This document shows positions 1-64,000 of a stretch of 64,000 nt of DNA, in pieces. A model generated the notes under the pieces. It was not told the DNA's origin. It worked only from the letters and a program-made list of their open reading frames with translations, and made no database searches. The stretch is from positions 1 through 64,000 of IMG/VR virus record IMGVR_UViG_3300009502_000036, one strand, 5' to 3'. The translations under genes were made by a program, and so were the position numbers. Numbering within the stretch: the first letter of the stretch is position 1; every line of letters starts with the position of its first letter. The DNA comes from a virus.

Positions 1-2
1 AA

Positions 3-107
3 GAAGATTCGTTCTCGATCCGCTTCAATGCATCTTATTTGAGGCTAGGAAGGAGGAAGAGGAAGGCTTTAGGTCTAACAGTAAATTGGCGAGCATACCA
101 TGTTTGA
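3..107 (+). CDS. 3' end of an upstream gene (partial)
   Basis: An open frame enters from the left edge and ends in TGA at 105-107. Its 34 codons are basic, with an arginine/lysine-rich stretch in the middle, and overlap the next start codon by 8 nt. The tight overlap fits a real gene end, but nothing else identifies it, and a chance open frame is possible. Confidence 0.35.
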   Translation, partial: EDSFSIRFNASYLRLGRRKRKALGLTVNWRAYHV

Positions 108-285
108 AGTTTTTCAAGAAATATTAGAAACTAATTGTGGGCAGCTCGTATGGGCATGTACGGCTGATGATGTCTATACTTACGCTTGCCCTGGATGCAT
201 GTATACGGCAATTGAAGACGATGAATGTTCTGTATGTGGTACAAAATATATTTTTCCAGACTCAAATAAATTTTACAATTCATGA
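100..285 (+). CDS. small zinc-ribbon-like protein
   Basis: 61 aa. The second half holds CPGC and CSVCG, a CxxC pair of the kind that binds zinc in rubredoxin-like ribbons, embedded in an acidic segment. The start region resembles that of the gene at 18394 (similar bases before ATG, then a similar FEV/IEV-Q start). Its stop overlaps the next ATG (ATGA). Function unknown; a nucleic-acid or protein-binding ribbon is the family-level guess. Confidence 0.55.
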   Translation: MFEVFQEILETNCGQLVWACTADDVYTYACPGCMYTAIEDDECSVCGTKYIFPDSNKFYNS

Positions 286-481
286 TCACAAAGGAACATC
301 AATTACTCAAGGATCTTATAGAACCTATGAATATACCAATTGCTAGAGAAAAAATATTTCTTTGGCAAATCTTAAATGGCTCGGAAGGAATCTTTATATA
401 AGGAATAAAGATCATGAGAATTTTGATGAAGCTGTTAAAATTCTTAAAGCAAATGAAATATTTTGTGTGGGGTATTATTAA
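282..481 (+). pseudogene. frameshifted small phage protein
   Basis: The ATG at 282 opens a frame that ends at 401, but from the A6 run near 352-357 the plausible protein continues in another frame to TAA at 479-481. The second half reads as a compact acidic domain containing LKWLGRN and NFDEAVKIL, a pattern seen in small phage proteins of unknown function. The best explanation is one gene of about 65 aa broken by a single-base indel in the A-run, either real or a sequencing error. Confidence 0.5.
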
Positions 482-519
482 TATAACAAAGTTATTTTTG
501 TTTTTGAGTATTTTTTTAT

Positions 520-528
520 TATATTATT
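520..528 (+). promoter_or_regulatory. early/middle-type promoter-like motif (variant)
   Basis: TATATTATT, one base off the TATATTATA motif found before at least nine other genes here. It lies 49 nt before the ATG at 569. Weak on its own; supported by the recurring motif. Confidence 0.35.
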
Positions 529-568
529 ACTGTAGGTAATATTAATAAATTAAATTTGGAGATAGATC

Positions 569-851
569 ATGAAAAAATAAACTTCCTTTACCTCAAATTA
601 AAGTATGGCTCGGTAATACACCAGGCGCATCAGAACAAATTCAAAACCAATTATTTGCTGCAGGATATAAGTGGGATGATGGTTCAAAGAAGATTCAACA
701 TACAGATAGGAATTCTATAGTTACTTACGAAAATGGTAGATTTGCTGCAAGAAATTACTCATCAAAAGACACAATTATAGGAAACTTCCCAGATCATGAA
801 TTATGGGAAGTTGAGTCAAAGACAGTATATTCTATTAATAGACCTAAATAA
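569..851 (+). pseudogene. small phage protein, frameshifted after codon 3
   Basis: ATG AAA AAA is followed at once by an in-frame TAA (578-580). Shifted +1, a clean frame of about 90 codons runs to TAA at 849-851. It contains KVWLGNTPG, LFAAGYKW and a terminal HELWEV, the layout of a small globular phage protein. A one-base change in the A6-T-A3 tract would restore it. Real decay, a sequencing error and recoding cannot be told apart here. Confidence 0.5.
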
Positions 852-852
852 C

Positions 853-1104
853 ATGTCAAAACATATTGAAAAATACTTTGAACTTGAGAAGAAGCTTAGA
901 GACATATCAGAAGACATGATGTATACTGCACAATGCTTCTTAACAACAGGAAACAAAGAACACTATAAGTACCTCAGTGACACTGCTACAAAAATTTTCA
1001 TGATACAAGAAGAATTTAGGAATACTCAGTGTGATGAAAGTAAAGAGAGACTTAAAAAATTTCAGGAAGATCTTGCAGAAACAATTAAGAGTATTATAAA
1101 ATAA
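853..1104 (+). CDS. hypothetical helical protein
   Basis: 83 aa from ATG 853, directly after the stop of the preceding frame. A longer frame from 796 would run back over the previous gene, so the later ATG is chosen. The sequence is charged and predicted almost all helical (KYFELEKKLRDI, EESKERLKKF-like segments). Function unknown. Confidence 0.6.
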   Translation: MSKHIEKYFELEKKLRDISEDMMYTAQCFLTTGNKEHYKYLSDTATKIFMIQEEFRNTQCDESKERLKKFQEDLAETIKSIIK

Positions 1105-1224
1105 TTGAAATTAAAAATGTACTGCCTTTTTTGATAATAGAGTTCGGGTTGCACAAATTGCAAGATGTTTAGTGTACAATGTTCTAGAATGTAAACTAGT
1201 AGACTTTTTTAACTTTAAAATAAT

Positions 1225-1383
1225 ATGTGTGATAAGATTAAATACGGTTCAAAATCTATAGCCTTACTCGAAGGTTTGACGTTAGTTCAAAAAGGTTTTT
1301 GGAAAAGTAAAATTTATCGTGCATATTACTGTGGCAAGTGCAGGAGATGGCATTTAACTAGTAGAAAGGATATATGTAATTAA
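1225..1383 (+). CDS. small CxxC protein
   Basis: 52 aa, basic, with YYCGKCRRWH near the C-terminus: one CxxC followed by His, and a further Cys at the end, so a small zinc-binding site is possible. Function unknown. Confidence 0.5.
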   Translation: MCDKIKYGSKSIALLEGLTLVQKGFWKSKIYRAYYCGKCRRWHLTSRKDICN

Positions 1384-1441
1384 TTATAGGTTGTATAGAA
1401 CGGAACATATCCAACACAAATTTATTATTCAAGGCACAAAA

Positions 1442-1660
1442 ATGAAATTAATAACGGTTCAAGATCATTATGATGGAGATTATGGATGGGATTCGTATTA
1501 TTACGACCGGTTTGTTTGGGTTCCTGATATCTATGAAGGGGAGGATTATATAGATCATGGAGCTGAAGAATTATCAAAACGTTTTCGAACAAAGGAGTTG
1601 GCGATGGAATGGAAAGAGATCATATTGCAAGAAATTTCAAGTGAATTAAATCACGAGTAA
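1442..1660 (+). CDS. hypothetical acidic protein
   Basis: 72 aa from ATG 1442. A TTG start at 1391 in the same frame would add 17 residues but has no ribosome-binding signal. The N-terminal half is rich in Tyr and Asp (around DYGWDSYYYD), followed by two predicted helices. Function unknown. Confidence 0.6.
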   Translation: MKLITVQDHYDGDYGWDSYYYDRFVWVPDIYEGEDYIDHGAEELSKRFRTKELAMEWKEIILQEISSELNHE

Positions 1661-1670
1661 CAATTTTTAT

Positions 1671-1928
1671 ATGAAAGAAGGTTTAAGGCTTAAATATACT
1701 GGGAATGTATCTGAAGAACAGATACGTTGGGGAGGATGTACTGATCCAAGAGAAGTACTTACACCCGATAAAGAGTATGAAGTTGAAGAAGTTATAGTAC
1801 ATTCTTGGCATACAAAAATAATAGTAAAGGGAATAGATGGAAAGTTCAATTCTGCTTGGTTTGAGGGGTTTGAGATTGATGATGAAGATACGGAGAAATT
1901 TTACAAAAGAAAATATGGTAAAATATGA
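1671..1928 (+). CDS. conserved phage hypothetical protein
   Basis: 85 aa. The pattern EEQIRWGGCTDPR...KEYEVEEV..HSWHTKI..KG.DGKFNS is familiar from small proteins of many phages and prophages, probably a compact beta-barrel (inference). It overlaps the next ATG by 4 nt. Function unknown. Confidence 0.65.
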   Translation: MKEGLRLKYTGNVSEEQIRWGGCTDPREVLTPDKEYEVEEVIVHSWHTKIIVKGIDGKFNSAWFEGFEIDDEDTEKFYKRKYGKI

Positions 1929-2326
1929 GAGAATATAAATTCAGAGTTTACGACAAACGTCTAAAGCAGTACATTAAAGATGCAGAAGGATTTCACGTAC
2001 TTGGTGAGGTTATGGCATTTGCAATTATTGAGCAATACATTAAAGAAAATATGGATGGTTATTCCTCTCTTAGTCGTTGGAATGATATGCAGTTAGAGCA
2101 ATGCACTGGAATTAAAGATAAGAATGGAAAGGATATTTATGAGAATGATATCATAAGGTATATTAACGATGAATACCCATCAATACATGAGGATTTTTGT
2201 GTTGTATGGGATAAATTTTATGGTATGTATGATACGAAGAACAGTAACAAAGACGACTTCATTTGCATTACGCTCTGGAATAAACAAGAGGTAGTCGGTA
2301 ATATAAATGAAATGGAACTATTGTGA
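1925..2326 (+). CDS. YopX-family protein
   Basis: 133 aa. The N-terminal REYKFRVYD and the central QCTGIKDKNGKDIYENDII are the hallmarks of the YopX family, beta-rich proteins common in phages of many hosts. No biochemical function is established for the family. ATGA overlap with the gene before and GTGA with the one after place it in one operon. Confidence 0.85.
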   Translation: MREYKFRVYDKRLKQYIKDAEGFHVLGEVMAFAIIEQYIKENMDGYSSLSRWNDMQLEQCTGIKDKNGKDIYENDIIRYINDEYPSIHEDFCVVWDKFYGMYDTKNSNKDDFICITLWNKQEVVGNINEMELL

Positions 2327-2634
2327 TAACGATCTTTGATATACTTCAAGCATTTCCTTTAAAAGTTCTTATTCTTCATGAAGACTACAAGAGAATACAA
2401 ATAGAGTACAATGAGATTGCAGAGGCTTCAAACATTTCGTTTTCTAAGCTGACAAAAGGTGAGATAATCTTTGAAACAACTCTTTCCAGGATAATCATAC
2501 CAAACCCTTCTAGCAATGTACTTCGGGGAAGACATTTCGATAAGTACTTTATGACAAATACAATATTAAATGAGTATTCTGATAAGATATATCCGTACAT
2601 TTACAATTACGAACAAATAACTATTATACCATGA
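2323..2634 (+). CDS. hypothetical protein, GTG start
   Basis: 103 aa starting at a GTG that overlaps the YopX stop codon (GTGA). Mixed alpha/beta composition, no recognised motif. Its stop overlaps the next ATG in ATGA. Confidence 0.6.
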   Translation: MITIFDILQAFPLKVLILHEDYKRIQIEYNEIAEASNISFSKLTKGEIIFETTLSRIIIPNPSSNVLRGRHFDKYFMTNTILNEYSDKIYPYIYNYEQITIIP

Positions 2635-3018
2635 GAACTTCAATACTAAAACTTAATTCTAAGAATATTAACAATAGAATTTATACAGAGGATAATATCA
2701 GTTATCTTCTTGATGGTTATGATGTCACAAATCCTATCTATTTACTAAATACTGATTCTACATTCACGTGGAAATATAAAAGACTTAAAAAAAATTATAG
2801 GATATGCTGAATCTTTTGATCTTGAAAACGATGTGGTTTTTGTGAATTTTTGCGTATATCCTCATCAGAAACTATTTATTGATAATCTTTTATCAAAGGG
2901 TTATATTATGAGACCATGCGAAGTCGGAGAAATAGAAGGAAATTATGTTGAGGATTATAAGATGTTGTATCTAAACCTCTATCCGAATGAAGACGATGCA
3001 TTTGGAGAGTTATTATGA
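2631..3018 (+). pseudogene. prohead-protease-like small protein, frameshifted
   Basis: The frame from ATG 2631 (RTSILKLNSKNINNRIYTEDN) stops at 2813-2815. After the A8 run at 2787-2794 a second frame continues through IIGYAESFDLEND...VFVNF and ends at 3018. Read together they give one protein of about 128 aa. The NxRIYTED and IIGYA-SF pattern resembles the N-terminal part of T4-like prohead core proteases, but the piece is too short to be one. Probably an indel in the A-run. Confidence 0.5.
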
Positions 3019-3053
3019 GGGATAATATTTTTGGCAAACTAAATTGAAGTTAT

Positions 3054-3596
3054 ATGACGTACGATGAAGGATGGCCTAAATTTGATTTTGAGATCGAAAA
3101 AACTGAAATTGAAGCTAAGCCTCGTAGGCAGAAGCTTCCAGAACCAAAAGAACCTCGTGAAGTTTTAACGGCAAAAGATTATTACACTCATCACATGGTT
3201 AAGTATGATGAGCCTAATGGAATAGGATTCTATTCTTTAGATGTTTTACCATTCTTGATTGGTCATAAATGGGATGAAATTGCTTTAGGATATGTTCATT
3301 CTCTCAGACCTTCTTCTATACGAGTAAGTAATGGACTATTTACTTGTGATGGCAGATGTAATAGAGTGAGTGTTACTGTTGATGAAAACGAAATCATTAC
3401 TCGCCTAACTCAGGAGGTTGAAGTAGGTTTACCGAAAGGCATTACTTCTGGCGAACAGATGAGAAATGCCTTAAAGTATGGGATCGATTCTCCCCAAGCG
3501 TTATGGTATAATGATGCGGAAAGTTTCCTTTATTGTGAAGACGGCTACTTCAAAAGAGTTGGAGACGAATACGTAATCTTTCCTCAACCAGAATAA
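3054..3596 (+). CDS. conserved phage protein, unknown function
   Basis: 180 aa. After a charged, proline-containing N-terminal 45 residues comes a domain with IGHKWDEIALGYVHSLRPSS and TVDENEIITRLTQEVEV, a pattern found in hypothetical proteins of several phages and prophages. The length suggests a complete protein. No enzymatic motif. Confidence 0.7.
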   Translation: MTYDEGWPKFDFEIEKTEIEAKPRRQKLPEPKEPREVLTAKDYYTHHMVKYDEPNGIGFYSLDVLPFLIGHKWDEIALGYVHSLRPSSIRVSNGLFTCDGRCNRVSVTVDENEIITRLTQEVEVGLPKGITSGEQMRNALKYGIDSPQALWYNDAESFLYCEDGYFKRVGDEYVIFPQPE

Positions 3597-3605
3597 AATG
3601 CTAAG

Positions 3606-3824
3606 ATGATAGAGATGGTAATTATATTTTTAAGTATTTTAACTGAACAGGTTTCAAACGGAATTTACAGTATTATGAATAAACCATTTTATTATTGCGA
3701 TGTAACGTATTTTAGATCGTTACCGTCTGAACACTTTACTACAAGATGTACTATTCTTCATGAGTGGTCTTCAAAGTATTATTTTTATCAACACTACCCT
3801 AAAGCTAGACTAAACTCGCTATGA
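3606..3824 (+). CDS. hypothetical protein
   Basis: 72 aa, starting 9 nt after the previous gene. It begins with a short hydrophobic stretch (about residues 4-12) and is rich in Tyr, Phe and His. Unrecognised, and could be a chance open frame. Confidence 0.4.
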   Translation: MIEMVIIFLSILTEQVSNGIYSIMNKPFYYCDVTYFRSLPSEHFTTRCTILHEWSSKYYFYQHYPKARLNSL

Positions 3825-3881
3825 ATAAAATTCGTTTGTATTAGGATAGGAATCCTGATTGTATTTTGATGCGATACATTA

Positions 3882-3932
3882 AAATAATATTTTAAGTTAT
3901 AATAATTTTATGTATATTATACTATAAGAAAA
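3882..3932 (+). repeat. 51-bp direct repeat carrying a promoter motif, copy 1
   Basis: Identical over 51 bp to 4710-4760. It contains TATATTATACTA at 3913-3924, the motif that recurs before early genes, and precedes the small gene at 3964. Probably a duplicated promoter region. Confidence 0.8.
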
Positions 3933-3963
3933 TATATTTGAACTAAATAAAACATAATTATCC

Positions 3964-4134
3964 ATGATAAATATACCTCTTAAAATTACTAATGTAAGTT
4001 CTTGGGATGGTGAAGAATACAATGAAACTTATGAATTGAAGATGAATTATGCGGGTGAAGATCATGTTTTCTTTTTAGATTTTGATGATATGTATAGACT
4101 AAGAGAAGAAATAAACAACCAGATAAATGAATAA
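3964..4134 (+). CDS. hypothetical small protein
   Basis: 56 aa, acidic, ending in a short helix (YRLREEINNQ). It lies 32 nt after the first copy of the 51-bp promoter repeat, which supports expression. Function unknown. Confidence 0.55.
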   Translation: MINIPLKITNVSSWDGEEYNETYELKMNYAGEDHVFFLDFDDMYRLREEINNQINE

Positions 4135-4230
4135 AGGTTTAAATAGTCGGCAAAAAACAGTGTATCTGTACTTTATAGACTAACATAAAAAATAGCTAAT
4201 AGGTTACGTCACTCATCTTTTTATTTAAAT

Positions 4231-4316
4231 GCCAGATTGGTGGAATTGGTAGACACCCAGGACTTAAAATCCTGTGCTTAGCAATAAGCGTGTGAGTTCG
4301 ACTCTCATATCTGGTA
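4231..4316 (+). tRNA. tRNA-Leu (anticodon TAA)
   Basis: A full cloverleaf is visible: acceptor GCCAGAT/ATCTGGT (one G-T), D-arm, anticodon stem CAGGA/TCCTG enclosing CTTAAAA with anticodon TAA, a long variable arm typical of tRNA-Leu, and a T-arm with GTTCGACTC. CCA is not encoded. It would read UUA, a favoured codon in this AT-rich genome, which is the usual reason for phages to carry it. Confidence 0.92.
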
Positions 4317-4355
4317 CATTGAGGTAAATAAAATAATGACAAAATTAATTTCATA

Positions 4356-4706
4356 ATGATTACTGCAAATGAAGCTAGGCTTATAGCTAATACCAGTCAG
4401 ATTAAAATAAGTGAAATGTTAGAGGAGATAGGTAAAGTCATTGAGGAAAAGTCAGCTCTTAATATTAGGAGTATATATCTTGATCATGAGTTACCTGATA
4501 GAGGAGAATATAAACTTGATAATGATATGTTTAGGGCACCCAACCTAACACCTATACAGGCAATAATAGTAGATGCCCTTAAGTGTTATCCATTGGAATA
4601 TTGTGTTGCTATAATTGTGGAGGAGCATGATGGTAGAGCCGGATTGGGCTCTATTGATGACGATCCTAAACCATTTTCAACATATCATATAAAAGTTTCT
4701 TGGTAA
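4356..4706 (+). CDS. conserved phage protein (MI-AxEAR type)
   Basis: 116 aa. The start MITANEARLIAN and the helical segment after it match a widespread type of small phage protein, usually of unknown function. The second half is more beta-like and contains LDHELPD. It ends just before the second copy of the promoter repeat. Confidence 0.65.
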   Translation: MITANEARLIANTSQIKISEMLEEIGKVIEEKSALNIRSIYLDHELPDRGEYKLDNDMFRAPNLTPIQAIIVDALKCYPLEYCVAIIVEEHDGRAGLGSIDDDPKPFSTYHIKVSW

Positions 4707-4709
4707 TTT

Positions 4710-4760
4710 AAATAATATTTTAAGTTATAATAATTTTATGTATATTATACTATAAGAAAA
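4710..4760 (+). repeat. 51-bp direct repeat carrying a promoter motif, copy 2
   Basis: Same 51 bp as 3882-3932. TATATTATACTA lies at 4741-4752, 41 nt before the ATG at 4782, close to the usual spacing of this motif. The two copies bracket the tRNA-Leu segment. Confidence 0.8.
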
Positions 4761-4781
4761 ATTATTTAACAAGTTTCGATT

Positions 4782-4976
4782 ATGAAAGCATATGGAGTAA
4801 AAAGGGCTTTGCGTGAAGAAGAAGATTCGTTACAAACTTCTACAGGATGCACAACAAGACATGAAGCTAAAGTTCGTAAAAGAAGGGTTTCTAAAAAAGA
4901 AGTTCGCTCTAAAGTAAAGCGTTACATTTATGCAGAAGTTAATGGTCTCGATCTTAATAAAAAAAAGAGATTTTAA
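4782..4976 (+). CDS. small basic protein
   Basis: 64 aa, strongly basic after residue 30 (about one third Lys/Arg), which suggests nucleic-acid binding. It directly follows the promoter motif at 4741. No family recognised. Confidence 0.55.
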   Translation: MKAYGVKRALREEEDSLQTSTGCTTRHEAKVRKRRVSKKEVRSKVKRYIYAEVNGLDLNKKKRF

Positions 4977-5036
4977 CAAGAATTAATATTTTTAAGTAGC
5001 TTTATAAATCAGAAAACTAAAGGATTTTTATGAAAT

Positions 5037-5219
5037 ATGTTTGTGGGGGTCGTGGGGTCCTTTATTCTCGTCTGGGTATTAAAGGAATTTTGTAAGCTTC
5101 AGATAGAATGCTCCATGGATAAAGCTGCATTCGTTTCTGGAGTAGTATTGCTAATTTGCTTCATATATAAAATGTGGTTTGGAAAATGGGATGTTATCGA
5201 CGTGATAAATGAGCAGTGA
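5037..5219 (+). CDS. small membrane protein
   Basis: 60 aa with two hydrophobic segments (about residues 2-16 and 34-47), hence a likely inner-membrane hairpin. An ATG at 5030 in another frame has the better Shine-Dalgarno spacing but opens only 21 codons. The 3' end overlaps the next gene by 11 nt. Function unknown. Confidence 0.5.
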   Translation: MFVGVVGSFILVWVLKEFCKLQIECSMDKAAFVSGVVLLICFIYKMWFGKWDVIDVINEQ

Positions 5220-5499
5220 AAAGGATTTTGGTGTGTCTGAACAACCGTGTGTGACATGTCCAATGATAAATAGTGTTATCAAATCGATTAATTCTGCACT
5301 GTGTAATATAAAGGGATGGGATTACGATCCCACTATAGAAGATTTAAAAGATAAGTGTTCGAATGTTGAAGATGATTTATGGAGTTTGGTGAGTGAGATG
5401 GAAGATATAAGAAAAAATGTTGAGTTAATCCGTGAATGGGGTCAGGAATGGAAAGATTTAGCAAAATCTTTTGATAAGAAATTAATGGAAACTGCTTAA
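5209..5499 (+). CDS. conserved phage hypothetical, CxxC + helix
   Basis: 96 aa. CVTCPMINSVI near residues 14-24 is followed by long acidic helices, likely a coiled coil. Small proteins with this C-x2-C-P-M-I-x-S-V pattern occur in several phages. Function unknown. Confidence 0.6.
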   Translation: MSSEKDFGVSEQPCVTCPMINSVIKSINSALCNIKGWDYDPTIEDLKDKCSNVEDDLWSLVSEMEDIRKNVELIREWGQEWKDLAKSFDKKLMETA

Positions 5500-5525
5500 T
5501 CAATTAGAATGTAAACAAAAAATAA

Positions 5526-5621
5526 ATGAGCTCGGAACACATAGATATGAAAAATAACAGAATTGGGGATTCAAAATGCAAAGGAGCGGGGCATGTGCAG
5601 GGCGGAGAGCCGCCGTACTGA
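5526..5621 (+). CDS. putative 31-aa microprotein
   Basis: 31 aa from ATG 5526, ending at TGA 5619-5621. It holds KCKGAGHVQGGEPPY, noticeably richer in G and C than its surroundings, and lies at the left edge of the GC-richer island. May be a small gene or the remains of one. Confidence 0.3.
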   Translation: MSSEHIDMKNNRIGDSKCKGAGHVQGGEPPY

Positions 5622-5669
5622 TTGATAGGCTGACTAAAACAAAACATTAACCAATAACCAAAAAATATC

Positions 5670-6014
5670 ATGAAAAAAGAAATCGTAATTGATGGCGTGA
5701 CTTATGTGCCAAAGACAAACACTGTAACTGACGGCGCGTATGCGATTGTCAGAACTGCCTCGGCAGGAGTGTTCGCCGGAAATCTTGCAGAAAGAAACGG
5801 TCAGGAGGTGAGGCTTACAAACGCTCGAAGACTATGGTATTGGGAAGGTGCCGCTTCTCTTTCGCAGCTTGCAAATGAGGGCGTAAAAGTACCGGAAAAA
5901 TGCAAGTTTCCTGTGGAGGTGCCAGAGGTAATATTGACGCAGTCCATCGAAATTCTTCCTGTAAGTGACGATGCCAAAAAGTCAATCGCGGAGGTTCCTG
6001 TATGGGAAATGTAA
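5670..6014 (+). CDS. DUF6948-like phage protein
   Basis: 114 aa. The start KKEIVIDGVTYVP, the centre YAIVRTASAGVFAG and RRLWYWEGAASLSQLA, and the end KKSIAEVPVWEM follow a conserved phage family of unknown function (DUF6948 from memory). Codon use is richer in G and C than in flanking genes, suggesting recent acquisition. In related proteins, as I recall them, a Gly-Tyr/Asp/Ser tail continues from this end; here that tail lies in another frame (next entry). Confidence 0.7.
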   Translation: MKKEIVIDGVTYVPKTNTVTDGAYAIVRTASAGVFAGNLAERNGQEVRLTNARRLWYWEGAASLSQLANEGVKVPEKCKFPVEVPEVILTQSIEILPVSDDAKKSIAEVPVWEM

Positions 6015-6229
6015 CCTCTGGCTATGGCTATGGCTATGGCTCTGGCTATGGCGATGGCTCTGGCTATGGCGATGGCTATGGCTCTGGCTATGGCTCTGGC
6101 TATGGCTCTGGCTATGGCTCTGGCTATGGCTCTGGCTATGGCGATGGCGATGGCTCTGGCGATGGCTATGGCGATGGCTATGGCGATGGCTCTGGCTATG
6201 GCTCTGGCTATGGCTCTGGCTATGGCTAA
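6002..6229 (+). CDS. Gly-Tyr/Ser/Asp dipeptide-repeat tail (frame-shifted from upstream gene)
   Basis: 75 codons, almost entirely G-Y, G-S and G-D dipeptides. The ATG at 6002 overlaps the upstream gene by 13 nt. Either it is translated by coupling or frameshift as a tail of the DUF6948-like protein, or an indel near 6008 separated it from a once continuous gene. Such low-complexity tails are expected to be disordered. On the opposite strand the same repeat makes meaningless Ala-Ile/Arg frames. Confidence 0.45.
   Translation: MGNVTSGYGYGYGSGYGDGSGYGDGYGSGYGSGYGSGYGSGYGSGYGDGDGSGDGYGDGYGDGSGYGSGYGSGYG
6017..6226 (+). repeat. hexanucleotide tandem repeat (GGC TAT / TCT / GAT)
   Basis: About 35 units of 6 bp, GGCTAT alternating with GGCTCT and GGCGAT, over 210 bp. 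The middle positions vary while frame and glycine are kept, so length probably changes by slipped-strand mispairing in multiples of six. Confidence 0.9.
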
Positions 6230-6246
6230 ATAGTAGTGAAATGGTT

Positions 6247-6317
6247 TCCGGAGTAGCTCAGAGGTAGAGCAAGCCTGATTAAAGGCTGTGTCGCGGGTTC
6301 GATCCCCGCTTTCGGAG
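6247..6317 (+). tRNA. tRNA-like gene with abnormal anticodon loop (possibly degenerate)
   Basis: Acceptor TCCGGAG/TTTCGGA (two G-T pairs), D-arm GCTC/GAGC and T-arm GCGGG/CCCGC around TTCGATC are all present. The anticodon arm is AGCCT-GATTAA-AGGCT: a 6-nt loop with five pairs, or an 8-nt loop with four. No register gives the usual U33 plus a clear anticodon. It may be a decayed tRNA carried in with the GC-rich island, or a tRNA with altered decoding. Amino acid not assignable. Confidence 0.6.
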
Positions 6318-6369
6318 CAAAGCAACAATAACCAATAAACGAAGAACAACATGATAAAGAAATAATATT

Positions 6370-7002
6370 ATGAGTGATAATATAACTATAGAAAAGTGTT
6401 TTAATACACCAGGGGAGTTAGAGAACGAGTTTTTACCATCAGAAAATGCTTCCTGTCCTATGCGGGATGCAATGACAAAAAATAGGAACGAAGATTTGTT
6501 TGGAAATGATGATTTACGAAAAATTTCTTCTGGCGATTTTACTGGTGTTGGTGAAACTGTAAAAGAAATGTTTTCTGCTATGTCGATAGATTCTGTTCCC
6601 AATGCTAACAAAATAGTTGGGGCATTTGAACGTGTGGTTCAAGAAAATTGGATAGAGGCACTTGGTGATTTATGTTTACGTTTGGCAGGATTGCCGCAGG
6701 AAACGTTAGCAAAACGTATTGTTAATGCCCACAAAGCCGATATTTCGGAGCGCATAGTAAGAATGGAGCATGATGCAATAGTTTTAGCGCAGGCTAATGA
6801 CGATAACGCGTATGAACTTAAACAGCGCATAGCAGAGCTGGAGCGCGAGGTATTTACAGCCCGTAACCTTGCGAACATGGCCGCAGGGAACTTGAACGAG
6901 TGGAAAGCTAAATGCGCGGAACTCGAAGCTCAACTCCGCGAAGCACAGACAAAACTTGCAGGCCGTGACGGGATTTCGCAAAACGGGAGGAGAGGGAAAT
7001 GA
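6370..7002 (+). CDS. coiled-coil phage protein
   Basis: 210 aa. The first half is unremarkable and acidic. From about residue 135 a long heptad-like helix rich in Glu, Ala, Leu and Arg (ELKQRIAELEREV, KCAELEAQLREAQ) predicts a coiled coil. Base composition rises in GC through the gene, matching the surrounding island. It overlaps a truncated gene by 4 nt (ATGA). Function unknown. Confidence 0.6.
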   Translation: MSDNITIEKCFNTPGELENEFLPSENASCPMRDAMTKNRNEDLFGNDDLRKISSGDFTGVGETVKEMFSAMSIDSVPNANKIVGAFERVVQENWIEALGDLCLRLAGLPQETLAKRIVNAHKADISERIVRMEHDAIVLAQANDDNAYELKQRIAELEREVFTARNLANMAAGNLNEWKAKCAELEAQLREAQTKLAGRDGISQNGRRGK

Positions 7003-7085
7003 CAGAACTTGAACTGATAAATCAAATCAAAGATGCGTGTACGTCTATTGGCGCGAGGAAAAACGAGAAGGTTGTTGATAGATAA
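6999..7085 (+). pseudogene. truncated gene start at the island's right edge
   Basis: 28 codons (TELELINQIKDACTSIGARK...) begin like a normal small phage gene and stop exactly where a 40-bp sequence copied from 11473-11512 begins. This looks like a 5' gene fragment cut by recombination. Confidence 0.5.
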
Positions 7086-7120
7086 GGAACTATTTTTTTC
7101 CTAAATTTCTTAAACCTAAA
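7081..7120 (+). repeat. 40-bp repeat marking the island junction, copy 1
   Basis: Identical over 40 bp to 11473-11512, which is the coding 3' end of the membrane-protein gene at 11311. Here it is orphaned, with no matching frame upstream. Confidence 0.85.
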
Positions 7121-7223
7121 TGTTGAACCATGGCCAAAGAAACTATAATCAAGATTGGAATTGTCTTAACATGAGATTTAATTCTTATCAATTATCCCTA
7201 TCACCATTTATCTTCTCTAGATT

Positions 7224-7457
7224 ATGAACGTTCTATTAAGTGTAACATATAAGAACTCCCAAGGAAAGACAAAGACGTTCGCTGAGGTGGTTGATCTAGA
7301 TAGAATAAATTTTACTTTAACTAGATATAGTACATTTAAGAGATCTATGTTACTATTATTTGGAAAGTATGATGAGATTAGAGATTATCATTCTGGTATA
7401 TCTGGACTAACACAGATGATTGATGATTTAGAAAGTGGGAAGTACACTAATACTTAA
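7224..7457 (+). CDS. hypothetical protein
   Basis: 77 aa. A beta-like N-terminal half (NVLLSVTYKNSQGK) is followed by a short helical end. The 138 nt before it hold only the orphan repeat and no convincing gene. Function unknown. Confidence 0.55.
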   Translation: MNVLLSVTYKNSQGKTKTFAEVVDLDRINFTLTRYSTFKRSMLLLFGKYDEIRDYHSGISGLTQMIDDLESGKYTNT

Positions 7458-7468
7458 TAACACGATTT

Positions 7469-7740
7469 ATGAGACAGAAATTAGAAGAACTATTAGCACG
7501 TATTGAGAGACATAAAGATTGCACTATACCAGTATGGTCAATAAAAGATTCTGTTATAGGAATACTGGACTCTGATGATCCTTATGTAGAAGATCAATTA
7601 ATCTCTCTCTGTGTAAGAAATTTATAGAAGATAATTATATTAGGTGTCCCGAAACTATCTATCAAAGTGATCATGTGATAGCATATGCATGTGAATTCAT
7701 TGAGGGTATTTGTGATATAGTTGGTTATAAACAATCATAA
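7469..7740 (+). pseudogene. frameshifted hypothetical protein
   Basis: The frame from ATG 7469 (RQKLEELLARIERHKD) stops at 7625-7627. From the CTCTCTCT tract near 7603-7611 another frame continues with CKKFIEDNYIRCPETIYQSD to TAA at 7738-7740. Joined, they give about 90 aa that read as one helical protein. A small indel in the dinucleotide tract would explain it. Confidence 0.45.
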
Positions 7741-7751
7741 CTTATAAATAT

Positions 7752-7943
7752 ATGTGTGTAAAAACAATAGGTAAGGCCGATACCTTCGATGATAAGTCTA
7801 ACTGGCAAATTGAGCCTGTTGTCAGAAGAGAGGTATATGAATATATTAGAGATAATAATGAAGATTATCCTGTTAGTGAGGAGGAAATAGATACTGTAAT
7901 AGCATCATTAGCTGCTTTAGGATATATCTTACTTCATGAATAA
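7752..7943 (+). CDS. hypothetical protein
   Basis: 63 aa, acidic, with a probable helix pair (VRREVYEYIRDN, SEEEIDTVIASLAALGYI) that resembles a small winged-helix or helical bundle. The TATAAATA at 7743-7750 abuts the ATG and cannot serve as its promoter. Function unknown. Confidence 0.55.
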   Translation: MCVKTIGKADTFDDKSNWQIEPVVRREVYEYIRDNNEDYPVSEEEIDTVIASLAALGYILLHE

Positions 7944-7956
7944 ATAATATTAGATC

Positions 7957-8283
7957 ATGTTATTCAAAGATATACCAGATGATATAATTATGAAAATAGG
8001 TGTTTTAGCTTATGGTTATGAGAAGGGGATAACTACATCTATTTCTATTAGATATCAACCATATATTGCAGCATGGTATGAAGATTCTCGGGAAGTTTGG
8101 CGAGTGACTTTTGAAGGTTTGTTTGCTGATGATACAACTTATAAATATAGAGCAGATATTTGCACTAATAGAGATGTTTCGTTTTATTATATCAAAGATG
8201 GAATTCCCCACATTACACAAACATCTAATCAGAAAAAGATTCAAGATCTTTTTAATGATATAGGATATTTTTTTACTTCATGA
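7957..8283 (+). CDS. hypothetical protein
   Basis: 108 aa, rich in aromatic residues and predicted largely beta (SISIRYQPYIAAWYEDSREVW). No family recognised. Lies in a run of co-directional small genes with 10-20 nt gaps. Confidence 0.55.
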   Translation: MLFKDIPDDIIMKIGVLAYGYEKGITTSISIRYQPYIAAWYEDSREVWRVTFEGLFADDTTYKYRADICTNRDVSFYYIKDGIPHITQTSNQKKIQDLFNDIGYFFTS

Positions 8284-8292
8284 ATAAAAATA

Positions 8293-8622
8293 ATGACTAT
8301 GTATACGGTTATCAGGTGTAACGCGACTCAAGCTGAGAAGCTCTTTAGAAAACACATGTGGTGGAAATTAGCTTCTTTTTATATACCATATTATGATAAT
8401 CCTAAAAGAGGATATGTGACAGTTTTGACCATCACTGGTAAAACAATAATTTATCAATTATCTGAAGATAATGAAGTTAGTTTTGTTAAATTTACAGGAT
8501 TTTATGATATTAAATATGATGTGAGATCACCTAATACATTATGTCCTGGAATGAGTAAAAAACTCAAAAGTTGGTGTGTTAAGTCTAAGAAGAGATTTTT
8601 GAAAGGAGGATATATATATTAG
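8293..8622 (+). CDS. hypothetical basic protein
   Basis: 109 aa ending in a Lys-rich tail (KKLKSWCVKSKKR). Mixed alpha/beta. It ends in TAG, one of several genes showing that amber is a normal stop in this genome. Function unknown. Confidence 0.55.
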   Translation: MTMYTVIRCNATQAEKLFRKHMWWKLASFYIPYYDNPKRGYVTVLTITGKTIIYQLSEDNEVSFVKFTGFYDIKYDVRSPNTLCPGMSKKLKSWCVKSKKRFLKGGYIY

Positions 8623-8703
8623 CTTTATAGTTAAACATAAAGAGTTTGGCACTTATCATAGAAACAGTTTATCTATTGATCAAAATAAAAATGGATTCTA
8701 ATC

Positions 8704-8940
8704 ATGAGTGAACCTATTGTAGGAAGAAGATATAAACATTTTAAGGGAGATGTTTATGAGGTATTAAGAATAGCAGCACATAGTGAATCTAATGCTATGA
8801 TGGTAGTGTATAGGTTAGAAACAGATGGATCAGTTTGGACTAGAGCATTAGAGAGTTGGTTATCTCATATAGTAGCTAATGATGATTTATGTATAATTGA
8901 TAGATTTCAATTAATAGAAACGAAAGATGAGTACATTTAA
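8704..8940 (+). CDS. DUF1653-like protein
   Basis: 78 aa. VGRRYKHFKGDVYEVL, AHSESNAMMVVYR and the following W-x-R-x-L-E-S-W-L reproduce the DUF1653 pattern (Y-x-H-F-K-G-x-x-Y-x-V; H-S-E/T; VVYR; W-R-P-L-x-M-F). The family is a small beta-barrel of unknown function found in bacteria and phages. The 80 nt before it carry no gene. Confidence 0.75.
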   Translation: MSEPIVGRRYKHFKGDVYEVLRIAAHSESNAMMVVYRLETDGSVWTRALESWLSHIVANDDLCIIDRFQLIETKDEYI

Positions 8941-8965
8941 TCTCAGTAAATAAATTAATAACCCA

Positions 8966-9709
8966 ATGCATTTTGTAATAGAGAAAGAACTTAATGACTT
9001 TTCTTTTCATTTAATAGAAGCAATTAAATTTCAGAATTGGTTTCTTGGGGATGAGAAGTACATTTATTCTTTGCATTCTAAAGAATATTTATCAACGTCC
9101 ATAGGCGTTGTTGGCATAGGTTTCGATAGAATTCCAGTTGGTAGTATAGATTTCATGAAGGAATATTTTAAGATATATCATCCTAATGTGAAGCTAGAAC
9201 CTATAAAGATAGATTTGTTTTCTGATGAAGTTTTAGGCAGAAAACTTTTTTATCAAAAAGGAAAAATACTGACAAAAACTTGCATTGTAAATAAAGTCTT
9301 TATAAAGGAACATGATTTTAAAGGATTTAGAGACGCACTTTTTCTGAATCCTGATGAATTGAAATTAGATAACACCGAAGCAGAATATTTGGTATCTGAT
9401 TTATTGGATATAGCGTCTGAATATAGATGTTTTGTTCATAGAGGAAAATTAGTTGGTATGAAACATTATCTTGGAAATGTGTACGATATCCCAAATGAAA
9501 AATATGTTTCTAAAGTAATTTCCGAATTTAATAAAATGAGTAAAAGAACCACATATAGTTTTGATGTCTCAACAGATATTTATGGGAAAAATCAACTTTT
9601 AGAAGTGCATGATTTCTTTTCTACAGGTTTATATGGATTCTCCGAATACAATATACTCCCACAAATGTTTGCCGCATCGTATATTTTTAACGCAAAGATA
9701 GTTTCATAG
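8966..9709 (+). CDS. R2K-type ATP-grasp protein
   Basis: 247 aa. The C-terminal half contains EYRCFVHRGKLVGMKHYLGN and, further on, YSFDVSTDI and LLEVHDF, an arrangement I recognise as the R2K clade of ATP-grasp domains, phage proteins thought to ligate an amino group to a carboxylate on a peptide or protein. The N-terminal third is less conserved. Substrate unknown. It is followed by a promoter motif and a gene chain that includes a radical SAM enzyme. Confidence 0.65.
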   Translation: MHFVIEKELNDFSFHLIEAIKFQNWFLGDEKYIYSLHSKEYLSTSIGVVGIGFDRIPVGSIDFMKEYFKIYHPNVKLEPIKIDLFSDEVLGRKLFYQKGKILTKTCIVNKVFIKEHDFKGFRDALFLNPDELKLDNTEAEYLVSDLLDIASEYRCFVHRGKLVGMKHYLGNVYDIPNEKYVSKVISEFNKMSKRTTYSFDVSTDIYGKNQLLEVHDFFSTGLYGFSEYNILPQMFAASYIFNAKIVS

Positions 9710-9724
9710 TTAGAAGAAAATGTT

Positions 9725-9737
9725 TATATTATACTAG
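9725..9737 (+). promoter_or_regulatory. early/middle-type promoter motif
   Basis: TATATTATACTAG, 39 nt before the ATG at 9764, followed by TTGAATAAATTAA and preceded by TTAGAAGAAAATG. The whole block resembles those at 12840 and 24609. Confidence 0.6.
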
Positions 9738-9763
9738 TTGAATAAATTAAAAAGATAATTATT

Positions 9764-10003
9764 ATGACTGAAATAGAAAACATTCTTCAAAGAAAAGGTT
9801 GGTCTGTAATAAAAATAAAGAACGACCCATTTGTTGATGAAATTGTATCTGAATTGATAAGTTTATCTGGTCAGTTTTACGTTGCTACAGATTTTGATGC
9901 GGGGTTTGATGATCCTATTGTTAAAAGGGTTTGGGTAAAACTCGAATCTGATAGAAAGATTTTAGAAGAGTGGCAATCTACAATAGAAGAGGAGGAAGAA
10001 TGA
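9764..10003 (+). CDS. hypothetical acidic protein
   Basis: 79 aa, ending in a run of glutamates. It follows a strong promoter motif and overlaps the radical SAM gene by 4 nt; its terminal GAGGAGGAAGA doubles as the ribosome-binding site for that gene. A role as partner or substrate of the enzyme is possible but unproven. Confidence 0.6.
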   Translation: MTEIENILQRKGWSVIKIKNDPFVDEIVSELISLSGQFYVATDFDAGFDDPIVKRVWVKLESDRKILEEWQSTIEEEEE

Positions 10004-10977
10004 GATTACAGGATATAGGGTTTTACACATTATCTGACTACAGAGCAATAAATTCTTCCGTGTTTACTTCACTGGAAAGGTGTGAACTGATCCTAACAGA
10101 TAAGTGCAACTTTAAGTGTCCTTATTGTAGAGGAGCATCCGATAAGACTAAGGGGACTTTAACGTTTGAAGAAGCAAAAAAGATTGTAGATCTATATCAG
10201 AGCCACAAATTACGTAACATCAGGTTCAGTGGCGGTGAGGTAACTCTATTGCCTTATTTAGTTGATCTTGTTAAATATACAGCTAAGGCCAATATATGGG
10301 AGAGTAGAATAGCTATAAGTACTAATGGAAGTGCACTTTTCAGTTTGTATGAAGAGCTTTTCTATGCTGGAGTTACTGATTTTTCTATAAGTCTTGATGC
10401 TTGTTGTACTTCAACAGCCTCTACAATGGCTGGAAAGGATGGCTACTATGAAACTATTCTTGAGAATATCAAGAAGCTTTCGGAACTTACGTATGTTACG
10501 GTAGGAGTAGTGTTGAATGATGAGAATGTGAAGGAAGTAGACATGATAATTGCCTTAGCGCATAGTTTGGGTGTTTCTGATATCAGAATAATTCCTTCTG
10601 CTCAGTATGGAGAAAGTCTTGGGTTTATTCCTGAAATTGCAGAGAAAGTTTTAGAAAAAAATCCTATATTGAAATATCGTATCAACAACTTAAAGGAAGG
10701 TGAGTCGTTGAGAGGATTGGGTGCTGGGGATTCGCGAAAGTGTTATTTGGGACTTGATGACATGGTTATAGCTAACAACTATCATTTCCCTTGTGTTATC
10801 TACATGAGAGAGGGTGGAGAACCTGTTGGAAGTGTTGATGAGAAGTCAATGGATGAGATTCGAGAGGAACGGTTAGAATGGATTGAAAAGACTAACTGTC
10901 TTATTGATCATATCTGTAAAAATAACTGTCTTGATGTTTGTAGAGCTTATAATAATGTAGCAGATAAATGTAAATGA
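10000..10977 (+). CDS. radical SAM enzyme
   Basis: 325 aa from ATG 10000, chosen over an in-frame earlier start because of the AGGAGGAAGA just upstream and the ATGA overlap. CNFKCPYC (about residues 37-44) is the CxxxCxxC that binds the 4Fe-4S cluster. GGE in RFSGGEVTL and the ISTNGS and ISLDA strands follow the family. C-terminal cysteines (RKCYLG, TNCLIDHICKNNCLDVC) suggest a SPASM/Twitch-like auxiliary cluster, often found in peptide-modifying members. Substrate unknown. Confidence 0.9.
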   Translation: MRLQDIGFYTLSDYRAINSSVFTSLERCELILTDKCNFKCPYCRGASDKTKGTLTFEEAKKIVDLYQSHKLRNIRFSGGEVTLLPYLVDLVKYTAKANIWESRIAISTNGSALFSLYEELFYAGVTDFSISLDACCTSTASTMAGKDGYYETILENIKKLSELTYVTVGVVLNDENVKEVDMIIALAHSLGVSDIRIIPSAQYGESLGFIPEIAEKVLEKNPILKYRINNLKEGESLRGLGAGDSRKCYLGLDDMVIANNYHFPCVIYMREGGEPVGSVDEKSMDEIREERLEWIEKTNCLIDHICKNNCLDVCRAYNNVADKCK

Positions 10978-11300
10978 TGAAAAAGAGACAAAAAAATATA
11001 CTATCGAACGGAGAGGAAACTATTTACACTTGCCCTTCTTGTGGTTTAATGACAGATGAGGGGGCTTCAGTGTGTGAATTTTGCGATCAGGAATTTGAAT
11101 TATACATCAAATTTGAAGATTATATCAAACAATCTGATGATTTCCCTGAAATCGTAGCACAGACGTGTGCTATGGGTTTTATTCGTGAGCTTCAAAGAAG
11201 GATGATAAGGTGTGTAACGGATAAAGAACCAAATATAACTCTAAAAGATCTTATAACAACAGTTCAAAGAGAGTATAAAATTCCAACTAACGTTTATTAA
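10974..11300 (+). CDS. zinc-ribbon protein in the radical SAM operon
   Basis: 108 aa. YTCPSCGLMT and VCEFCDQEF form a four-cysteine zinc ribbon (residues about 19-40), followed by a helical C-terminal half. It overlaps the radical SAM gene by 4 nt. Function unknown. Confidence 0.65.
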   Translation: MMKKRQKNILSNGEETIYTCPSCGLMTDEGASVCEFCDQEFELYIKFEDYIKQSDDFPEIVAQTCAMGFIRELQRRMIRCVTDKEPNITLKDLITTVQREYKIPTNVY

Positions 11301-11310
11301 ATAAAAAATT

Positions 11311-11523
11311 ATGACAGATCATCAGCTTATTCTTATTATTGCTGGAGTACTTGCAGTAGTTACATCTGGGATATGGTTCCCTTTGTTGTTATTGTCTATA
11401 ATTGGAATTACCGGTTTGGTAGCTACCGTTCTATTGTACTTCGCTACTATCATTGAAAAATATTTTTGGAAGATAAGGAACTATTTTTTTCCTAAATTTC
11501 TTAAACCTAAAAGGAAAAAATAA
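11311..11523 (+). CDS. small membrane protein with basic tail
   Basis: 70 aa. Two adjacent hydrophobic segments (about residues 4-22 and 23-46) precede a basic, aromatic C-terminal tail. The last 40 coding bases are duplicated at 7081-7120. It could be a membrane anchor or small antiholin-like protein; nothing decides this. Confidence 0.6.
   Translation: MTDHQLILIIAGVLAVVTSGIWFPLLLLSIIGITGLVATVLLYFATIIEKYFWKIRNYFFPKFLKPKRKK
11473..11512 (+). repeat. 40-bp repeat, source copy
   Basis: Inside the 3' end of the membrane-protein gene; identical to 7081-7120. This copy is in frame and so is likely the original. Confidence 0.85.
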
Positions 11524-11527
11524 ACTT

Positions 11528-11751
11528 ATGAACGAGACATCATTATTTCTTATATACAAGGGTTGGATAGATCCGCTTGAAAATAGAAATGCATCAGGTT
11601 ATAAACCTTGGAGAATTGCAAAAATGAAGAAGATGCAAAATCATTTTGTGACTATGCTGGTCATTGGACAGAAATTGATTGTTGGCAAATAGCATATGAA
11701 CCCAATCATGTCATGGCAAAGTATAAATACGAAAAAATAGATACGTTATGA
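11528..11751 (+). pseudogene. frameshifted small protein
   Basis: The frame from ATG 11528 starts NETSLFLIYKGWID. After GCAAAAATGAA (about 11619) the credible frame changes to NEEDAKSFCDYAGHWTEID and runs to TGA 11749-11751, which overlaps the next ATG. One gene of about 74 aa with an indel in the A5 run is the simplest reading. Confidence 0.5.
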
Positions 11752-12266
11752 ATAATGTAGACAAAAAAATACTAACATTAGAAGATTTTTGTAGTACCCA
11801 TCCTGATAGTCTTTACCGTAATAACAAAAATATTACTTCTAATATTATGAGAAATCAATCTGTATACGTACATAACAGTAATACTGCGCCAGCAGTTTCT
11901 GCAGCCGATATTAAAATACTACGTAGTGTTAATAAGGGCACTCCGGCTTTAGTTGCTGAATGTTATAATGAAATACAAAAGATTTCAAAAATTCATACGA
12001 CAAAAGATTTAACGTTTACTGAAAATGAACACATGTCGTTTGATCATTTATCAAAATCAGTTTGGGGTAGTAATTTACCCAATAAAATAGTTGAAAAATT
12101 TCGTCAAGATAAAGAATTGTCTATATATATGGAGTCTCTTAAAGATTTTAACGTTGTAATTTCAGATCTTTCTAGATTTAATCTTTATATTTCTGCTTTT
12201 ACAAGAGAAGCATGGTATATTTTTATTCCTTCATCATTAATAGAATGTAATTATGAAAATCGTTAA
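11748..12266 (+). CDS. KGTP/TTKDL family paralogue 1 (N-terminally extended)
   Basis: 172 aa. After about 60 variable residues come the family signatures: KGTPALV (63-69), HTTKDLTF (83-90) and a C-terminal segment ending in aromatic-rich WYIFIP. Eleven related genes follow between 16.9 and 24.6 kb. It overlaps the macro-domain gene by 14 nt, so the two are co-translated. I do not recognise the family; no enzymatic motif is visible, and a small beta-rich binding domain is an inference. Confidence 0.75.
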   Translation: MNNVDKKILTLEDFCSTHPDSLYRNNKNITSNIMRNQSVYVHNSNTAPAVSAADIKILRSVNKGTPALVAECYNEIQKISKIHTTKDLTFTENEHMSFDHLSKSVWGSNLPNKIVEKFRQDKELSIYMESLKDFNVVISDLSRFNLYISAFTREAWYIFIPSSLIECNYENR

Positions 12267-12759
12267 AGGAAATTTAATAAAATTGGCACTAGAAGGGAAT
12301 TTTGATGTTATAGCACATGGCTGTAATTGTTTTTGTGCTCAAAAAAGTGGAATTGCTTCTGCAATGGTTGCAACCTTTAGTACTAATGATCCGCTAAAAT
12401 ATTCTTTGGAACATTCTAGTAGAAAAGGTGATATCTCAAAATTGGGAAAAATTCAATCTTATACATTTAAACTTCCTCATTTTCTTGATTTGCTTAATAC
12501 AGCAATAACACCAACTACAGACAGGAAAGAATTTTCTGTTGTTAATTGTTATACTCAGTATAGAGCTGGAACGGACAAAATGCATCTCGATTATAATGCT
12601 TTGCGTGTTTGTATGAAAAGTATAAACGACAACTTTAAGGGAAAAGAAATCGGATTACCAAAGATTGGATGTGGTCTTGCTGGAGGAGATTGGAATGAAG
12701 TAAAAGATATCATAGAAGAAGAAATGCGGGACGTTTCTATTACTATTGTAGAACTATGA
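12253..12759 (+). CDS. macro domain protein
   Basis: 168 aa, essentially one macro domain. KIVKGNLIKLA starts the fold, DVIAHGCNCFCAQKSGIA is the ADP-ribose distal-site loop, and LPKIGCGLAGGDW is the phosphate-binding loop. The Cys/Asn-rich first loop is closest to the Poa1p/TARG-like branch, known to bind ADP-ribose or remove it from proteins, nucleic acids or ADP-ribose-1''-phosphate. In a phage it may undo ADP-ribosylation or act in tRNA repair (inference). Confidence 0.88.
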   Translation: MKIVKGNLIKLALEGNFDVIAHGCNCFCAQKSGIASAMVATFSTNDPLKYSLEHSSRKGDISKLGKIQSYTFKLPHFLDLLNTAITPTTDRKEFSVVNCYTQYRAGTDKMHLDYNALRVCMKSINDNFKGKEIGLPKIGCGLAGGDWNEVKDIIEEEMRDVSITIVEL

Positions 12760-12839
12760 TAAAATATTTTTTGTACAGTATATTTTCTGATCTTACTATT
12801 TTTAACGTTAAAATAGTTTTTAATTAGTAGAAAAAATGT

Positions 12840-12848
12840 TATATTATA
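12840..12848 (+). promoter_or_regulatory. early/middle-type promoter motif
   Basis: TATATTATA followed by CTAGTTGAATAATTAAAC, 42 nt before the ATG at 12882. The upstream TTAGTAGAAAAAATG matches other copies of the block. Confidence 0.6.
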
Positions 12849-12881
12849 CTAGTTGAATAATTAAACAAAACAAAATACATT

Positions 12882-13157
12882 ATGAATATTGATCAGATTA
12901 CTTCTGCAATTCTATCGGGTAATTTTACAAACGAAGAACTAACATCAATTTTCAATGCCGTAAAACTTGAAAAATCTATTATTGCTGAAAAGAATAAAAG
13001 AATTTTTTCACATGGATCTAGAGTAAAGTTTACAAATTCTAGAACTAATGGTGTTATCGAAGGTGTAATAATGAGAATTTCTAAGAAAACTGTAACTATT
13101 CATACAAATCTTGGAACAAATTGGAGAGTTCCAGCAAACATGCTTTCAGTAGCATAA
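12882..13157 (+). CDS. conserved hypothetical, small beta-barrel
   Basis: 91 aa. The N-terminal half is helical; from residue 46 RVKFTNSRTNGVIEGVIMRI...KTVTIHT...WRVPANML looks like an SH3/KOW-type barrel also seen in hypothetical proteins of T4-like marine phages. It has its own promoter motif. Function unknown; nucleic-acid binding is plausible. Confidence 0.6.
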   Translation: MNIDQITSAILSGNFTNEELTSIFNAVKLEKSIIAEKNKRIFSHGSRVKFTNSRTNGVIEGVIMRISKKTVTIHTNLGTNWRVPANMLSVA

Positions 13158-13168
13158 AATAAAAAATT

Positions 13169-13456
13169 ATGAGCTTAGAAAAAGATACTTTGATTTTAGA
13201 TACATATCAGATTTATAATAAAATTTGTGATGATTTTCACTCTATTACTTCTACAGTAAATGAATTTGATGGGGTTGTTTTAACAGAAGACCAGATTATT
13301 GAATGTGGTAAACGATTTGTAGAAGAATTTGGTGATGAATATCAGGAATTTTCACAAGAATATTATAGTAAATTTGGTTCTGAGTGGCTTGTTTTTTTAA
13401 ACAAAGCCACAAAATGTGGAATGTCTAATTCTCTAGCTAAAATTTTAGCTAGTTAA
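13169..13456 (+). CDS. hypothetical acidic protein
   Basis: 95 aa, acidic and helical, rich in Phe, Tyr and Glu (EFGDEYQEFSQEYYSKFG). It follows the previous gene by 11 nt in the same transcription unit. Unrecognised. Confidence 0.55.
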   Translation: MSLEKDTLILDTYQIYNKICDDFHSITSTVNEFDGVVLTEDQIIECGKRFVEEFGDEYQEFSQEYYSKFGSEWLVFLNKATKCGMSNSLAKILAS

Positions 13457-13468
13457 TATAATTGTAAT

Positions 13469-13780
13469 ATGTATTATCAAGAAAGATTGCCAAGGAAATT
13501 AAAATTAAGAAAGATTGGTAGAATACGATCTAAGGCAAGTTTACGAAGATTAAATAATGATGTTATAATAAATTGTGATAAAGGTGATAAGCTTTATTTG
13601 CATGGAAAAGAAATAAATTATTGTCCATATTGTGGTTGTGAAAATAGTACATTAGTCGATTATCATGCAGAATATCCTGAACAGTGGTGGGATCTAGTGT
13701 GCAATAGATGTAATAGACCTGTAATTTCAGTTGATAATTCGTTTCCTATTCACGCGTTATCTATTATAAGAGAATGTTGA
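13469..13780 (+). CDS. zinc-ribbon protein
   Basis: 103 aa. A basic N-terminal 35 residues, then YCPYCGCENS and LVCNRCNRP, two CxxC knuckles 30 residues apart, forming a zinc ribbon. Probably binds nucleic acid or protein. Function unknown. Confidence 0.6.
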   Translation: MYYQERLPRKLKLRKIGRIRSKASLRRLNNDVIINCDKGDKLYLHGKEINYCPYCGCENSTLVDYHAEYPEQWWDLVCNRCNRPVISVDNSFPIHALSIIREC

Positions 13781-13817
13781 TGGATTAAATCTAAAAAGCA
13801 AATTTAAATATTATATC

Positions 13818-14033
13818 ATGACACAGAAGTACGCCAAATCACAGTTGGAACAGTTAGTAAATCTAGCTAAAGAATCAACAAAGAATTCTCTTACAGCAGA
13901 AGAAAAGACTAATCTTTTAAAGAAAATAAAAGAAATAGAAGATTCTGTTATAGAATTAGTAGAATTTCAGGAAGACAGAATTTTGAGTTTGACTGCAGAG
14001 ATTGATACAATTCTTTATGCAGGCGAAGAGTAA
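13818..14033 (+). CDS. small coiled-coil protein
   Basis: 71 aa, entirely helical by composition (LVNLAKEST, LLKKIKEIEDS, LVEFQEDRILSL). It ends just before a strong hairpin. Function unknown. Confidence 0.55.
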   Translation: MTQKYAKSQLEQLVNLAKESTKNSLTAEEKTNLLKKIKEIEDSVIELVEFQEDRILSLTAEIDTILYAGEE

Positions 14034-14058
14034 TATTAGTATTTAATGTTTACACAAA

Positions 14059-14103
14059 TAGACAGATCGTAGAAAATAATTTTGTCATTTTACGATCTGT
14101 CTA
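14059..14103. terminator. hairpin, likely transcription terminator
   Basis: Perfect 13-bp inverted repeat TAGACAGATCGTA / TACGATCTGTCTA with a 19-nt centre that extends the stem with a bulge. The U-tail is weak, so an RNA-processing or protein-binding hairpin is an alternative. Confidence 0.6.
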
Positions 14104-14175
14104 TATTTTCAATAACAGAGTTAAAAAAAGAATCAAAGGCATATATGATTCTTACAATTAACATATTTTGTAAAT

Positions 14176-14373
14176 ATGAATAGTTTTCTTATTGTAGTAG
14201 AAATTTTTCTTGCTGTCTTATTAATAAAAAGAGTATATAGAGATGTTAAAAACTTTCTTATATATTTACAAAAAGAAATTCGAGAGAAAGGAGTAATGAC
14301 TCTAGGACAGAACGGGAAGAAAATATGGACATTAAAGAAATGGTTTTTAATTTTTAAATTTTTCGAAAAATGA
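14176..14373 (+). CDS. small membrane-anchored protein
   Basis: 65 aa. A hydrophobic N-terminal segment (about residues 4-18) is followed by a basic cytoplasmic-type tail. It overlaps the next gene by 4 nt (ATGA); the two may act together in the membrane. Confidence 0.5.
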   Translation: MNSFLIVVEIFLAVLLIKRVYRDVKNFLIYLQKEIREKGVMTLGQNGKKIWTLKKWFLIFKFFEK

Positions 14374-14549
14374 AGATTTCTAGAGTATTTTTGATCATTT
14401 TGGCTTTGATTTTGCAGGTCGTGTCTGTAAAGTATAATATCGTATTGTGGTCTCTATTTTATCCTCTTAGTATGTTATCAGGATTTATTATGGGATTTGT
14501 TGTATTTGATGATATGTTTGAAATAATTATTAAAAATAAAATAAAATAA
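14370..14549 (+). CDS. small membrane protein
   Basis: 59 aa with two predicted membrane segments (about residues 5-20 and 25-48) and a basic C-terminal end. Translationally coupled to the previous membrane gene through ATGA. Function unknown. Confidence 0.5.
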   Translation: MKISRVFLIILALILQVVSVKYNIVLWSLFYPLSMLSGFIMGFVVFDDMFEIIIKNKIK

Positions 14550-14552
14550 AAT

Positions 14553-14822
14553 ATGCCTACAGAACTAGAAACAAAAGTAGAATTTCTACTACAAGAATAT
14601 AGACTTGCTGGTGAAGCATTATTTGATGTAAATATTGCTGGAACTCCAGAATTAGAAGAAATGTCCGATGAATTGGTAGATTCTATCCGAAGTGCATTTG
14701 CAACTGGATATTCATTTGGAGCACTATCTGTTCTTCAGACAACCTTTAAAGGAATAGCAGAAAAAGAACCAGAAACGTTAATACAACCAGTAAAATCAAA
14801 CATTATAATAGGAAAGTTTTAA
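14553..14822 (+). CDS. hypothetical acidic protein
   Basis: 89 aa, acidic and helical in the first two thirds (ETKVEFLLQEYRLAGEALFD). Its stop codon overlaps the next start. No family recognised. Confidence 0.55.
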   Translation: MPTELETKVEFLLQEYRLAGEALFDVNIAGTPELEEMSDELVDSIRSAFATGYSFGALSVLQTTFKGIAEKEPETLIQPVKSNIIIGKF

Positions 14823-15031
14823 TGAAATTTCTTACTGATTCATTGTATAGAATTGATTTTCCTGAAGAAGATAATAAAACGGACTTCTTTTTCAAACACC
14901 GGAAAATTTTTAAGGGAAGATTCAGGCAGTCTTTAATGTATGGAATTCTTGGTAAAATGACTCTTGCATTTTATGTTGCCATATTATTTCCTGGTATTTT
15001 TTTAAAGAAATATAAAAAGAAAGACTTTTAA
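14822..15031 (+). CDS. small protein with one membrane segment
   Basis: 69 aa. A charged N-terminal 40 residues precede a hydrophobic stretch (about residues 41-60) and a Lys-rich C-terminus, suggesting a tail-anchored inner-membrane protein. Function unknown. Confidence 0.5.
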   Translation: MKFLTDSLYRIDFPEEDNKTDFFFKHRKIFKGRFRQSLMYGILGKMTLAFYVAILFPGIFLKKYKKKDF

Positions 15032-15041
15032 ATTGTGTATT

Positions 15042-15275
15042 ATGAAAACTAATTCAGTTAAAGTTGAAGAATGGGAAATAATGGCTAGGTCTATTTCTAG
15101 AAGGGTTTTACGAGTATTAGACTTAAAAAATATTTCTAAAGAATCTTTAAGCGAAAAACTTGATATTTCAAAAGAAAGAGTTGAAGATATTCTTAATAGT
15201 AAAGAAGATCTTACACTTAAAATGATAGCAAAAATCGCAGATGCACTGAATGTGCGTCTTTTCGATATAATGTAA
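15042..15275 (+). CDS. XRE-type helix-turn-helix protein
   Basis: 77 aa from ATG 15042 (an upstream GTG at 15033 is less likely). SKESLSEKLDISKERVEDILNSKEDLTLKMIAKIADALNV is spaced like a Cro/C1-type HTH, with the second and third helices around LSEKL and RVEDIL. Probably a small DNA-binding regulator. Target unknown. Confidence 0.7.
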   Translation: MKTNSVKVEEWEIMARSISRRVLRVLDLKNISKESLSEKLDISKERVEDILNSKEDLTLKMIAKIADALNVRLFDIM

Positions 15276-15284
15276 AGGATAATT

Positions 15285-15935
15285 ATGTTAGTATATCAAG
15301 CACCATATCGAGATTGGATAGGTCCATATCAAATAGCAGAAGCACTTTGTTTTTGGGTTCCCAAAACAAAGGATGAACTCGGCAATGAAGAATTTCCTGA
15401 ATGGGTAGATAATTTTGGTGAATGGTTGTCAGAAACACCACTTTTACCCCTTTGTAATTGGATTGAAGAAAATATTAAAAGAATTGTTCATGTTCATATT
15501 GATAAATATGATACGTGGAATATGGATTCAACTTTAACGCCAATTATTCTTCCGCTATTAAAACAATTAAAGGAATCTCAGCATGGAGCTCCACATGTTG
15601 ATGATTGTGATGTTCCGGATAATCTAAAATCATCTGCCGCACCAGAAAAACAGAATGACTGGGATATAGATGATCTTCATTTTGCACGTTGGGATTGGGT
15701 TCTTAACGAAATGATTTGGGCATTTAATGAACTTAATGGTGATTGGGAAAATCAATTTCATACTGGTAATATAGATTTTCAGTTTGAAAAAGATCCTGAA
15801 ACTGGACATAATCTTTTAATACATGGGCCGAATCATACTGGAAAATTCGACAGTGACGGTTACACAACTCACCTAAATAGAATTAAAAGAGGTACTACAT
15901 TATTTGGTAAATATTTTCAAAATCTTTGGGATTGA
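15285..15935 (+). CDS. conserved phage protein, Trp-rich
   Basis: 216 aa, unusually rich in Trp, Asp and His. Segments WNMDSTLTPIILPLLKQLK and HGAPHVDD...VPDNL are highly conserved in proteins of unknown function from diverse large phages. It appears full length and starts after AGGATAATT, a usable ribosome-binding site. A virion role has been suspected for similar proteins but the sequence does not show it. Confidence 0.7.
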   Translation: MLVYQAPYRDWIGPYQIAEALCFWVPKTKDELGNEEFPEWVDNFGEWLSETPLLPLCNWIEENIKRIVHVHIDKYDTWNMDSTLTPIILPLLKQLKESQHGAPHVDDCDVPDNLKSSAAPEKQNDWDIDDLHFARWDWVLNEMIWAFNELNGDWENQFHTGNIDFQFEKDPETGHNLLIHGPNHTGKFDSDGYTTHLNRIKRGTTLFGKYFQNLWD

Positions 15936-16012
15936 AATAGCAATTTTAGAGGCAATTATTGTAGAAGATCCTGTTGCATCCAGTGACATAGAAAATGTAA
16001 TTAAAAAATAAT

Positions 16013-16041
16013 AAAAAGCTATTCTTTGAATAGCTTTTTTT
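16013..16041 (+). terminator. Rho-independent terminator
   Basis: AAAAAGCTATTC, loop TTT, GAATAGCTTTTTTT: a 12-bp stem followed directly by a T-run. It closes the accessory operon before the RNA-repair region. Confidence 0.85.
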
Positions 16042-16075
16042 GTTTATATTAAATTAATAAACAAAAAAAACAAAT

Positions 16076-16738
16076 ATGAAAAATATACATAAAGTGGTAG
16101 TAGGATCAAGACTTCATGGTCTAGATAATCAAGATTCCGATTACGATTATAGAGGTGTTTTTAAAGTAGATTTAATTGATATTTTATCACCATTTAGAAA
16201 AACACAAAACACTTCTTGGATAGAAGGCAAGACTGATGACACTAATTACGAGTTAATAAATTTTGTCAAAATGTGTGCAACGGGTAATCCTTCTGCACTA
16301 GAGGTTATCTGGTCTAACAGAATAGTAGAAACTACCGATATTGGTATGGAACTAGTTACAAATAGACAAAAATTTTTAGACGATGAAAAGATATATTTTG
16401 CTCATCTTGGATATGCAGAAAATCAAATAAAGAAAATGGATCTTTATAATCCAGATCCAAAAAGAACACCAAAGACTATCATTGCCTATATTAGATCGTT
16501 AAGACAGGGAATAGAATTATTGGATAGTGGAGATTTTAATCCAGTTTATGAATATCCGGACAGAGATTTTCTTTTAGAAATAAAAAATAATTTCAATTCT
16601 TCTTTAATACCGAAAGTTACTACTTTAATGCACAAAGTAAGACAGGAACTAGAGTGCTTAAAAGCTTTTCGTGGATTTATTCGTAAAGCGGATATTGAAT
16701 GGATAGAAAATTTTATTTTAAATGCTTATTCAAAGTAA
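16076..16738 (+). CDS. RlaP-like nucleotidyltransferase
   Basis: 220 aa. VVGSRLHGLDNQDSDYDYRG (residues about 8-27) is the GS-x(n)-D-x-D signature of Pol-beta-type nucleotidyltransferases, in the form typical of the RlaP/YcgL group (RNA-ligase-associated). The helical C-terminal half matches in length. Members travel with Rnl1-type RNA ligases, as here (19599), and are thought to help mend cut tRNAs. The exact reaction is unproven. Confidence 0.85.
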   Translation: MKNIHKVVVGSRLHGLDNQDSDYDYRGVFKVDLIDILSPFRKTQNTSWIEGKTDDTNYELINFVKMCATGNPSALEVIWSNRIVETTDIGMELVTNRQKFLDDEKIYFAHLGYAENQIKKMDLYNPDPKRTPKTIIAYIRSLRQGIELLDSGDFNPVYEYPDRDFLLEIKNNFNSSLIPKVTTLMHKVRQELECLKAFRGFIRKADIEWIENFILNAYSK

Positions 16739-16742
16739 TATT

Positions 16743-16931
16743 ATGGCAGATAAACATTATAAAAGATTAGATGAGGAACATATCGATGCAATAGACTCTG
16801 CTATTTTCAATGGTGACATTTTCTTCAATATCGAAAATATTATTGAATTTCGTTATATTATGGCACGTTGGGAAAAAGAACTACATGTCTGGGAAGAAAG
16901 AATAAAGGAATGCGAAAATGATAATTTATAA
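16743..16931 (+). CDS. hypothetical small protein
   Basis: 62 aa from ATG 16743 (an in-frame ATG at 16722 would overlap the RlaP gene). Acidic N-terminus and an amphipathic helix WEKELHVWEERIKECE. Its last 14 bases overlap the next paralogue gene. Confidence 0.55.
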   Translation: MADKHYKRLDEEHIDAIDSAIFNGDIFFNIENIIEFRYIMARWEKELHVWEERIKECENDNL

Positions 16932-17343
16932 CATTAACGAGGACATTTTCTCTAAATGTGAAGACCTTTATAATAAAGAAGCTCTTACATTTAACCCGAT
17001 GATAAAAACTGTATCGGAAATACTAAGAAAAGTTTCAATTGGTTGCCCAGCTTTGGTTGTGAAAGATAGTTTACATTCGAAATCAAAAGCTATAAAAATA
17101 CATACAACAAAACATCTAACATTTAATATGGCTGATAGTGTAGATATTTTTTTTACTATAAAAAATAAAGATATTATGGAATGGGTATACAATAATTTTC
17201 ATTCCGATAAAGAATTGTCACAGTATATTATAACTTTAAATCCAGAAAAGATTCTTGATGATTTATCGCTATATGTAAGTTGTTTTTATAAAGATGAATG
17301 GTATATTCTAGTCCCAAGTGTTTTAGTTAGAATTTATTACTAA
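16918..17343 (+). CDS. KGTP/TTKDL family paralogue 2
   Basis: 141 aa. GCPALVV (42-48) replaces KGTPALV, HTTKHLTF lies at 62-69, and the C-terminus has DEWYILVP. Most similar to paralogue 1 in its extended N-terminus and the shared DKELS-Y segment, which suggests those two arose from one duplication. Function unknown. Confidence 0.75.
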   Translation: MIIYNINEDIFSKCEDLYNKEALTFNPMIKTVSEILRKVSIGCPALVVKDSLHSKSKAIKIHTTKHLTFNMADSVDIFFTIKNKDIMEWVYNNFHSDKELSQYIITLNPEKILDDLSLYVSCFYKDEWYILVPSVLVRIYY

Positions 17344-17467
17344 CATTTCTTATTTTATTTCATGAAAAAGAAATAATTGAAAAGTTAACAAATACTAAAA
17401 TAACTCTTCAGATAGAATGTACTGATTTTAGAATAAAAAAGCTTAAAGAATTAAGATTTATAATGAA

Positions 17468-17653
17468 ATGATTGAAGAACAAATAAAAGATAGAAAATAT
17501 AAATTTCCCAATCACGATTATGTAGCAGATTGGAATATGAGGAAAAGGCTGACGGAACTTTCAAAAAATCAATTTGTATATGCTTATGAGCATGAAAATA
17601 TGTTAGATTATATTAAAAATATTTCGAATGTTTATGTTCTAGGAGCATATTGA
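17468..17653 (+). CDS. hypothetical small protein
   Basis: 61 aa, charged and helical, with many Tyr and Asn. The preceding 124 nt contain an open but startless frame ending in TGA over this ATG, probably a gene fragment. Function unknown. Confidence 0.45.
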   Translation: MIEEQIKDRKYKFPNHDYVADWNMRKRLTELSKNQFVYAYEHENMLDYIKNISNVYVLGAY

Positions 17654-17717
17654 TTTCGAGATTTAAATTGTGATTAACTTTTAAGTGTTTCTGCAAAATT
17701 ATTTAAATAATTCTACA

Positions 17718-18017
17718 ATGAAAATGAAATATAAACTTGGCTATAAAGGAATGTGGGGAAGTGATGTTTATTTTTTAGAGGGTTTTCCATCTTCTATAGA
17801 TAAAATTTACGCTATTTATATAAATGACACGAGAGTTTCCGTGATAAATGGCAAAGTAGGCCATGTAGAAGATTCTGATTGTGTTCCTACATATTCTAAT
17901 CATTTTTATATTCAGATAGATGTCTTTGGCGTACTTATCGACATTGATATAAACAAAATTGTTAATGAAATTGATGTTTATGTTAAAACAGAAGATGTTT
18001 CATTTTTAGCCACATGA
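17718..18017 (+). CDS. hypothetical beta-rich protein
   Basis: 99 aa from ATG 17718 (a GTG at 17685 would add 11 residues). Alternating hydrophobic strands (YFLEGFPS, YAIYINDTRVSVING, FGVLIDIDI) suggest a small beta sandwich. It overlaps the next paralogue by 4 nt and could be a cofactor of it. Confidence 0.55.
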   Translation: MKMKYKLGYKGMWGSDVYFLEGFPSSIDKIYAIYINDTRVSVINGKVGHVEDSDCVPTYSNHFYIQIDVFGVLIDIDINKIVNEIDVYVKTEDVSFLAT

Positions 18018-18325
18018 CATACATAGTGAAAAAGGGTACACCCGGAGTAGCATATAATATAATTGAAAGCACTATAGTTATACTTAAAACTACTAAAGAT
18101 TTAACTTTTAACCGTAGATCGGATAGTGATGTTAATGATCATTATTTAGGAGATGTTGGTGGAGAAAGATTGTGGAATGTTATCTTGGACTGTTATCACT
18201 CAGATATGTCTCTTATTAAATCAACAAATTTTGAAAATATAAAAGTACGGGATCTTAATGTATTTGAAGAAGATTTTTGGTTGTTGTTTGTCCATCGAGA
18301 TTTAGTGACTTTTACCACAAAATAA
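18014..18325 (+). CDS. KGTP/TTKDL family paralogue 3
   Basis: 103 aa, close to the family core with no N-terminal extension. VKKGTPGVAY (5-14), LKTTKDLTF (24-32), a conserved central Trp (LWNV) and C-terminal EDFWLLFVH. Coupled to the gene upstream by ATGA. Function unknown. Confidence 0.8.
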   Translation: MTYIVKKGTPGVAYNIIESTIVILKTTKDLTFNRRSDSDVNDHYLGDVGGERLWNVILDCYHSDMSLIKSTNFENIKVRDLNVFEEDFWLLFVHRDLVTFTTK

Positions 18326-18351
18326 TTTTTTATAATCAATAGAATAATTTG

Positions 18352-18360
18352 TATATTATA
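18352..18360 (+). promoter_or_regulatory. early/middle-type promoter motif
   Basis: TATATTATA, then TTACGTGAATAAATTA, exactly 42 nt before the ATG at 18394. Confidence 0.55.
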
Positions 18361-18393
18361 TTACGTGAATAAATTATAGATGGAGAGTATAGC

Positions 18394-18570
18394 ATGATTG
18401 AAGTTTATCAAAAAATAAAAGACATTTTATATAATGCAGTAGAACAGTCAGAGTCAGAATATTATGGGTTTTCTGGTATTCCTGAAGATTCTCTTTATGA
18501 TACTCTTAAACAAATTATGGAAGTTGTTAATTCTTATAGAGATAACGAAACATCAAAAAATAATTTATGA
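18394..18570 (+). CDS. hypothetical helical protein
   Basis: 58 aa, acidic and helical (IEVYQKIKDILYNAVEQSE), first gene after a promoter motif and ATGA-coupled to paralogue 4. Its translation start resembles that of the gene at 100. Function unknown. Confidence 0.55.
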   Translation: MIEVYQKIKDILYNAVEQSESEYYGFSGIPEDSLYDTLKQIMEVVNSYRDNETSKNNL

Positions 18571-18848
18571 ATAACTTTTTCATACCAAAAGGAACCTTTG
18601 GTATTGCATATGATACATCGGAAGGGAATTTTGTTGTATTAAGTACGAGTAAAGATTTAAATTTCCTAGAAAGGAGTGATTCTAAAGTAACGAGATTAGG
18701 TGATCTTTGGTGGGATGTTCTACAAATATTTAGAGGTAATTTCATTACTGGCATGGATAATCAAATTTCAGTAACTGATATATTTGCCTTTGAAAAAGAC
18801 GAATGGTTCTTATTTATACACCAAACTAAAATTAAATACGAAGAATGA
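18567..18848 (+). CDS. KGTP/TTKDL family paralogue 4
   Basis: 93 aa. IPKGTFGIAYD (6-16), STSKDLNF (26-33), LWWDVL in the centre and KDEWFLFIH near the end. Shares an SDS-V segment after the TKDL motif with paralogue 3, so the two are near duplicates. ATGA links on both sides. Confidence 0.8.
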   Translation: MNNFFIPKGTFGIAYDTSEGNFVVLSTSKDLNFLERSDSKVTRLGDLWWDVLQIFRGNFITGMDNQISVTDIFAFEKDEWFLFIHQTKIKYEE

Positions 18849-19102
18849 CTTTTTATTTTACCAGGTTCTCCTATATTAGCTTATAGTATTATAGATCAGC
18901 GTCTAACTTATACTAAGACTTCTAAACTTTGGCAGTTTGATAAAACATCAGAGGGGAATTTTCCAGGCAACTTCCCGATTTAATGCTTGATGTTCATGAC
19001 TATTTTAAAAGAATAGATTCTAATTATATTAATATAGAATACATATATACTTTTGGTATTAAAGATTGGCTTTTGTTTATTAATAAAAGAGAACTCAAAT
19101 GA
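18845..19102 (+). pseudogene. KGTP/TTKDL family paralogue 5, frameshifted twice
   Basis: The ATG overlaps paralogue 4 but its frame stops after 13 codons. In another frame PGSPILAYSI and YTKTSKLWQF match the two N-terminal family motifs, and in a third frame DVHDYFKRID...IKDWLLFINK matches the C-terminal one, ending at TGA 19100-19102. Shifts lie in the T5 run after ATGAC and near 18975. Confidence 0.6.
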
Positions 19103-19342
19103 AACTTTTTGTTATAGAAAAAGGAATTGAAGTACTAGCTTATAAAATAAAATCAGATTTGGTGTATTCTATAACTACGAGTAAAATAAGTTTTTTTTTG
19201 TAAAAAATCGGAGAATTCTATATCAGAAGAATTGCTTCTTATAGCAGAAGGAGTATGCGGACAGGTATTCGCTGATATTTTAGTTTTTGAAAAGGATGGA
19301 TGGTTATTGTTTGCAGATAAAGAAGAAGTTCAATATTTTTAA
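19099..19342 (+). pseudogene. KGTP/TTKDL family paralogue 6, frameshifted at T9
   Basis: IEKGIEVLAYKI and ITTSKISFF match the family, then the frame ends just after the T9 run at 19191-19199. In the shifted frame KKSENSISEE...LVFEKDGWLLFADK completes the family C-terminus up to TAA 19340-19342. A one-base change in T9 explains it; phase variation by slippage is an alternative. Confidence 0.6.
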
Positions 19343-19358
19343 TTTACAGCAAAAAGTT

Positions 19359-19367
19359 TATATTATA
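19359..19367 (+). promoter_or_regulatory. early/middle-type promoter motif
   Basis: TATATTATA, then CTATATGAATAATTTA, 42 nt before the ATG at 19401. Serves the RNA ligase operon. Confidence 0.6.
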
Positions 19368-19400
19368 CTATATGAATAATTTATAAACAGAAAATACATC

Positions 19401-19592
19401 ATGCAAAGAGAAAACAATGATACAATTTGGGGAGCGTTCGCGCTTTACATAACAAATCAGGAACTAGTGATTACAAAAACAGACATATTGCAACTGTTTA
19501 AATCTAATCCGGACGTCATTAAAAATGAAATTAGAGAAAATTCAGAAGAGTCTCTACTTTTTCCTAAAACTTATGTAATGTGCATAAACTAA
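19401..19592 (+). CDS. hypothetical protein upstream of RNA ligase
   Basis: 63 aa. No motif recognised; mixed helix and strand. It lies between a promoter motif and the RNA ligase gene with a 6-nt gap, so it is in that operon. Confidence 0.5.
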   Translation: MQRENNDTIWGAFALYITNQELVITKTDILQLFKSNPDVIKNEIRENSEESLLFPKTYVMCIN

Positions 19593-19598
19593 ATTATA

Positions 19599-20618
19599 AT
19601 GAAAATTGACATTAAAGAATTAGACAGACTACATAAAGAGAAACTTTTAGAAAAGCAAGTTCATCCTATTCTTCCTTTGACTATTTGGAATTATAGTCAG
19701 ACTTGTCAGTATGATAATTTGTGGACATCTACTCTTTTGATGTGTCGTGGACTCGTAACAGACGTAGAAGGAAACGTAATTGCTCGTCCATTTAAAAAAT
19801 TCTTTAATTTAGAAGAAAAGAAACATGTACATACGGAAAATTTTACGATTTGGCACAAAGAAGATGGTTCCTTGGGTATTATATTCTTCTACAATGGGGT
19901 ATGGCACATCTGCTCTCGTGGGTCTTTTACTTCTGATCAAGCTATCAAAGCAAAGGAGATGCTTGAAAAAATCAAAGACAAAGAGAAGTATCTTAAAAAA
20001 GAACTCACTTACCTGGTAGAAATTATTTATCCAGAAAACAGAATTTGCATAGATTATGGACAAACAGAAAAACTTATTTTACTAGGCGCTGTAGATATAG
20101 AAACTGGCGCAGAAGTTAATCCTACAAAAATTTCTCAATGTATTTTTGAAATACCACAGCAGGAATATTTCACTGACTATTCTCAGATTGCATGGCTAGA
20201 CTGGGAAAATAAAGAAGGTTTTGTTGTTCATTTTGACAACGGTAATAAATGCAAGATTAAATTTGCTAATTATTTAAAAAAGCATAAAATAATATGGAAT
20301 CTCACAAACAAATTGATTCACGAACATCTTGTTAACGGTAACATCGAAGAATTGTTGGATCAAATACCAGATGAATTTTATTCTATCGTCAAAGAAGAAA
20401 TTTATGAATTTAATAAAGAATATGCTATCATATTAAGTTCAGCGATGGTTGCTTTTAATGATGCACGAAAGTTAGAAACACGTAAAGAATTTGCTGCGGA
20501 AGCACTTAAATATGAATATCCTCAGGTTCTTTTTGCTATGCTTGATAAAAAGAACTATGAAGGTGTTATTTGGAAAATACTTGAGCCCAAAGTTTCAATA
20601 CGTATATTAACGAAATAA
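19599..20618 (+). CDS. rnlA: T4 Rnl1-like RNA ligase
   Basis: 339 aa. Nucleotidyltransferase motif I is HKEDGS with the adenylated lysine at K87. Further motifs are CSRGSF (Ia), LVEIIYPENRI (III), EGFVVHF (IV) and KIKFANY (V), followed by a helical C-terminal domain. Length fits Rnl1 (T4: 374 aa). Such ligases seal tRNAs cut by host anticodon nucleases during defence; T4 pairs its ligase with Pnkp, while this phage has an RlaP-like gene at 16076. Confidence 0.92.
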   Translation: MKIDIKELDRLHKEKLLEKQVHPILPLTIWNYSQTCQYDNLWTSTLLMCRGLVTDVEGNVIARPFKKFFNLEEKKHVHTENFTIWHKEDGSLGIIFFYNGVWHICSRGSFTSDQAIKAKEMLEKIKDKEKYLKKELTYLVEIIYPENRICIDYGQTEKLILLGAVDIETGAEVNPTKISQCIFEIPQQEYFTDYSQIAWLDWENKEGFVVHFDNGNKCKIKFANYLKKHKIIWNLTNKLIHEHLVNGNIEELLDQIPDEFYSIVKEEIYEFNKEYAIILSSAMVAFNDARKLETRKEFAAEALKYEYPQVLFAMLDKKNYEGVIWKILEPKVSIRILTK

Positions 20619-20625
20619 GGTTAAA

Positions 20626-20919
20626 ATGGGATATAGTGTATACAAAGGTACTCGTGGAATAGCATACGACGTTAGAAATGAAATTTTTGTTAAAATACAA
20701 ACGAAAAAAGATCATCACTTTCATCATTCTAATTTTGGAATCGAATTTGATGAAATTGTTAGTTGTATGATACGTGAAGTATTTGATAAAAATTATGTGA
20801 AACTTGAACTCTATTTTCCTGAATACGAAACTGGAAGAGGTTCTATTATACCGTTTAAAAGATCAGATTGGTATTTAATGGTATCTAATTTTAATGTAAT
20901 ATCTTATGTTGGTAAATAA
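20626..20919 (+). CDS. KGTP/TTKDL family paralogue 7
   Basis: 97 aa. VYKGTRGIAYDV (5-16) is a good first motif; the second has changed to QTKKDHHF; the end has RSDWYLMV. It follows the RNA ligase gene by 7 nt and overlaps paralogue 8 by 14 nt. Confidence 0.8.
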   Translation: MGYSVYKGTRGIAYDVRNEIFVKIQTKKDHHFHHSNFGIEFDEIVSCMIREVFDKNYVKLELYFPEYETGRGSIIPFKRSDWYLMVSNFNVISYVGK

Positions 20920-21205
20920 CGCGACTACCTTTAAAGTTAATAAAGGTGTTTCTGTAATAGTTTTGCAAGAAATAGGTTTAAATGCTATTAATGGCACTAT
21001 ATTATCAACTGAGTTTAAAAAAATTCGTACGACTAAGGATTTGATTTTTTTCCCAACAGAAAGAATAGGAAAATCTTCTTGGATAAATTTAGTTCAATCC
21101 TTTAGAGATTCGCTCATAAAAACTGATAAATCATTATATCACTGTTTTCGTAGAGACGGTTGGTTTATTTTTATCAATAAATCAGATATCTTAGAAATAG
21201 TTTAA
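20906..21205 (+). CDS. KGTP/TTKDL family paralogue 8
   Basis: 99 aa. VNKGVSVIVLQE, then RTTKDLIFF around residues 45-53, SSWINLV and RRDGWFIFINK at the end. An insertion lies between motif 1 and motif 2. Function unknown. Confidence 0.8.
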   Translation: MLVNNATTFKVNKGVSVIVLQEIGLNAINGTILSTEFKKIRTTKDLIFFPTERIGKSSWINLVQSFRDSLIKTDKSLYHCFRRDGWFIFINKSDILEIV

Positions 21206-21221
21206 GCGAAGGAGTTTTTCC

Positions 21222-21509
21222 ATGTTAAAGGTTTGTAAAGGAACTGAATGCGTTGTAATAAATAAATCTTTCTGTTCGGAAAAATATATTATTGATGGAA
21301 TAATAAATGAAAAATTATTTAAATTTATACGAACAACTAAAAATTTAGAATTTAGTGGAGAAGAAGAAAAGCTTTACGACGATTTTCCTATTCTTTTTGA
21401 CAGTTTTGATGAGTTGTTTTATGACTTTGGCACTCCGGATATATATAATTGTTTTGAAAGAGAAGGTTGGTTTGTATTTTTTGAGAATTTTCCTGTTACA
21501 TATTGTTAA
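21222..21509 (+). CDS. KGTP/TTKDL family paralogue 9
   Basis: 95 aa with a ribosome-binding site (AAGGAG) before ATG. VCKGTECVVINK, then IRTTKNLEF and EREGWFVFFENF. Nearest to paralogue 8 in spacing; the pair looks like a tandem duplication. Confidence 0.8.
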   Translation: MLKVCKGTECVVINKSFCSEKYIIDGIINEKLFKFIRTTKNLEFSGEEEKLYDDFPILFDSFDELFYDFGTPDIYNCFEREGWFVFFENFPVTYC

Positions 21510-21517
21510 ATTATTAT

Positions 21518-21526
21518 TATATTATA
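21518..21526 (+). promoter_or_regulatory. early/middle-type promoter motif
   Basis: TATATTATA 53 nt before the ATG of the DNA ligase gene. The downstream CTAG/TTGAATAA part of the block is not conserved here. Confidence 0.4.
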
Positions 21527-21570
21527 TCATAGGTCTATAAGTGAAAGTAGTTAAATCTAAATAAATTGAA

Positions 21571-23421
21571 ATGAACATCCCTTTCCACTCTGTCAAACAA
21601 TTAGAATCACAAATAGTAGTGGCTAGTACAGCATATTATGAAGGCATTGCTATTATGACAGATGAAGAGTTTGACTGCATGATAAAAGCTCTAAAAGATT
21701 GTAATCCTAATTCTTCAATTCTCAAGACCGGTTGGGGATATGTACCTAAAGATAGAATAGTTGAACATATTGGCAGTGAGGTTGGATCACTAGATAAAAT
21801 CCAGATAGCTAACTATATAGATAGAAAAACCGTTATAGCTACTCCTAAATACGATGGACTTACTGCAGTAGTATATTTTGAAGATGGTAAATATGCTAAA
21901 GGTGTAACTAGAGGTGATGGTAAATTAGGACAGGATATTTCCTCTAAATTGAAGTGGATAATTGAGAATACTACTGAGGCTAATCTTGATGATATAGTAT
22001 TTGATGGTACATCAATAAGAGGTGAGGTAGTTGTACCATTGGTATATGAGTCTGATGTATTATCCTTAGGATATTCAAATACAAGAAACTTTGCTGCAGG
22101 AGTTATGAATACTAAGGAGGATGACTATGAGTTACTTCGTTATCTTCACTTTGTTCCATATACTATCAGAGATAGTAAGTTATCCAAATGGCAATGTTAC
22201 GAATTTTTTTATGAAAAAAATCTTATAACTCCATGTCAAGTAGGATTAATTGAGAATATATTAGACTCGGAAAGCCTAAGGTTAGTATATAATAAATGGA
22301 GAGAGATATATCCAATAGATGGAATTGTATTAACAAAAGAATTTTCTGAGGATATTGACAACGACTCATATGCAGTAAAGTTTGAGACAGAAGAAAAGCC
22401 CGCCGTAGTTGATACTGTTGAGTGGAGTACGCGATCAACAGGAGCTGTGATACCTGTGGTTATATTAAAGGAGCCTATCAAGATTCATGGAGCTAATATC
22501 CAGAGGCTTAGTGGATATAATTGGAAATATATCACTGATAATAAAATTGGACATGATGCGGAGATCATTATTACCAGAGCAAATGAAGTAATACCTAAAA
22601 TACTTAACGTCACTAAACCATCCAGTACGGTAGTTTGGCCACATGAGTGTCCTGTATGTGGAAGTCCAACATCAGTACAGAGTGTTCATCTTATATGTGA
22701 AAATCCACTATGCCCATCTGTACAGATTAATCAAGTACATGCATTTTTAACTAGATGTGATATTGATAAGGGTATCGGTCAGACTACATGGGATAAATAC
22801 TTTGAACATTTTAGTGTAGGTAATTTCTTTGATTTTGTAAATAGTGTAAGAAACTATGATGGTAATATACAGCACTTGGAATTTCTTGGAGATAGTATGT
22901 CTAAGAAGGTTGCCCAGGCTATTACAGTTATTGGGAATAAAATCAAGAATATTACTTATGAGGATATACTAGTATCAATGAACATTCCAGGTCTTGGAAC
23001 TACACATGCTAAGACTCTTGGTCAATACACTTTCCAAGAATTAAAGGATAAGAGTATAAGTGAGAATAATAATCTTGGAACTAATGTAACAGTTGGAAGA
23101 GAGATATCGAACAAAATAGATGATCTAATAATGTTAGTAGATATTCTCTGGCCCACTAATCCCCCTACTATTACAGTGCCTATTAATATTACGGGAATAG
23201 AGGTATGTATTACTGGTAAGCTGGAGTATGGTACTAGAGATAAATTTGCAAAAGCAATAGAGTCATATGGATTTATATCTGTTGATGGAGTGAATAAGAA
23301 TACCAAATATCTAATCTGCAATTCCACTTCTTCATCCAGTAAATCTAAAACTGCTAGTAAATTAGGAGTACCAGTGATATCTGAACAAGCATTTTTAGAT
23401 CACTTTAATATTGTACTATGA
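21571..23421 (+). CDS. ligA: NAD+-dependent DNA ligase
   Basis: 616 aa. KYDGLTAVVYFEDG carries the KxDG adenylation lysine, followed by GVTRGDGKLGQD, RGEVVVP and DGIVLT, as in LigA. A four-cysteine zinc finger (CPVCG...CENPLCP), helix-hairpin-helix repeats (IPGLGTTHAKTLG) and a C-terminal BRCT domain (GIEVCITGKLEYG...) follow. The N-terminal NAD+-binding Ia domain is short compared with bacterial LigA (about 670 aa). It seals nicks; T4 itself uses an ATP-dependent ligase, so this is a different acquisition. Confidence 0.96.
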   Translation: MNIPFHSVKQLESQIVVASTAYYEGIAIMTDEEFDCMIKALKDCNPNSSILKTGWGYVPKDRIVEHIGSEVGSLDKIQIANYIDRKTVIATPKYDGLTAVVYFEDGKYAKGVTRGDGKLGQDISSKLKWIIENTTEANLDDIVFDGTSIRGEVVVPLVYESDVLSLGYSNTRNFAAGVMNTKEDDYELLRYLHFVPYTIRDSKLSKWQCYEFFYEKNLITPCQVGLIENILDSESLRLVYNKWREIYPIDGIVLTKEFSEDIDNDSYAVKFETEEKPAVVDTVEWSTRSTGAVIPVVILKEPIKIHGANIQRLSGYNWKYITDNKIGHDAEIIITRANEVIPKILNVTKPSSTVVWPHECPVCGSPTSVQSVHLICENPLCPSVQINQVHAFLTRCDIDKGIGQTTWDKYFEHFSVGNFFDFVNSVRNYDGNIQHLEFLGDSMSKKVAQAITVIGNKIKNITYEDILVSMNIPGLGTTHAKTLGQYTFQELKDKSISENNNLGTNVTVGREISNKIDDLIMLVDILWPTNPPTITVPINITGIEVCITGKLEYGTRDKFAKAIESYGFISVDGVNKNTKYLICNSTSSSSKSKTASKLGVPVISEQAFLDHFNIVL

Positions 23422-23478
23422 GGAGCTTCTTTCTTGAAATAAGTATCAAAAAATATTTTGTGTTTAGTGGAAAATGAT

Positions 23479-23487
23479 TATATTATA
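23479..23487 (+). promoter_or_regulatory. early/middle-type promoter motif
   Basis: TATATTATA preceded by TTTAGTGGAAAATGAT and followed by AAGTCGAGTAATTTA. It is 74 nt before the ATG at 23553, farther than usual, leaving a leader of about 65 nt. Confidence 0.5.
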
Positions 23488-23552
23488 AAGTCGAGTAATT
23501 TAAAAGAAACTTCTTTTCTATTGCTTCATCTTAATAAATTTTAGTTTATAAT

Positions 23553-23891
23553 ATGCAACACATTAAAGAGGGAACATTTGGTATTGCTTATTGTTATATT
23601 GTAAATCATGTTCACTATGACAAATACGTAAAATTAAATACTTCTATGGATTTATATTTTAATAAAAATGTAACCAAAATAGGAAAGTCTATTTGGGCTC
23701 ACGTTTTTGGTTTATATAAGAGTGATTACATACTACAGAATGTTATAAAAGAAATGTTAGCAAAAATACATCCGCAACCTATAGAGGATTTTATTACTGT
23801 TATTGATAAAGATGGATGGTTATTTTTTTTCCAACAAAAGAAATTATATCAGAAAAAGATATTTTTGAGTTTTAAATTACCGTTTGATTAA
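23553..23891 (+). CDS. KGTP/TTKDL family paralogue 10
   Basis: 112 aa. IKEGTFGIAYCYI, then LNTSMDLYF, SIWAHVF and DKDGWLFFFQQK. Keeps the order and spacing of motifs while the TTKDL element has drifted. It has its own promoter motif. Function unknown. Confidence 0.78.
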   Translation: MQHIKEGTFGIAYCYIVNHVHYDKYVKLNTSMDLYFNKNVTKIGKSIWAHVFGLYKSDYILQNVIKEMLAKIHPQPIEDFITVIDKDGWLFFFQQKKLYQKKIFLSFKLPFD

Positions 23892-23895
23892 AGAA

Positions 23896-24263
23896 ATGTC
23901 ATATACTATTTTTAAAATACTATCGCGATTGTTTTAAGAATAAAACCCGAAGACTGTTATTTTTGTGTTGGTACTAAAAAATATACACGAAGATTTCACG
24001 ATACCAACACAAAAATAACATTTATACATACAACAAAGGAACTAATATTTGAGGAGATGATGAATGCAGATGAGCTTAAACATTTATATTATCGTATTAA
24101 ACACGCGGTTTTACCGAAATCTTCAGAATACGTAAACTCATTTCATGAAAAACAATGGAGTTTTTTTAACAAATTAGATGAAACTGGCAATTGGATGCTT
24201 ATAGTTCCTTCTAATAAAGTCTTTAAAGATTTTTTAAACAAACCATATGCCAGTAGTTTATAA
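23896..24263 (+). pseudogene. KGTP/TTKDL family paralogue 11, frameshifted
   Basis: ATG 23896 opens 13 codons (SYTIFK...). After the A4 run near 23912 the credible frame reads NTIAIVLRIKPED, later FIHTTKELIF and TGNWMLIVPSN, ending at 24263. IFKNTIAIV aligns with VYKNTPAIV of paralogue 12, so the two are sister copies. An 18-bp inverted repeat lies inside it. Confidence 0.6.
23956..24019. repeat. 18-bp perfect inverted repeat inside a paralogue
   Basis: Arms 23956-23973 (GTTATTTTTGTGTTGGTA) and 24002-24019 are exact reverse complements with a 28-nt centre. A stem this long inside coding DNA is unusual; there is no U-tail after it. Confidence 0.85.
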
Positions 24264-24570
24264 AAACACACCAGCAATTGTGGTTCACAAACCACACATA
24301 GATTCAAATTTGTCTATAGAAAGTATTGAATATTGGATAGATGCTAAAATAATAAGCATGTTCACAACAAGGGATATTCATTTTAAAGAACAGGTTTTTT
24401 ATTTACCATTTTATATACGCAATAAGATATGTTATAAAATAGACAGTTCCATCAATATTTCCTACGCATTTCGAAACAAGGGAAAGACTTTTTTTAAACG
24501 TGAAGATGAAAACGGAATTTGGTTTCTTGTTGTTCCTTCAGATTATCAGTTATTGATGAGAATTGAGTAA
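24247..24570 (+). CDS. KGTP/TTKDL family paralogue 12
   Basis: 107 aa. VYKNTPAIVVHKP (4-16), FTTRDIHF and GIWFLVVPSDY. With paralogue 11 it forms a subgroup having KNTPAIV instead of KGTPGIAY and ending in VPS. It overlaps paralogue 11 by 17 nt. Confidence 0.75.
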   Translation: MPVVYKNTPAIVVHKPHIDSNLSIESIEYWIDAKIISMFTTRDIHFKEQVFYLPFYIRNKICYKIDSSINISYAFRNKGKTFFKREDENGIWFLVVPSDYQLLMRIE

Positions 24571-24608
24571 AAAGTTGTGAAAAATTTTTTATTTAAGTAA
24601 AAATGGTT

Positions 24609-24617
24609 ATATTATAC
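24609..24617 (+). promoter_or_regulatory. early/middle-type promoter motif
   Basis: TATATTATA followed by CTAGTTGAACAATTAAAC, 42 nt before the ATG at 24651. Together with the block at 12840 it is the best-conserved copy. Confidence 0.6.
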
Positions 24618-24650
24618 TAGTTGAACAATTAAACAAAACTAGGAGATTAT

Positions 24651-25640
24651 ATGAGAGGACGTACTGCAAAAGCCGCAATTTTAGCAGCAGAAAAATACAC
24701 AGAAGTTGGTGCTGCTAAAAGGGAAGTGAAGGTGCAAGCTCCAATTGTTCCAAAGAAAAGAATTAAAGGTCAGAAAGTAGTGATGGATGCAGAATATTTT
24801 GCACGTCTTGATCTAGAAGTTGAAGCACAACAGGAAGCTAGGAGAACTCGTACTGTAGTTGTTCCTAAGGAAGAAGATCCTAAAATAAAATTATCAAAAC
24901 AAATTACAAGTCTTCTTGGAGAACTCGACGAATTTGTAGACGAGGCTTTCGAAAAGAAAAATACTCCCAAATTCAATATCATCGCGTGGTTAAAAGAAAA
25001 AAACTTTGTAGACGATGAACACATTGAAGCTATTAAAAAGACGTATAGCAAACACCGCGCTGAACTTCAGGAAGCATATGATAAAGTATGCCCTCAGATG
25101 GTGGAAGGTTATTCCTTCCTCAATCCTACTCAAAAGAAAAAGATTTTAGATTTCTTTGATACTATTCTTAACGGATGCGATGATTTTCTTAACTTGCGTA
25201 GAAGGAAGAAAAGTATTGATAGAAAACCTCATTTTGCAAAGCCGTTAAGTGTTCAGAAGCAGGTGAAAACTCTAAAATATATGAAGGAAGCACCAGAATT
25301 TGGTGTTATTTCTATATCTCCGCAAGATATTGTTGGAGCAAAAACACTTTGGCTATTTAACACTGCATACAAACAACTTAGTTATTACCAAGCAACTGAT
25401 TATACAGGATTTAAAGTGAAAGGTTGTTCTCTTCTTAATTGGGATACAAAATCATCGAAAAGAAAATCTCTTAGGAAACCATTAGAAACTCTTAAAGCTG
25501 TTATGGGTGCAAATGGTAAAGAAATTCAGGATATTATGGACAAACTGACTACTAAAAGTGCAAGTGTTAATGGACGAATTAATGATAAGGTAATTATCCT
25601 TAAGGTTGGAAAAGAACTTATAAAAGGTCAACAGGTTTAA
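24651..25640 (+). CDS. conserved T4-like phage protein, unknown function
   Basis: 329 aa after a good ribosome-binding site (AGGAG). The N-terminal 90 residues are basic and Ala-rich, then helical. From about residue 195 basic segments (RRRKKSIDRKP) lead into a beta-rich C-terminal part with SISPQDIVGAKTLWLFNT and GFKVKGCSLLNWD. Similar proteins occur in marine T4-like phages. The many basic residues suggest nucleic-acid binding. Strong promoter motif upstream implies high expression. Confidence 0.65.
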   Translation: MRGRTAKAAILAAEKYTEVGAAKREVKVQAPIVPKKRIKGQKVVMDAEYFARLDLEVEAQQEARRTRTVVVPKEEDPKIKLSKQITSLLGELDEFVDEAFEKKNTPKFNIIAWLKEKNFVDDEHIEAIKKTYSKHRAELQEAYDKVCPQMVEGYSFLNPTQKKKILDFFDTILNGCDDFLNLRRRKKSIDRKPHFAKPLSVQKQVKTLKYMKEAPEFGVISISPQDIVGAKTLWLFNTAYKQLSYYQATDYTGFKVKGCSLLNWDTKSSKRKSLRKPLETLKAVMGANGKEIQDIMDKLTTKSASVNGRINDKVIILKVGKELIKGQQV

Positions 25641-25769
25641 TGCAGAAAAGCTTCAGAGAGTGACCCAGATGAATTATTATCTGTTATTTGATATAACATA
25701 TAGCAATGATTTTTAACTCTCTCTTTGAACGTTTTATTTGCTGAATGTAACTATTAACATCACAAAAGA

Positions 25770-26060
25770 ATGAAAGATATATTAGGAAAAGATTTAAATG
25801 TCGGTGATACCGTAATTATAATAGTACCAAATTATAGGGAATTAGCTAAAGGTATTATTATACGCTTCACAAAGCAGTATGTATTTGTACAATATGAGAC
25901 TCGACGGTATAAAGGTCAAATTTTAGAAATAAAACAAAGGCCTGATCAATTGGTAAAAATTATTGAATATGATGAAAACGTTGAATTGCTCTTAAAAAGA
26001 TATGGAACTCCTATGGTAATGCTTACATCGGGAGATAACAAATTGACTACAAAAAATTAA
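25770..26060 (+). CDS. hypothetical small barrel protein
   Basis: 96 aa. DLNVGDTVIIIVPNYRELAKGIIIRF and YVFVQYETR look like an SH3/KOW-type fold, common in small phage proteins. The 129 nt before it contain no gene and only a weak GAGAGT/ACTCTC pairing. Confidence 0.55.
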   Translation: MKDILGKDLNVGDTVIIIVPNYRELAKGIIIRFTKQYVFVQYETRRYKGQILEIKQRPDQLVKIIEYDENVELLLKRYGTPMVMLTSGDNKLTTKN

Positions 26061-26079
26061 TCTTTAAATTAGTTATATT

Positions 26080-26391
26080 ATGAATGAAGCAAAATTTACA
26101 CCTGGACCATGGAAATTTCGGCAGCATTCCGTCGATTCACAATATTTTGGCAATATAACAGGAACTTATGGAAAAACTCCCGAAGGATATACTTCTATAA
26201 GAACAGTTGCGTTGAATTTGAATCATGGAACAGAAGAAGAGAACATGGCAAATGCTAAATTAATAGAAGCAGCTCCTGTTATGTATAATGCTTTAAAGGA
26301 TATTAGAGATATTTTTGAATCGCATGGACAAGAAATGTTTAGTAATTCGGTTAGAGAAATAGATAAAGTTTTATTGCAAGCCCGAGGTTAA
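26080..26391 (+). CDS. conserved phage protein (TPGPW type)
   Basis: 103 aa. FTPGPWKF near the start and MANAKLIEAAPVMYNALKDI near the end are the two hallmarks of a very common phage/prophage family of unknown function. Complete length. Confidence 0.8.
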   Translation: MNEAKFTPGPWKFRQHSVDSQYFGNITGTYGKTPEGYTSIRTVALNLNHGTEEENMANAKLIEAAPVMYNALKDIRDIFESHGQEMFSNSVREIDKVLLQARG

Positions 26392-26393
26392 AA

Positions 26394-26477
26394 ATGATAA
26401 TAACTACTAACGTCTTTGTTGCAGCGCATGGTCTAATGATCATTTGTTTTGTATTGTTTTTGTGTATTAGAAAATAA
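26394..26477 (+). CDS. 27-aa membrane microprotein (putative)
   Basis: 27 aa, one hydrophobic segment over most of its length, ending in a basic IRK. Starts 2 nt after the previous stop. Could be a small membrane peptide or a chance frame. Confidence 0.35.
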   Translation: MIITTNVFVAAHGLMIICFVLFLCIRK

Positions 26478-26496
26478 GTTTAAAACCAAATAAACA

Positions 26497-26685
26497 ATGG
26501 AAACGAAATTTACCAAAGGTCCTTGGTCAATAAATCCTGAAATTAGATACTCTATTATATTTGCTATGGTTGCGGGCTCTACAGGATCTATAGGACTATT
26601 GCAATTTTTAATTTTATTATTTATTGTGAATGCGATTTCTATTATAAGTATTATAATAGGTATTAACACTGACAAAGAAATTTAA
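26497..26685 (+). CDS. TPGPW-like start fused to membrane segments
   Basis: 62 aa. It begins METKFTKGPWSINPE, copying the start of the gene at 26080, but then turns into a strongly hydrophobic region with two likely membrane helices. Looks like a partial duplication recombined onto another gene. Confidence 0.5.
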   Translation: METKFTKGPWSINPEIRYSIIFAMVAGSTGSIGLLQFLILLFIVNAISIISIIIGINTDKEI

Positions 26686-26695
26686 TTTCTATATT

Positions 26696-27265
26696 ATGAG
26701 TTATATTAAAATATCGACCGATAAAGTTTTAAATGCTTGTGATAAATATATAGCAGCTTGTGAAGAATCTGTTAAAATGTCACGTGAAATTTTAATAAAA
26801 TGGCAAATGAAATGGAGCATTTTTAATTTATTTCCAGCAAATAACGAAACTATTGCGCAACAAAGAGCCGAGAAAAGAGAAAGTTGGTATTGGGTTCTAA
26901 ATCATCAAAGTAAATCTTTACACATTATAGATAATGTAAAAATTCTTTGCAAATTATCTGAAAACGGTACTATAATGTTATCAAATGATGCTGTGGACAT
27001 TTTAGAACATTTTCTAGATGGATCTGTGGATCTCTTTAAATGTTTTGATAAAGAATCGATAACAGTTGAAGAACTATATAATCGCGCGTACGATGAAAAG
27101 ATAGCAAAACAACGTGATAGAATTAATAAGCTTGAAGAAGCTTTGTTGTCTATAGCAGAAGGTATAGACAATTTTCCTAAAACAAATATACTCCCAAGAA
27201 CAACTCTTATTTATAAGCTTATTCAATGGGATTTTGAAAACGAAAAATGGAAAGATGACGAATGA
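26696..27265 (+). CDS. hypothetical helical protein
   Basis: 189 aa, predominantly helical. ESWYWVLNHQSKSLHIIDN and the C-terminal ALLSIAEGIDNFPKTN are the most distinctive stretches. Overlaps the next gene by 4 nt. Unrecognised. Confidence 0.6.
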   Translation: MSYIKISTDKVLNACDKYIAACEESVKMSREILIKWQMKWSIFNLFPANNETIAQQRAEKRESWYWVLNHQSKSLHIIDNVKILCKLSENGTIMLSNDAVDILEHFLDGSVDLFKCFDKESITVEELYNRAYDEKIAKQRDRINKLEEALLSIAEGIDNFPKTNILPRTTLIYKLIQWDFENEKWKDDE

Positions 27266-27642
27266 GAACCTCACTTGAATTTAAATTTGAAAAAGAATTA
27301 GCAAACAATCACTTTAATGTTGAAGTTGGTTCTTTATGGGATTACGATAGATCGTTATGTAATTCATCTTATACAAATAGATTAAAGGTGGAAAGATTAG
27401 AAAAAACAAAGAATACTACACTCGTCTATTTTAAACAAAAAATGCCTTATTTGGCATATGACATATCTTATTTTGATGGAAAAACATTTAAGCCTCATGT
27501 TAAATTAGGTAATGGTGGGTGGGAGTGTTTAGAATGCGGTGATGAAATACAAAGAGCTAGAGATTGGAGAGACGAGTATTGTAATAATTGTGGAGCAGAA
27601 ATAGATTGGGAAAAAGTAATTCGCGAGCAAAAAGAAGATTGA
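27262..27642 (+). CDS. protein with C-terminal zinc ribbon
   Basis: 126 aa. The N-terminal 85 residues are beta-rich; WECLECGDEI and EYCNNCGAEI near the C-terminus form a CxxC-CxxC zinc ribbon. Coupled by ATGA to the previous gene and located just before rnh. Function unknown. Confidence 0.6.
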   Translation: MRTSLEFKFEKELANNHFNVEVGSLWDYDRSLCNSSYTNRLKVERLEKTKNTTLVYFKQKMPYLAYDISYFDGKTFKPHVKLGNGGWECLECGDEIQRARDWRDEYCNNCGAEIDWEKVIREQKED

Positions 27643-27670
27643 AAGCAAAAAATTTTAAAAATAAAAATAA

Positions 27671-28519
27671 GTGATTTTATTAGATAGTAGTCAGTTTTTC
27701 ATAGGGGCATTAATGTCTCAGTCTGTAAATGGTAAAGTAGAAGAGAATATTGTTAGACATATTCTACTAAATTCAATTCGTGAGAAAAGAGTTAAATTTC
27801 ATAAAGAATTTGGCGAGTTAGTTTTTTGTATAGACTCCAGACATTATTGGAGAAAAGACGTCTTTTCTCATTACAAATCACATAGAAAAGCTGGTAGAGA
27901 CAAGTCAACATTTGATTGGGAAGCAGGGTTTAAAGTTATAGAAATATTAAAAGCAGAACTAAGAGAAACATTTCCTTATAAAATAATAGAAGTTCATGGT
28001 GCAGAAAGTGATGATATTATAGCAACGTTAGTAAAAAACAATTTGCAAGAAAAAAATCTTATTCTTTCTTCAGATAAAGATTTTATACAGCTGCAAAAAT
28101 ATCCAAACGTTTTTCAATACGATTCTGTTAGAAAAAAATGGTTAAAAGATAAAAATCCTGAATTGTTTTTACGTGAGCATATAATTCGTGGAGATGCTAG
28201 CGATGGAGTTCCAAATATGTTATCTGCAGATGATGCTCTATCTAATCCAGAAAAAAAGCAAAAATCAATATTTAAAAAGAACTTAGATGTTTGGTTAAAA
28301 GATAGCGAAGAAGATTTTTACAATTCTTTATCAAATAAAGAACAATCAAATTATTCTAGAAATAAGATGATGATTGATTTGGATAAGATACCTTCAGAAA
28401 TTACAGAAAAGATACTTCAGGCGTACGCAGAGGAACCTTTGGGAAATAGGAATAAGATCCTTAATTACATGATAAAAAATAGACTGAGAGAATTAACAAA
28501 AATAATAACTGATTACTAA
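27671..28519 (+). CDS. rnh: T4 RNase H-like 5'-3' exonuclease
   Basis: 282 aa, GTG start. ILLDSSQFFIG and VFCIDSRHYWRK...YKSHRKAGR match the N-terminal half of T4 RNase H (FEN-1 family). VHGAESDDIIATLV and LSSDKDFIQLQ carry the metal-binding acidic residues, and the IIRGDASDGVPN helix-hairpin follows. T4 RNase H is 305 aa. It removes RNA primers and trims 5' ends of lagging-strand fragments. Its place upstream of gp33/59/32 parallels T4 gene order, with extra genes inserted. Confidence 0.93.
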   Translation: MILLDSSQFFIGALMSQSVNGKVEENIVRHILLNSIREKRVKFHKEFGELVFCIDSRHYWRKDVFSHYKSHRKAGRDKSTFDWEAGFKVIEILKAELRETFPYKIIEVHGAESDDIIATLVKNNLQEKNLILSSDKDFIQLQKYPNVFQYDSVRKKWLKDKNPELFLREHIIRGDASDGVPNMLSADDALSNPEKKQKSIFKKNLDVWLKDSEEDFYNSLSNKEQSNYSRNKMMIDLDKIPSEITEKILQAYAEEPLGNRNKILNYMIKNRLRELTKIITDY

Positions 28520-28520
28520 A

Positions 28521-28688
28521 ATGAAATGGATTAAATCTATATTAGTCGCGGCATCAATGCAATTTTTTTTACATTTTGTAGGAATTTACTTTTTTTCTAT
28601 AAACATTCCTCACGTGTTTATTGCTATAGTTATGGTATGTGGAATAATTTTTTCAAACATTGATAGATACATTTTTAAAGATGAATAA
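28521..28688 (+). CDS. small membrane protein
   Basis: 55 aa with two hydrophobic helices (about residues 5-26 and 31-46) and a charged C-terminus. It starts 1 nt after rnh ends and overlaps the Sel1 gene by 8 nt. Function unknown. Confidence 0.5.
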   Translation: MKWIKSILVAASMQFFLHFVGIYFFSINIPHVFIAIVMVCGIIFSNIDRYIFKDE

Positions 28689-29136
28689 AATGAAAAGTTT
28701 ATTGATATTTTTATCACTGTTTATTTTTAATATTGGAATTTGTTTTACTACAGATATTAAAAATAGCGCAGATGCAGGAGATTATGTATGCCAATTTATC
28801 GTTGGCAGAGCATATGAACAGGGTGATGGTGTAAGACAGAACTATGAGGAAGCTTTAAAGTGGTACGAGTTTTCTGCACATCAAGATTATGCTCCTGCTC
28901 AAAATAATCTTGGATCGCTATACGATAGAGGTTTGGGTACAGAAAAAAATTATCAGGAAGCTTTAAAATGGTATAGAAAAGCTGCTGATAATGATCAACC
29001 AAATGCGCAATATAATTTAGGAAGACTATATGAATATGGTCTTGGTGTAGATATAAATTGGAGAAAAGCTGCTTATTGGTATCAAAGGGCAAACGATCAG
29101 GGTATTCCACTTCTACCACATCAAATTAGAGATTAG
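28681..29136 (+). CDS. exported Sel1-repeat protein
   Basis: 151 aa from ATG 28681 (a second ATG at 28690 is possible). A basic start and hydrophobic core (about residues 5-22) form a signal peptide. Three Sel1-like repeats follow, each with the pattern A-x-x-x-LG-x-Y-x-x-G-x-G-V...A-x-x-WY-x-x-A. Sel1 proteins are helical scaffolds for protein contacts; an exported one probably acts in the periplasm. A phage copy suggests host-envelope modulation (inference). Confidence 0.8.
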   Translation: MNKMKSLLIFLSLFIFNIGICFTTDIKNSADAGDYVCQFIVGRAYEQGDGVRQNYEEALKWYEFSAHQDYAPAQNNLGSLYDRGLGTEKNYQEALKWYRKAADNDQPNAQYNLGRLYEYGLGVDINWRKAAYWYQRANDQGIPLLPHQIRD

Positions 29137-29263
29137 TAAAACCATTTATCTTTTAGAGTAATATTCTAATAATTTTATTAGTCTTGACCACCCTCTCCTC
29201 TCCCTAAAAACAAATCCATCCTCAAAAAAAATTTCCATTTCTAATAAAAGTTACTATATTTTA

Positions 29264-29271
29264 TATAAATA
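29264..29271 (+). promoter_or_regulatory. T4-type late promoter motif
   Basis: TATAAATA, 30 nt before the ATG at 29301, in a 164-nt gap. It matches the T4 late promoter consensus. Confidence 0.6.
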
Positions 29272-29300
29272 GATTTAATTATATAAAGTAATAACTTACA

Positions 29301-29825
29301 ATGGCATTAGATAATATTCTAGATAGTTTTGATGCAGGGACTGATTTTGGTTGGTCATTCGCATCTGATGCAGAAGTTAATGCAAAAACTTCAGAGTTGC
29401 AAAATAAACTACAAGAAACGAAAGAATCTTCAGACGATATCAAGACTCTTCAATTAGAGATAAATAAGATAGTAGAGCATCAGCAATCTATCGATTCTAT
29501 TCTTGAATCTAATACTAAGAGAATAGAGAAAAAATTAGATCAAATCCTTACTTTTACCACTGAAAAACTTCATGCTATGATAACGGAGCAGGGATCTTCG
29601 ATGGCAGAGTTATCTAGTTTGATATGTTCTTCTGGAAATGATGCATTAGAAGAAAAGTATGATGCGGCGCTTAAAGAAAAAATGAGAAAAATAGAACAGT
29701 TAATACTTCCATTTTTAAAGGGTCTTACAAAGGATCCTGATAAAGAATATATCCGCTGGGCAAATAGACTACCTTTCCTAGAAGCAAAAGCAAAAGAATT
29801 AATAGCAATAACAAGAGATAAATAA
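29301..29825 (+). CDS. conserved T4-like coiled-coil protein
   Basis: 174 aa. A central coiled coil (residues about 30-80) and a C-terminal DPDKEYIRWANRLPFLEAKAKEL, a tail that recurs in small proteins of marine T4-like phages. It is preceded by a late promoter motif and so may be a virion or packaging protein (inference). Confidence 0.6.
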   Translation: MALDNILDSFDAGTDFGWSFASDAEVNAKTSELQNKLQETKESSDDIKTLQLEINKIVEHQQSIDSILESNTKRIEKKLDQILTFTTEKLHAMITEQGSSMAELSSLICSSGNDALEEKYDAALKEKMRKIEQLILPFLKGLTKDPDKEYIRWANRLPFLEAKAKELIAITRDK

Positions 29826-29917
29826 ATTGTAAACCGCTTTATCTAGATTCTCTATACTCATAGAGAAAAATCTACAGTGTCGTATAATTCATCAAAAAAT
29901 ATAATTTTAAATAAATC

Positions 29918-30097
29918 ATGCCATTATACTACTACAATTGTCAAGATTGTGATTATCACTTTGAAAAAATATTACCAATAATAGAAAGAGATGAACCGCT
30001 TCATGTTCCATGTCCTAACTGTGAATCAAATCGCATCGTACGTGAAATAGGGGCAACTCCTAATTTTTGGAAATGTGAACTTCCAACAAAATCTTAA
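29918..30097 (+). CDS. FmdB-type zinc ribbon, copy A
   Basis: 59 aa. PLYYYNCQDCDYHFEKIL followed by CPNCESNRIVREI: CxxC...CxxC with the spacing of the FmdB family. It stands 9 nt before a longer relative at 30107, so the pair is a tandem duplication. FmdB proteins are presumed regulators; the role is unproven. Confidence 0.65.
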   Translation: MPLYYYNCQDCDYHFEKILPIIERDEPLHVPCPNCESNRIVREIGATPNFWKCELPTKS

Positions 30098-30106
30098 TAA
30101 AATTCC

Positions 30107-30367
30107 ATGCCAACATATCAATACAAATGTACTAAATGTGATTATGATGAAGAGATAAATGTGTTAATTGATGACAGAGATAAAATTACGTTAGAACCTT
30201 GTCCTAATTGTGGAGAAATTTCTGTAGAAAGAATCTTCGGTTCACCTATTATCAATCTAGGTTTTCGTGGTTCTACTATTCAAAGCAAAACCTCTGATGC
30301 TTGGAAAGATAAACTTAGAGAAATTAAGAAAAAGGCGGGACCTAAAGCAACCGGAATAGAAGTATGA
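30107..30367 (+). CDS. FmdB-type zinc ribbon, copy B
   Basis: 86 aa. MPTYQYKCTKCDYDEEI...LEPCPNCGEISVERIFG is the full FmdB signature (Y-x-Y-x-C-x2-C...C-P-x-C-G). The basic C-terminal 35 residues (KDKLREIKKKAG) are usual in phage members. A DNA-binding or regulatory role is inferred from the family. Confidence 0.8.
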   Translation: MPTYQYKCTKCDYDEEINVLIDDRDKITLEPCPNCGEISVERIFGSPIINLGFRGSTIQSKTSDAWKDKLREIKKKAGPKATGIEV

Positions 30368-30418
30368 AAAGAGAAATTCGTTTTATTTAGAGAATACAAA
30401 CATTATAAACCAAATTAC

Positions 30419-32632
30419 ATGAGTAAAGGAAAAAAATTTCTAAGCGACTTAAAATTTGTAACAGACTATAGCAAATGGAGACCCGAATTTAACAGATACG
30501 AATCATGGGAAGAATCTTGTGAAGCAGTTGTTAATACCCATAGAGTAAAATATGCAAGCAAATTAGATATTCTAAAAGAATACATTAACGAAGCAGAACA
30601 ATCTTATAAAGATAAATTAGTATTTGCATCACAGAGAAATTTGCAGTTTAGAGGAGAACAGATTTTTAAGCATAATACTAGACTTTATAATTGTGCTGCT
30701 GTGTACATGGATAAAACACAAGTATTTTCACAAGTTAGTTATCTTAGTTTATCAGGATGTGGAGTTGGGATTTCTATGCTAAGAAAATGGGTAGATAAAC
30801 TTCCAACATTAACCCCAAGAAAAAAAGAAAAAATAAAAAATTTTATAATTCCAGATAGTATAGAGGGTTGGTCAGATGCTTTTGGTATTTTGGTTAGTTC
30901 TTTTTGCTCTAAAAACTCCCACTTTAAAGAGTACGAAGGTTCTATTGTAAGATTTGATTATTCTCAAATAAGACCTAAAGGAGCTATGATAGCTGGTGGG
31001 TTTAAGGCACCAGGACCGGCACCACTTAAACAAGCAATAGAAAGAATAGAATCATTATTAGAAAATGAAATTAAATATGGCGAAACTAAATTCCGTTCTA
31101 TAATATGTTATGATACCTTAATGCATATTGCAGATGCTATTCTTTCTGCTGGTGTTAGACGTTCTGCCTTAAGTATTATTATAGATCCTCAGGATCTAGA
31201 GTTATTAAATGCAAAAACAGGAAACTGGAGAGATACTAATAAACAAAGAGAAAGATCTAACAATTCTGTTGGATTAATTAGAGGTTCTTTTTCTGAAGAA
31301 TATTTTACATCTTTAGTAAAGAAAAATAATGGAATGTCTGATATTGGATTTATATTCTTAAATAACGAATATGAAGTTATGAATCCTTGTGCAGAAATAT
31401 CATTCACACCTATTTTAGATTTAAAAAGAGAAATTACAGGAGTATCACTTTGTAATTTAAGTGAAATAAATGGAAAAGCATGTAAAACTAAAGAAAAATT
31501 CTTAAAGGCATGCAAATCTGCAGCAATTTTTGGTACTTTACAAGCAGGATATACAGATTTTTCTTATCTTGGATCTATTACAGAAGAGATCGTAAGAAAA
31601 GAAGCATTGATTGGAGTTTCTATTACGGGATGGATGAACACTCCTGACATATTTAATGAAGAGTGGTTGCAGGACGGCATTAATCTTATAGAGTTGACGA
31701 ATAGACAATTAGCAGAAATTCTTGAAATTAATCCGGCTGCTCGATTAACGACAGTGAAACCTTCAGGAAATATTTCTGTTTTAATTGGTTGTTCATCAGG
31801 AATTCACCCTGAACATTCTAAGAGATATTTTAGAATAATGCAACTTAATAAAGAGTCTGACACTGCTAAATGGTTAATAGAAAATAATCCTGATATTATA
31901 GAAGAATCTGTTTGGAGTGCAAACAACACCGATTATGTGGTATATTCTCCTGTTGAAAATGAACTTGGCACGATATATAAAGATGTAATGCGTAATTTAA
32001 TGCATTTAGAAAAGATTAAATTTGTTCAAGAAAATTGGGTTATGAAAGGACAAATATCAGAAAGATGTATAATGCCGAAAACTCAGAATAACGTTTCTTG
32101 CACTGTTATTATAGATGATTATGACGAAGTTGCAAAATATGTATTTGATAATCAAAATGTATTTACTGCAGTTAGTTTCCTTTCGGAGTTTGGTGACAAA
32201 GATTATCCACAAGCTCCATTTACATCAGTTCTAAATTCAGAAGAACTTTTAGAAAAATATGGAGACGCTGTCATTTTTGCATCTGGACTTATTGTTGATG
32301 GATTACATTACTTTGATCAGAATCTATGGGAAGCCTGTTTACATGTTACTTCTAAAGAAAAGAAAGTAGATGGAACACGAACCGAAGTTCTTCTTAAAAA
32401 GGATTGGATAAGGAGGGCAAAACAGTTCTCTAAAAACTATTTTAAAAATGATGTAGAAAAGATGATTTATTGTCTAAAGGACGTGCATTTGTGGTACAAA
32501 TGGAATAAAATAGCAAAATCTTTCAAAGAAGTAGATTTTGAGAAAATACTCACAGCACCCACGTTTAATGACGTAAGTGATTATGGTGCAGTTAGTTGTT
32601 CGGGCGGTGCCTGTGAAATAACTAGAATTTGA
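30419..32632 (+). CDS. nrdJ: class II (adenosylcobalamin) ribonucleoside-triphosphate reductase
   Basis: 737 aa, the size of the monomeric Lactobacillus-type enzyme. SLSGCGVG holds the first active-site cysteine, NPCAEISF the radical cysteine, SLCNLSEI its redox partner and C-terminal CSGGAC the reducing pair. It makes dNTPs from NTPs using B12, so the host must supply cobalamin. T4 itself encodes a class I NrdA/NrdB pair, so this is an independent solution in the same replication region. It ends before a terminator hairpin. Confidence 0.93.
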   Translation: MSKGKKFLSDLKFVTDYSKWRPEFNRYESWEESCEAVVNTHRVKYASKLDILKEYINEAEQSYKDKLVFASQRNLQFRGEQIFKHNTRLYNCAAVYMDKTQVFSQVSYLSLSGCGVGISMLRKWVDKLPTLTPRKKEKIKNFIIPDSIEGWSDAFGILVSSFCSKNSHFKEYEGSIVRFDYSQIRPKGAMIAGGFKAPGPAPLKQAIERIESLLENEIKYGETKFRSIICYDTLMHIADAILSAGVRRSALSIIIDPQDLELLNAKTGNWRDTNKQRERSNNSVGLIRGSFSEEYFTSLVKKNNGMSDIGFIFLNNEYEVMNPCAEISFTPILDLKREITGVSLCNLSEINGKACKTKEKFLKACKSAAIFGTLQAGYTDFSYLGSITEEIVRKEALIGVSITGWMNTPDIFNEEWLQDGINLIELTNRQLAEILEINPAARLTTVKPSGNISVLIGCSSGIHPEHSKRYFRIMQLNKESDTAKWLIENNPDIIEESVWSANNTDYVVYSPVENELGTIYKDVMRNLMHLEKIKFVQENWVMKGQISERCIMPKTQNNVSCTVIIDDYDEVAKYVFDNQNVFTAVSFLSEFGDKDYPQAPFTSVLNSEELLEKYGDAVIFASGLIVDGLHYFDQNLWEACLHVTSKEKKVDGTRTEVLLKKDWIRRAKQFSKNYFKNDVEKMIYCLKDVHLWYKWNKIAKSFKEVDFEKILTAPTFNDVSDYGAVSCSGGACEITRI

Positions 32633-32668
32633 TTATTTTTCTTTTGACGTAAAAGTGTTATATTATAA

Positions 32669-32703
32669 ATATAAAGCTACTAAAGATGCTAGTAGCTTTA
32701 TAT
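32669..32703 (+). terminator. Rho-independent terminator after the reductase gene
   Basis: ATATAAAGCTACTA / TAGTAGCTTTATAT, a perfect 14-bp stem with a 7-nt loop, followed by TATTATTTTT. A TATATTATA/TATAAATA sequence overlaps its left edge, so promoter activity there is also possible. Confidence 0.8.
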
Positions 32704-32785
32704 TATTATTTTTGCATCTTAAAAATATGGGACATTCGAGGCAGATCTCGACGTACATATAGTTTTTTTCACTAATTTCGGAAAA

Positions 32786-33388
32786 ATGAATGTATCACAT
32801 ATTCGAAAAAAATGGAGTACATATCTCCTAGGCGCATTGACCCTAATAACCTTTATATGGTTTGCGAAAGTAGATTCAGAAGGTAGGGCAGAAACGCTAT
32901 TGAAACAGCCTATTAAAACAATAAACCAAGAACAGCTAGGACCTGTTCAATTAAATGCATTACCGGATTCCATAAAGATTAAGGAACCAGAAAAGAAAAA
33001 GCCAGTTAATAAATCAGAATTAAATTGGTTAGCAAAAAATATTTATCATGAAGCGCGTGGACAGTCTATAAAAGGACAGTATGCAGTTGCAATAGTAACA
33101 CTCAATAGAGTCAAATCTGGAAAATTTCCTGAGTCTATAGAGAAAGTTGTAACTCAACCAGGTCAATTTTCATGGTACCATCATAAAACAATTAATAAAA
33201 TTACAGAGAGCGATTCTTTTGAAATAGCAAAAGAAATAGCAAGAAATGTCCTTGAAGAGAATGGTACTCTTTACAAGGAATCTAATAGTGAATTAAAAGG
33301 AGCACTTTATTTCTGTGAAAAACGTATAAAAACTCCTAAAAATAGAAAGGTTACTGCTAGAATAGGGAGTCATATTTTCTATATATGA
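32786..33388 (+). CDS. SleB-like cell wall hydrolase, membrane-anchored
   Basis: 200 aa. An N-terminal membrane helix (about residues 13-27) and a linker precede a Hydrolase_2/SleB domain: LAKNIYHEARGQSIKGQYAVAIVTLNRV contains the catalytic Glu, and GALYFCEKRI and IGSHIFY close the domain. Such enzymes cut peptidoglycan. A signal anchor puts the domain in the periplasm, so it may assist lysis or entry apart from the GH19 endolysin at 40192. Confidence 0.88.
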   Translation: MNVSHIRKKWSTYLLGALTLITFIWFAKVDSEGRAETLLKQPIKTINQEQLGPVQLNALPDSIKIKEPEKKKPVNKSELNWLAKNIYHEARGQSIKGQYAVAIVTLNRVKSGKFPESIEKVVTQPGQFSWYHHKTINKITESDSFEIAKEIARNVLEENGTLYKESNSELKGALYFCEKRIKTPKNRKVTARIGSHIFYI

Positions 33389-33411
33389 CATAATATTAAC
33401 AACAAAATTAA

Positions 33412-33636
33412 ATGTTAAAACTAGTTACGCGTGACGAATTTGTTGATGAAATAAATAAAATAATTTTTAACGATGGTTGTTCTGTTATTGAAGCAATTTG
33501 TGAGTATGCAGAATCTAATGATATAGAATATTCCAAATTGGTTCCTTTTATCAATGCAACATTTAAAAATTCAATTATTTTTGAGGCCGAACAGAGAAAT
33601 ATGATGAAAAAGCAAAATGGACAATTACCAATCTGA
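33412..33636 (+). CDS. 33: gp33-like late transcription co-activator
   Basis: 74 aa. SVIEAICEYAESNDIEYSKLVPFINATFKNSIIFEAE follows the pattern of gp33-type proteins in T4-like phages (helical, DAI-x-Y-x-E-x-N-x-I...L-I-N-x-x-L-K). Gene order gp33-gp59-gp32 is as in T4. In T4, gp33 links RNA polymerase to the sliding clamp for late transcription, consistent with the TATAAATA motifs here. Similarity is moderate, hence the confidence. Confidence 0.68.
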   Translation: MLKLVTRDEFVDEINKIIFNDGCSVIEAICEYAESNDIEYSKLVPFINATFKNSIIFEAEQRNMMKKQNGQLPI

Positions 33637-34306
33637 ACACTCTGAAAAGGGATTGTTCGTTTATGAGATGTATTCTGCTATAAAATTGCATTTCACTTCT
33701 AATTATGACTTCTTCAAGTACCACGGAAAAACAAAGTCTTCGGTAAAAAATCGAGAAGATATGAATATGTTTATTCAATCAAAAAACTTTAAATTATCCG
33801 TGGGACTTGCAAAGAAGATTAAAACTGAGGATGCGATTATAGAATTTCTTATAGCAAATATATTAAAAAATAATAAAATATGGTTAAACGATTTATTAAG
33901 TGATGAAGCAGAAGATGAATGGATTAAATGGAAACGAACTCAAAATTCTCTTACATATAATTTTATTACAGATGTGAAGTGGATTTTAAGTAACAATTTG
34001 AAGTTTAATTCCTATCTAGATGCTACTAAAGGAGTACCTCCAATTTTAGAATTTCTTTTGCATGATAAAATCAAGATAGAAACAGTTGTTATTATTGATT
34101 GGTTAACCGGATTTCTTAAACAGAAAGTTCTTAAAGACAAAAATTTTACTATATTTTCTAATATTATAATAAATATAGAAAAGTATAAACCTTTATTTTT
34201 ACATTATCATAATTTTTATGATAGAGATAAATTGAAGTTTAAAAAAATTCTTCTAGAGAAGATAAACATTCAAAAAGAGCAAACAGAAAATATTTTGCCC
34301 TTTTAA
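33617..34306 (+). CDS. 59: gp59-like helicase loader
   Basis: 229 aa (T4 gp59: 217). SEKGLFVYEMYSAIKLHF, YDFFKYHGK, FLIANILKNNKIWLNDLL and KIETVVIIDWLTGFL align by pattern with T4 gp59, which loads the gp41 helicase onto gp32-coated forks. It overlaps the gp33-like gene by 20 nt and is followed by gp32, as in T4. Confidence 0.88.
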   Translation: MDNYQSEHSEKGLFVYEMYSAIKLHFTSNYDFFKYHGKTKSSVKNREDMNMFIQSKNFKLSVGLAKKIKTEDAIIEFLIANILKNNKIWLNDLLSDEAEDEWIKWKRTQNSLTYNFITDVKWILSNNLKFNSYLDATKGVPPILEFLLHDKIKIETVVIIDWLTGFLKQKVLKDKNFTIFSNIIINIEKYKPLFLHYHNFYDRDKLKFKKILLEKINIQKEQTENILPF

Positions 34307-34369
34307 ACGAAATTTATATAATGAGAATATGTGGATAAAACAACATACAAACACATAGTACATACAAAA

Positions 34370-35254
34370 ATGACGACGACAACATTCGCAGATTTAAAAA
34401 AATCACGCAAGAGTAATTTCGACGAACTTACAAAAAAAGTCGAACAGTTAATTTCTCCTACAAGAGAATCTTTTTCAGATGATCGATTTTGGGTACCTAC
34501 AATTGACAAAGCTGGCAATGGTTACAATGTAATCAGATTTCTTCCTGCAAAGGCTGGAGAAAGTTATCCATGGATTAGTTATTTTGATCATGGATTTCAA
34601 GGACCAACCGGATTATGGTACATCGAAAAATCTTTAACAACAATTGGTGGACAAGATCCATTGGGTGACTATAATTCCAAACTTTGGAATTCTGGTGTAG
34701 AAGCAAATAAGGAACAAGCTAGAAAACAGAAAAGGCGTCTTCATTATGTTTCTAACATTTACGTTGTTAGTGATTCTGCACATCCAGAAAATGAAGGGAA
34801 AATTTTCCTATTTCAATATGGCAAAAAGCTTTTCCAGAAGATTAATGAAGCTATGAATCCACAGTATGAAGATGAAACTCCAATTAACCCATTTGACTTC
34901 TGGGAAGGAGCAAATTTCAAACTAAAAATTCGTAACTATGAAGGCTATCGTAATTATGATAAATCAGAGTTTGATACTACAGGTCCTTTGTTTGATGATG
35001 ACAAAAAGTTGGAAAAAATATATAATGATCTTTATAGTTTAAGTGACTTCTTGGATCCTAAAAATTTCAAGACATATGAAGAACTAGAAAAGAAACTGAA
35101 TAAAGTTCTATTCTTGGAAGATAATGAACCAAGACAGAAAGCAGAAGTACCTACACCACAAGAAAGCCGTAGGTCTATTAATGACAAAATACAAGATGAT
35201 GACGATGATTCTATTGATACTGACTTCTTTAAGCGATTAGCTCAGGAAGATTAA
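34370..35254 (+). CDS. 32: gp32-like single-stranded DNA-binding protein
   Basis: 294 aa from ATG 34370 (an in-frame GTG at 34331 is less likely). TTFADLKKS is the usual start; KAGNGYNVIRFLPAK, HGFQGPTGLWYIEK, HPENEGKIFLFQYGKK and FWEGANFKLKIRNYEGY trace the OB-fold core of T4 gp32. The protein has no cysteine at all, so the zinc site of T4 gp32 is missing. The acidic C-terminal tail (DDDDDSIDTDFFKRL) is the protein-interaction tail. A terminator follows. Confidence 0.93.
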   Translation: MTTTTFADLKKSRKSNFDELTKKVEQLISPTRESFSDDRFWVPTIDKAGNGYNVIRFLPAKAGESYPWISYFDHGFQGPTGLWYIEKSLTTIGGQDPLGDYNSKLWNSGVEANKEQARKQKRRLHYVSNIYVVSDSAHPENEGKIFLFQYGKKLFQKINEAMNPQYEDETPINPFDFWEGANFKLKIRNYEGYRNYDKSEFDTTGPLFDDDKKLEKIYNDLYSLSDFLDPKNFKTYEELEKKLNKVLFLEDNEPRQKAEVPTPQESRRSINDKIQDDDDDSIDTDFFKRLAQED

Positions 35255-35266
35255 TACTTATCATTC

Positions 35267-35295
35267 AAAGGGGTAGAATATTCTATCCCTTTTTA
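35267..35295 (+). terminator. Rho-independent terminator after gp32
   Basis: AAAGGGGTAGAA, TA, TTCTATCCCTTT with one G-T pair, then a T-run. A typical strong stop after the abundant gp32 message. Confidence 0.85.
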
Positions 35296-35313
35296 TTATG
35301 AAAATATGGAAAA

Positions 35314-36315
35314 ATGTTTAACAAAGAATTTGGTGAGCAAAAAGCACTTCTAAGAGAATTTAACATTCCCGAATGTATTCTTAAAAAATATAACGAGCAT
35401 CATAGATTCTATCATAATCAAAATCATATCAATGATTTGTGGATTAAAGGTAGCAAAATGATTACTAAACATGACATTGGTGTACCGTATGATCTAGGAT
35501 TAGCAATTATTTTTCATGATATTATATATGATCCAAAATCAAAGGATAATGAAAAGAAAAGTGCAGAATTTTTAATGTCTTTTGCTAAGAATGACAAATT
35601 TCCAACTAGCAGATATGATATTTTTATAAGAGCATATAATGCCATTCTAGATACAGAGAATCACGAACCAAAGACTGAATTGGGTAAAGTTTTATGTGAA
35701 ATAGATGTTAGTTCTCTTCATGAAGACTTTGATGTTCTTCTAAAAAATGAGGAACTTATAGCAAAAGAATATCAATATTTACCTTATGAAAAATACGTAA
35801 GTGGAAGAATAAATTTTTTAATTGAGTTCTATAAAAATAACATCGATTTAGGAAAGGTGTTTAATTCTTATATTTCCTTCGTAAAAAATAAAAAGCCTAA
35901 TATTGGACTTTATGCAGGTACCTTTAATCCGTTTCATAAAGGGCATCTTAATATTTTAGAGAAGGCGGAGAAAATATTCGATAAGGTTATTATTTTATAC
36001 GGCAATAATACAGCTAAAGATAATTCTATTACTAAAATTGTTCCTAAGTATATAGAAAATAGAGAAATAGTTCATCATAGCGGTTTATTGGTAGATTATA
36101 TCAATTCATTACCTTATGATGTTACTCTTATAAGAGGACTAAGAAATACTACAGATTTGCAAGCAGAATTAAATCTTTATAGATTTTTGAATGATATGAA
36201 ACCTGATATTAAAATTATTAATATTTTTTGCGATGCAGAATGCGAACATATTTCTAGTAGTTCTTTAAAGGAAATAGAAAAATTTACGTCTATTAAAAAT
36301 TACATTGTAGAATGA
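35314..36315 (+). CDS. HD-domain + CoaD-like nucleotidyltransferase fusion
   Basis: 333 aa. Residues 1-185: YNEHHRFYHNQNHI and IIFHDIIYDP (H68-D69) give an HD phosphohydrolase of the COG4339 type. Residues 195-333: GLYAGTFNPFHKGHLNIL with the HxGH motif, TLIRGLRNTTDLQ and a final ISSSSLKEI match phosphopantetheine adenylyltransferase (CoaD). Separate CoaD-like genes occur in some T4-like phages; the fusion is unusual. It may act in CoA or NAD/nucleotide metabolism, with the HD part hydrolysing a related phosphate. Its stop overlaps the first micro-ORF. Confidence 0.88.
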   Translation: MFNKEFGEQKALLREFNIPECILKKYNEHHRFYHNQNHINDLWIKGSKMITKHDIGVPYDLGLAIIFHDIIYDPKSKDNEKKSAEFLMSFAKNDKFPTSRYDIFIRAYNAILDTENHEPKTELGKVLCEIDVSSLHEDFDVLLKNEELIAKEYQYLPYEKYVSGRINFLIEFYKNNIDLGKVFNSYISFVKNKKPNIGLYAGTFNPFHKGHLNILEKAEKIFDKVIILYGNNTAKDNSITKIVPKYIENREIVHHSGLLVDYINSLPYDVTLIRGLRNTTDLQAELNLYRFLNDMKPDIKIINIFCDAECEHISSSSLKEIEKFTSIKNYIVE

Positions 36316-36437
36316 AATATAAAACAGATAACATAGTGAAATATATACCGAATCTGCTTCTAAGTTTTTATTGTAGTCACAAATATAGAAATATAACATT
36401 ACTATTAATAAAATTAGACTGGATTTTAGTAAGATGA
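36312..36437 (+). CDS. micro-ORF array member 1
   Basis: 41 aa: starts MKYKTDNIVKYI, ends LDWILVR. Begins within the stop of the HD-CoaD gene (ATGA) and ends overlapping the next ATG. First of eleven similar units. Confidence 0.5.
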   Translation: MKYKTDNIVKYIPNLLLSFYCSHKYRNITLLLIKLDWILVR

Positions 36438-36584
36438 AATATAATGTTCATACCGTAAATTATGCAATTCATAATGCTTATTTTTGGAGTGTTTAGTATA
36501 GATTTTTATAATTTTTATATCAAATTGTATTATTATTATGCAATTATTTTTAAACATCAGATCAAAAACTTAATTGTTAGATGA
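36434..36584 (+). pseudogene. micro-ORF array member 2, frameshifted
   Basis: MKYNVHTVNYAIHNAYF then a stop; in the next frame FGVFSIDFYNFY...IKNLIVR runs to TGA 36582-36584 over the next ATG. The shift sits in the T5 run near 36480. Confidence 0.5.
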
Positions 36585-36701
36585 ACTATAACATACATAC
36601 AGTGTTATGAAAGTTGGAATGGGGGACAATGTTATATGTTTGAAGGTGAGTTTAACTATCAGAAAAATACCATTTACAATAGTATAATAAAAAATGATTA
36701 A
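36581..36701 (+). pseudogene. micro-ORF array member 3, frameshifted
   Basis: MNYNIHTV then a stop; a shifted frame CYESWNGGQCYMFEGEFNY continues to TAA 36699-36701. The family start is clear, the rest diverged. Confidence 0.45.
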
Positions 36702-36726
36702 TACGATTAAATTTCTACACTAGAAA

Positions 36727-36888
36727 ATGAAACATTATAAGACGGGATTAATTTTTAGTAAAAATTTATGTTATTTTGATAAAGAACTTCTTAGAAATGA
36801 AATTTTTTCTAGTGTTCCTATTTGGATTATTTTTAATGGTGTAAGTGTTAGAAGAATGGAATTATTTTTTAATCTTTTAGCTCAATGA
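36727..36888 (+). CDS. micro-ORF array member 4
   Basis: 53 aa: MKHYKTGLIFSKNLCYFDKE at the start, hydrophobic second half. ATGA overlap with member 5. Less similar to the MKYN type. Confidence 0.5.
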   Translation: MKHYKTGLIFSKNLCYFDKELLRNEIFSSVPIWIIFNGVSVRRMELFFNLLAQ

Positions 36889-37031
36889 AACAATATAGAA
36901 TTAAACAACACAATGTTTTTCTGGGAGGTTGTTATTGGGAAGTTGGTGAATTATTATTACCGTCTGATATCCAACTTACCTTTCCTTTACGAAAATATTT
37001 AAATCTAAAATTTGGTTTAATTTTAATATAA
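36885..37031 (+). CDS. micro-ORF array member 5
   Basis: 48 aa: MKQYRIKQHNVFLGGCYWEV at the start. One-base overlap (TAATG) with member 6. Function unknown. Confidence 0.5.
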   Translation: MKQYRIKQHNVFLGGCYWEVGELLLPSDIQLTFPLRKYLNLKFGLILI

Positions 37032-37213
37032 TGAAATATAATGTTCGTAGTAAGATGAAATATAATATAGATGCGATTCCGATTTATTTCAATTTTCATA
37101 TTTTTTGTTCAATTTATCCTCGGCATGAATTGGGTTCGATAATAAACAATCTTTCAATTCTATACTTTCTTGTAAATATAACAGATCTACTTGATAAGAC
37201 CAAAATAAGATGA
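37031..37213 (+). CDS. micro-ORF array member 6
   Basis: 60 aa: MKYNVRSKMKYNIDAIPIYF holds two copies of the MKYN start, joined at AGTAAGATGAAATATAAT. This looks like the scar of a recombination between two units. ATGA overlap with member 7. Confidence 0.55.
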   Translation: MKYNVRSKMKYNIDAIPIYFNFHIFCSIYPRHELGSIINNLSILYFLVNITDLLDKTKIR

Positions 37214-37404
37214 AAAAATATAACACAGAAAAAATAAATCGTAATATTACGAGAATATATTCTATAGTATTTCGCGACTCTAATTATTATTTTATTAAGT
37301 TTCAAAATCAATTAATTTACACCAGATACGGTATACCATGTCTATGGTTAGAAGAACTTGAACGTGATCTTTATCAATCTAGATGTTTTAATGTAGACTT
37401 TTAA
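37210..37404 (+). CDS. micro-ORF array member 7
   Basis: 64 aa: MKKYNTEKINRNITRIYSIV at the start, ending in CFNVDF. The longest intact unit. A 3-nt gap to member 8. Confidence 0.55.
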   Translation: MKKYNTEKINRNITRIYSIVFRDSNYYFIKFQNQLIYTRYGIPCLWLEELERDLYQSRCFNVDF

Positions 37405-37407
37405 AAA

Positions 37408-37560
37408 ATGAAATATAATATTAACACAGTAAATGAAAATTTAAAAGCTAGCATTCTAGTAGATTTTTTCTATTCGGATTTCATGTCTTTCGCTCATATA
37501 TTCAAAAATCCAGAATATAAATTACTATTAGAAAAATTTCCCGGGATTTTAGTAAGATGA
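37408..37560 (+). CDS. micro-ORF array member 8
   Basis: 50 aa: MKYNINTVNENLKASILVDF at the start and FPGILVR at the end, the clearest form of both family ends. ATGA overlap with member 9. Confidence 0.6.
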   Translation: MKYNINTVNENLKASILVDFFYSDFMSFAHIFKNPEYKLLLEKFPGILVR

Positions 37561-37715
37561 AATACGATATTAACAATATAAATATATTTCTAGGAGAGAA
37601 TTTGCATCCAATTAAAAGTTTTTATTCGAATTTTAGATTTTATATGGATAAATATAGAAATATACCAGAACATGTATTGCTATCAATAAAACTAAACCAG
37701 ATTTTAGTAAGATGA
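37557..37715 (+). CDS. micro-ORF array member 9
   Basis: 52 aa: starts MKYDINNINIFLG, ends KLNQILVR. The first 28 bases, with 12 before them, are repeated exactly at member 10 (40 bp: 37545-37584 and 37700-37739). Confidence 0.6.
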   Translation: MKYDINNINIFLGENLHPIKSFYSNFRFYMDKYRNIPEHVLLSIKLNQILVR

Positions 37716-37831
37716 AATACGATATTAACAATATAAATAATAAAATAACGGGTGATTGGTCACCTTATGATTTTGCTTTTGATATTTTAGCATTTGAAAT
37801 TAAAGTTTATTTACAAAATTGGATCATATGA
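37712..37831 (+). CDS. micro-ORF array member 10
   Basis: 39 aa: starts MKYDINNINNKITG, ends LQNWII. Shares its start with member 9 through the 40-bp repeat. ATGA overlap with member 11. Confidence 0.55.
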   Translation: MKYDINNINNKITGDWSPYDFAFDILAFEIKVYLQNWII

Positions 37832-37980
37832 CGAATAACTATAACACGAAAAACATAAATTATGAAATTCATAGTAATATCTGTAATAAAAGGTTTGGAA
37901 TGCCTTTAATTGGCGATTTTGTATATGAAATATATTTAGCAATAAGTAGTTCGGTATATTTACCATATATAGTTAGATGA
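37828..37980 (+). CDS. micro-ORF array member 11
   Basis: 50 aa: starts MTNNYNTKNINYEIHSN, ends YLPYIVR. Its NINYEIH matches VNYAIH of member 2. ATGA overlap with the glycosyltransferase gene. Confidence 0.55.
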   Translation: MTNNYNTKNINYEIHSNICNKRFGMPLIGDFVYEIYLAISSSVYLPYIVR

Positions 37981-38546
37981 TACATACATTTATACCTTAT
38001 GCGCACCGATCAGAGAATAAAAATCTTGGCGCAGTTTATAATCGATATATGAATATGATTAACGATGACGATTGGGCATGTTTTTTAGATGCAGATGCAA
38101 TGTTTACGACATCTGATTATCATGAGCAATTAGAAACTATTACAACTGCTATAGATTCAAAGAATTTAAATGTTGGTCTATTAACTGCAGTTACGAATAG
38201 AATAGGTAATGTTGAACAAATCGTATTTTCTAAAGATTCCGACGATGCTTATAATCATGATTTTTCTTTTCATAGAAAAATAGGAAAAAATTTACAGGAA
38301 AAAAATAGGTATCTTTTAAAAGAATGCAAAGATCCTATTAGCGGAGTTGTTTTATTATTACCTAAAAGAGTATGGAAACAAACAGAAGGATTTATAAATG
38401 GATTTTTAAGTGTAGATAATCATATCGACTACGCTATAAGAAGAGCTGGTTTTCGTACTTGTATTATGGAAGGATTATATGTCTATCATTGGTATAGAAA
38501 TGATTGGAAAGAAACCAATGGATTAGCTCCTACCGGATATAAATAA
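37977..38546 (+). CDS. GT-A-type glycosyltransferase
   Basis: 189 aa. LGAVYNRYMNMINDDDWACFLDADAMF gives the acidic DxD (D38-A-D40) that binds the metal and nucleotide sugar. Later FINGFLSVDNHIDYAIRRAGFRT resembles the acceptor-side helix of family 2 enzymes. Shorter than typical (about 250 aa), lacking the first Rossmann strand, so either truncated or minimal. It could sugar-modify phage DNA, virion proteins or the host surface. Confidence 0.75.
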   Translation: MIHTFIPYAHRSENKNLGAVYNRYMNMINDDDWACFLDADAMFTTSDYHEQLETITTAIDSKNLNVGLLTAVTNRIGNVEQIVFSKDSDDAYNHDFSFHRKIGKNLQEKNRYLLKECKDPISGVVLLLPKRVWKQTEGFINGFLSVDNHIDYAIRRAGFRTCIMEGLYVYHWYRNDWKETNGLAPTGYK

Positions 38547-38573
38547 AAAATTTCTTATTCTCAAAAAAGTTTC

Positions 38574-38582
38574 TATATTATA
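38574..38582 (+). promoter_or_regulatory. TATATTATA promoter-like motif
   Basis: TATATTATA followed by AACATC, 77 nt before the ATG at 38651; most of the leader between is CA-rich. Serves the two exported-protein genes. Confidence 0.45.
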
Positions 38583-38593
38583 AACATCAAATG

Positions 38594-38650
38594 AAATAAT
38601 TTTTACAACAAACAACAAACAACAATAACAAAAACAAAACAAAAAACATT
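38594..38650 (+). promoter_or_regulatory. CA-rich unstructured leader, partly repeated before the next gene
   Basis: A leader of AAC/CAA units without G ends in CAAAAAACATT-ATG. Its 3' part (AATAACAAAAACAAAA...ACATT) recurs at 38856-38878 before the second exported protein. Unstructured leaders usually favour strong translation; no Shine-Dalgarno is present. Confidence 0.5.
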
Positions 38651-38854
38651 ATGAAAAAGATCACAATTATTAGCGCTTTCCTTTCTATCATTCTTGCTAG
38701 CGCACCATCTTTTGCTGCAGATACGACTGCACCAGTTACAGCAAAAACAGAAGTAGTAACAGCTAAGAAAGCAATGAAAGCTCCTAAAGTTACAAAAAAG
38801 AAAGTAGTAGCAGCTAAGAAATCAGTGAAGGTTGCAACTCCAACAGTTAAGTAA
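38651..38854 (+). CDS. small exported Lys/Ala/Val-rich protein
   Basis: 67 aa. A signal peptide (KKITIISAFLSIILASAPSFA, cleavage after about residue 22) precedes a mature part of Lys, Ala, Val, Thr and Pro with KAPKVTKKKV-type repeats. Highly basic and probably unfolded in the periplasm. Such peptides may bind the cell wall or lipopolysaccharide; function unknown. Confidence 0.65.
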   Translation: MKKITIISAFLSIILASAPSFAADTTAPVTAKTEVVTAKKAMKAPKVTKKKVVAAKKSVKVATPTVK

Positions 38855-38878
38855 TCAATAACAAAAACAAAAAACATT

Positions 38879-39547
38879 ATGAAAAAAATTACATTTTTAA
38901 TAGCATTGTTTGGGATGTTACTTATGTCTACAGTAACATCTTATGCATCTGATTTGGTAACCTCTGGAAGTGTTGGTGTTTATAGTAGATATTTTGATCA
39001 TGGTTATGATCAAAGTAATGGGAAAGCATTTTCTACTCTTTCTGGTACTGTAGCTTACGACGCACTATCTGTAAGTGTTCTTGCAAAACAGTCTATTTCA
39101 GGACAAAGTGGTTATAATGGAATTGAAGGATCTGTTGATTATGCATTAAGCAAAAATGCTTCTTTCGGTGTAAGATCGTATTCTATTGCTGATGTAAGAA
39201 ATGATCAGGATTTGGATGCTCATATCTCACTTACTGATGGTGCATTTACTATTAATGCAGAAAGAAGAATAGCTGGAATTAACACGTCTGGAACTTATGG
39301 AGAACTTGTTATTACAACTCATCCAATTAAGAATATAGATGTTCAGATTGTTTCTGGTGTAGGTAATAAAATTTATACCGCTAGTAATGATTTGAAATTC
39401 CAACTTGTCAACGAAGCAATAGTTATTAAAACTAATGTTGCTAATGACGTTTCTGTTTTTGGTACCGCGGTTTACAATTCTGCATTGCATCAGACATTCA
39501 AAACAAATGATATTCTTTATGGAGTAGGTCTTTCGGTTAATCTCTAA
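38879..39547 (+). CDS. exported outer-membrane beta-barrel-like protein
   Basis: 222 aa. A signal peptide (ending SYA, residue about 23) is followed by SGSVGVYSRYFDHGYDQS, a start resembling the TIGR02001-type outer-membrane proteins, then alternating amphipathic strands and a C-terminal GVGLSVNL ending in a hydrophobic residue. Likely an outer-membrane barrel with 8-10 strands. Phages seldom encode one; blocking receptors against superinfection is a plausible role (inference). A terminator follows. Confidence 0.75.
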   Translation: MKKITFLIALFGMLLMSTVTSYASDLVTSGSVGVYSRYFDHGYDQSNGKAFSTLSGTVAYDALSVSVLAKQSISGQSGYNGIEGSVDYALSKNASFGVRSYSIADVRNDQDLDAHISLTDGAFTINAERRIAGINTSGTYGELVITTHPIKNIDVQIVSGVGNKIYTASNDLKFQLVNEAIVIKTNVANDVSVFGTAVYNSALHQTFKTNDILYGVGLSVNL

Positions 39548-39567
39548 AAAGAACTTTAGTATATCAA

Positions 39568-39605
39568 AGAAATGGCTCCTAATAGGAGCCATTTCTGTTT
39601 TTATT
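39568..39605 (+). terminator. Rho-independent terminator
   Basis: AGAAATGGCTCC, TAATA, GGAGCCATTTCT, then GTTTTTATT: a perfect 12-bp stem with T-rich tail. Confidence 0.92.
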
Positions 39606-39620
39606 GCAATTATATAATTT

Positions 39621-39628
39621 TATAAATA
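39621..39628 (+). promoter_or_regulatory. T4-type late promoter motif for the lysis cassette
   Basis: TATAAATA, 37 nt before the ATG at 39665, which is also preceded by a strong AAGGAGGA ribosome-binding site. Confidence 0.7.
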
Positions 39629-39664
39629 GAAATAATATTATATAACAATAAAAAGGAGGATTAT

Positions 39665-40060
39665 ATGCCTACAGATACAGATTTGCTAAGTGGAATATAT
39701 TCAGCAATAATTAATTCTTTGTCTATACCATATATAGTTTCTACAAATATTCTCATCTATTTAATTATCAAATTTATAGATTATTTAAATAAAGAGAAAT
39801 ATGTTCCCGGAATAACAAAAAAGATTATAACTGCTATAGTCGGTCTTAGTATGGGAATTTTATTTCATTTTATAGGAACCACAACGACAGAAGTTCTTAT
39901 AACATCTTTCTTAGTTGTTCCCTTTTCTTATAAATATATAATCAAATATATTTTAAAAACATTTGGTGTTTATTATAGAGATTTACCAGGAAAAACTGAA
40001 GAAGAAGACAAAAAGGCAGCAGATGATGCAATGAATAGTGATTCAAATATAAATTTATAA
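39665..40060 (+). CDS. holin candidate
   Basis: 131 aa with about three hydrophobic helices (residues 18-36, 54-70, 76-100) and an acidic, highly charged C-terminal tail, the usual holin layout. It is the first gene after a late promoter and stands before endolysin and spanin genes. No specific holin family is recognised. Confidence 0.65.
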   Translation: MPTDTDLLSGIYSAIINSLSIPYIVSTNILIYLIIKFIDYLNKEKYVPGITKKIITAIVGLSMGILFHFIGTTTTEVLITSFLVVPFSYKYIIKYILKTFGVYYRDLPGKTEEEDKKAADDAMNSDSNINL

Positions 40061-40102
40061 ATAATTCACGCTTTAATATTTAACTTTGTAAATCAATACT
40101 AT

Positions 40103-40141
40103 AGACAGTAGCATCATTTTAAACTATTGGTGCTACTGTCT
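40103..40141 (+). terminator. hairpin after the holin gene
   Basis: AGACAGTAGCA / TGCTACTGTCT, 11 bp plus G-T, 17-nt loop, followed by GTTTATT. Likely a partial terminator or attenuator between holin and endolysin. A TATAAATA overlaps the holin stop codon at 40056-40063. Confidence 0.6.
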
Positions 40142-40191
40142 GTTTATTAAGAAAATTACATAATTAATAACAATCCTCATATTTAAAATAA

Positions 40192-40809
40192 ATGGATTTT
40201 TTAACAAAAGAAAAACTTGAAAAGATAATTATAGGTAATAGTCATATAGATAATTGGTTTTTAGCACTCATTACTATATTACCAAAATATGAAATAAACA
40301 CTATTATTAGAGTAGGAGCATTTTTAGCTCAAACTGCACATGAAAGTGGTAATTATATGATTATAAAGGAAAATTTAAATTATAGAGCTGCTGCACTTAT
40401 GACAGTTTTTAGAAAATATTTTCCTACAATAGAAATGGCTACAGCTTATGAACATAAGCCTGAAAAAATTGCTAATAGAGTATATGCTAATAGAATAGGA
40501 AATGGACCTGAAACTTCTGGTGATGGATTTAAGTTCTGTGGAAGAGGTTTAATTCAATTGACTGGTAAAAGTAACTATACTGCTTTTGCTAAATGTATAG
40601 GAAAGTCGGTAGATGAAACAATACTTTATATGGAAACTCCTACGGGTGCATTGGAGAGTGCATGTTGGTATTGGAAAGAAAATAATCTAAATATCTACGC
40701 AGATTCTAAGGATATCAAAACAATGTCTATACGAATAAATGGAGGTACTATAGGTCTAGATGATCGTATAGCACGTTACAATAAAGCAATACAAATATTG
40801 GAGGCTTAA
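40192..40809 (+). CDS. GH19-type endolysin
   Basis: 205 aa. AQTAHESGNYMIIKENLNY contains the catalytic Glu, FKFCGRGLIQLTGKSNY is the GH19 core loop, and ESACWYWKENNLN and IRINGGTIGLDDR complete the fold. No signal peptide, so release depends on the holin. GH19 endolysins cut the glycan strand of peptidoglycan. Followed 2 nt later by the spanin pair. Confidence 0.93.
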   Translation: MDFLTKEKLEKIIIGNSHIDNWFLALITILPKYEINTIIRVGAFLAQTAHESGNYMIIKENLNYRAAALMTVFRKYFPTIEMATAYEHKPEKIANRVYANRIGNGPETSGDGFKFCGRGLIQLTGKSNYTAFAKCIGKSVDETILYMETPTGALESACWYWKENNLNIYADSKDIKTMSIRINGGTIGLDDRIARYNKAIQILEA

Positions 40810-40811
40810 TT

Positions 40812-41291
40812 ATGTGGATATTACATTTAATACCAGATTCTTTTTTGAATATAATAGTAAATTTTGTTATTCTTCTTGGAATAGTGATGGTAATTATATC
40901 ATTCTTTTTTGAAAATCAACTTCTAAAAATATTACCACCGAATATTGCTATTAACCCTATACAGCAAAAGTTATTTCAAGCATTGAGTGTTGCTGTTCTA
41001 TTGACTGGAGTGTATTGGAAAGGTGGATATGGAACAGAAATGAAATGGAGAGCGCGTGTTGCAGAAGTCGAGGCTAAATTGAAAATTGCAGAAGCGCAAA
41101 GTGCAAAAGTGACGGAGAAAATCGTTACAGTTACAAAAGAAAAGATTGTATATATTAACAAACATACGGCATCTGTTTCAACCGAAATATCTACAAATGA
41201 GGATGAAATAAATAAAGGAAGTGTTTTAACACCTTTAGCAGTTAAAATTTATAATGAAGCTGTAAGTGGACCAAACGAGGAACATAAATGA
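40812..41291 (+). CDS. i-spanin (Rz-like)
   Basis: 159 aa. Two hydrophobic segments near the N-terminus (about residues 10-32 and 50-68), then an extended coiled coil (ARVAEVEAKLKIAEAQSAKV) into the periplasm. Overlaps the lipoprotein gene by 4 nt, as Rz/Rz1 pairs often do. The longer N-terminus than classical Rz is unusual. Confidence 0.72.
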   Translation: MWILHLIPDSFLNIIVNFVILLGIVMVIISFFFENQLLKILPPNIAINPIQQKLFQALSVAVLLTGVYWKGGYGTEMKWRARVAEVEAKLKIAEAQSAKVTEKIVTVTKEKIVYINKHTASVSTEISTNEDEINKGSVLTPLAVKIYNEAVSGPNEEHK

Positions 41292-41545
41292 AAAAAATAT
41301 ATATACTACTGTTATTATTGGTTGGTTGTCAATCTGTGCCTACAAAAAGAAATTTTCCAGAACCACCATCTGATTTGATTGTTTCATCTAAATTAATTTT
41401 GTTAGATAGTAACACCACAAAAATTTCAGATCTTTTACAGAATGCAAACCAAAACTATGGATCTTATTATATCCTTAAAGCTAAAAATGATGCATGGATA
41501 GAATGGTATAAACAACAAAAGAATATTTGGAATTCAGTCAAGTAA
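41288..41545 (+). CDS. o-spanin lipoprotein (Rz1-like)
   Basis: 85 aa. KKIYILLLLLVGCQS is a lipoprotein signal with lipobox LVGC (Cys 14). The mature part is short with Pro near the lipid anchor (FPEPP). With the i-spanin it fuses inner and outer membranes at the last lysis step. It converges on the minus-strand operon, overlapping its last gene by 12 nt. Confidence 0.82.
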   Translation: MKKIYILLLLLVGCQSVPTKRNFPEPPSDLIVSSKLILLDSNTTKISDLLQNANQNYGSYYILKAKNDAWIEWYKQQKNIWNSVK

Positions 41546-41716
41546 TTGAAATGCTAAAATTCCAACGGAAGATAATACTAGGAATAGTATTGTAATAATT
41601 CTATTCATTAATATATCTGTTTTAGATAAAACATGGATTTTTAATTCACGCACCCCTTCATCAACTTCATTTAATCTTTTTACTGTTTTCGTTATAAGAT
41701 TTTCTACATTTTCCAT
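41534..41716 (-). CDS. tail-anchored coiled-coil protein 1
   Basis: 60 aa. A short coiled coil (LITKTVKRLNEVDEGVRELK) leads to a C-terminal membrane helix (about residues 40-58). Same plan as the next two genes; the three look like diverged copies. Last gene of the leftward unit. Confidence 0.55.
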   Translation of the reverse strand: MENVENLITKTVKRLNEVDEGVRELKIHVLSKTDILMNRIITILFLVLSSVGILAFQLLD

Positions 41717-41729
41717 AATATAACGTATT

Positions 41730-41936
41730 TTATGGTAAAAATAATCTAGATATGTGTAGTCCTGTTAAAAATATACAAGCACAAAGAACTGCAGATATAA
41801 TTTTCATTTGAAACTCCAGAACATCAAATCTTTTTTCAAATCCCCTTTTAAACTTGTCTATGTTTTTTTCTACAATATCCAATTTTTCTTCCAATTCAGA
41901 ATATGGAGATTTAATCACTTTTTCAGGTGTTGACAT
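41730..41936 (-). CDS. tail-anchored coiled-coil protein 2
   Basis: 68 aa. Coiled coil (ELEEKLDIVEKNIDKFKRGF) followed by one C-terminal membrane helix (about residues 46-63). The plan resembles haemolysin XhlA-type phage proteins, which sit near lysis genes, but there is no clear match. Confidence 0.55.
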   Translation of the reverse strand: MSTPEKVIKSPYSELEEKLDIVEKNIDKFKRGFEKRFDVLEFQMKIISAVLCACIFLTGLHISRLFLP

Positions 41937-41938
41937 TG

Positions 41939-42256
41939 TTATTTTTTAATTATAGTTGATAAAAGACCTACTAATTCTAAGACCACTCCGCCTAATAAAC
42001 CCCATATCCAAAATGTAAGAGTATCCCACTTCTTGTCAAAATTAACTTTTGTAGATTCAATATCATCATCTATATCATCTATTCTAGTATCAACTCTTTT
42101 TATTTCTTTGATATCGGAAAGTCTTCTTTCTACACAAAGATCATGTGTTGTAAAATTAGTTAATTTATTTTCTATTTTTTCAATGTCCTTTTTTACTGAC
42201 TCATATACTTTTGATATTTGTTCTAGAACCCATGCTTTAGATATCTCTTCGGGCAT
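41939..42256 (-). CDS. tail-anchored coiled-coil protein 3
   Basis: 105 aa. Long helical region (VYESVKKDIEKIENKL, RVDTRIDDIDDDIES) and a C-terminal membrane helix around LTFWIWGLLGGVVLELVGLL. Separated from copy 2 by 2 nt. May be a membrane partner of the lysis proteins or of tail entry. Confidence 0.6.
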   Translation of the reverse strand: MPEEISKAWVLEQISKVYESVKKDIEKIENKLTNFTTHDLCVERRLSDIKEIKRVDTRIDDIDDDIESTKVNFDKKWDTLTFWIWGLLGGVVLELVGLLSTIIKK

Positions 42257-42293
42257 TGTGTTTTGTTTTTATGTTATCGTTGTGCATAATATT

Positions 42294-42301
42294 TATTTAT
42301 G
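42294..42301 (-). promoter_or_regulatory. late-promoter-like motif (minus strand)
   Basis: CATAAATA on the minus strand, one base off TATAAATA, about 37 nt before the start of the gene ending at 41939. Suggests separate late transcription of the three tail-anchored proteins. Confidence 0.4.
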
Positions 42302-42313
42302 AAAATATCGTTT

Positions 42314-45292
42314 CTAGTGTTGAATTACGGTTGGTAAAAAATCACCTAATCCTCCAGATAAAGCTATTATTCTATACATGTCGTTGTTATTATTAACAGC
42401 ACCAATATTCCCAGACTGTTTTTCATGTACATTTGTATTAGATGGAGCATTTATCACGACATTACCAGCAACATCGTCGGTAGATACAGGTACTGTTGCT
42501 TTTCTCGCAAATTCTAAAGATTTAGTTTCTGCACTAATAAATGCGCCTTGTTTTACTGGTTTTGGAACTGCAACCAGTGGCTTAACAGATGGATTAAGTT
42601 CAACCGAATTTTGTAAAGTTGATTTAGGTTTACTTAATGCAGTTGAACCTTCGTTGGTATTTAAAAGAGCTAATGCATTAGATTGTCTTTGCCCTCTAAC
42701 TTTACCGGAAGATCTTTCGTAATAAATATCAACCGCTGCAGCCGCACCATCTGCAGTTTTTGCTTCTTTTATTTGATCACCCGCTTTCTTTTCTGTGTTA
42801 TTTAATTCCCAATCTACAAATGCTAATTGTTCTTTAAAGCTCGATTGTTTAATATCTTTACCCATCACTTTAGCAAACATTTTTTGTCTATCAGGGTGCC
42901 ATTGAGCTATGCCATATGCTTGTCCATCATCACCGACAGAATTGGTTTTCATATCTTTACCACTTTCTGACTGTAAATTTCCAATAATACCCGCCGCTTG
43001 CTCCTTTGTCCAACCTTTGGATTGTAAAAATGACATCCCTTCTTTAGAACTACCTGATTCACCCAAACCTTTTTCTGCGGAGCCACCACCCATACCAACC
43101 GAAGTACCTCCAGCTTTGCTCATAGATTGTGATGGAGTTAATCCCATCTTTTTCATTATATTACCAAAGAATTCTCCAACACCACCTGTAATTTTATTTC
43201 CGGTTGTTGCTATAACGTCAGTCTGCCCTTCATAATCGGCTTCTCTCCAAAGTTGAGCATTATCTTTGTCAAAGTTAAATGGATTTAATCTTTTCATAAC
43301 CCATCTAATAATCTTATCACCTATTTTTGCTATAGATACTATACCAACTGCCATATTTTTAGGTACAGAAAAAATTCCTTCTACCAAACTACTAATATTC
43401 TTTTGAAGAATTTCGCTTATATTTATTTTCTTCGATATCGTTTCCGATTTAGTTTTTTTAGGCGAAGTTTTTTCTGATGCCAAAGCTTCATTACCAAATA
43501 TAGAATTCATTATTGATCCTATTGGATCAGATACGATTGATTTTCCTATAGGTCTAGCTAATTTGTTACCAAGTAAGGTTCCACCCATAGAACCTAGTAT
43601 TTTAAATAAGGTACTATATTTTTTAAGAGGTCCTATCGCAGTTGCTCCTAATAATCTTTCGCCGCCGATACCACCTACTATCCCGCCGCCTACTGAGCCA
43701 ATTTCACTAGAGATAGCTTCTTTTACTTTTTCACCTGCTGCAATGTTTGAAGTCGCGTTCCCAATACCAAATGCAGTTTCAACTGCAACTGGGTGTTTAT
43801 GAACAGAATCATAAACACCTTTAGCTGATTTTAAAAACGACTTTTTGCTACCAGGTTCTTGTGGTTCTTTTGTTAAATCATCCCACCAATTTGCCTTAAC
43901 GGAGGTTCCTACTTTAGGTTCTCTCGGTTTTCCCCACCAAGATCCTATTCCAGAATTTTCTTTCCCAAATACACCAGCTCCTGCTAAATCTCTAGTTGCG
44001 GATATTCCAGATAATCCCCAACTTAAAGGTGATAATCCAACGGCACCAGCCAATCCAGAACTAGCTTCTAATGCAGCACCAGTATAATCTCCTTCTTTTG
44101 CTTTTTGATATGCATAATATGCACCTAAACCTGCACCTAGTAACGGTATAGATTTTCCTAAAGTTTTAAATCCAAGTTTTCCTGCACCTTTAACCGCAAT
44201 TTTTGTACCAAGTTCTGGTACAACTTCTTCTCCTGCCTTTGTTAAAAGTTTTGTTCCTATATTAGGAATTGCTTTCTCTGCAACCTTTTCAGTAACAACT
44301 TCTGCAACACTTGTTGATGGAAATACTTTACCTAAAACATTTGATCCTGTAGTTAGCGCTTTTGTTGCACCCTTTGCTAATACTTCTCCACCTACTGTTT
44401 CTACGCCAGTTGACAATACTTTACCTAAAACATTTGATCCTGTAGTTAGCGCTTTTGTTGCACCCTTTGCTAATACTTCTCCACCTACTGTTTCTACGCC
44501 AGTTGACAATACTTTAGGGACAAAACCGCCCAATGCTTTTGTTGCAAGTTTTCCTGCTCCTATAGTTGCTGCTATTGTACCTAAAACCTCTGTTGCGGTT
44601 ATGATTTTATTTAATAACCCATTCGTCTCTCTCCTTTCTACTTTTTCAGAAGATCCTTTACAACAGCAACAACCATCACCATTAGGCGGCGGCCATTTTT
44701 TAGTATAACCTCCACCTAATGGGTTTTTAGGTCCTGCGGGACCTAGTGGCCCGAAAGTCTCACCGCCTGACCCATTTGGACTTTCAGGAGCTTTATAAGG
44801 CGTTCCACTCGAGTCCGCATCTCCAAACTTTCTCTGAAGTAGTTTCCAAATTTGATATGTATTATTAGCAGAATTTGCGGCATCTTTATAACTCTGTTTT
44901 CTAGCAAAAGTATCTGCTGTTGTTTCTGCTTTTTCTTTTGCTTTACTTTCTGCAACTTTTTTACCCCATGGAGTTTTTGCAAACAGATTATCAAGGGTTC
45001 CAGATATTCTTCTTTCTAAAAATTTAGTACCCTGTCCAGCAATAAATGACAATACCATTTTTTCTGGACCAATTCCACCATTTTTAGAAATCGTATTGGA
45101 AGTATGGGTTTGACGAGTTAAGGTTTCAACAGCTCTAGCAGTACGAACAGATGCCTTTGCTGCTATAAGATTAATAGCAACTAATTTATCTATGACTACT
45201 AACAAATCCCTATCCCCTCTTTTTGATAGCTGAATGTCAGGCATCTTAAGAGGTTTATCGTTTATTGGTTTTTCTGATTTTGGTGTTGCCAT
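42314..45292 (-). CDS. tape-measure-like protein with tail lysozyme domain
   Basis: 992 aa. The N-terminal part is helical; around residue 207 there is a Gly/Pro-rich stretch with four consecutive cysteines; residues 262-323 are a 31-aa unit repeated twice; several Gly/Ala-rich hydrophobic segments follow, as in tape-measure proteins. Residues about 750-875 (GMSFLQSKGWTKEQAAGIIG, YGIAQWHPDRQ) are a phage tail lysozyme domain. Next to gp26 as gp29 is in T4, but longer than gp29 (590 aa). It probably sets tail length and cuts peptidoglycan at entry. Confidence 0.75.
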   Translation of the reverse strand: MATPKSEKPINDKPLKMPDIQLSKRGDRDLLVVIDKLVAINLIAAKASVRTARAVETLTRQTHTSNTISKNGGIGPEKMVLSFIAGQGTKFLERRISGTLDNLFAKTPWGKKVAESKAKEKAETTADTFARKQSYKDAANSANNTYQIWKLLQRKFGDADSSGTPYKAPESPNGSGGETFGPLGPAGPKNPLGGGYTKKWPPPNGDGCCCCKGSSEKVERRETNGLLNKIITATEVLGTIAATIGAGKLATKALGGFVPKVLSTGVETVGGEVLAKGATKALTTGSNVLGKVLSTGVETVGGEVLAKGATKALTTGSNVLGKVFPSTSVAEVVTEKVAEKAIPNIGTKLLTKAGEEVVPELGTKIAVKGAGKLGFKTLGKSIPLLGAGLGAYYAYQKAKEGDYTGAALEASSGLAGAVGLSPLSWGLSGISATRDLAGAGVFGKENSGIGSWWGKPREPKVGTSVKANWWDDLTKEPQEPGSKKSFLKSAKGVYDSVHKHPVAVETAFGIGNATSNIAAGEKVKEAISSEIGSVGGGIVGGIGGERLLGATAIGPLKKYSTLFKILGSMGGTLLGNKLARPIGKSIVSDPIGSIMNSIFGNEALASEKTSPKKTKSETISKKINISEILQKNISSLVEGIFSVPKNMAVGIVSIAKIGDKIIRWVMKRLNPFNFDKDNAQLWREADYEGQTDVIATTGNKITGGVGEFFGNIMKKMGLTPSQSMSKAGGTSVGMGGGSAEKGLGESGSSKEGMSFLQSKGWTKEQAAGIIGNLQSESGKDMKTNSVGDDGQAYGIAQWHPDRQKMFAKVMGKDIKQSSFKEQLAFVDWELNNTEKKAGDQIKEAKTADGAAAAVDIYYERSSGKVRGQRQSNALALLNTNEGSTALSKPKSTLQNSVELNPSVKPLVAVPKPVKQGAFISAETKSLEFARKATVPVSTDDVAGNVVINAPSNTNVHEKQSGNIGAVNNNNDMYRIIALSGGLGDFLPTVIQH
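44322..44507 (-). repeat. 93-bp tandem duplication within the tape-measure gene
   Basis: Units 44322-44414 and 44415-44507 are identical, with the first 9 bp of a third copy after them. 93 bp is 31 codons, so the frame is kept. The lack of any difference indicates a recent duplication. Confidence 0.92.
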
Positions 45293-45301
45293 CTTTTTAA
45301 T

Positions 45302-45469
45302 TTAAGTTTTTTCTTGTTCTCTAATCCAATTCTTTAATTGCTCTACATAAATATCACGTTCCCATGGTATCCAACTTTCAACTTCTGTAACACTCCAATT
45401 ATAATGTTTCATCAATTGAAAATTTAATGTGTAATAATTAGACAATGAATTATGACCAAGAATTAAGTA
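45302..45469 (-). CDS. C-terminal extension of gp26-like protein, reached by -1 frameshift
   Basis: After seven T in the coding strand (45475-45469) a -1 shift avoids the stop ACT-TAA and continues YLILGHNSLSNYY...LMKHYNWSVTEVESWIPWERDIYV to TAA 45304-45302, adding 55 residues. That segment has the pattern of the C-terminus of T4-type baseplate hub proteins (LM-x-H-x-x-W-S-x-T-E-x-E-x-x-I-P-x-E-R-D-x-Y-V). Alternatives are an indel in T7 or a separate gene starting at ATG inside it (about 36 aa). Confidence 0.6.
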   Translation of the reverse strand, partial: YLILGHNSLSNYYTLNFQLMKHYNWSVTEVESWIPWERDIYVEQLKNWIREQEKT

Positions 45470-46182
45470 AAAAAATCTGTTAGCCCTTCTAAAACTATAG
45501 TTTCTTCTACTTTACACTTTCCGCATTTCCATTTAACTTCATAAGATACTTTTGGTAGTGTTTCAAAGAAATATTCTATCTTTTCTAATTGCGTATGAGT
45601 TAAATTATCAACAAATGCAGTTATCTCTTCTTTCTTATAATCCAAACTTGGATATGTTTTATCTGCATCATAAATATAATCTATACAATCTGCAATTATA
45701 GAAAAAGATGTGTTGCTGTTGTAATTACCTAGTTCATTTAATATGGAAAGAGTAGGATATTTCATCACTACACCTATTTCATCTGTTAATTGAATCTTTT
45801 TATCATGACCTTCTGTTTTCACGATATCAACTAGCGATAAATCTACTAAAATTTCCTGAGTATGATCACATGGGTTTCCATCAGAATTTATCCCATCAAT
45901 ATGTTTTACGAAAATTGTTATTTTATCACTTATTGACTTTTCTCTAAGACGCAAAAAACAGTATTCTAAATCAAATATAGATATTGCTTCTACGTCAATT
46001 CCAAACACACAAACTCTAATAATTTCTTTAATAGAGTTTATAATATCATCAGGGTTGCCGCCTTCCAAAGCAATAAGAAGAATTTTTTCTTCTTTCACTA
46101 AAAAGGGTCTGTAAGAAAACTTCTTACCCGTTGACGGTAATATTAATGTAAATTGAGGACTTGCGATTGATGGTAATGCCAT
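45463..46182 (-). CDS. 26: gp26-like baseplate hub protein (zero-frame product)
   Basis: 239 aa. ALPSIASPQFTLILPSTGKKFSYRPFLVKEEKILL is the hallmark start of gp26-like hub proteins in T4-like phages, and FDLEYCFLRLREKSI follows. Near the end WKCGKCKVEETI carries a CxxC. It ends in GLTDFFT-stop on a T7 run (see the frameshift entry). The hub assembles the centre of the baseplate. Operon with the tape-measure gene downstream. Confidence 0.85.
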   Translation of the reverse strand: MALPSIASPQFTLILPSTGKKFSYRPFLVKEEKILLIALEGGNPDDIINSIKEIIRVCVFGIDVEAISIFDLEYCFLRLREKSISDKITIFVKHIDGINSDGNPCDHTQEILVDLSLVDIVKTEGHDKKIQLTDEIGVVMKYPTLSILNELGNYNSNTSFSIIADCIDYIYDADKTYPSLDYKKEEITAFVDNLTHTQLEKIEYFFETLPKVSYEVKWKCGKCKVEETIVLEGLTDFFT

Positions 46183-46211
46183 AATGTTATATTTTTATGT
46201 TTATGATATAA

Positions 46212-46850
46212 TTATTGTACTTGAATTCTAGTTCCTATATTCCCACCTACTCCTGATGTAGCCTTTAATACTGTAGGGGTAGCCAATCCTTCTACAAAAT
46301 TCCATTGAGCATAAGATAGAGTAACGTTAAAATATACTGGAGTTGTATGAGATGCCCAATCCAAATCTATTGCTCCTACGTTTGTTGGCCAGCATTTTGA
46401 AAGTCTTATCGTTGAAGTTAATTGTCGTGCTTCGTTATAAATATAAATTTCTGCATCTACAGTATAATCGGCATAATAACCCACTAAAAAGGTTGATCCA
46501 TCTTGACTTGGAATACCGTAATTAATTACTCCATTTTGCCATGCAGCAAAAAGTTTTCTTTCCCAAAGATTACCAGAAGATACGACTTCTATTGTCATAT
46601 CATTCGTTGAATTCTCTGAAGCATGCTTTATCTGAGGTCCATTATAGGAAACAGAATTAGATTGAATTGCTAATTCGGGTAACTGAGACTTCATTGTATG
46701 AACACTAAGATCATCCATTAGTGTTGCTTGATAATTCTTTTGTAGACATTTAGGCATTGTCAAAAATTTAAATTCAAACAATGACGAATCTGTCAATCCT
46801 ATCCCAGCAAAGGATCCTCTAAAATTGGAAACAGAAAAATTTAATGGCAT
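46212..46850 (-). CDS. tail tube / tube initiator-like protein
   Basis: 212 aa. FEFKFLTMPKCLQ, then beta-rich segments, MTIEVVSSGNLWERKLFAAW and a C-terminal VYFNVTLSYAQW recall the gp19/gp54 tube fold. Larger than T4 gp19 (163 aa). Placement between gp26 and gp2/gp4 supports a tail role. Exact identity (tube, initiator gp54 or cap) unresolved. Confidence 0.55.
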   Translation of the reverse strand: MPLNFSVSNFRGSFAGIGLTDSSLFEFKFLTMPKCLQKNYQATLMDDLSVHTMKSQLPELAIQSNSVSYNGPQIKHASENSTNDMTIEVVSSGNLWERKLFAAWQNGVINYGIPSQDGSTFLVGYYADYTVDAEIYIYNEARQLTSTIRLSKCWPTNVGAIDLDWASHTTPVYFNVTLSYAQWNFVEGLATPTVLKATSGVGGNIGTRIQVQ

Positions 46851-46861
46851 ATTTATTTAAT

Positions 46862-47638
46862 TTACTTAATTTTTGCTCTTGAATCTCTCCATACCTTTTG
46901 CTGGCTAGCCTTCTTAAACTGTGCTACTGGTAAAAATAATGCAATGTCCCATTCAGATGAATAAACATTTATAAAACGACTTTTAACATGTTCGTATAAA
47001 TATCTATGAATAGTTGGAGCAACTTCTTTATGTGCAGAAATTCCCTTTGTTATTTTGTAGGAAATTGCTAATTTGGTCTTTTCATCATAACGATCATCTG
47101 TCGCTAATGTATATAAAGAATCCATTAATTTTGCTCTAAGAATGTAAGGTAAATAATGGAAATTTAAACCGAGAAAACCATCACTATATTGTTCTATAGG
47201 AATAATTGCTGGGAACATGTCATAATAAGGCAATGTTTTAGCATATTTAGGATCATACATGAAGAAATAAAATTCCCCAGGTAATAATTTAGTGACTAAT
47301 CTAGTTTTCTCTGAAAGAAGACTAGCAGATGTTACTTGATGCTGTTCTTTAGCAATTCCTCTAAACCAGTCCCTAGCATCTTGTGTTCTAGCCGGAATAT
47401 TTCCAGATCTTATACCACGAAGAAGTAGATTATCAAAAACTCTTTCCTGAGTAGTGTAATTCTTTTTACCTGCAAGTTTATTTAATTCTAAAGTAGTGTT
47501 TTTTGTTGCAACTGATCCCGTCTTTCCAGAAGGAAGTATACGAGCCCATTTGTTAATTCGGTGACCTTTCGAATCACCTAAATATCTATAGAAATAACCA
47601 TCTTTCGATTTAAGCTCTACACCTTCAAACACAGACAT
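46862..47638 (-). CDS. 2: gp2-like DNA end protector / head completion protein
   Basis: 258 aa. LLPGEFYFFMYDPKYAKTLPYYDMFP and GFLGLNFHYLPYILRAKLMDSLY are characteristic of the gp2-type proteins I know from marine T4-like phages (T4 gp2: 274 aa). gp2 caps the packaged DNA ends and shields them from RecBCD. It directly follows gp4 in this operon, as the paired function predicts. Confidence 0.7.
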   Translation of the reverse strand: MSVFEGVELKSKDGYFYRYLGDSKGHRINKWARILPSGKTGSVATKNTTLELNKLAGKKNYTTQERVFDNLLLRGIRSGNIPARTQDARDWFRGIAKEQHQVTSASLLSEKTRLVTKLLPGEFYFFMYDPKYAKTLPYYDMFPAIIPIEQYSDGFLGLNFHYLPYILRAKLMDSLYTLATDDRYDEKTKLAISYKITKGISAHKEVAPTIHRYLYEHVKSRFINVYSSEWDIALFLPVAQFKKASQQKVWRDSRAKIK

Positions 47639-47653
47639 TATTTTATTTCCCTT

Positions 47654-48106
47654 TTATATTTTCTTAATATTATCTTCTGTTAAAATGAGGAATTTCCATC
47701 CTCTTGATTCACAATACTTTGTAGCTGCTCTAAACTTGCACTCATTAATAACATATGTTTTTGCCTCAGAAACGTATCGTGTTGTAGGATGTCCTAGTCG
47801 TTTTCTCATTTTCGGTGGCCTCGTTTGAGCTTTGGGCTTTACTTCGACTAAATAAACCTGTTCAATTCCTTCATTTTTTACATGAACCTTAAAATCAGGG
47901 AAATATCTATGTGGTTTCCCATCTACTGGACTAAAATAAGGTATCACAACTTCTTCGCTAGACCATTTAGTAACTCCGGAATGTTCATCCAACCAGATCA
48001 TGGTTTGAGTTTCCCAATTGCTTCTAGAGATGATTAAATCGATATTACCAGCATATTTATCTTTATTTTTTGGTATAAATTTGCGGGGTTTTGGAAATCT
48101 TGCCAT
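47654..48106 (-). CDS. 4: gp4 head completion nuclease-like protein
   Basis: 150 aa, the size of T4 gp4. Pattern match: NIDLIISRSNWETQTMIWLD, WSSEEVVIPYFSPVDGKPHR, YFPDFKVHV and YLVEVKPKAQ. The D...E-x-K combination (FPDF, VEVK) is an endonuclease-like core. gp4 is needed to complete DNA-filled heads before tail joining. First gene of the leftward late operon. Confidence 0.93.
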   Translation of the reverse strand: MARFPKPRKFIPKNKDKYAGNIDLIISRSNWETQTMIWLDEHSGVTKWSSEEVVIPYFSPVDGKPHRYFPDFKVHVKNEGIEQVYLVEVKPKAQTRPPKMRKRLGHPTTRYVSEAKTYVINECKFRAATKYCESRGWKFLILTEDNIKKI

Positions 48107-48121
48107 TATATTGAAAATTGT

Positions 48122-48129
48122 TATAAATA
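48122..48129 (+). promoter_or_regulatory. late promoter motif, rightward
   Basis: TATAAATA, 37 nt before the ATG at 48166. Forms a divergent pair with the minus-strand copy 10 bp away. Confidence 0.75.
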
Positions 48130-48139
48130 TACATATATC

Positions 48140-48147
48140 TATTTATA
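48140..48147 (-). promoter_or_regulatory. late promoter motif, leftward
   Basis: TATAAATAG on the minus strand, 34 nt before the start of the gp4-like gene (48106). Confidence 0.75.
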
Positions 48148-48165
48148 AGAAAAACGATAACAAAT

Positions 48166-49128
48166 ATGGGCATAATAAATACCGTAGTAGGTGTAGCAAA
48201 AAATATAGGAACAGAAGCTGCTGTTAGTGCAGGTGCTAGTGTTTTATTAACCGGCTCTATATATAATGCATTATCTGGAGTAGGTAAATCTTCTCCAATT
48301 GGTGGTTCTTTACAATTTCCGGCTGATTTAACAAATAGAACAGATATTTCTCAGTATACATATTTTGCTCCACACGAAGACGTTTCGTTTTATAATACAA
48401 TCTCTCCTAGATCTACTCCTTTAGGGCAAATATATTTACCGTTACCAAGGGAGCTTAGTTCTTCTTATCGATCAAATTGGGAAACTATAGATGCAGGGGG
48501 TGTTGGTGCATTTGCTGCACTTGGTCACGGTGATGTTGGTGCAATTATAGAAAGTCAGATATCTAAATTAGGAGGAGATTCTGCAACTGGAAAATTTTTA
48601 GATCTTGGCTCAAAGAGAGCACTTAATCCTTATAAGTATGTGCAATGGAAAGGACCCGATTTTAGAACATTTAATTTTACATTTGATTTAGTATCATCTT
48701 CAGCAGAAGAAGCAGAAACTCTAAATAAAATTATTTGGTGGTTCAAAAAATATGTACATACACCATCCAAAGCATTAGATGGTGTAATGGTGCAACCGCC
48801 TTTATGGAATATTAAATTTGTAGATGGAAAAGATCAAGTTGCAACAATACAAAATACAAATGGAATAACAGATCCACAAATACCAGGATTAAACGTGTCA
48901 AATGTAGGTAATGTAGGAAATAAATATTTATTTCAACTTAAAGATTGTGCAATAACTTCGTTTGATGTAGATTATACTTCTAAGGGAAGTTCTTTTCATG
49001 GTCCAGATGCAAGTGGTAATGGAAACCATGCGCCAACAAATGTAAAGTTAACAATATCGTTCACAGAAACTGCAATACTTACCCAAGAAGATTTTGAAGC
49101 GACGTATCCAAATCGCGCAACTAATTAA
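48166..49128 (+). CDS. 48: gp48/gp54-like baseplate-tube junction protein
   Basis: 320 aa (T4 gp54 320, gp48 364). The Gly/Ala-rich hydrophobic start, YKYVQWKGPDFRTFNFTFDL, AETLNKIIWWFKKYVHTP, PPLWNIKF and the final VKLTISFTETAIL match the gp48/gp54 family, which initiates and caps the tail tube on the baseplate. Choice between 48 and 54 is uncertain. Followed by gp53. Confidence 0.78.
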   Translation: MGIINTVVGVAKNIGTEAAVSAGASVLLTGSIYNALSGVGKSSPIGGSLQFPADLTNRTDISQYTYFAPHEDVSFYNTISPRSTPLGQIYLPLPRELSSSYRSNWETIDAGGVGAFAALGHGDVGAIIESQISKLGGDSATGKFLDLGSKRALNPYKYVQWKGPDFRTFNFTFDLVSSSAEEAETLNKIIWWFKKYVHTPSKALDGVMVQPPLWNIKFVDGKDQVATIQNTNGITDPQIPGLNVSNVGNVGNKYLFQLKDCAITSFDVDYTSKGSSFHGPDASGNGNHAPTNVKLTISFTETAILTQEDFEATYPNRATN

Positions 49129-49140
49129 AAAATAATTAAA

Positions 49141-49677
49141 GTGTCAGGAACAAACTATTTTTCATATTTCCCTAATGTAGAATATACCGATAATTCTGGG
49201 TCTACAAAAATTGTTACCGATATTTTCAAAAGAGTTAAAATGAGAACTCTTTCTACTATAATAAAGACTGCAATATTCTACAAATATACAATTCAAGATG
49301 GAGAACGTGTAGAAGATATCGCAAATCGTTATTACGGCGATACACAATATTATTGGTTAATTCTTTATGCAAATGATATTATTAATATTTACACTCAGTG
49401 GCCAAGAAGTAATTCAGAATTTAATAATTACATTATATCTAAATATGAAAGTATAGAAGGTGCATCAGACACTACAAATGAATTGCTAGTTCATCACTAT
49501 GAGGATGTAGTTGGAAATTGGATAAATAAATCTGACTGGGATGGTACTCCTTCGTTAAAAAAAACTATATATGATTGGGAATATTCTTTGAATGAAAATA
49601 AAAGAGAGATCAATATTGTTAAACGAGAATATCTTCCTCAGATAATAAAAGAAATGAATAATCTATTCTCTAAATAA
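49141..49677 (+). CDS. 53: gp53-like baseplate wedge protein
   Basis: 178 aa, GTG start. YFSYFPNVEYTDN and FYKYTIQDGERVEDIANRYYGDTQYYWLIL, a LysM-like module, and WPRSNSEFNNYI follow the gp53 pattern (T4: 196 aa). In T4 gp53 is the last wedge subunit. TAATG junction with the next gene. Confidence 0.88.
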   Translation: MSGTNYFSYFPNVEYTDNSGSTKIVTDIFKRVKMRTLSTIIKTAIFYKYTIQDGERVEDIANRYYGDTQYYWLILYANDIINIYTQWPRSNSEFNNYIISKYESIEGASDTTNELLVHHYEDVVGNWINKSDWDGTPSLKKTIYDWEYSLNENKREINIVKREYLPQIIKEMNNLFSK

Positions 49678-51128
49678 TGCAAACACAAGAAAGTTATAAA
49701 CCAAGTGCCGTTATTATAGAAAGCATGGACCTCACTAATTTTGATGGTTCAAAGACTATAGATATACGTGATTTTGTAGCAGAGATTAATATCTATGAAG
49801 ATATTTTTCAATGTCAGATTATGGGTGATCTATCTATTCAAGATAGTAAAGAATTGATAGAATTTTTTCCTATAGTTGGTGAAGAGACTATAGAGATAAG
49901 GTTTAGAGTTCCTACTAGAGATTTACAGAACTCCATTAATTTGAAAAAAATGAGAGTTTATAAAATTGGTGATAGAACAGCAAGTGGAAAAAACGTCGGA
50001 AAAATACAAACATACACTTTATACTTTTTTTCTTCAGAAATTCTTACAAATTTAAACACTAGGGTATCTAGATCATTTAATACAATGACTGCTAGTAATA
50101 TAGCAAAAATAGTATTTGATGATTACCTTAAAAGTGATAAAAAATTTGAAATAGAAAACACTGTAGGTACTTTAAAGACTGTGATTCCTAATTGGAATCC
50201 ATTTAAAGTAATAAATTGGTTAGCAAATACGAAGGCAATAAACGCAGAGAAACAATGTGATTTTTTATTTTTTGAATCAACAAATAAAAGTGAAGGACCC
50301 CAATACAATTTGAAGTCAATCTCTACTATGATGAAACAACCTTCATCATTTACGATGGAATTTACTATTCAGAATGTTAATAGTAATGGTACAAAAGATA
50401 CTAGCACTTCTACTAGAAATGTAGAAGAATTTTCATTTGATAATCATGGTAGTGTGTTAAACAATACTTTAAATGGTCAATATAATCAATGTTGGATTTG
50501 CCATGATCCATTAAGAAAGAAGTTTGTAATATCTAAACATTCTCACAGTGAAGATTACTTGGATGCTTCTACTTCTGGAAATTCGTTTTATAGTGATAAG
50601 GTTAAAAATGATTCTAAACCAATGCAATTTGTAAGAATGCCTGGAGGTATTGATTGTTTTCCTACTAACATTTCATTATCAAAATCACCAGATAACGATA
50701 CAACTAAAAGTGTAGAACAGAAACCTAATAGAGGTGATTTAAAATATATATCTAAACGGGAAAAACCTGACGAGCTTATATCAAATTCATTGATTGTAGA
50801 TCAAAGCGCTAGTAGAATATTTAAAATACAACAAATGAATAACTTTAAGTTGTGTATAGATTCTATACCTGGAACAGACGAAATACAATTAGGTAAAATA
50901 ATAGAATTCAATAAACCACATATTACATTTGATAGCACCCAAATAAGTAATAAAACGGGTAGATTTAATGATAGGTTTGTTTCAGGAAATTATCTGGTAT
51001 CTAGAATAAGACACCGTATTTATATATTACCAGAAGCAAAAGAAAGATCTTATACGGTGTCAATAGAATTACTTAGAGATAGATTTAATGAACAAATATC
51101 TCATAAAGAAATAACAGGAGACGCATAG
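49677..51128 (+). CDS. 27: gp27-like baseplate hub protein
   Basis: 483 aa (T4 gp27: 391). IDIRDFVAEINIYEDIFQCQIMGDLSIQD and FFPIVGEETIEIRFRVP are the usual hub opening; the C-terminal half has FVSGNYLVSRIRHRIY. gp27 trimers connect tube and spike; the gp5-like gene follows 1 nt later, consistent with the gp27-gp5 complex. Confidence 0.82.
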   Translation: MQTQESYKPSAVIIESMDLTNFDGSKTIDIRDFVAEINIYEDIFQCQIMGDLSIQDSKELIEFFPIVGEETIEIRFRVPTRDLQNSINLKKMRVYKIGDRTASGKNVGKIQTYTLYFFSSEILTNLNTRVSRSFNTMTASNIAKIVFDDYLKSDKKFEIENTVGTLKTVIPNWNPFKVINWLANTKAINAEKQCDFLFFESTNKSEGPQYNLKSISTMMKQPSSFTMEFTIQNVNSNGTKDTSTSTRNVEEFSFDNHGSVLNNTLNGQYNQCWICHDPLRKKFVISKHSHSEDYLDASTSGNSFYSDKVKNDSKPMQFVRMPGGIDCFPTNISLSKSPDNDTTKSVEQKPNRGDLKYISKREKPDELISNSLIVDQSASRIFKIQQMNNFKLCIDSIPGTDEIQLGKIIEFNKPHITFDSTQISNKTGRFNDRFVSGNYLVSRIRHRIYILPEAKERSYTVSIELLRDRFNEQISHKEITGDA

Positions 51129-51129
51129 A

Positions 51130-52740
51130 ATGTCAAATACTTTTATGGGAAAGGATGGTTTCTATTGGTGGCAGGGTGTCGTTGAAGATAGAAATGATCC
51201 TTTAATGACTGGTAGATGTCGTGTTCGTATATTAGGAATACATACAGATGATAAATCAGCATCGGGAATAGCAACTTCAGATTTACCTTGGGCTATGATA
51301 CTTCTTCCTGTTAATCAAGAAGAAAGAATTGTTCCTCCAAAAGAGGGGTCTTGGGTAATGGGTTTTTTTAGAGATGGAGATCATTGTCAAGATCCTGTAA
51401 TTTTTGGGGTATTACCTGGAATACCAGAAGAAGAAAGTCCAAATCTTAGCAAATCACCAGAAGAACAGAAAGGTTTCTTTGATCCAGCAGGACATGGTGG
51501 TGCAAATGATGCTCTTATGCATAGACCTATTAATTTAGAAAAAGGGTTTACACATTCTGGAAAGCTTCTTAATAATGAAGTTAAACGGAATAGTGAAGAA
51601 GAAATGCAGGCTATGTTAAATAATACCTATCCTATGAAATCTAGATTAGGAGAACCGGACACGCATAGATTGGCAAGAAACGAAGATTTAGACAAAACTA
51701 TTCTTAAATGGAAATGCGAAAATAGACTTATTAATATAGTGTCTAATAATTCTCGTGGAGAAGATTCAGGACAAGTACAAAGAACATTTTGGTCAGAACC
51801 CGACCCTATTTTAATATATAATGCAAAATATCCATACAATAAAGTTATGGAATCTGAATCAGGACATATAATTGAAATAGATGATACTTTGGGTCACGAA
51901 AGAATTCATACATTTCACCGTTCAGGAACATTTGATGAAATGCAGCCAAACGGTGATCGTGTTATGAAAACCTTTGGCAATTCTTATAGGATAACTTATT
52001 TGGATGATCACTATGTTTGTTTTGGTACTAAGCATGAAACTTTTGGTGGAGATAAAGTAGATCAATATCAAAGAGCTAAAGGTGAAATCATAGGAGGTAA
52101 TAAAACGTCTCAATTACATGGGGATGACACTAGAACGGTTGGATTTTCTTCATCTTCTTATATCGGAAAAGGACATTACACAACTGTAGAAAGTGGAGAT
52201 GGAAATCATTTAACGGAAGCAGGTAATTATAGAATAACGGTTAACAATGCAGAAAGTGGAGAATTGCACTTAAAGTCAGACTATGATTTAAATCTTACGT
52301 CTATGAATAAGGTAGAAATTTTAGCCCTTAAAGAAATAAACACGCAAGCATTGGATGCTCAAAGACATACTACAAATAAAGATTTTCAATTATTGGCAGG
52401 TCAGTCTATGCAAATTGATGCTGGTGCTATCGTACAAATACAATCTCACAATTATTGCACATTTAAAGCTAAAACACAAATAGACATTGCAGCTCCTAAG
52501 ACTAATATAGATGCTACACTCGAGTGTAATATATCCGGTGAATCAACTAAAATTGGTGGAACTTCATCTGTAAAAATAGATGGACCTATGGTTTATATAA
52601 ATTGTAATAGTGCTATCGCACCAAAAGATCCGGCAATAGCAAATATTCCAAGTACACCAGTAGTACCTGCTACAGGAGCACAACATGCTGCAAAAGGAAA
52701 TGCTAATATAACAACTCCTTCAAAATTAGGAACTAAGTAA
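51130..52740 (+). CDS. 5: gp5-like central spike, without a lysozyme domain
   Basis: 536 aa. Residues about 10-110 are the gp5/VgrG OB-fold: FYWWQGVVEDRNDPLMTGRCRVRI and PPKEGSWVMGFFRDGDHCQDPVI. The C-terminal part (about 270-500) is repetitive beta structure (VEIL-LKEI, IQIDAGAIVQIQ, KIDGP-VYI) expected of the triple-stranded spike helix. The lysozyme that T4 gp5 carries between these parts is not seen; a lysozyme domain is in the tape-measure protein instead. Confidence 0.88.
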   Translation: MSNTFMGKDGFYWWQGVVEDRNDPLMTGRCRVRILGIHTDDKSASGIATSDLPWAMILLPVNQEERIVPPKEGSWVMGFFRDGDHCQDPVIFGVLPGIPEEESPNLSKSPEEQKGFFDPAGHGGANDALMHRPINLEKGFTHSGKLLNNEVKRNSEEEMQAMLNNTYPMKSRLGEPDTHRLARNEDLDKTILKWKCENRLINIVSNNSRGEDSGQVQRTFWSEPDPILIYNAKYPYNKVMESESGHIIEIDDTLGHERIHTFHRSGTFDEMQPNGDRVMKTFGNSYRITYLDDHYVCFGTKHETFGGDKVDQYQRAKGEIIGGNKTSQLHGDDTRTVGFSSSSYIGKGHYTTVESGDGNHLTEAGNYRITVNNAESGELHLKSDYDLNLTSMNKVEILALKEINTQALDAQRHTTNKDFQLLAGQSMQIDAGAIVQIQSHNYCTFKAKTQIDIAAPKTNIDATLECNISGESTKIGGTSSVKIDGPMVYINCNSAIAPKDPAIANIPSTPVVPATGAQHAAKGNANITTPSKLGTK

Positions 52741-52741
52741 T

Positions 52742-54586
52742 ATGGCAAGCACAACTACAGTAACGGGCGGAAATTCCACACAAAATAAAATTAATGCAGA
52801 TGGTTCTGTAACAACAACAGTTTATGATTCAAATGGTAAAGTTTTATCAAGTTCTATTTCTCCTAATCAATCTAACATTACTTCTACTACAAAATCAACT
52901 ATAGAATATGGTTTAGATTATGCAAAAGATACCACTGGAAAGTGGAATGTTTTTGATAATAGCATAATGGTTATATGTCATGTTAATGGCATGAACCCAA
53001 TGGATATTGTTAATGAATGGAAATATTTACATTCTGGCGCAAATAGAACTTGGGCTCAAAATGCTGGTGAACAACATGGAGTTTGGACAGAAACAAATAA
53101 AAATGGAATATTATTAGTACCAATAACGGATATTCCTGATGAACTTAAAAAAATATCAATTGGGATTGTTCAACCAGATTTAGAAAAGACTGGAAAAATT
53201 GTTAGTGAAGATGTAAAACTTGTTAACATTGAAGGTAAAAAAGGTGTTGTTAAAACTACAATACACGAAGATGCAAATGGTAATCAAATTACAGTTGTTG
53301 TTAATACTGCAGCAGGAACAAAATCAAAATCTCCAGTAAAAAAACCAGACGGTCTTGCTAATTTAATAAATATTATCAATTCAATTGGAACTATATCTAG
53401 TGTTGTTGCTGGGATAAAAAGTTTTACATCAACTAATAGTGGAAGTAGTGCTTCTTCATCTTCACTGACTTTAATTACAGATTCATCGGGTCAGTCTTAC
53501 CTTGTTGATAGTGATTCTATTCCACCAGATTCTTTAAAAAAAATAAATTCTGCAGTAAGTCAATGCAATGATGTTTGTTGTGGCGATTCATATTTTTCAT
53601 ATTCACAACCTCAATACGATCTGGGTTGTAGTCTTACAAATTTTACTAGCAATACTTCACAAGGAAATTCGCTAATTGGATCGTTAAGTATGTTTAACAA
53701 AGCAGATGGTCCTGCTGAAGTTTTATCTTCTATAGATTGGGCAATTAGTGCACTAGATTATTCAACATTAGAACCTCATGCAGGAGAAGGTGATAATGGA
53801 CGTGCTTCTTTTGCAAATTGTATACCAAAAATGCCATCTTTTGCTTCTCTTTTAAGTAAATTAGGTAAAATAGACATACCCAAACTACCAACGCTACCTG
53901 CTTTGCCTGGTATACCAGATATTGGTAATATATTAGGAGATTTGCTACCTACAATGCCAACTATACCTACGCTTCCAGAAATTGCTAAAATGTTAGGATT
54001 GGATAATTTAAAATGTCCACCTGATGCATCTGATGTTAGTCGTGATAATGTGTCTATTCTTAAAGCAGCTAATGAATATTCTAAAGCAAAATATTTATTT
54101 GATAAAACTTCTTCAGGTAATATAGCAATGAATGTTGTTGGTGTATTGATGGCACAACAATGTACAAATGATTCGGGTGGTGGCAGAATAGACCCAATAA
54201 CAGGAAAACCAATATTCGATCAAACGCCTGAAGCAATTAAATCTAGATGCGTTAATAATATGGAAACTCTTAATAATCTTAAAAGTGATATAAATAAAGT
54301 TCAGATAATAACCAATATAGTAGCAAATGCTAGTGATAATCCTGCTCAGGCACTTGTTAATTATGATTTGCTACAAAAAAATCAATATAATTATATGACA
54401 GGAACGCCGTATACTCCATCTTCATTACAACTTATAGCAAATGCTATAACACGCGCAAGTGACTCTACCTGTATTTTTGGATCATTTGCCGATGATCCAT
54501 TGCAAGCATTAATAAAATATGACAATTTACAAGCAAAACAAACACAACAAGCAGCACAAGATTTGTTAGATCAACGAAATTATTAA
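52742..54586 (+). CDS. large virion protein near the spike, unrecognised
   Basis: 614 aa. Residues about 70-155 form a compact domain (VICHVNGMNPMDIVNEWKYL, WTETNKNGILLVPITDIPDE). A Ser/Thr-rich linker, a cysteine cluster (QCNDVCCGDSYF) and a Pro-rich stretch (IPKLPTLPALPGIPDI) follow, then a helical end. Its place between gp5 and the PAAR gene suggests a spike- or hub-associated structural protein. No family named. Confidence 0.6.
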   Translation: MASTTTVTGGNSTQNKINADGSVTTTVYDSNGKVLSSSISPNQSNITSTTKSTIEYGLDYAKDTTGKWNVFDNSIMVICHVNGMNPMDIVNEWKYLHSGANRTWAQNAGEQHGVWTETNKNGILLVPITDIPDELKKISIGIVQPDLEKTGKIVSEDVKLVNIEGKKGVVKTTIHEDANGNQITVVVNTAAGTKSKSPVKKPDGLANLINIINSIGTISSVVAGIKSFTSTNSGSSASSSSLTLITDSSGQSYLVDSDSIPPDSLKKINSAVSQCNDVCCGDSYFSYSQPQYDLGCSLTNFTSNTSQGNSLIGSLSMFNKADGPAEVLSSIDWAISALDYSTLEPHAGEGDNGRASFANCIPKMPSFASLLSKLGKIDIPKLPTLPALPGIPDIGNILGDLLPTMPTIPTLPEIAKMLGLDNLKCPPDASDVSRDNVSILKAANEYSKAKYLFDKTSSGNIAMNVVGVLMAQQCTNDSGGGRIDPITGKPIFDQTPEAIKSRCVNNMETLNNLKSDINKVQIITNIVANASDNPAQALVNYDLLQKNQYNYMTGTPYTPSSLQLIANAITRASDSTCIFGSFADDPLQALIKYDNLQAKQTQQAAQDLLDQRNY

Positions 54587-54596
54587 TTTTTAAAAC

Positions 54597-54917
54597 ATGA
54601 TATTAGAAATTCTAAAATTGGGTATAGGTAAAAAGAAAATAGATTCATTAATTTCTTTGTTAGAACACATAGAATATGATTCAGATACAAAAACTTTAAC
54701 TATTGATAGTGATATTACTGTAAAAATTAAAGGTGATTATAAATTAGATGTTGATAAACATATTAGAATTAACAGTAATTATTTGGAAAATGATAAAGAA
54801 TTGAACATTCCATATTCCGTTTTTATTAATAGTGATGAAGCAGAATTTAAGAACATTCAACAACAAACAAATGATATATTATTTGATAGTGGGGATTGTA
54901 ATTGTGGAAATAATTAA
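54597..54917 (+). CDS. hypothetical small structural-region protein
   Basis: 106 aa, acidic, beta-rich (YDSDTKTLTIDSDITVKIKGDYK) with CNCGN at the very end. Probably an accessory baseplate or spike component by position only. Confidence 0.5.
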   Translation: MILEILKLGIGKKKIDSLISLLEHIEYDSDTKTLTIDSDITVKIKGDYKLDVDKHIRINSNYLENDKELNIPYSVFINSDEAEFKNIQQQTNDILFDSGDCNCGNN

Positions 54918-54929
54918 AATAGTTATACA

Positions 54930-55658
54930 ATGGCTGCAGGATGGGAAGGATCAATAACTAATTGGGGATATGCTACAGGAACAAATCTGGTGGTTCATAA
55001 TGGATGTGGTTTAAATGTATCAGATGCACATCCGCAATATCCCACAGAAGCATTCAATTGGCAAAGCGATACTTTTGCTGCTTGGTCAGAATTATGTCCA
55101 GGACCTCATACAAAAAGATATGCAACATCCTATACAATATCAAGCACTCCAAGTGGTATACCTTTAGCTTTTACTTTTAGTGGGGTCGGTACTTCTTCCG
55201 TAAAATTGATATCTAGTGCTGGAGAAATATTTCCATGTAGTCTATGGCCTTCTGGTCATCCCGATTCTCATTTATACTTAATTAATTTTGTCGCAGGATT
55301 TGAAGGAGGGTCTCCTGTTATTCCATCTCCTTCTTCATATAAAGCAAAACCAGAGTTTATGGATTTTAATTGTGAGATAACAGCAACATTCCCAACAAAC
55401 AGCTGTCCATCTACATTAATTTCTCAGGAATTTATAATAAGTATTAGAACAAATTGGTCAGCTAGAGCTTCAGATTTAATAATCGGCTTTGACCAAAACA
55501 AATATGTATCTATTGGAGAAAAGGATGGTTTGGGCCCCACTTATTTTCATCCTACTACAGGTGAAATAATGACAGGAGAAGAATGGAAAAATTATATATG
55601 CTCAACATCTGGTGGAATTTCTCGTTTTCTTTCCGGAACTCCACATAATATGTTTTAA
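54930..55658 (+). CDS. virion protein upstream of PAAR, unrecognised
   Basis: 242 aa, Gly/Ser/Thr/Pro-rich and beta-like, with scattered cysteines (NGCGLNVS, LCPGPH, TNSCPSTL). No motif recognised. Its composition fits a spike or fibre accessory domain. An overlapping minus-strand frame (55602-55829) is a shadow. Confidence 0.55.
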   Translation: MAAGWEGSITNWGYATGTNLVVHNGCGLNVSDAHPQYPTEAFNWQSDTFAAWSELCPGPHTKRYATSYTISSTPSGIPLAFTFSGVGTSSVKLISSAGEIFPCSLWPSGHPDSHLYLINFVAGFEGGSPVIPSPSSYKAKPEFMDFNCEITATFPTNSCPSTLISQEFIISIRTNWSARASDLIIGFDQNKYVSIGEKDGLGPTYFHPTTGEIMTGEEWKNYICSTSGGISRFLSGTPHNMF

Positions 55659-55675
55659 CAATTTAAATTTATTAA

Positions 55676-55963
55676 ATGCCACCTGTACATAGACAAAATG
55701 ATATTTGCTCCGGACATGGTTGCTTCCCTCCAAGGAAAACAACAACCTGGTCATCGATAACATATGCAAACAATCTACAGATTCATAGACAGGGAGATTT
55801 GTATGGGATTCATTGTTGCGGTACTCCATGCCATCCTGGATCGGGACAAACAGGCAGTTCTACTGTATACGTAGAAAATAAAGCAGCAAGACGCATTGGA
55901 GATCCTGTTTCTTGCGGCGGAATTGCAGCAGTAGGATCTCCGAATGTAATAGTTGGAGGATGA
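55676..55963 (+). CDS. PAAR-motif spike tip protein
   Basis: 95 aa. Starts MPPVHRQNDICSGHGC; HRQGDLYGIHCC and VENKAARRIGDPVSCGG supply the repeated His/Cys metal ligands and G-D turns of PAAR proteins, which sharpen the gp5/VgrG spike (T4 gp5.4). Full length. Confidence 0.9.
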   Translation: MPPVHRQNDICSGHGCFPPRKTTTWSSITYANNLQIHRQGDLYGIHCCGTPCHPGSGQTGSSTVYVENKAARRIGDPVSCGGIAAVGSPNVIVGG

Positions 55964-55976
55964 TAAACAGAATTAT

Positions 55977-55984
55977 CATAAATA
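55977..55984 (+). promoter_or_regulatory. late-promoter-like motif
   Basis: CATAAATA, 28 nt before the ATG of gp25; one base off the T4 late consensus. Confidence 0.4.
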
Positions 55985-56011
55985 TAATAACTGTAATAAA
56001 TAAAAATTGGA

Positions 56012-56407
56012 ATGGCAAGAACAACAGATATTAAGTTTTCAGATTTTGCTATATCATTTATAGCTCATCCAAATACTGGTGATATTAGTCTCCTAACAAA
56101 TGAGGAAGCAGTGAAACGTGCTGTGAGAAATCTCGTGTTAACTGGATATAATGAGAGACTTTTTAGTCCAGGTAAAGGATGTGGTGTATATCATCTGTTA
56201 TTCGAATTAATATCAAGCCCAACTGCAAATGGAATCGAAGAACATATTAGAGCTGTATTGCAAAATTGGGAACCAAGAATAATAGTATCGGATGTTTTTG
56301 TTATACCAGATTATGATGCAGAGGGTTATTCCGTAACAATATCTTTCGAAGTAGTCAATGAAACTATGATGCAATCAATAAATTTCTTTCTGGAAATGAT
56401 TAGATAA
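56012..56407 (+). CDS. 25: gp25-like baseplate wedge protein
   Basis: 131 aa (T4 gp25: 132). SLLTNEEAVKRAVRNLVLTGYNERLF, the conserved gp25 core, then LFELISSPTANGIEEHI and NWEPRIIVSDVFVIPD. gp25 forms the sheath-attachment part of the wedge core with gp6 and gp53. gp6 follows 8 nt later. Confidence 0.94.
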   Translation: MARTTDIKFSDFAISFIAHPNTGDISLLTNEEAVKRAVRNLVLTGYNERLFSPGKGCGVYHLLFELISSPTANGIEEHIRAVLQNWEPRIIVSDVFVIPDYDAEGYSVTISFEVVNETMMQSINFFLEMIR

Positions 56408-56415
56408 ACAAATAT

Positions 56416-58533
56416 ATGGCACAAAATTCACTAACAGTATCAGATTTAGATTTTGATAAGATAAAGGCTAATTTGAAAGATTTTATGAGATCTCAAGCTC
56501 AATTTAAAGATTATGATTTTGATGGCTCTTCTCTTTCTATACTTATAGATCTCCTTGCTTATAATACACATTATAATGCATATTATGCAAATATGATTGC
56601 TAATGAAATGTTTTTAGACACTGCAGTGTTTAGAGAATCTGTTGTTTCTAAAGCAAAAATGTTGGGATATACACCTAAATCTAGAATTGCATCTGAAGTA
56701 TATGTTAATATTTATGCATACATGCCTATAACTGGCCCTACTGCACCTAATTCTATTCAATTAGACGCTTATGCTCAATTTAAATCTTCCACATCTAATA
56801 AAGAATATACATTTATTACATTGGAAGATCATATATTAGAATATTTTCCGTCTTTAAATACTAGCGCATCGTGGTGTTATAAAAAAAATACTGTTAAGAT
56901 TGTAGAAGGAACACATTTAACGTATTCTTATGAGGTTCAAGTAAGCTCAATTTGGGAAACTGCTAATCCAGATACAGAACATTATATTATTCCATCAGGA
57001 AATATAGATATTTCTGCACTTGTTGTGTGTGTTCAAAATTCTGCTTCGGTATTTACAAAAACTACCTTTAGACCTGCTGGAGAATTACAAACAATAACAG
57101 GAACGTCACCGGTATATTGGCTTCATGAAATAGAAAATACTCAATATGAAATAAAATTTGGTGATGGTGCAAATTTGGGTGTAGATGTTGGTATAGGCAA
57201 TATTATAATTATCGATTATGTAGCAACAAATGGACCAGAAGCTAATGGTTGCAGAAAATTTACAGTTGGAACTAATTCTTTAAGTGGAATAGCAACTTTA
57301 GTCACATTGGAACCTGTTCAATATCGTCTTTTAGAATTAACTCAAAACTATTCTTCTGATTTTATATACAATGAAACTGTATATGGTAATACATCAAAGA
57401 CAACAGGGACAGTTGAACAGTGGGATAAAATTAATAAAATTTTAAAACTCGTTTCTGTAAATGGAATATTTGCATTAAATGAAACTGTATCTGGAATGAC
57501 GTCTGGCTCTACTGGTATAATTAAAATGTCTTCTATAGAAACATCTAAAAGTTTTGGAGGAACAGAAAGAGAGTCTATAGATTCTATTAAAAACATTGCC
57601 TCTAAATCATACCAGACTCAGGGAAGATGCGTAACAATAGATGATTATGCTACAATAATTAAAAGAGAATACCCAAACATACGCGCTATAAAAATTTGGG
57701 GTGGAGATACGATGGTACCACCTGTTTATGGAAAAGTTTTTATTGCTCTTAGACCTCATGTAGGACAAATATTAAATAATTCAACAAAGGAATATATAAG
57801 AACTCAAATACTTGGTCCAAGAAGTATCATAACTGTTCAGACTGAAATAGTAGATCCGGATTATATTTTTATAGTTCCTACATGTGAGGTTAAATACAAT
57901 CCTTCTCTATCGGCACTCGGTTCAGGAAGTATAGTTACTTTATCTGTAACTAAAATTGTAAATTATGCAGAAACGTATCTAAACGATTTCTCTTCTCCTT
58001 TTTATTCTACAAATCTTAGTTCTATTATAAATTCGGCAGATGCTTCTATAGTTAGTAACATTTTAAAAATAAAATTAAAAAAATTCTTTGATCCTACACT
58101 AAACGTTATAACTACAGATACTACTTTAGATTATAATAATGCAATATCAAAGACTTCTGTAGGTGAAGTAGCTTATGATGTAATAACTAGCTCAACCTTT
58201 ACTTATGCCGGTATTTCTGGCTGTGAACTTAGTGTATCTCCAAGCAATTATTCTATACTTCAGGTAGTTAAGAAAACCAATGGAATAAAAGCTGTAGTGT
58301 GTGGTGGAGACAATGTTGGTACTGTAGATTATACAAATGGAAAGATTAGAATAACTAATTTTTTAACCTCTGCAACTACAGTCGCAAATGTAGAATATCC
58401 TGATATTAAAGGTCGTATAGAAATATTCATAACACCTGAACAAAACGATATTTTTTCTCATGAACATCAAATTTTAGATATACAGAATTCAGATATATCT
58501 GTTTCTACTGTAGATGTAAGAACTCTATTATAA
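56416..58533 (+). CDS. 6: gp6-like baseplate wedge protein
   Basis: 705 aa (T4 gp6: 660). DFDGSSLSILIDLLAYNTHYNAYYANMIANEMFLDTA is the strongest landmark; RDSIKNI-type segments and YQTQGRCVTIDDYATIIKREYPNI and IRAIKIWGGD follow as in gp6/J-like wedge proteins. It builds the inner baseplate ring with gp25 and gp7. Confidence 0.94.
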   Translation: MAQNSLTVSDLDFDKIKANLKDFMRSQAQFKDYDFDGSSLSILIDLLAYNTHYNAYYANMIANEMFLDTAVFRESVVSKAKMLGYTPKSRIASEVYVNIYAYMPITGPTAPNSIQLDAYAQFKSSTSNKEYTFITLEDHILEYFPSLNTSASWCYKKNTVKIVEGTHLTYSYEVQVSSIWETANPDTEHYIIPSGNIDISALVVCVQNSASVFTKTTFRPAGELQTITGTSPVYWLHEIENTQYEIKFGDGANLGVDVGIGNIIIIDYVATNGPEANGCRKFTVGTNSLSGIATLVTLEPVQYRLLELTQNYSSDFIYNETVYGNTSKTTGTVEQWDKINKILKLVSVNGIFALNETVSGMTSGSTGIIKMSSIETSKSFGGTERESIDSIKNIASKSYQTQGRCVTIDDYATIIKREYPNIRAIKIWGGDTMVPPVYGKVFIALRPHVGQILNNSTKEYIRTQILGPRSIITVQTEIVDPDYIFIVPTCEVKYNPSLSALGSGSIVTLSVTKIVNYAETYLNDFSSPFYSTNLSSIINSADASIVSNILKIKLKKFFDPTLNVITTDTTLDYNNAISKTSVGEVAYDVITSSTFTYAGISGCELSVSPSNYSILQVVKKTNGIKAVVCGGDNVGTVDYTNGKIRITNFLTSATTVANVEYPDIKGRIEIFITPEQNDIFSHEHQILDIQNSDISVSTVDVRTLL

Positions 58534-58548
58534 TAATCATATACACAA

Positions 58549-60627
58549 ATGCCATCTTTTAGAGACTATTCATTAAACTTTAAATACGATAAGACTTCTG
58601 ATTTTATAGAGTCTCAATTGCCTGCATTTGTTAAAATGGAAGGTGCAGATTTTGTAGAATTTATAAAATCATATTATAGATTTTTAGAAAGCAAAATCGT
58701 AGAAGTTGTTATTTCTTCCGATAATGTTCTTATTGGTAATCTTGCAGTTGGTGATATTGTTTCTTCTGTAAATTGTATTATATGTGAAGATGGCATAACT
58801 TACCTTGGTGATGGAAATGAAAACGCTGTTTGGCCGTTGATGGAACTCGACGGATATAGAAAAAATTTAATACAAATTACAAATTTTAATGGAAATTTTA
58901 TACCGGGTGAAGGAGTCATTGGAAAATATGCAAATGGAGAGTTAACAGGTGCTACTGCTAATGTTATAGTCTGGGACGAGTCCACGTCAACTTTGCAGTT
59001 AGAAAATATAGAACATGAATTTTTATATGGAAATTTAATATATGGAAATTTAAGTCATGCTAATGGAGAAATTTTAGTAGAAGATTCTGTAATTAGACCT
59101 ATTAGTGTATATGGAACTTCTCTCGGATCTATAGATTTGGATAATGTAAGTGTAAGTACTGAAGTATTACCAAGAAAAAAGATTATAATTAATCATCTTA
59201 GTGGATCTATAGAAAGACTCAACGAAACTAAAGATTTTGGAGAATTGTTTAGTAAAACTATATTTGAATCTTTAAAGAATCCTACTTATAACATAGAAAA
59301 TATACAACATGATACTATAGATACTGTAACTGTTATAACAAATGATTCTCATAGTTTTATTATTGGTGATAAAATAACAATAAAGAACTCGGCAAATGAT
59401 TCCATCTATGAGGGTAGTTATTTAATTTCAAATGTAATAGATGATACTACATTTCGATTTATATTGCCATATTTTGAAGTCGGTAATACTCAACCATCAT
59501 TACCATTATACTTTTCTATAGAAAAAGAAACATCTTCTACTATTTTATCTAAAATTTTTAATTTTACAGAAGTAGAAACTCCTATTAATGCAATGAACAA
59601 TATGTTCAATTATGGAGATATAGACTATTCTTTTAATAATCAATTGTTTCTTGGAGTAGATTATTATTCTATGATGGCAAATGAAATAATGTCAGAATGG
59701 CCTAAAGTACTCGTTTCTCCTACAGAAGAAACTGTTAAAGCTGTTATTGGAAGAAATATAAAGGATTTTTATTATTCAAAAGGAACTGAAGATTCTATTA
59801 AATTCTTATTTAGAATAATATATGGAAAAGAAGCACAAGTATTTTTGCCTGCAGATAGATTATTTTCATGTAATGATGGAAGATGGTCAATAAACTACTC
59901 CATTAAAGTCAACACTGATTTGTCTGATGAGGTTTTGTTATCAAATAATAGAATAATTCATAATACTGCTAATACTGGTTATTATGCCTTTGTTGAGTCT
60001 ACTAAAGAAGAAAGTGCAATTTTAGATATAACAGTAATTGGATCAGATAATCTTGATTTTGATCTATATGAAATAGTTACATCTAATATTGGTGCTACAG
60101 CAACTGTATCTAGTTGGGATAACATAACAAATAAATTGTCTATAAAACCTTTAACTGGAAGTATTCATATAAATGATACTATAACAGGTTCTAATAGTTC
60201 ATGCAATGCAAATGTAACATCAAAATCTGGTATAACATCTTTAATATTATCTAATGCATTTGGCGATTTTGTGTTTGGAGAGAGTATAGTAGGTTCTACT
60301 TTATCCGGTGCAGAATTTACTTGCGACATAGTAGAATCTATGATTCAGATAGAATCTTATGCTAGTAATAGAGGTTTATTAAACGGCGGAATTCAAGCGC
60401 CTATACCGACTGGATATGATACATGGGATGATCCTAATTTAGCGTCTCAAGCTTTAGATGTTGCAAATTCTAATGTTACAGATAGAATACAGGATGGTGA
60501 TTATTGGCAGTTATTTTCTTATGTTATTAGAACTAATCTAAGTTCTACTGAATTTGAAAGTGCAAAATCTAATATTCAAAAACTTGTACATCCAGCTGGA
60601 TTCAAATTATTTTTAGAACCATTATAA
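58549..60627 (+). CDS. large baseplate wedge-region protein (gp7-position)
   Basis: 692 aa. PSFRDYSLNFKYDKTSDFIESQLPAFVKMEGADFVEFIKSYYRFLE is a start type I recall from structural proteins of marine T4-like phages. The middle contains repeated short beta units (GDIV, NGE-L-G, FVFGESIVGS-L-G). It follows gp6, where T4 has gp7, but similarity to gp7 cannot be shown by eye. Ends KLVHPAGFKLFLEPL. Confidence 0.65.
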   Translation: MPSFRDYSLNFKYDKTSDFIESQLPAFVKMEGADFVEFIKSYYRFLESKIVEVVISSDNVLIGNLAVGDIVSSVNCIICEDGITYLGDGNENAVWPLMELDGYRKNLIQITNFNGNFIPGEGVIGKYANGELTGATANVIVWDESTSTLQLENIEHEFLYGNLIYGNLSHANGEILVEDSVIRPISVYGTSLGSIDLDNVSVSTEVLPRKKIIINHLSGSIERLNETKDFGELFSKTIFESLKNPTYNIENIQHDTIDTVTVITNDSHSFIIGDKITIKNSANDSIYEGSYLISNVIDDTTFRFILPYFEVGNTQPSLPLYFSIEKETSSTILSKIFNFTEVETPINAMNNMFNYGDIDYSFNNQLFLGVDYYSMMANEIMSEWPKVLVSPTEETVKAVIGRNIKDFYYSKGTEDSIKFLFRIIYGKEAQVFLPADRLFSCNDGRWSINYSIKVNTDLSDEVLLSNNRIIHNTANTGYYAFVESTKEESAILDITVIGSDNLDFDLYEIVTSNIGATATVSSWDNITNKLSIKPLTGSIHINDTITGSNSSCNANVTSKSGITSLILSNAFGDFVFGESIVGSTLSGAEFTCDIVESMIQIESYASNRGLLNGGIQAPIPTGYDTWDDPNLASQALDVANSNVTDRIQDGDYWQLFSYVIRTNLSSTEFESAKSNIQKLVHPAGFKLFLEPL

Positions 60628-60635
60628 TTTATTTC

Positions 60636-60643
60636 TATAAATA
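60636..60643 (+). promoter_or_regulatory. late promoter motif before fibre genes
   Basis: TATAAATA, 40 nt before the TTG start at 60676. Confidence 0.65.
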
Positions 60644-60675
60644 GAATTAGATATTAACATTAAAATACCAAAAGA

Positions 60676-62859
60676 TTGGCAAATAAGAAAATAACAGAAC
60701 TACAGAGACTCTATCCATACGAGATGACATCATCTGATTGGATGATTATCGTAAATGGTTCGGGTTCTGGTTTAGAAACTAAGAAAGTTTCTGTAGGTGA
60801 TCTATTTAATGGTAGCACTTTAACTAGTAATGTTTCTTTTGGAAATACTGCTCTATTTGTAGATACATTAAATAAGAGAATTTCTATTAATGGAATGCCT
60901 TATTTAACAAATAAATTTAGTGTTTATGGTGATTCTTTCATTGATGGTAATATTTTTGCTACAGGAAAGATAACTGTACAAGGTGACTTAGAAATTGGAA
61001 ATACAGATACCGATAAAGTTACATTCAATGCGGATATATCATCTAGTCTCATTCCTCTTACATCAAATACTTATAATTTTGGTACTACAACAAAATATTG
61101 GAATGATTTATTCATAAAAGATGTTTACGTAAAAAGAGATATAGATGTAATTCGTAATGGTATTTTTCATTCTAATGTTTCTATTACAGGAAATACAACA
61201 ATAGGTAAAACTCTTGATGTAGGTCAGACTTTAGATGTTACTGGTAATACAATTTTGTGGTCAGATCTTGCTGTAAATGGAGGTGACATGACCACAAATC
61301 AGACAACCTTCAATATATTAAATAATACGGCAACCACCATAAATGCGTTTGGGGCTGCAACTACTCTTAATATTGGTTCTTCAAATGGTACTGCTACATT
61401 TAAAAATATTGCATCATTTAGTAAAGATGTTACTATTACAGGAAATTTAAATGTTTTGGGAGCAGCATCGATAGATTATCTCTATGCAACAGGAAGATCA
61501 ACATTTACTTTAAGAAAAGATGAGGTCGTCGCTGGATCTGGTAGTATTATTATACATTCAGGTTCAGGTTTAGGACAAGACAGAACTTTTCAATGGGATA
61601 ATACAAATAATAGATGGAGTTTAGATAATAACACCTATGTTTCTGGTACTTTTATTTGTACAGGAAATATTACTACAAGTGGAGATCTTGCTGTAAATGG
61701 AGGTGACATGACCACAAATCAGACAACCTTCAATATATTAAATAATACGGCAACCACCATAAATGCGTTTGGGGCTGCAACTACTCTTAACATAGGAGTT
61801 TCTGGTGGTAATGCCACATTTAATAGCAATTTAATTGTGACTGGAGATCTAACAGTAAATGGAACTACCACAACAATAAATGCTACTACTTTAGTAGTAA
61901 CGGATAAAAATATAGAGATAGGTAAAGTTACTACCCCTACAAATATTACAGCGAATGGTGGTGGAATAACTTTACATGGAGCTACTGATAAAACAATTAT
62001 TTGGGATAGTGCTAATAGTAATTGGTCATCAAGTGAAGATTGGAATCTCCTTAGCAGTAAAGTATTTAAAATAAATAATGTTTCTGTATTAAGTTCTACT
62101 ACACTTGGTTCTACCATAACGGGTTCATCCTTAACTTCGGTTGGTACAATTACAAGCGGTACCTGGTCTGGTAATTTTGGAGCAGTTAGTGGATCTAACT
62201 TAACTTCATTAACTGCTGGTAATTTGAGTGGCACGATTCCATCAGGAGTATTAGGTAATTCCACTGTTTATATCGGTACCACAGCAGTTCTCTTAAATAG
62301 AATTTCAGGGGCACTTGCATTAACAGGAATTACTAGTATTGATGGTAACGCTGCAACCGCAACTACATCTACTAATCAATCTGGTGGTACTGTATCAGCT
62401 ACTACTGGTTCTTTCTCAGGAGTTGTTACCCATAGTATATCTACAGGAACTGCACCGTTTTCAATTACTTCTACTACAGTAAATACTAATCTTAATGCAG
62501 ATTTACTTGATGGTCAACATGGAAGTTATTTTGCACCTATAGCAGCACCAGATTTTACTGGTAATCATATAGGAATACCGAGTGGTGCAACTTCGGCAAG
62601 ACCAACTGGTGCAACTGGATATTTTAGATTTAATACTGATCTAATTTCATTTGAAGGATATAATGGTACTTCTTGGGGTAGTGTTGGAGGTGGTGCAACT
62701 GGTGGTGGTACAGATCACGTATTTGTAGAAAATGACATACACGTTACAACATCATATACAATAACAAGCGGGAAAAATGCACATAGTGCTGGCCCTATAA
62801 CTATAGACAGTGGTGCTGTTGTTACTATTCCAACAGGCTCAGTCTGGATAATTTCTTAA
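60676..62859 (+). CDS. tail fibre-like protein, TTG start
   Basis: 727 aa starting at TTG; ANKKITELQRLYPYEMTSSD is the common phage fibre/baseplate anchor start, so the rare start codon is accepted. The rest is Gly/Thr/Asn-rich repeat: NGNTTI-type units, two exact 108-bp copies (61263-61370, 61683-61790), a TTT-ATTL-VTDKNIEIG segment and late Gly-rich SGVVTHSIS-type repeats. Probably a trimeric fibre shaft with a C-terminal tip; no chaperone domain seen. Confidence 0.85.
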   Translation: MANKKITELQRLYPYEMTSSDWMIIVNGSGSGLETKKVSVGDLFNGSTLTSNVSFGNTALFVDTLNKRISINGMPYLTNKFSVYGDSFIDGNIFATGKITVQGDLEIGNTDTDKVTFNADISSSLIPLTSNTYNFGTTTKYWNDLFIKDVYVKRDIDVIRNGIFHSNVSITGNTTIGKTLDVGQTLDVTGNTILWSDLAVNGGDMTTNQTTFNILNNTATTINAFGAATTLNIGSSNGTATFKNIASFSKDVTITGNLNVLGAASIDYLYATGRSTFTLRKDEVVAGSGSIIIHSGSGLGQDRTFQWDNTNNRWSLDNNTYVSGTFICTGNITTSGDLAVNGGDMTTNQTTFNILNNTATTINAFGAATTLNIGVSGGNATFNSNLIVTGDLTVNGTTTTINATTLVVTDKNIEIGKVTTPTNITANGGGITLHGATDKTIIWDSANSNWSSSEDWNLLSSKVFKINNVSVLSSTTLGSTITGSSLTSVGTITSGTWSGNFGAVSGSNLTSLTAGNLSGTIPSGVLGNSTVYIGTTAVLLNRISGALALTGITSIDGNAATATTSTNQSGGTVSATTGSFSGVVTHSISTGTAPFSITSTTVNTNLNADLLDGQHGSYFAPIAAPDFTGNHIGIPSGATSARPTGATGYFRFNTDLISFEGYNGTSWGSVGGGATGGGTDHVFVENDIHVTTSYTITSGKNAHSAGPITIDSGAVVTIPTGSVWIIS
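61263..61370 (+). repeat. 108-bp direct repeat in fibre gene, copy 1
   Basis: Identical to 61683-61790; encodes DLAVNGGDMTTNQTTF...TTLNI. Separated by 420 bp start to start. Exact identity suggests gene conversion or recent duplication. Confidence 0.9.
61683..61790 (+). repeat. 108-bp direct repeat in fibre gene, copy 2
   Basis: Second copy of 61263-61370. In-frame, so recombination between copies would remove or add 140 codons of shaft. Confidence 0.9.
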
Positions 62860-62869
62860 CGATAAAATA

Positions 62870-63370
62870 ATGGCTACTCAAATAGATGGAAGTTTAGGAA
62901 TTAATAAAGTTAATCCAACAGCATTACCAGGTATTATGCCTGCTGGAAGTGTGTTGTAGGTTGTGAGTGCTACTTATAGTACTATTGAAAATACATCATC
63001 AGTAACATTTTCTAATACTGGAATAACAGCAACTATTACACCTAATAGTATAACAAGTAAAATCTTAGTGTTAGTTAGTATTAACGGTTGTGGAAAATAT
63101 ACTACAAATACAGCTGGTGCATTAAGAATTATAAGAAACTCAGTTCCAATAATAAATATAGATAGCATGATAGGATACACAAACAATACAAATACTGTAG
63201 ATGGATCAAGTTCCGCAACAATACTTGATTCACCAAGCACAACAAGTTCTATTACATATACAGTACAAAAAGCATCAAGTTCCAATAGCAATTATTTTTA
63301 TATAAACGATTACTATAATACAATAGGTCCCACAACTTCAACTATAACCTTGATGAAAATAGCAGGATAA
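62870..63370 (+). CDS. fibre-region beta protein interrupted by an in-frame TAG
   Basis: 166 codons from ATG 62870. TAG at 62957-62959 interrupts PAGSVL-stop-VVSATYST. The frame continues through SVTFSNTGITATITPNSITSKILVLVS to TAA 63370. In similar fibre and virion domains as I recall them, this place reads SVLQVV, so TAG stands for CAG. Possible explanations: amber mutation or base error, readthrough, or reinitiation at GTG 62963. Other genes here stop normally at TAG. Confidence 0.6.
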
Positions 63371-63389
63371 CAACAAAACAAATACTAAA

Positions 63390-63773
63390 ATGAAACCAAC
63401 AATTATAACAGCAATACAGGCACTAATTCCTAATGTGTCTATAGCAATGTCGTCTGATGTTACATATGATACGGGATGGGATTTCCCACATGCTAAGTCT
63501 GTATTTACAGACTCAGATAACAACCCAGTGGTTATCTGTTGGGAGCAGTATACAGTTGCTCCATTAACACAAGAACAAGTTAATGCAGAAATCAACAGAC
63601 TGCAGAGTGAGTATGATAACACAGAGTATCAAAGACTTCGTGCATTAGAATACCCTGATATGTATCTATATTTAGATGCTGTAGTCAAGGGAGATTTAGT
63701 TCAACAGCAACTCTACATTGATCAATGTCTTGCTGTCAAGGCAAAGTATCCTAAACCAACAGGAGTGGTATGA
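63390..63773 (+). CDS. tail fibre assembly-like / hypothetical
   Basis: 127 aa. PTIITAIQALIPNVSIAM, GWDFPHAKSVFTDS and a helical second half (QVNAEINRLQSEYDNTEYQRLRALEYP) look like the small proteins found beside fibre genes, some acting in fibre assembly. Coupled by ATGA to the collar gene. More GC-rich than the genes before it. Confidence 0.5.
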   Translation: MKPTIITAIQALIPNVSIAMSSDVTYDTGWDFPHAKSVFTDSDNNPVVICWEQYTVAPLTQEQVNAEINRLQSEYDNTEYQRLRALEYPDMYLYLDAVVKGDLVQQQLYIDQCLAVKAKYPKPTGVV

Positions 63774-64000
63774 GTGGATCAGTGAATTTAGTTAGTTCAG
63801 GTGGTGGTAGTGTAGCTATCATCCCTCCAAATACAGCTTCGGATTACACGCTGACAGCTCCAGCAAGTACAGGCGTTATAGCACAAGTATTAGTTGGTGA
63901 AGTCAAAGCCTTTATTACAGGCACAGTACCAACAGGATACTTGGAATGTGATGGTGCATCAGTAAGCACAACCACTTATGCGGGACTATATGCCATTATT
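63770..64000 (+). CDS. tail-collar domain protein (cut by window end)
   Basis: 77 codons visible, no stop. GEVKAFITGTVPTGYLECDG followed by ASVSTTTYAGLYAII is the phage tail-collar motif (G-x-x-P-x-G-[WY]-L-x-C-D-G-x-x-V-S-x-x-x-Y-x-x-L). Fibre tip or collar protein; the C-terminus lies outside the window. Confidence 0.85.
   Translation, partial: MSGSVNLVSSGGGSVAIIPPNTASDYTLTAPASTGVIAQVLVGEVKAFITGTVPTGYLECDGASVSTTTYAGLYAII

Follow-up and report, generated by a model that had tools for sequence, protein, structure and literature searches.

The phage record examined here (IMG/VR record IMGVR_UViG_3300009502_000036) is 78,091 bp long, and the window, meaning the whole stretch of DNA that was analysed, comprises its first 64,000 nucleotides. 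The record belongs to a T4-like phage, as judged from a gp32-like SSB, a gp59-like loader and a gp5-like baseplate hub (family profiles), together with a ribonucleotide reductase (RNR). A hairpin followed by T-rich DNA (35267-35292, + strand), a likely terminator, separates the gp32-like SSB gene from an inserted block, the upstream half of which is a fusion gene of an HD domain and a CoaD-type nucleotidyltransferase (HD-CoaD; 35314-36315, + strand, 333 aa). HD-CoaD leads through an ATGA overlap into an array of eleven tandem + strand ORFs (36312-37980), which is followed at the downstream insertion border by a glycosyltransferase-like gene (GT; 37977-38546, + strand). In tblastn searches against phages, most of the HD-CoaD fusion is matched in only two records, which are 735-kb huge-phage sequences; the others match one half of it.

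Queries with the RNR recovered L008, which represents this phage in a different sample (99.99% identical over window positions 20419-34163, 13.7 kb, and stopping 2 kb before the array), and L009/L010, the closest relative found (RNR 63% identical). L009/L010 keep the gene order RNR-SleB-gp59-SSB-GT, with a GT orthologue in L009 that is 59% identical, and have a 47-bp SSB-GT spacer in place of HD-CoaD and the array. Since these 47 bp occupy the same position in a syntenic genome, HD-CoaD and the array appear to fill an accessory cargo slot. A hairpin follows the SSB gene in both genomes (the match in the window is terminator-like, and the L009 stem was scored on the other strand), so that the inserted block is bounded by the hairpin and the GT start. 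Neither HD-CoaD nor the array units occur in 128 related loci. A single long conserved gene at this site in related genomes, which the original prediction had named as evidence against a chain of micro-ORFs, was not found, and L009/L010 have no gene there.

The units of the array (u1-u11, all on the + strand) are 39-64 codons long, and nine of them are open. Unit u1 (36312-36437, 41 aa) is intact, and its C-terminal half is homologous to u8 and u9. The next two are broken: u2 (36434-36584) has the family start MKYNVHTVN and loses its frame near a T run, its 3' part being open in another frame and ending in LIVR, and u3 (36581-36701) starts with MNYNIHTV before a change of frame. Units u4 (36727-36888, 53 aa) and u5 (36885-37031, 48 aa) are divergent members. 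Unit u6 (37031-37213) carries two in-frame starts 24 nt apart, at 37031 and 37055, giving frames of 60 and 52 aa. It is followed by u7 (37210-37404, 64 aa), u8 (37408-37560, 50 aa), u9 (37557-37715, 52 aa), u10 (37712-37831, 39 aa) and u11 (37828-37980, 50 aa), the last of which has an ATGA link to the GT gene. Nine of the 12 joints, those with the flanking genes included, are ATGA overlaps; the exceptions are a TAATG at u5/u6, a gap of 3 nt at u7/u8 and a gap of 25 nt at u3/u4. The chain lies where the original prediction had placed it, with two frameshifted members and a double start in the sixth as described there, but the statement that most units begin MKYN or MKYD was too generous: a strict MKY[ND] start is present in only five of the eleven (u2, u6, u8, u9 and u10), the remainder showing the variants MKYK, MNYN, MKHYK, MKQYR, MKKYN and MTNNYN.

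The array is far beyond what chance would produce. When its sequence was shuffled 2000 times with dinucleotides preserved, ATG-initiated ORFs of at least 38 codons numbered 0.75 on average and 5 at most, against 10 observed; they covered 6.5% of the stretch on average and 43% at most, against 90%; and no more than one ATGA link was seen among them, against five. A search for comparable chains in the window and in 1.36 Mb of related loci found elsewhere at most five linked small ORFs, which encode mutually dissimilar proteins. A profile built from the units matches all eleven array frames (E values from 2e-5 to 3e-19), and its next best match in the 78-kb record has an E value of 0.25; the scores of the units are inflated because the profile was built from them, and the information lies in the sharp edge. 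DNA alignments between pairs of units, scored against shuffles, lend independent support for paralogy (z of 9-11 for u1/u9, u8/u9 and u1/u8, and of 4-6 for several other pairs), and at the protein level the units are 19-53% identical to u1. These sequence comparisons support the assignment of the units to one paralogous family, and the array is real, unusual and apparently lineage-specific.

No homologue of u9 or of the exact joint motif described below was found in viral_contigs, and tblastn with u7, u8 and u9 found none in 50,697 phage records. A degenerate start-motif pattern, which as a positive control recovers u2, u9 and u10 in the window, gave five matches over all viral contigs and the genome contigs of 84,980 species, whose frames are either short or unrelated and have no array in their vicinity. 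The unit profile, run with a positive control, had no match in 43 whole related records; its matches in huge phages carrying HD or CoaD relatives are weak and mostly interrupted by stops, and were taken as chance. These searches reach close relatives or a single start motif, near-identical genomes possibly being withheld from them, and the units are orphans within that scope. PHROGs, Pfam, NCBIfam and PADLOC provided no credible family match for them. A hit of u7 to phrog_24803 (E 0.0042) was set aside; no other unit matches that family, and its profile matches nothing in the record. AlphaFold2 models made with the units as alignment are helical (pLDDT 61-62, pTM 0.23-0.27) and too poor for a fold search.

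The joints between the units are the most repetitive part of the array. Eight stretches of 15 nt or longer are repeated exactly within it, seven of them at gene joints. The motif TTTTAGTAAGATGAAATA recurs there as originally described, in three exact + strand copies (36424-36441, and from 37547 and 37702), the only ones that the 78-kb record contains, and the longest repeat, reported before as joining members 8/9 and 9/10, is indeed an exact 40-bp identity between the u8 end plus u9 start (37545-37584, + strand) and the u9 end plus u10 start (37700-37739, + strand). Copies of 15-21 nt connect the joints u1/u2, u8/u9 and u9/u10 and the double start of u6, and u2 and u6 have a 16-nt start in common. 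The starts and ends of the units group differently. At their C-terminal ends u1, u8 and u9 form a group (35-36 of 48 nt matched, the 99.9th percentile of random pairs being 27), and at their starts u2, u8, u9 and u10 do so (19-27 of 27 nt), with u1 outside that group at 16 of 27 nt to u8, u9 and u10. Unit u10 thus has a start identical to that of u9 and an unrelated end (18 of 48 nt), and u1 is the reverse. The first 24 nt of u6 (37031-37054, + strand) contain the u2-like 16 nt, which run directly into 19 nt (37048-37066) that repeat the u1/u2 joint; the double start of u6 reads as a unit cut down to its first 16 nt and abutting a joint copy. Mosaic starts and ends together with a collapsed unit are consistent with the pattern expected from exchange and deletion at the joints, the recombination events being reconstructed from it because the pattern comes from one genome. 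The C-terminal ILVR or IVR of several units is encoded by bases that also form the sequence just upstream of the next start, and its conservation may thus owe nothing to protein function.

We consider it rather probable that the array is a phage-specific family of proteins of 40-64 residues, expanded in tandem in a cargo slot of a T4-like phage, reshuffled at its joints, expressed as a polycistron and perhaps serving as an anti-host repertoire. The translation, coupling and recombination steps of this scheme are ones that we infer. The array would be read as one polycistron, and termination-reinitiation at ATGA probably carries translation from unit to unit. A Shine-Dalgarno-like stretch is present at only about ten of 40 window gene starts sampled, so that starts coupled to the preceding stop would offer a natural reading of the array. 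Every unit begins with ATGA (mostly ATG AAA) and gives a stop to the preceding frame, so that an exchange at the joints would leave the stop/start grammar intact. Unequal exchange between the joint repeats of 15-40 bp, or between shorter microhomologies, could add units, delete them and re-pair their starts and ends, and the centres would meanwhile diverge quickly. The original proposal of growth by recombination at the junctions with diversifying centres is partly supported by the paralogy, the concentration of repeats at the joints, the start and end mosaics, the collapsed unit and the behaviour of the centres described below, the mechanism itself being deduced from these traces.

Whether the units are still maintained as proteins bears on the strongest competing explanation, according to which the array expanded once, selection is now relaxed, the open frames are left over, the conserved ends reflect recent duplication and there is no present function. 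The two frameshifted units and the collapsed one speak for such a decay and indicate that single units are dispensable, and the array is missing from the nearest relative, L009/L010. Differences between units are spread flatly over the three codon positions (17/15/16 for u1-u9 and 19/19/15 for u8-u9), and pN is about equal to pS between aligned units, which are paralogues from one genome; this fits relaxed selection too. A hint of more change at positions 1 and 2 in the C-terminal ends of u8 and u9 was not accepted as positive selection, pN exceeding pS in just 65% of bootstraps. The coding signal of the array is weak, with codon scores of -0.08 to 0.33 against 0.24-0.29 in neighbouring genes, little first-position G enrichment and a G+C content of 23.7% against 31.3%, which again suits decay. 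On the other side, neutral drift simulated without indels would keep a frame open with a probability of only 0.09-0.25 at 0.2 substitutions per site and 0.03-0.15 at 0.3, and nine of the eleven frames are open at such divergences, where drift closes most; nine of the 12 joints also keep their ATGA, and functionless DNA is usually lost quickly from phage genomes. With openness kept and sequence not, the units fit fast-changing proteins better than junk, and an array that functioned until recently and is now decaying under relaxed selection is a less likely alternative.

It is less probable still, in our judgement, that the array is translated and arose by ordinary duplication, its joints being conserved as translation-coupling signals made of the last codons and the start codon, not as recombination sites. 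The scarcity of Shine-Dalgarno-like motifs in the window suggests that ATGA coupling may matter, units ending in ...AGATGA place the same bases before each start, and the C-terminal ILVR or IVR coincides with that upstream stretch. Such signals would not explain why the 40-bp identity extends 28 nt into the next unit, third codon positions included, why the start and end groupings conflict, or why the stub in u6 looks as if the DNA from a start to a joint had been deleted, and the ATGA joints u4/u5 and u10/u11 link their units without the motif.

An assembly artefact, in which several phages sharing an environment contributed reads that were collapsed or joined as chimeras, would be consistent with the presence of the array on one contig only, L008 ending before it; we regard it as very improbable, given the near-identity of L008 to the record over 13.7 kb and the ordered, mostly in-frame units, which are ATGA-continuous with both neighbours. 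Finally, the phage carries a complete diversity-generating retroelement (DGR) of its own at record positions 64701-67308 (L007 701-3308), outside the window and 28 kb from the array, with an Mtd-like tail protein bearing a VR, a TR and an RT; the VR/TR pair is 124 nt long, 22 of its 24 differences fall at TR adenines and the TR lies 177 nt downstream. It is a means of targeted protein diversification within this genome, but it acts at adenines and on no protein other than its own target. Diversification of the units by it has next to no likelihood and was rejected, since all four bases are affected by the mismatches found in the array between joints and no copy of array sequence exists elsewhere in the record.

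Several known systems resemble the array in part. The internal proteins of T-even phages inhibit host restriction, and their diverse members have nothing but an N-terminal signal in common. Ip1, Ip2 and Ip3 from the ip loci are, like the array units, small and highly variable; they are accessory proteins of T4-like phages whose sequences agree in an N-terminal stretch and differ beyond it (PMC3012670; PMC12373910). Ip proteins, in contrast, bear a capsid targeting sequence, are packaged and are then injected, and it is the array units that form a tight eleven-member polycistron. The capsid targeting sequence contains a prohead protease cleavage site, [LI]xE. By eye, the array starts (MKYNINTVN-like) contain such a site in u9 only (FLGE, residues 11-14). 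A start overlapping the upstream stop, as in coupled polycistrons, is found at nine ATGA joints and one TAATG joint of the 12.

In T4, an anti-defence locus is amplified when short homologies recombine (PMC9391042), and the amplification of dmd-tifA, or that driven by SegB, likewise gains tandem copies through short flanking homology (PMC9391042; PMC13096335). The array has short homologies at the ends of its repeated segments, namely the exact joint repeats of 15-40 bp, and has no near-identical tandem copies, identity to u1 being as low as given above and the joints alone being identical. Copies of the tifA type are recent, whole-locus segments, whereas the array has one tiny, strongly diverged gene per unit, i.e. 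it would be old or repeatedly reshuffled. According to Tetart et al. in 1998, recombination between conserved motifs reportedly swaps the specificity of T-even adhesins. The array resembles that arrangement in having variable coding segments between short, conserved and possibly recombining motifs, but adhesin swapping concerns domains of tail-fibre adhesins, whereas the array consists of separate micro-genes.

By analogy with these systems, the products may act on varied host targets, as defence inhibitors or in host takeover, the divergent copies forming a repertoire. This role is argued from context, and an anti-host function taken by itself is the best guess, though a tentative one. A more specific version, in which the array is a self-renewing micro-gene cassette whose joints are recombination sites that re-pair centres and ends with the grammar intact and so supply a changing set of anti-host proteins, seems to us doubtful. 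Phage genomes are rich in tiny orphan genes of obscure origin, and an array with intact, divergent, frameshifted and collapsed copies side by side would offer a snapshot of the birth and loss of such genes. If the joints do recombine, units starting with ATGA would amount to a simple rule for assembling new small proteins with the operon unbroken, and the array would be a natural library for finding inhibitors of bacterial defences.

Some further features of the record were noted. The T4-type late promoter TATAAATA occurs inside u9 (37577) and u10 (37732), where it is considered incidental because promoter-like copies elsewhere precede gene starts by about 37-45 nt and these two do not; it stands 37-44 nt before several gene starts (window positions 29264, 39621, 48122, 60636 and others). 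Bacteroidota-type promoters show no excess, and Rfam detects two tRNAs only in the window. A long simple repeat at about 5970-6260, reading WLWLWRW on the + strand and RAIARAI on the - strand, extends as far as a tRNA (6247-6318) whose anticodon is unresolved. Near the record end, an IS21-type transposase-like gene (rve + Mu-transpos_C_2; record 76021-77586, L007 12021-13586) points to an insertion or to a contig that is chimeric at its end. A second phage-specific family comprises ten small paralogues, some in tandem, that share KGTxxIxx...TTKDLxF...W(F/Y)xFxP (11748-12266, 16918-17343, 18014-18325, 18567-18848, 20626-20919, 20906-21205, 21222-21509, 23553-23891, 24057-24263 and 24247-24570); among the related loci, it is present in L008, the same phage, only.
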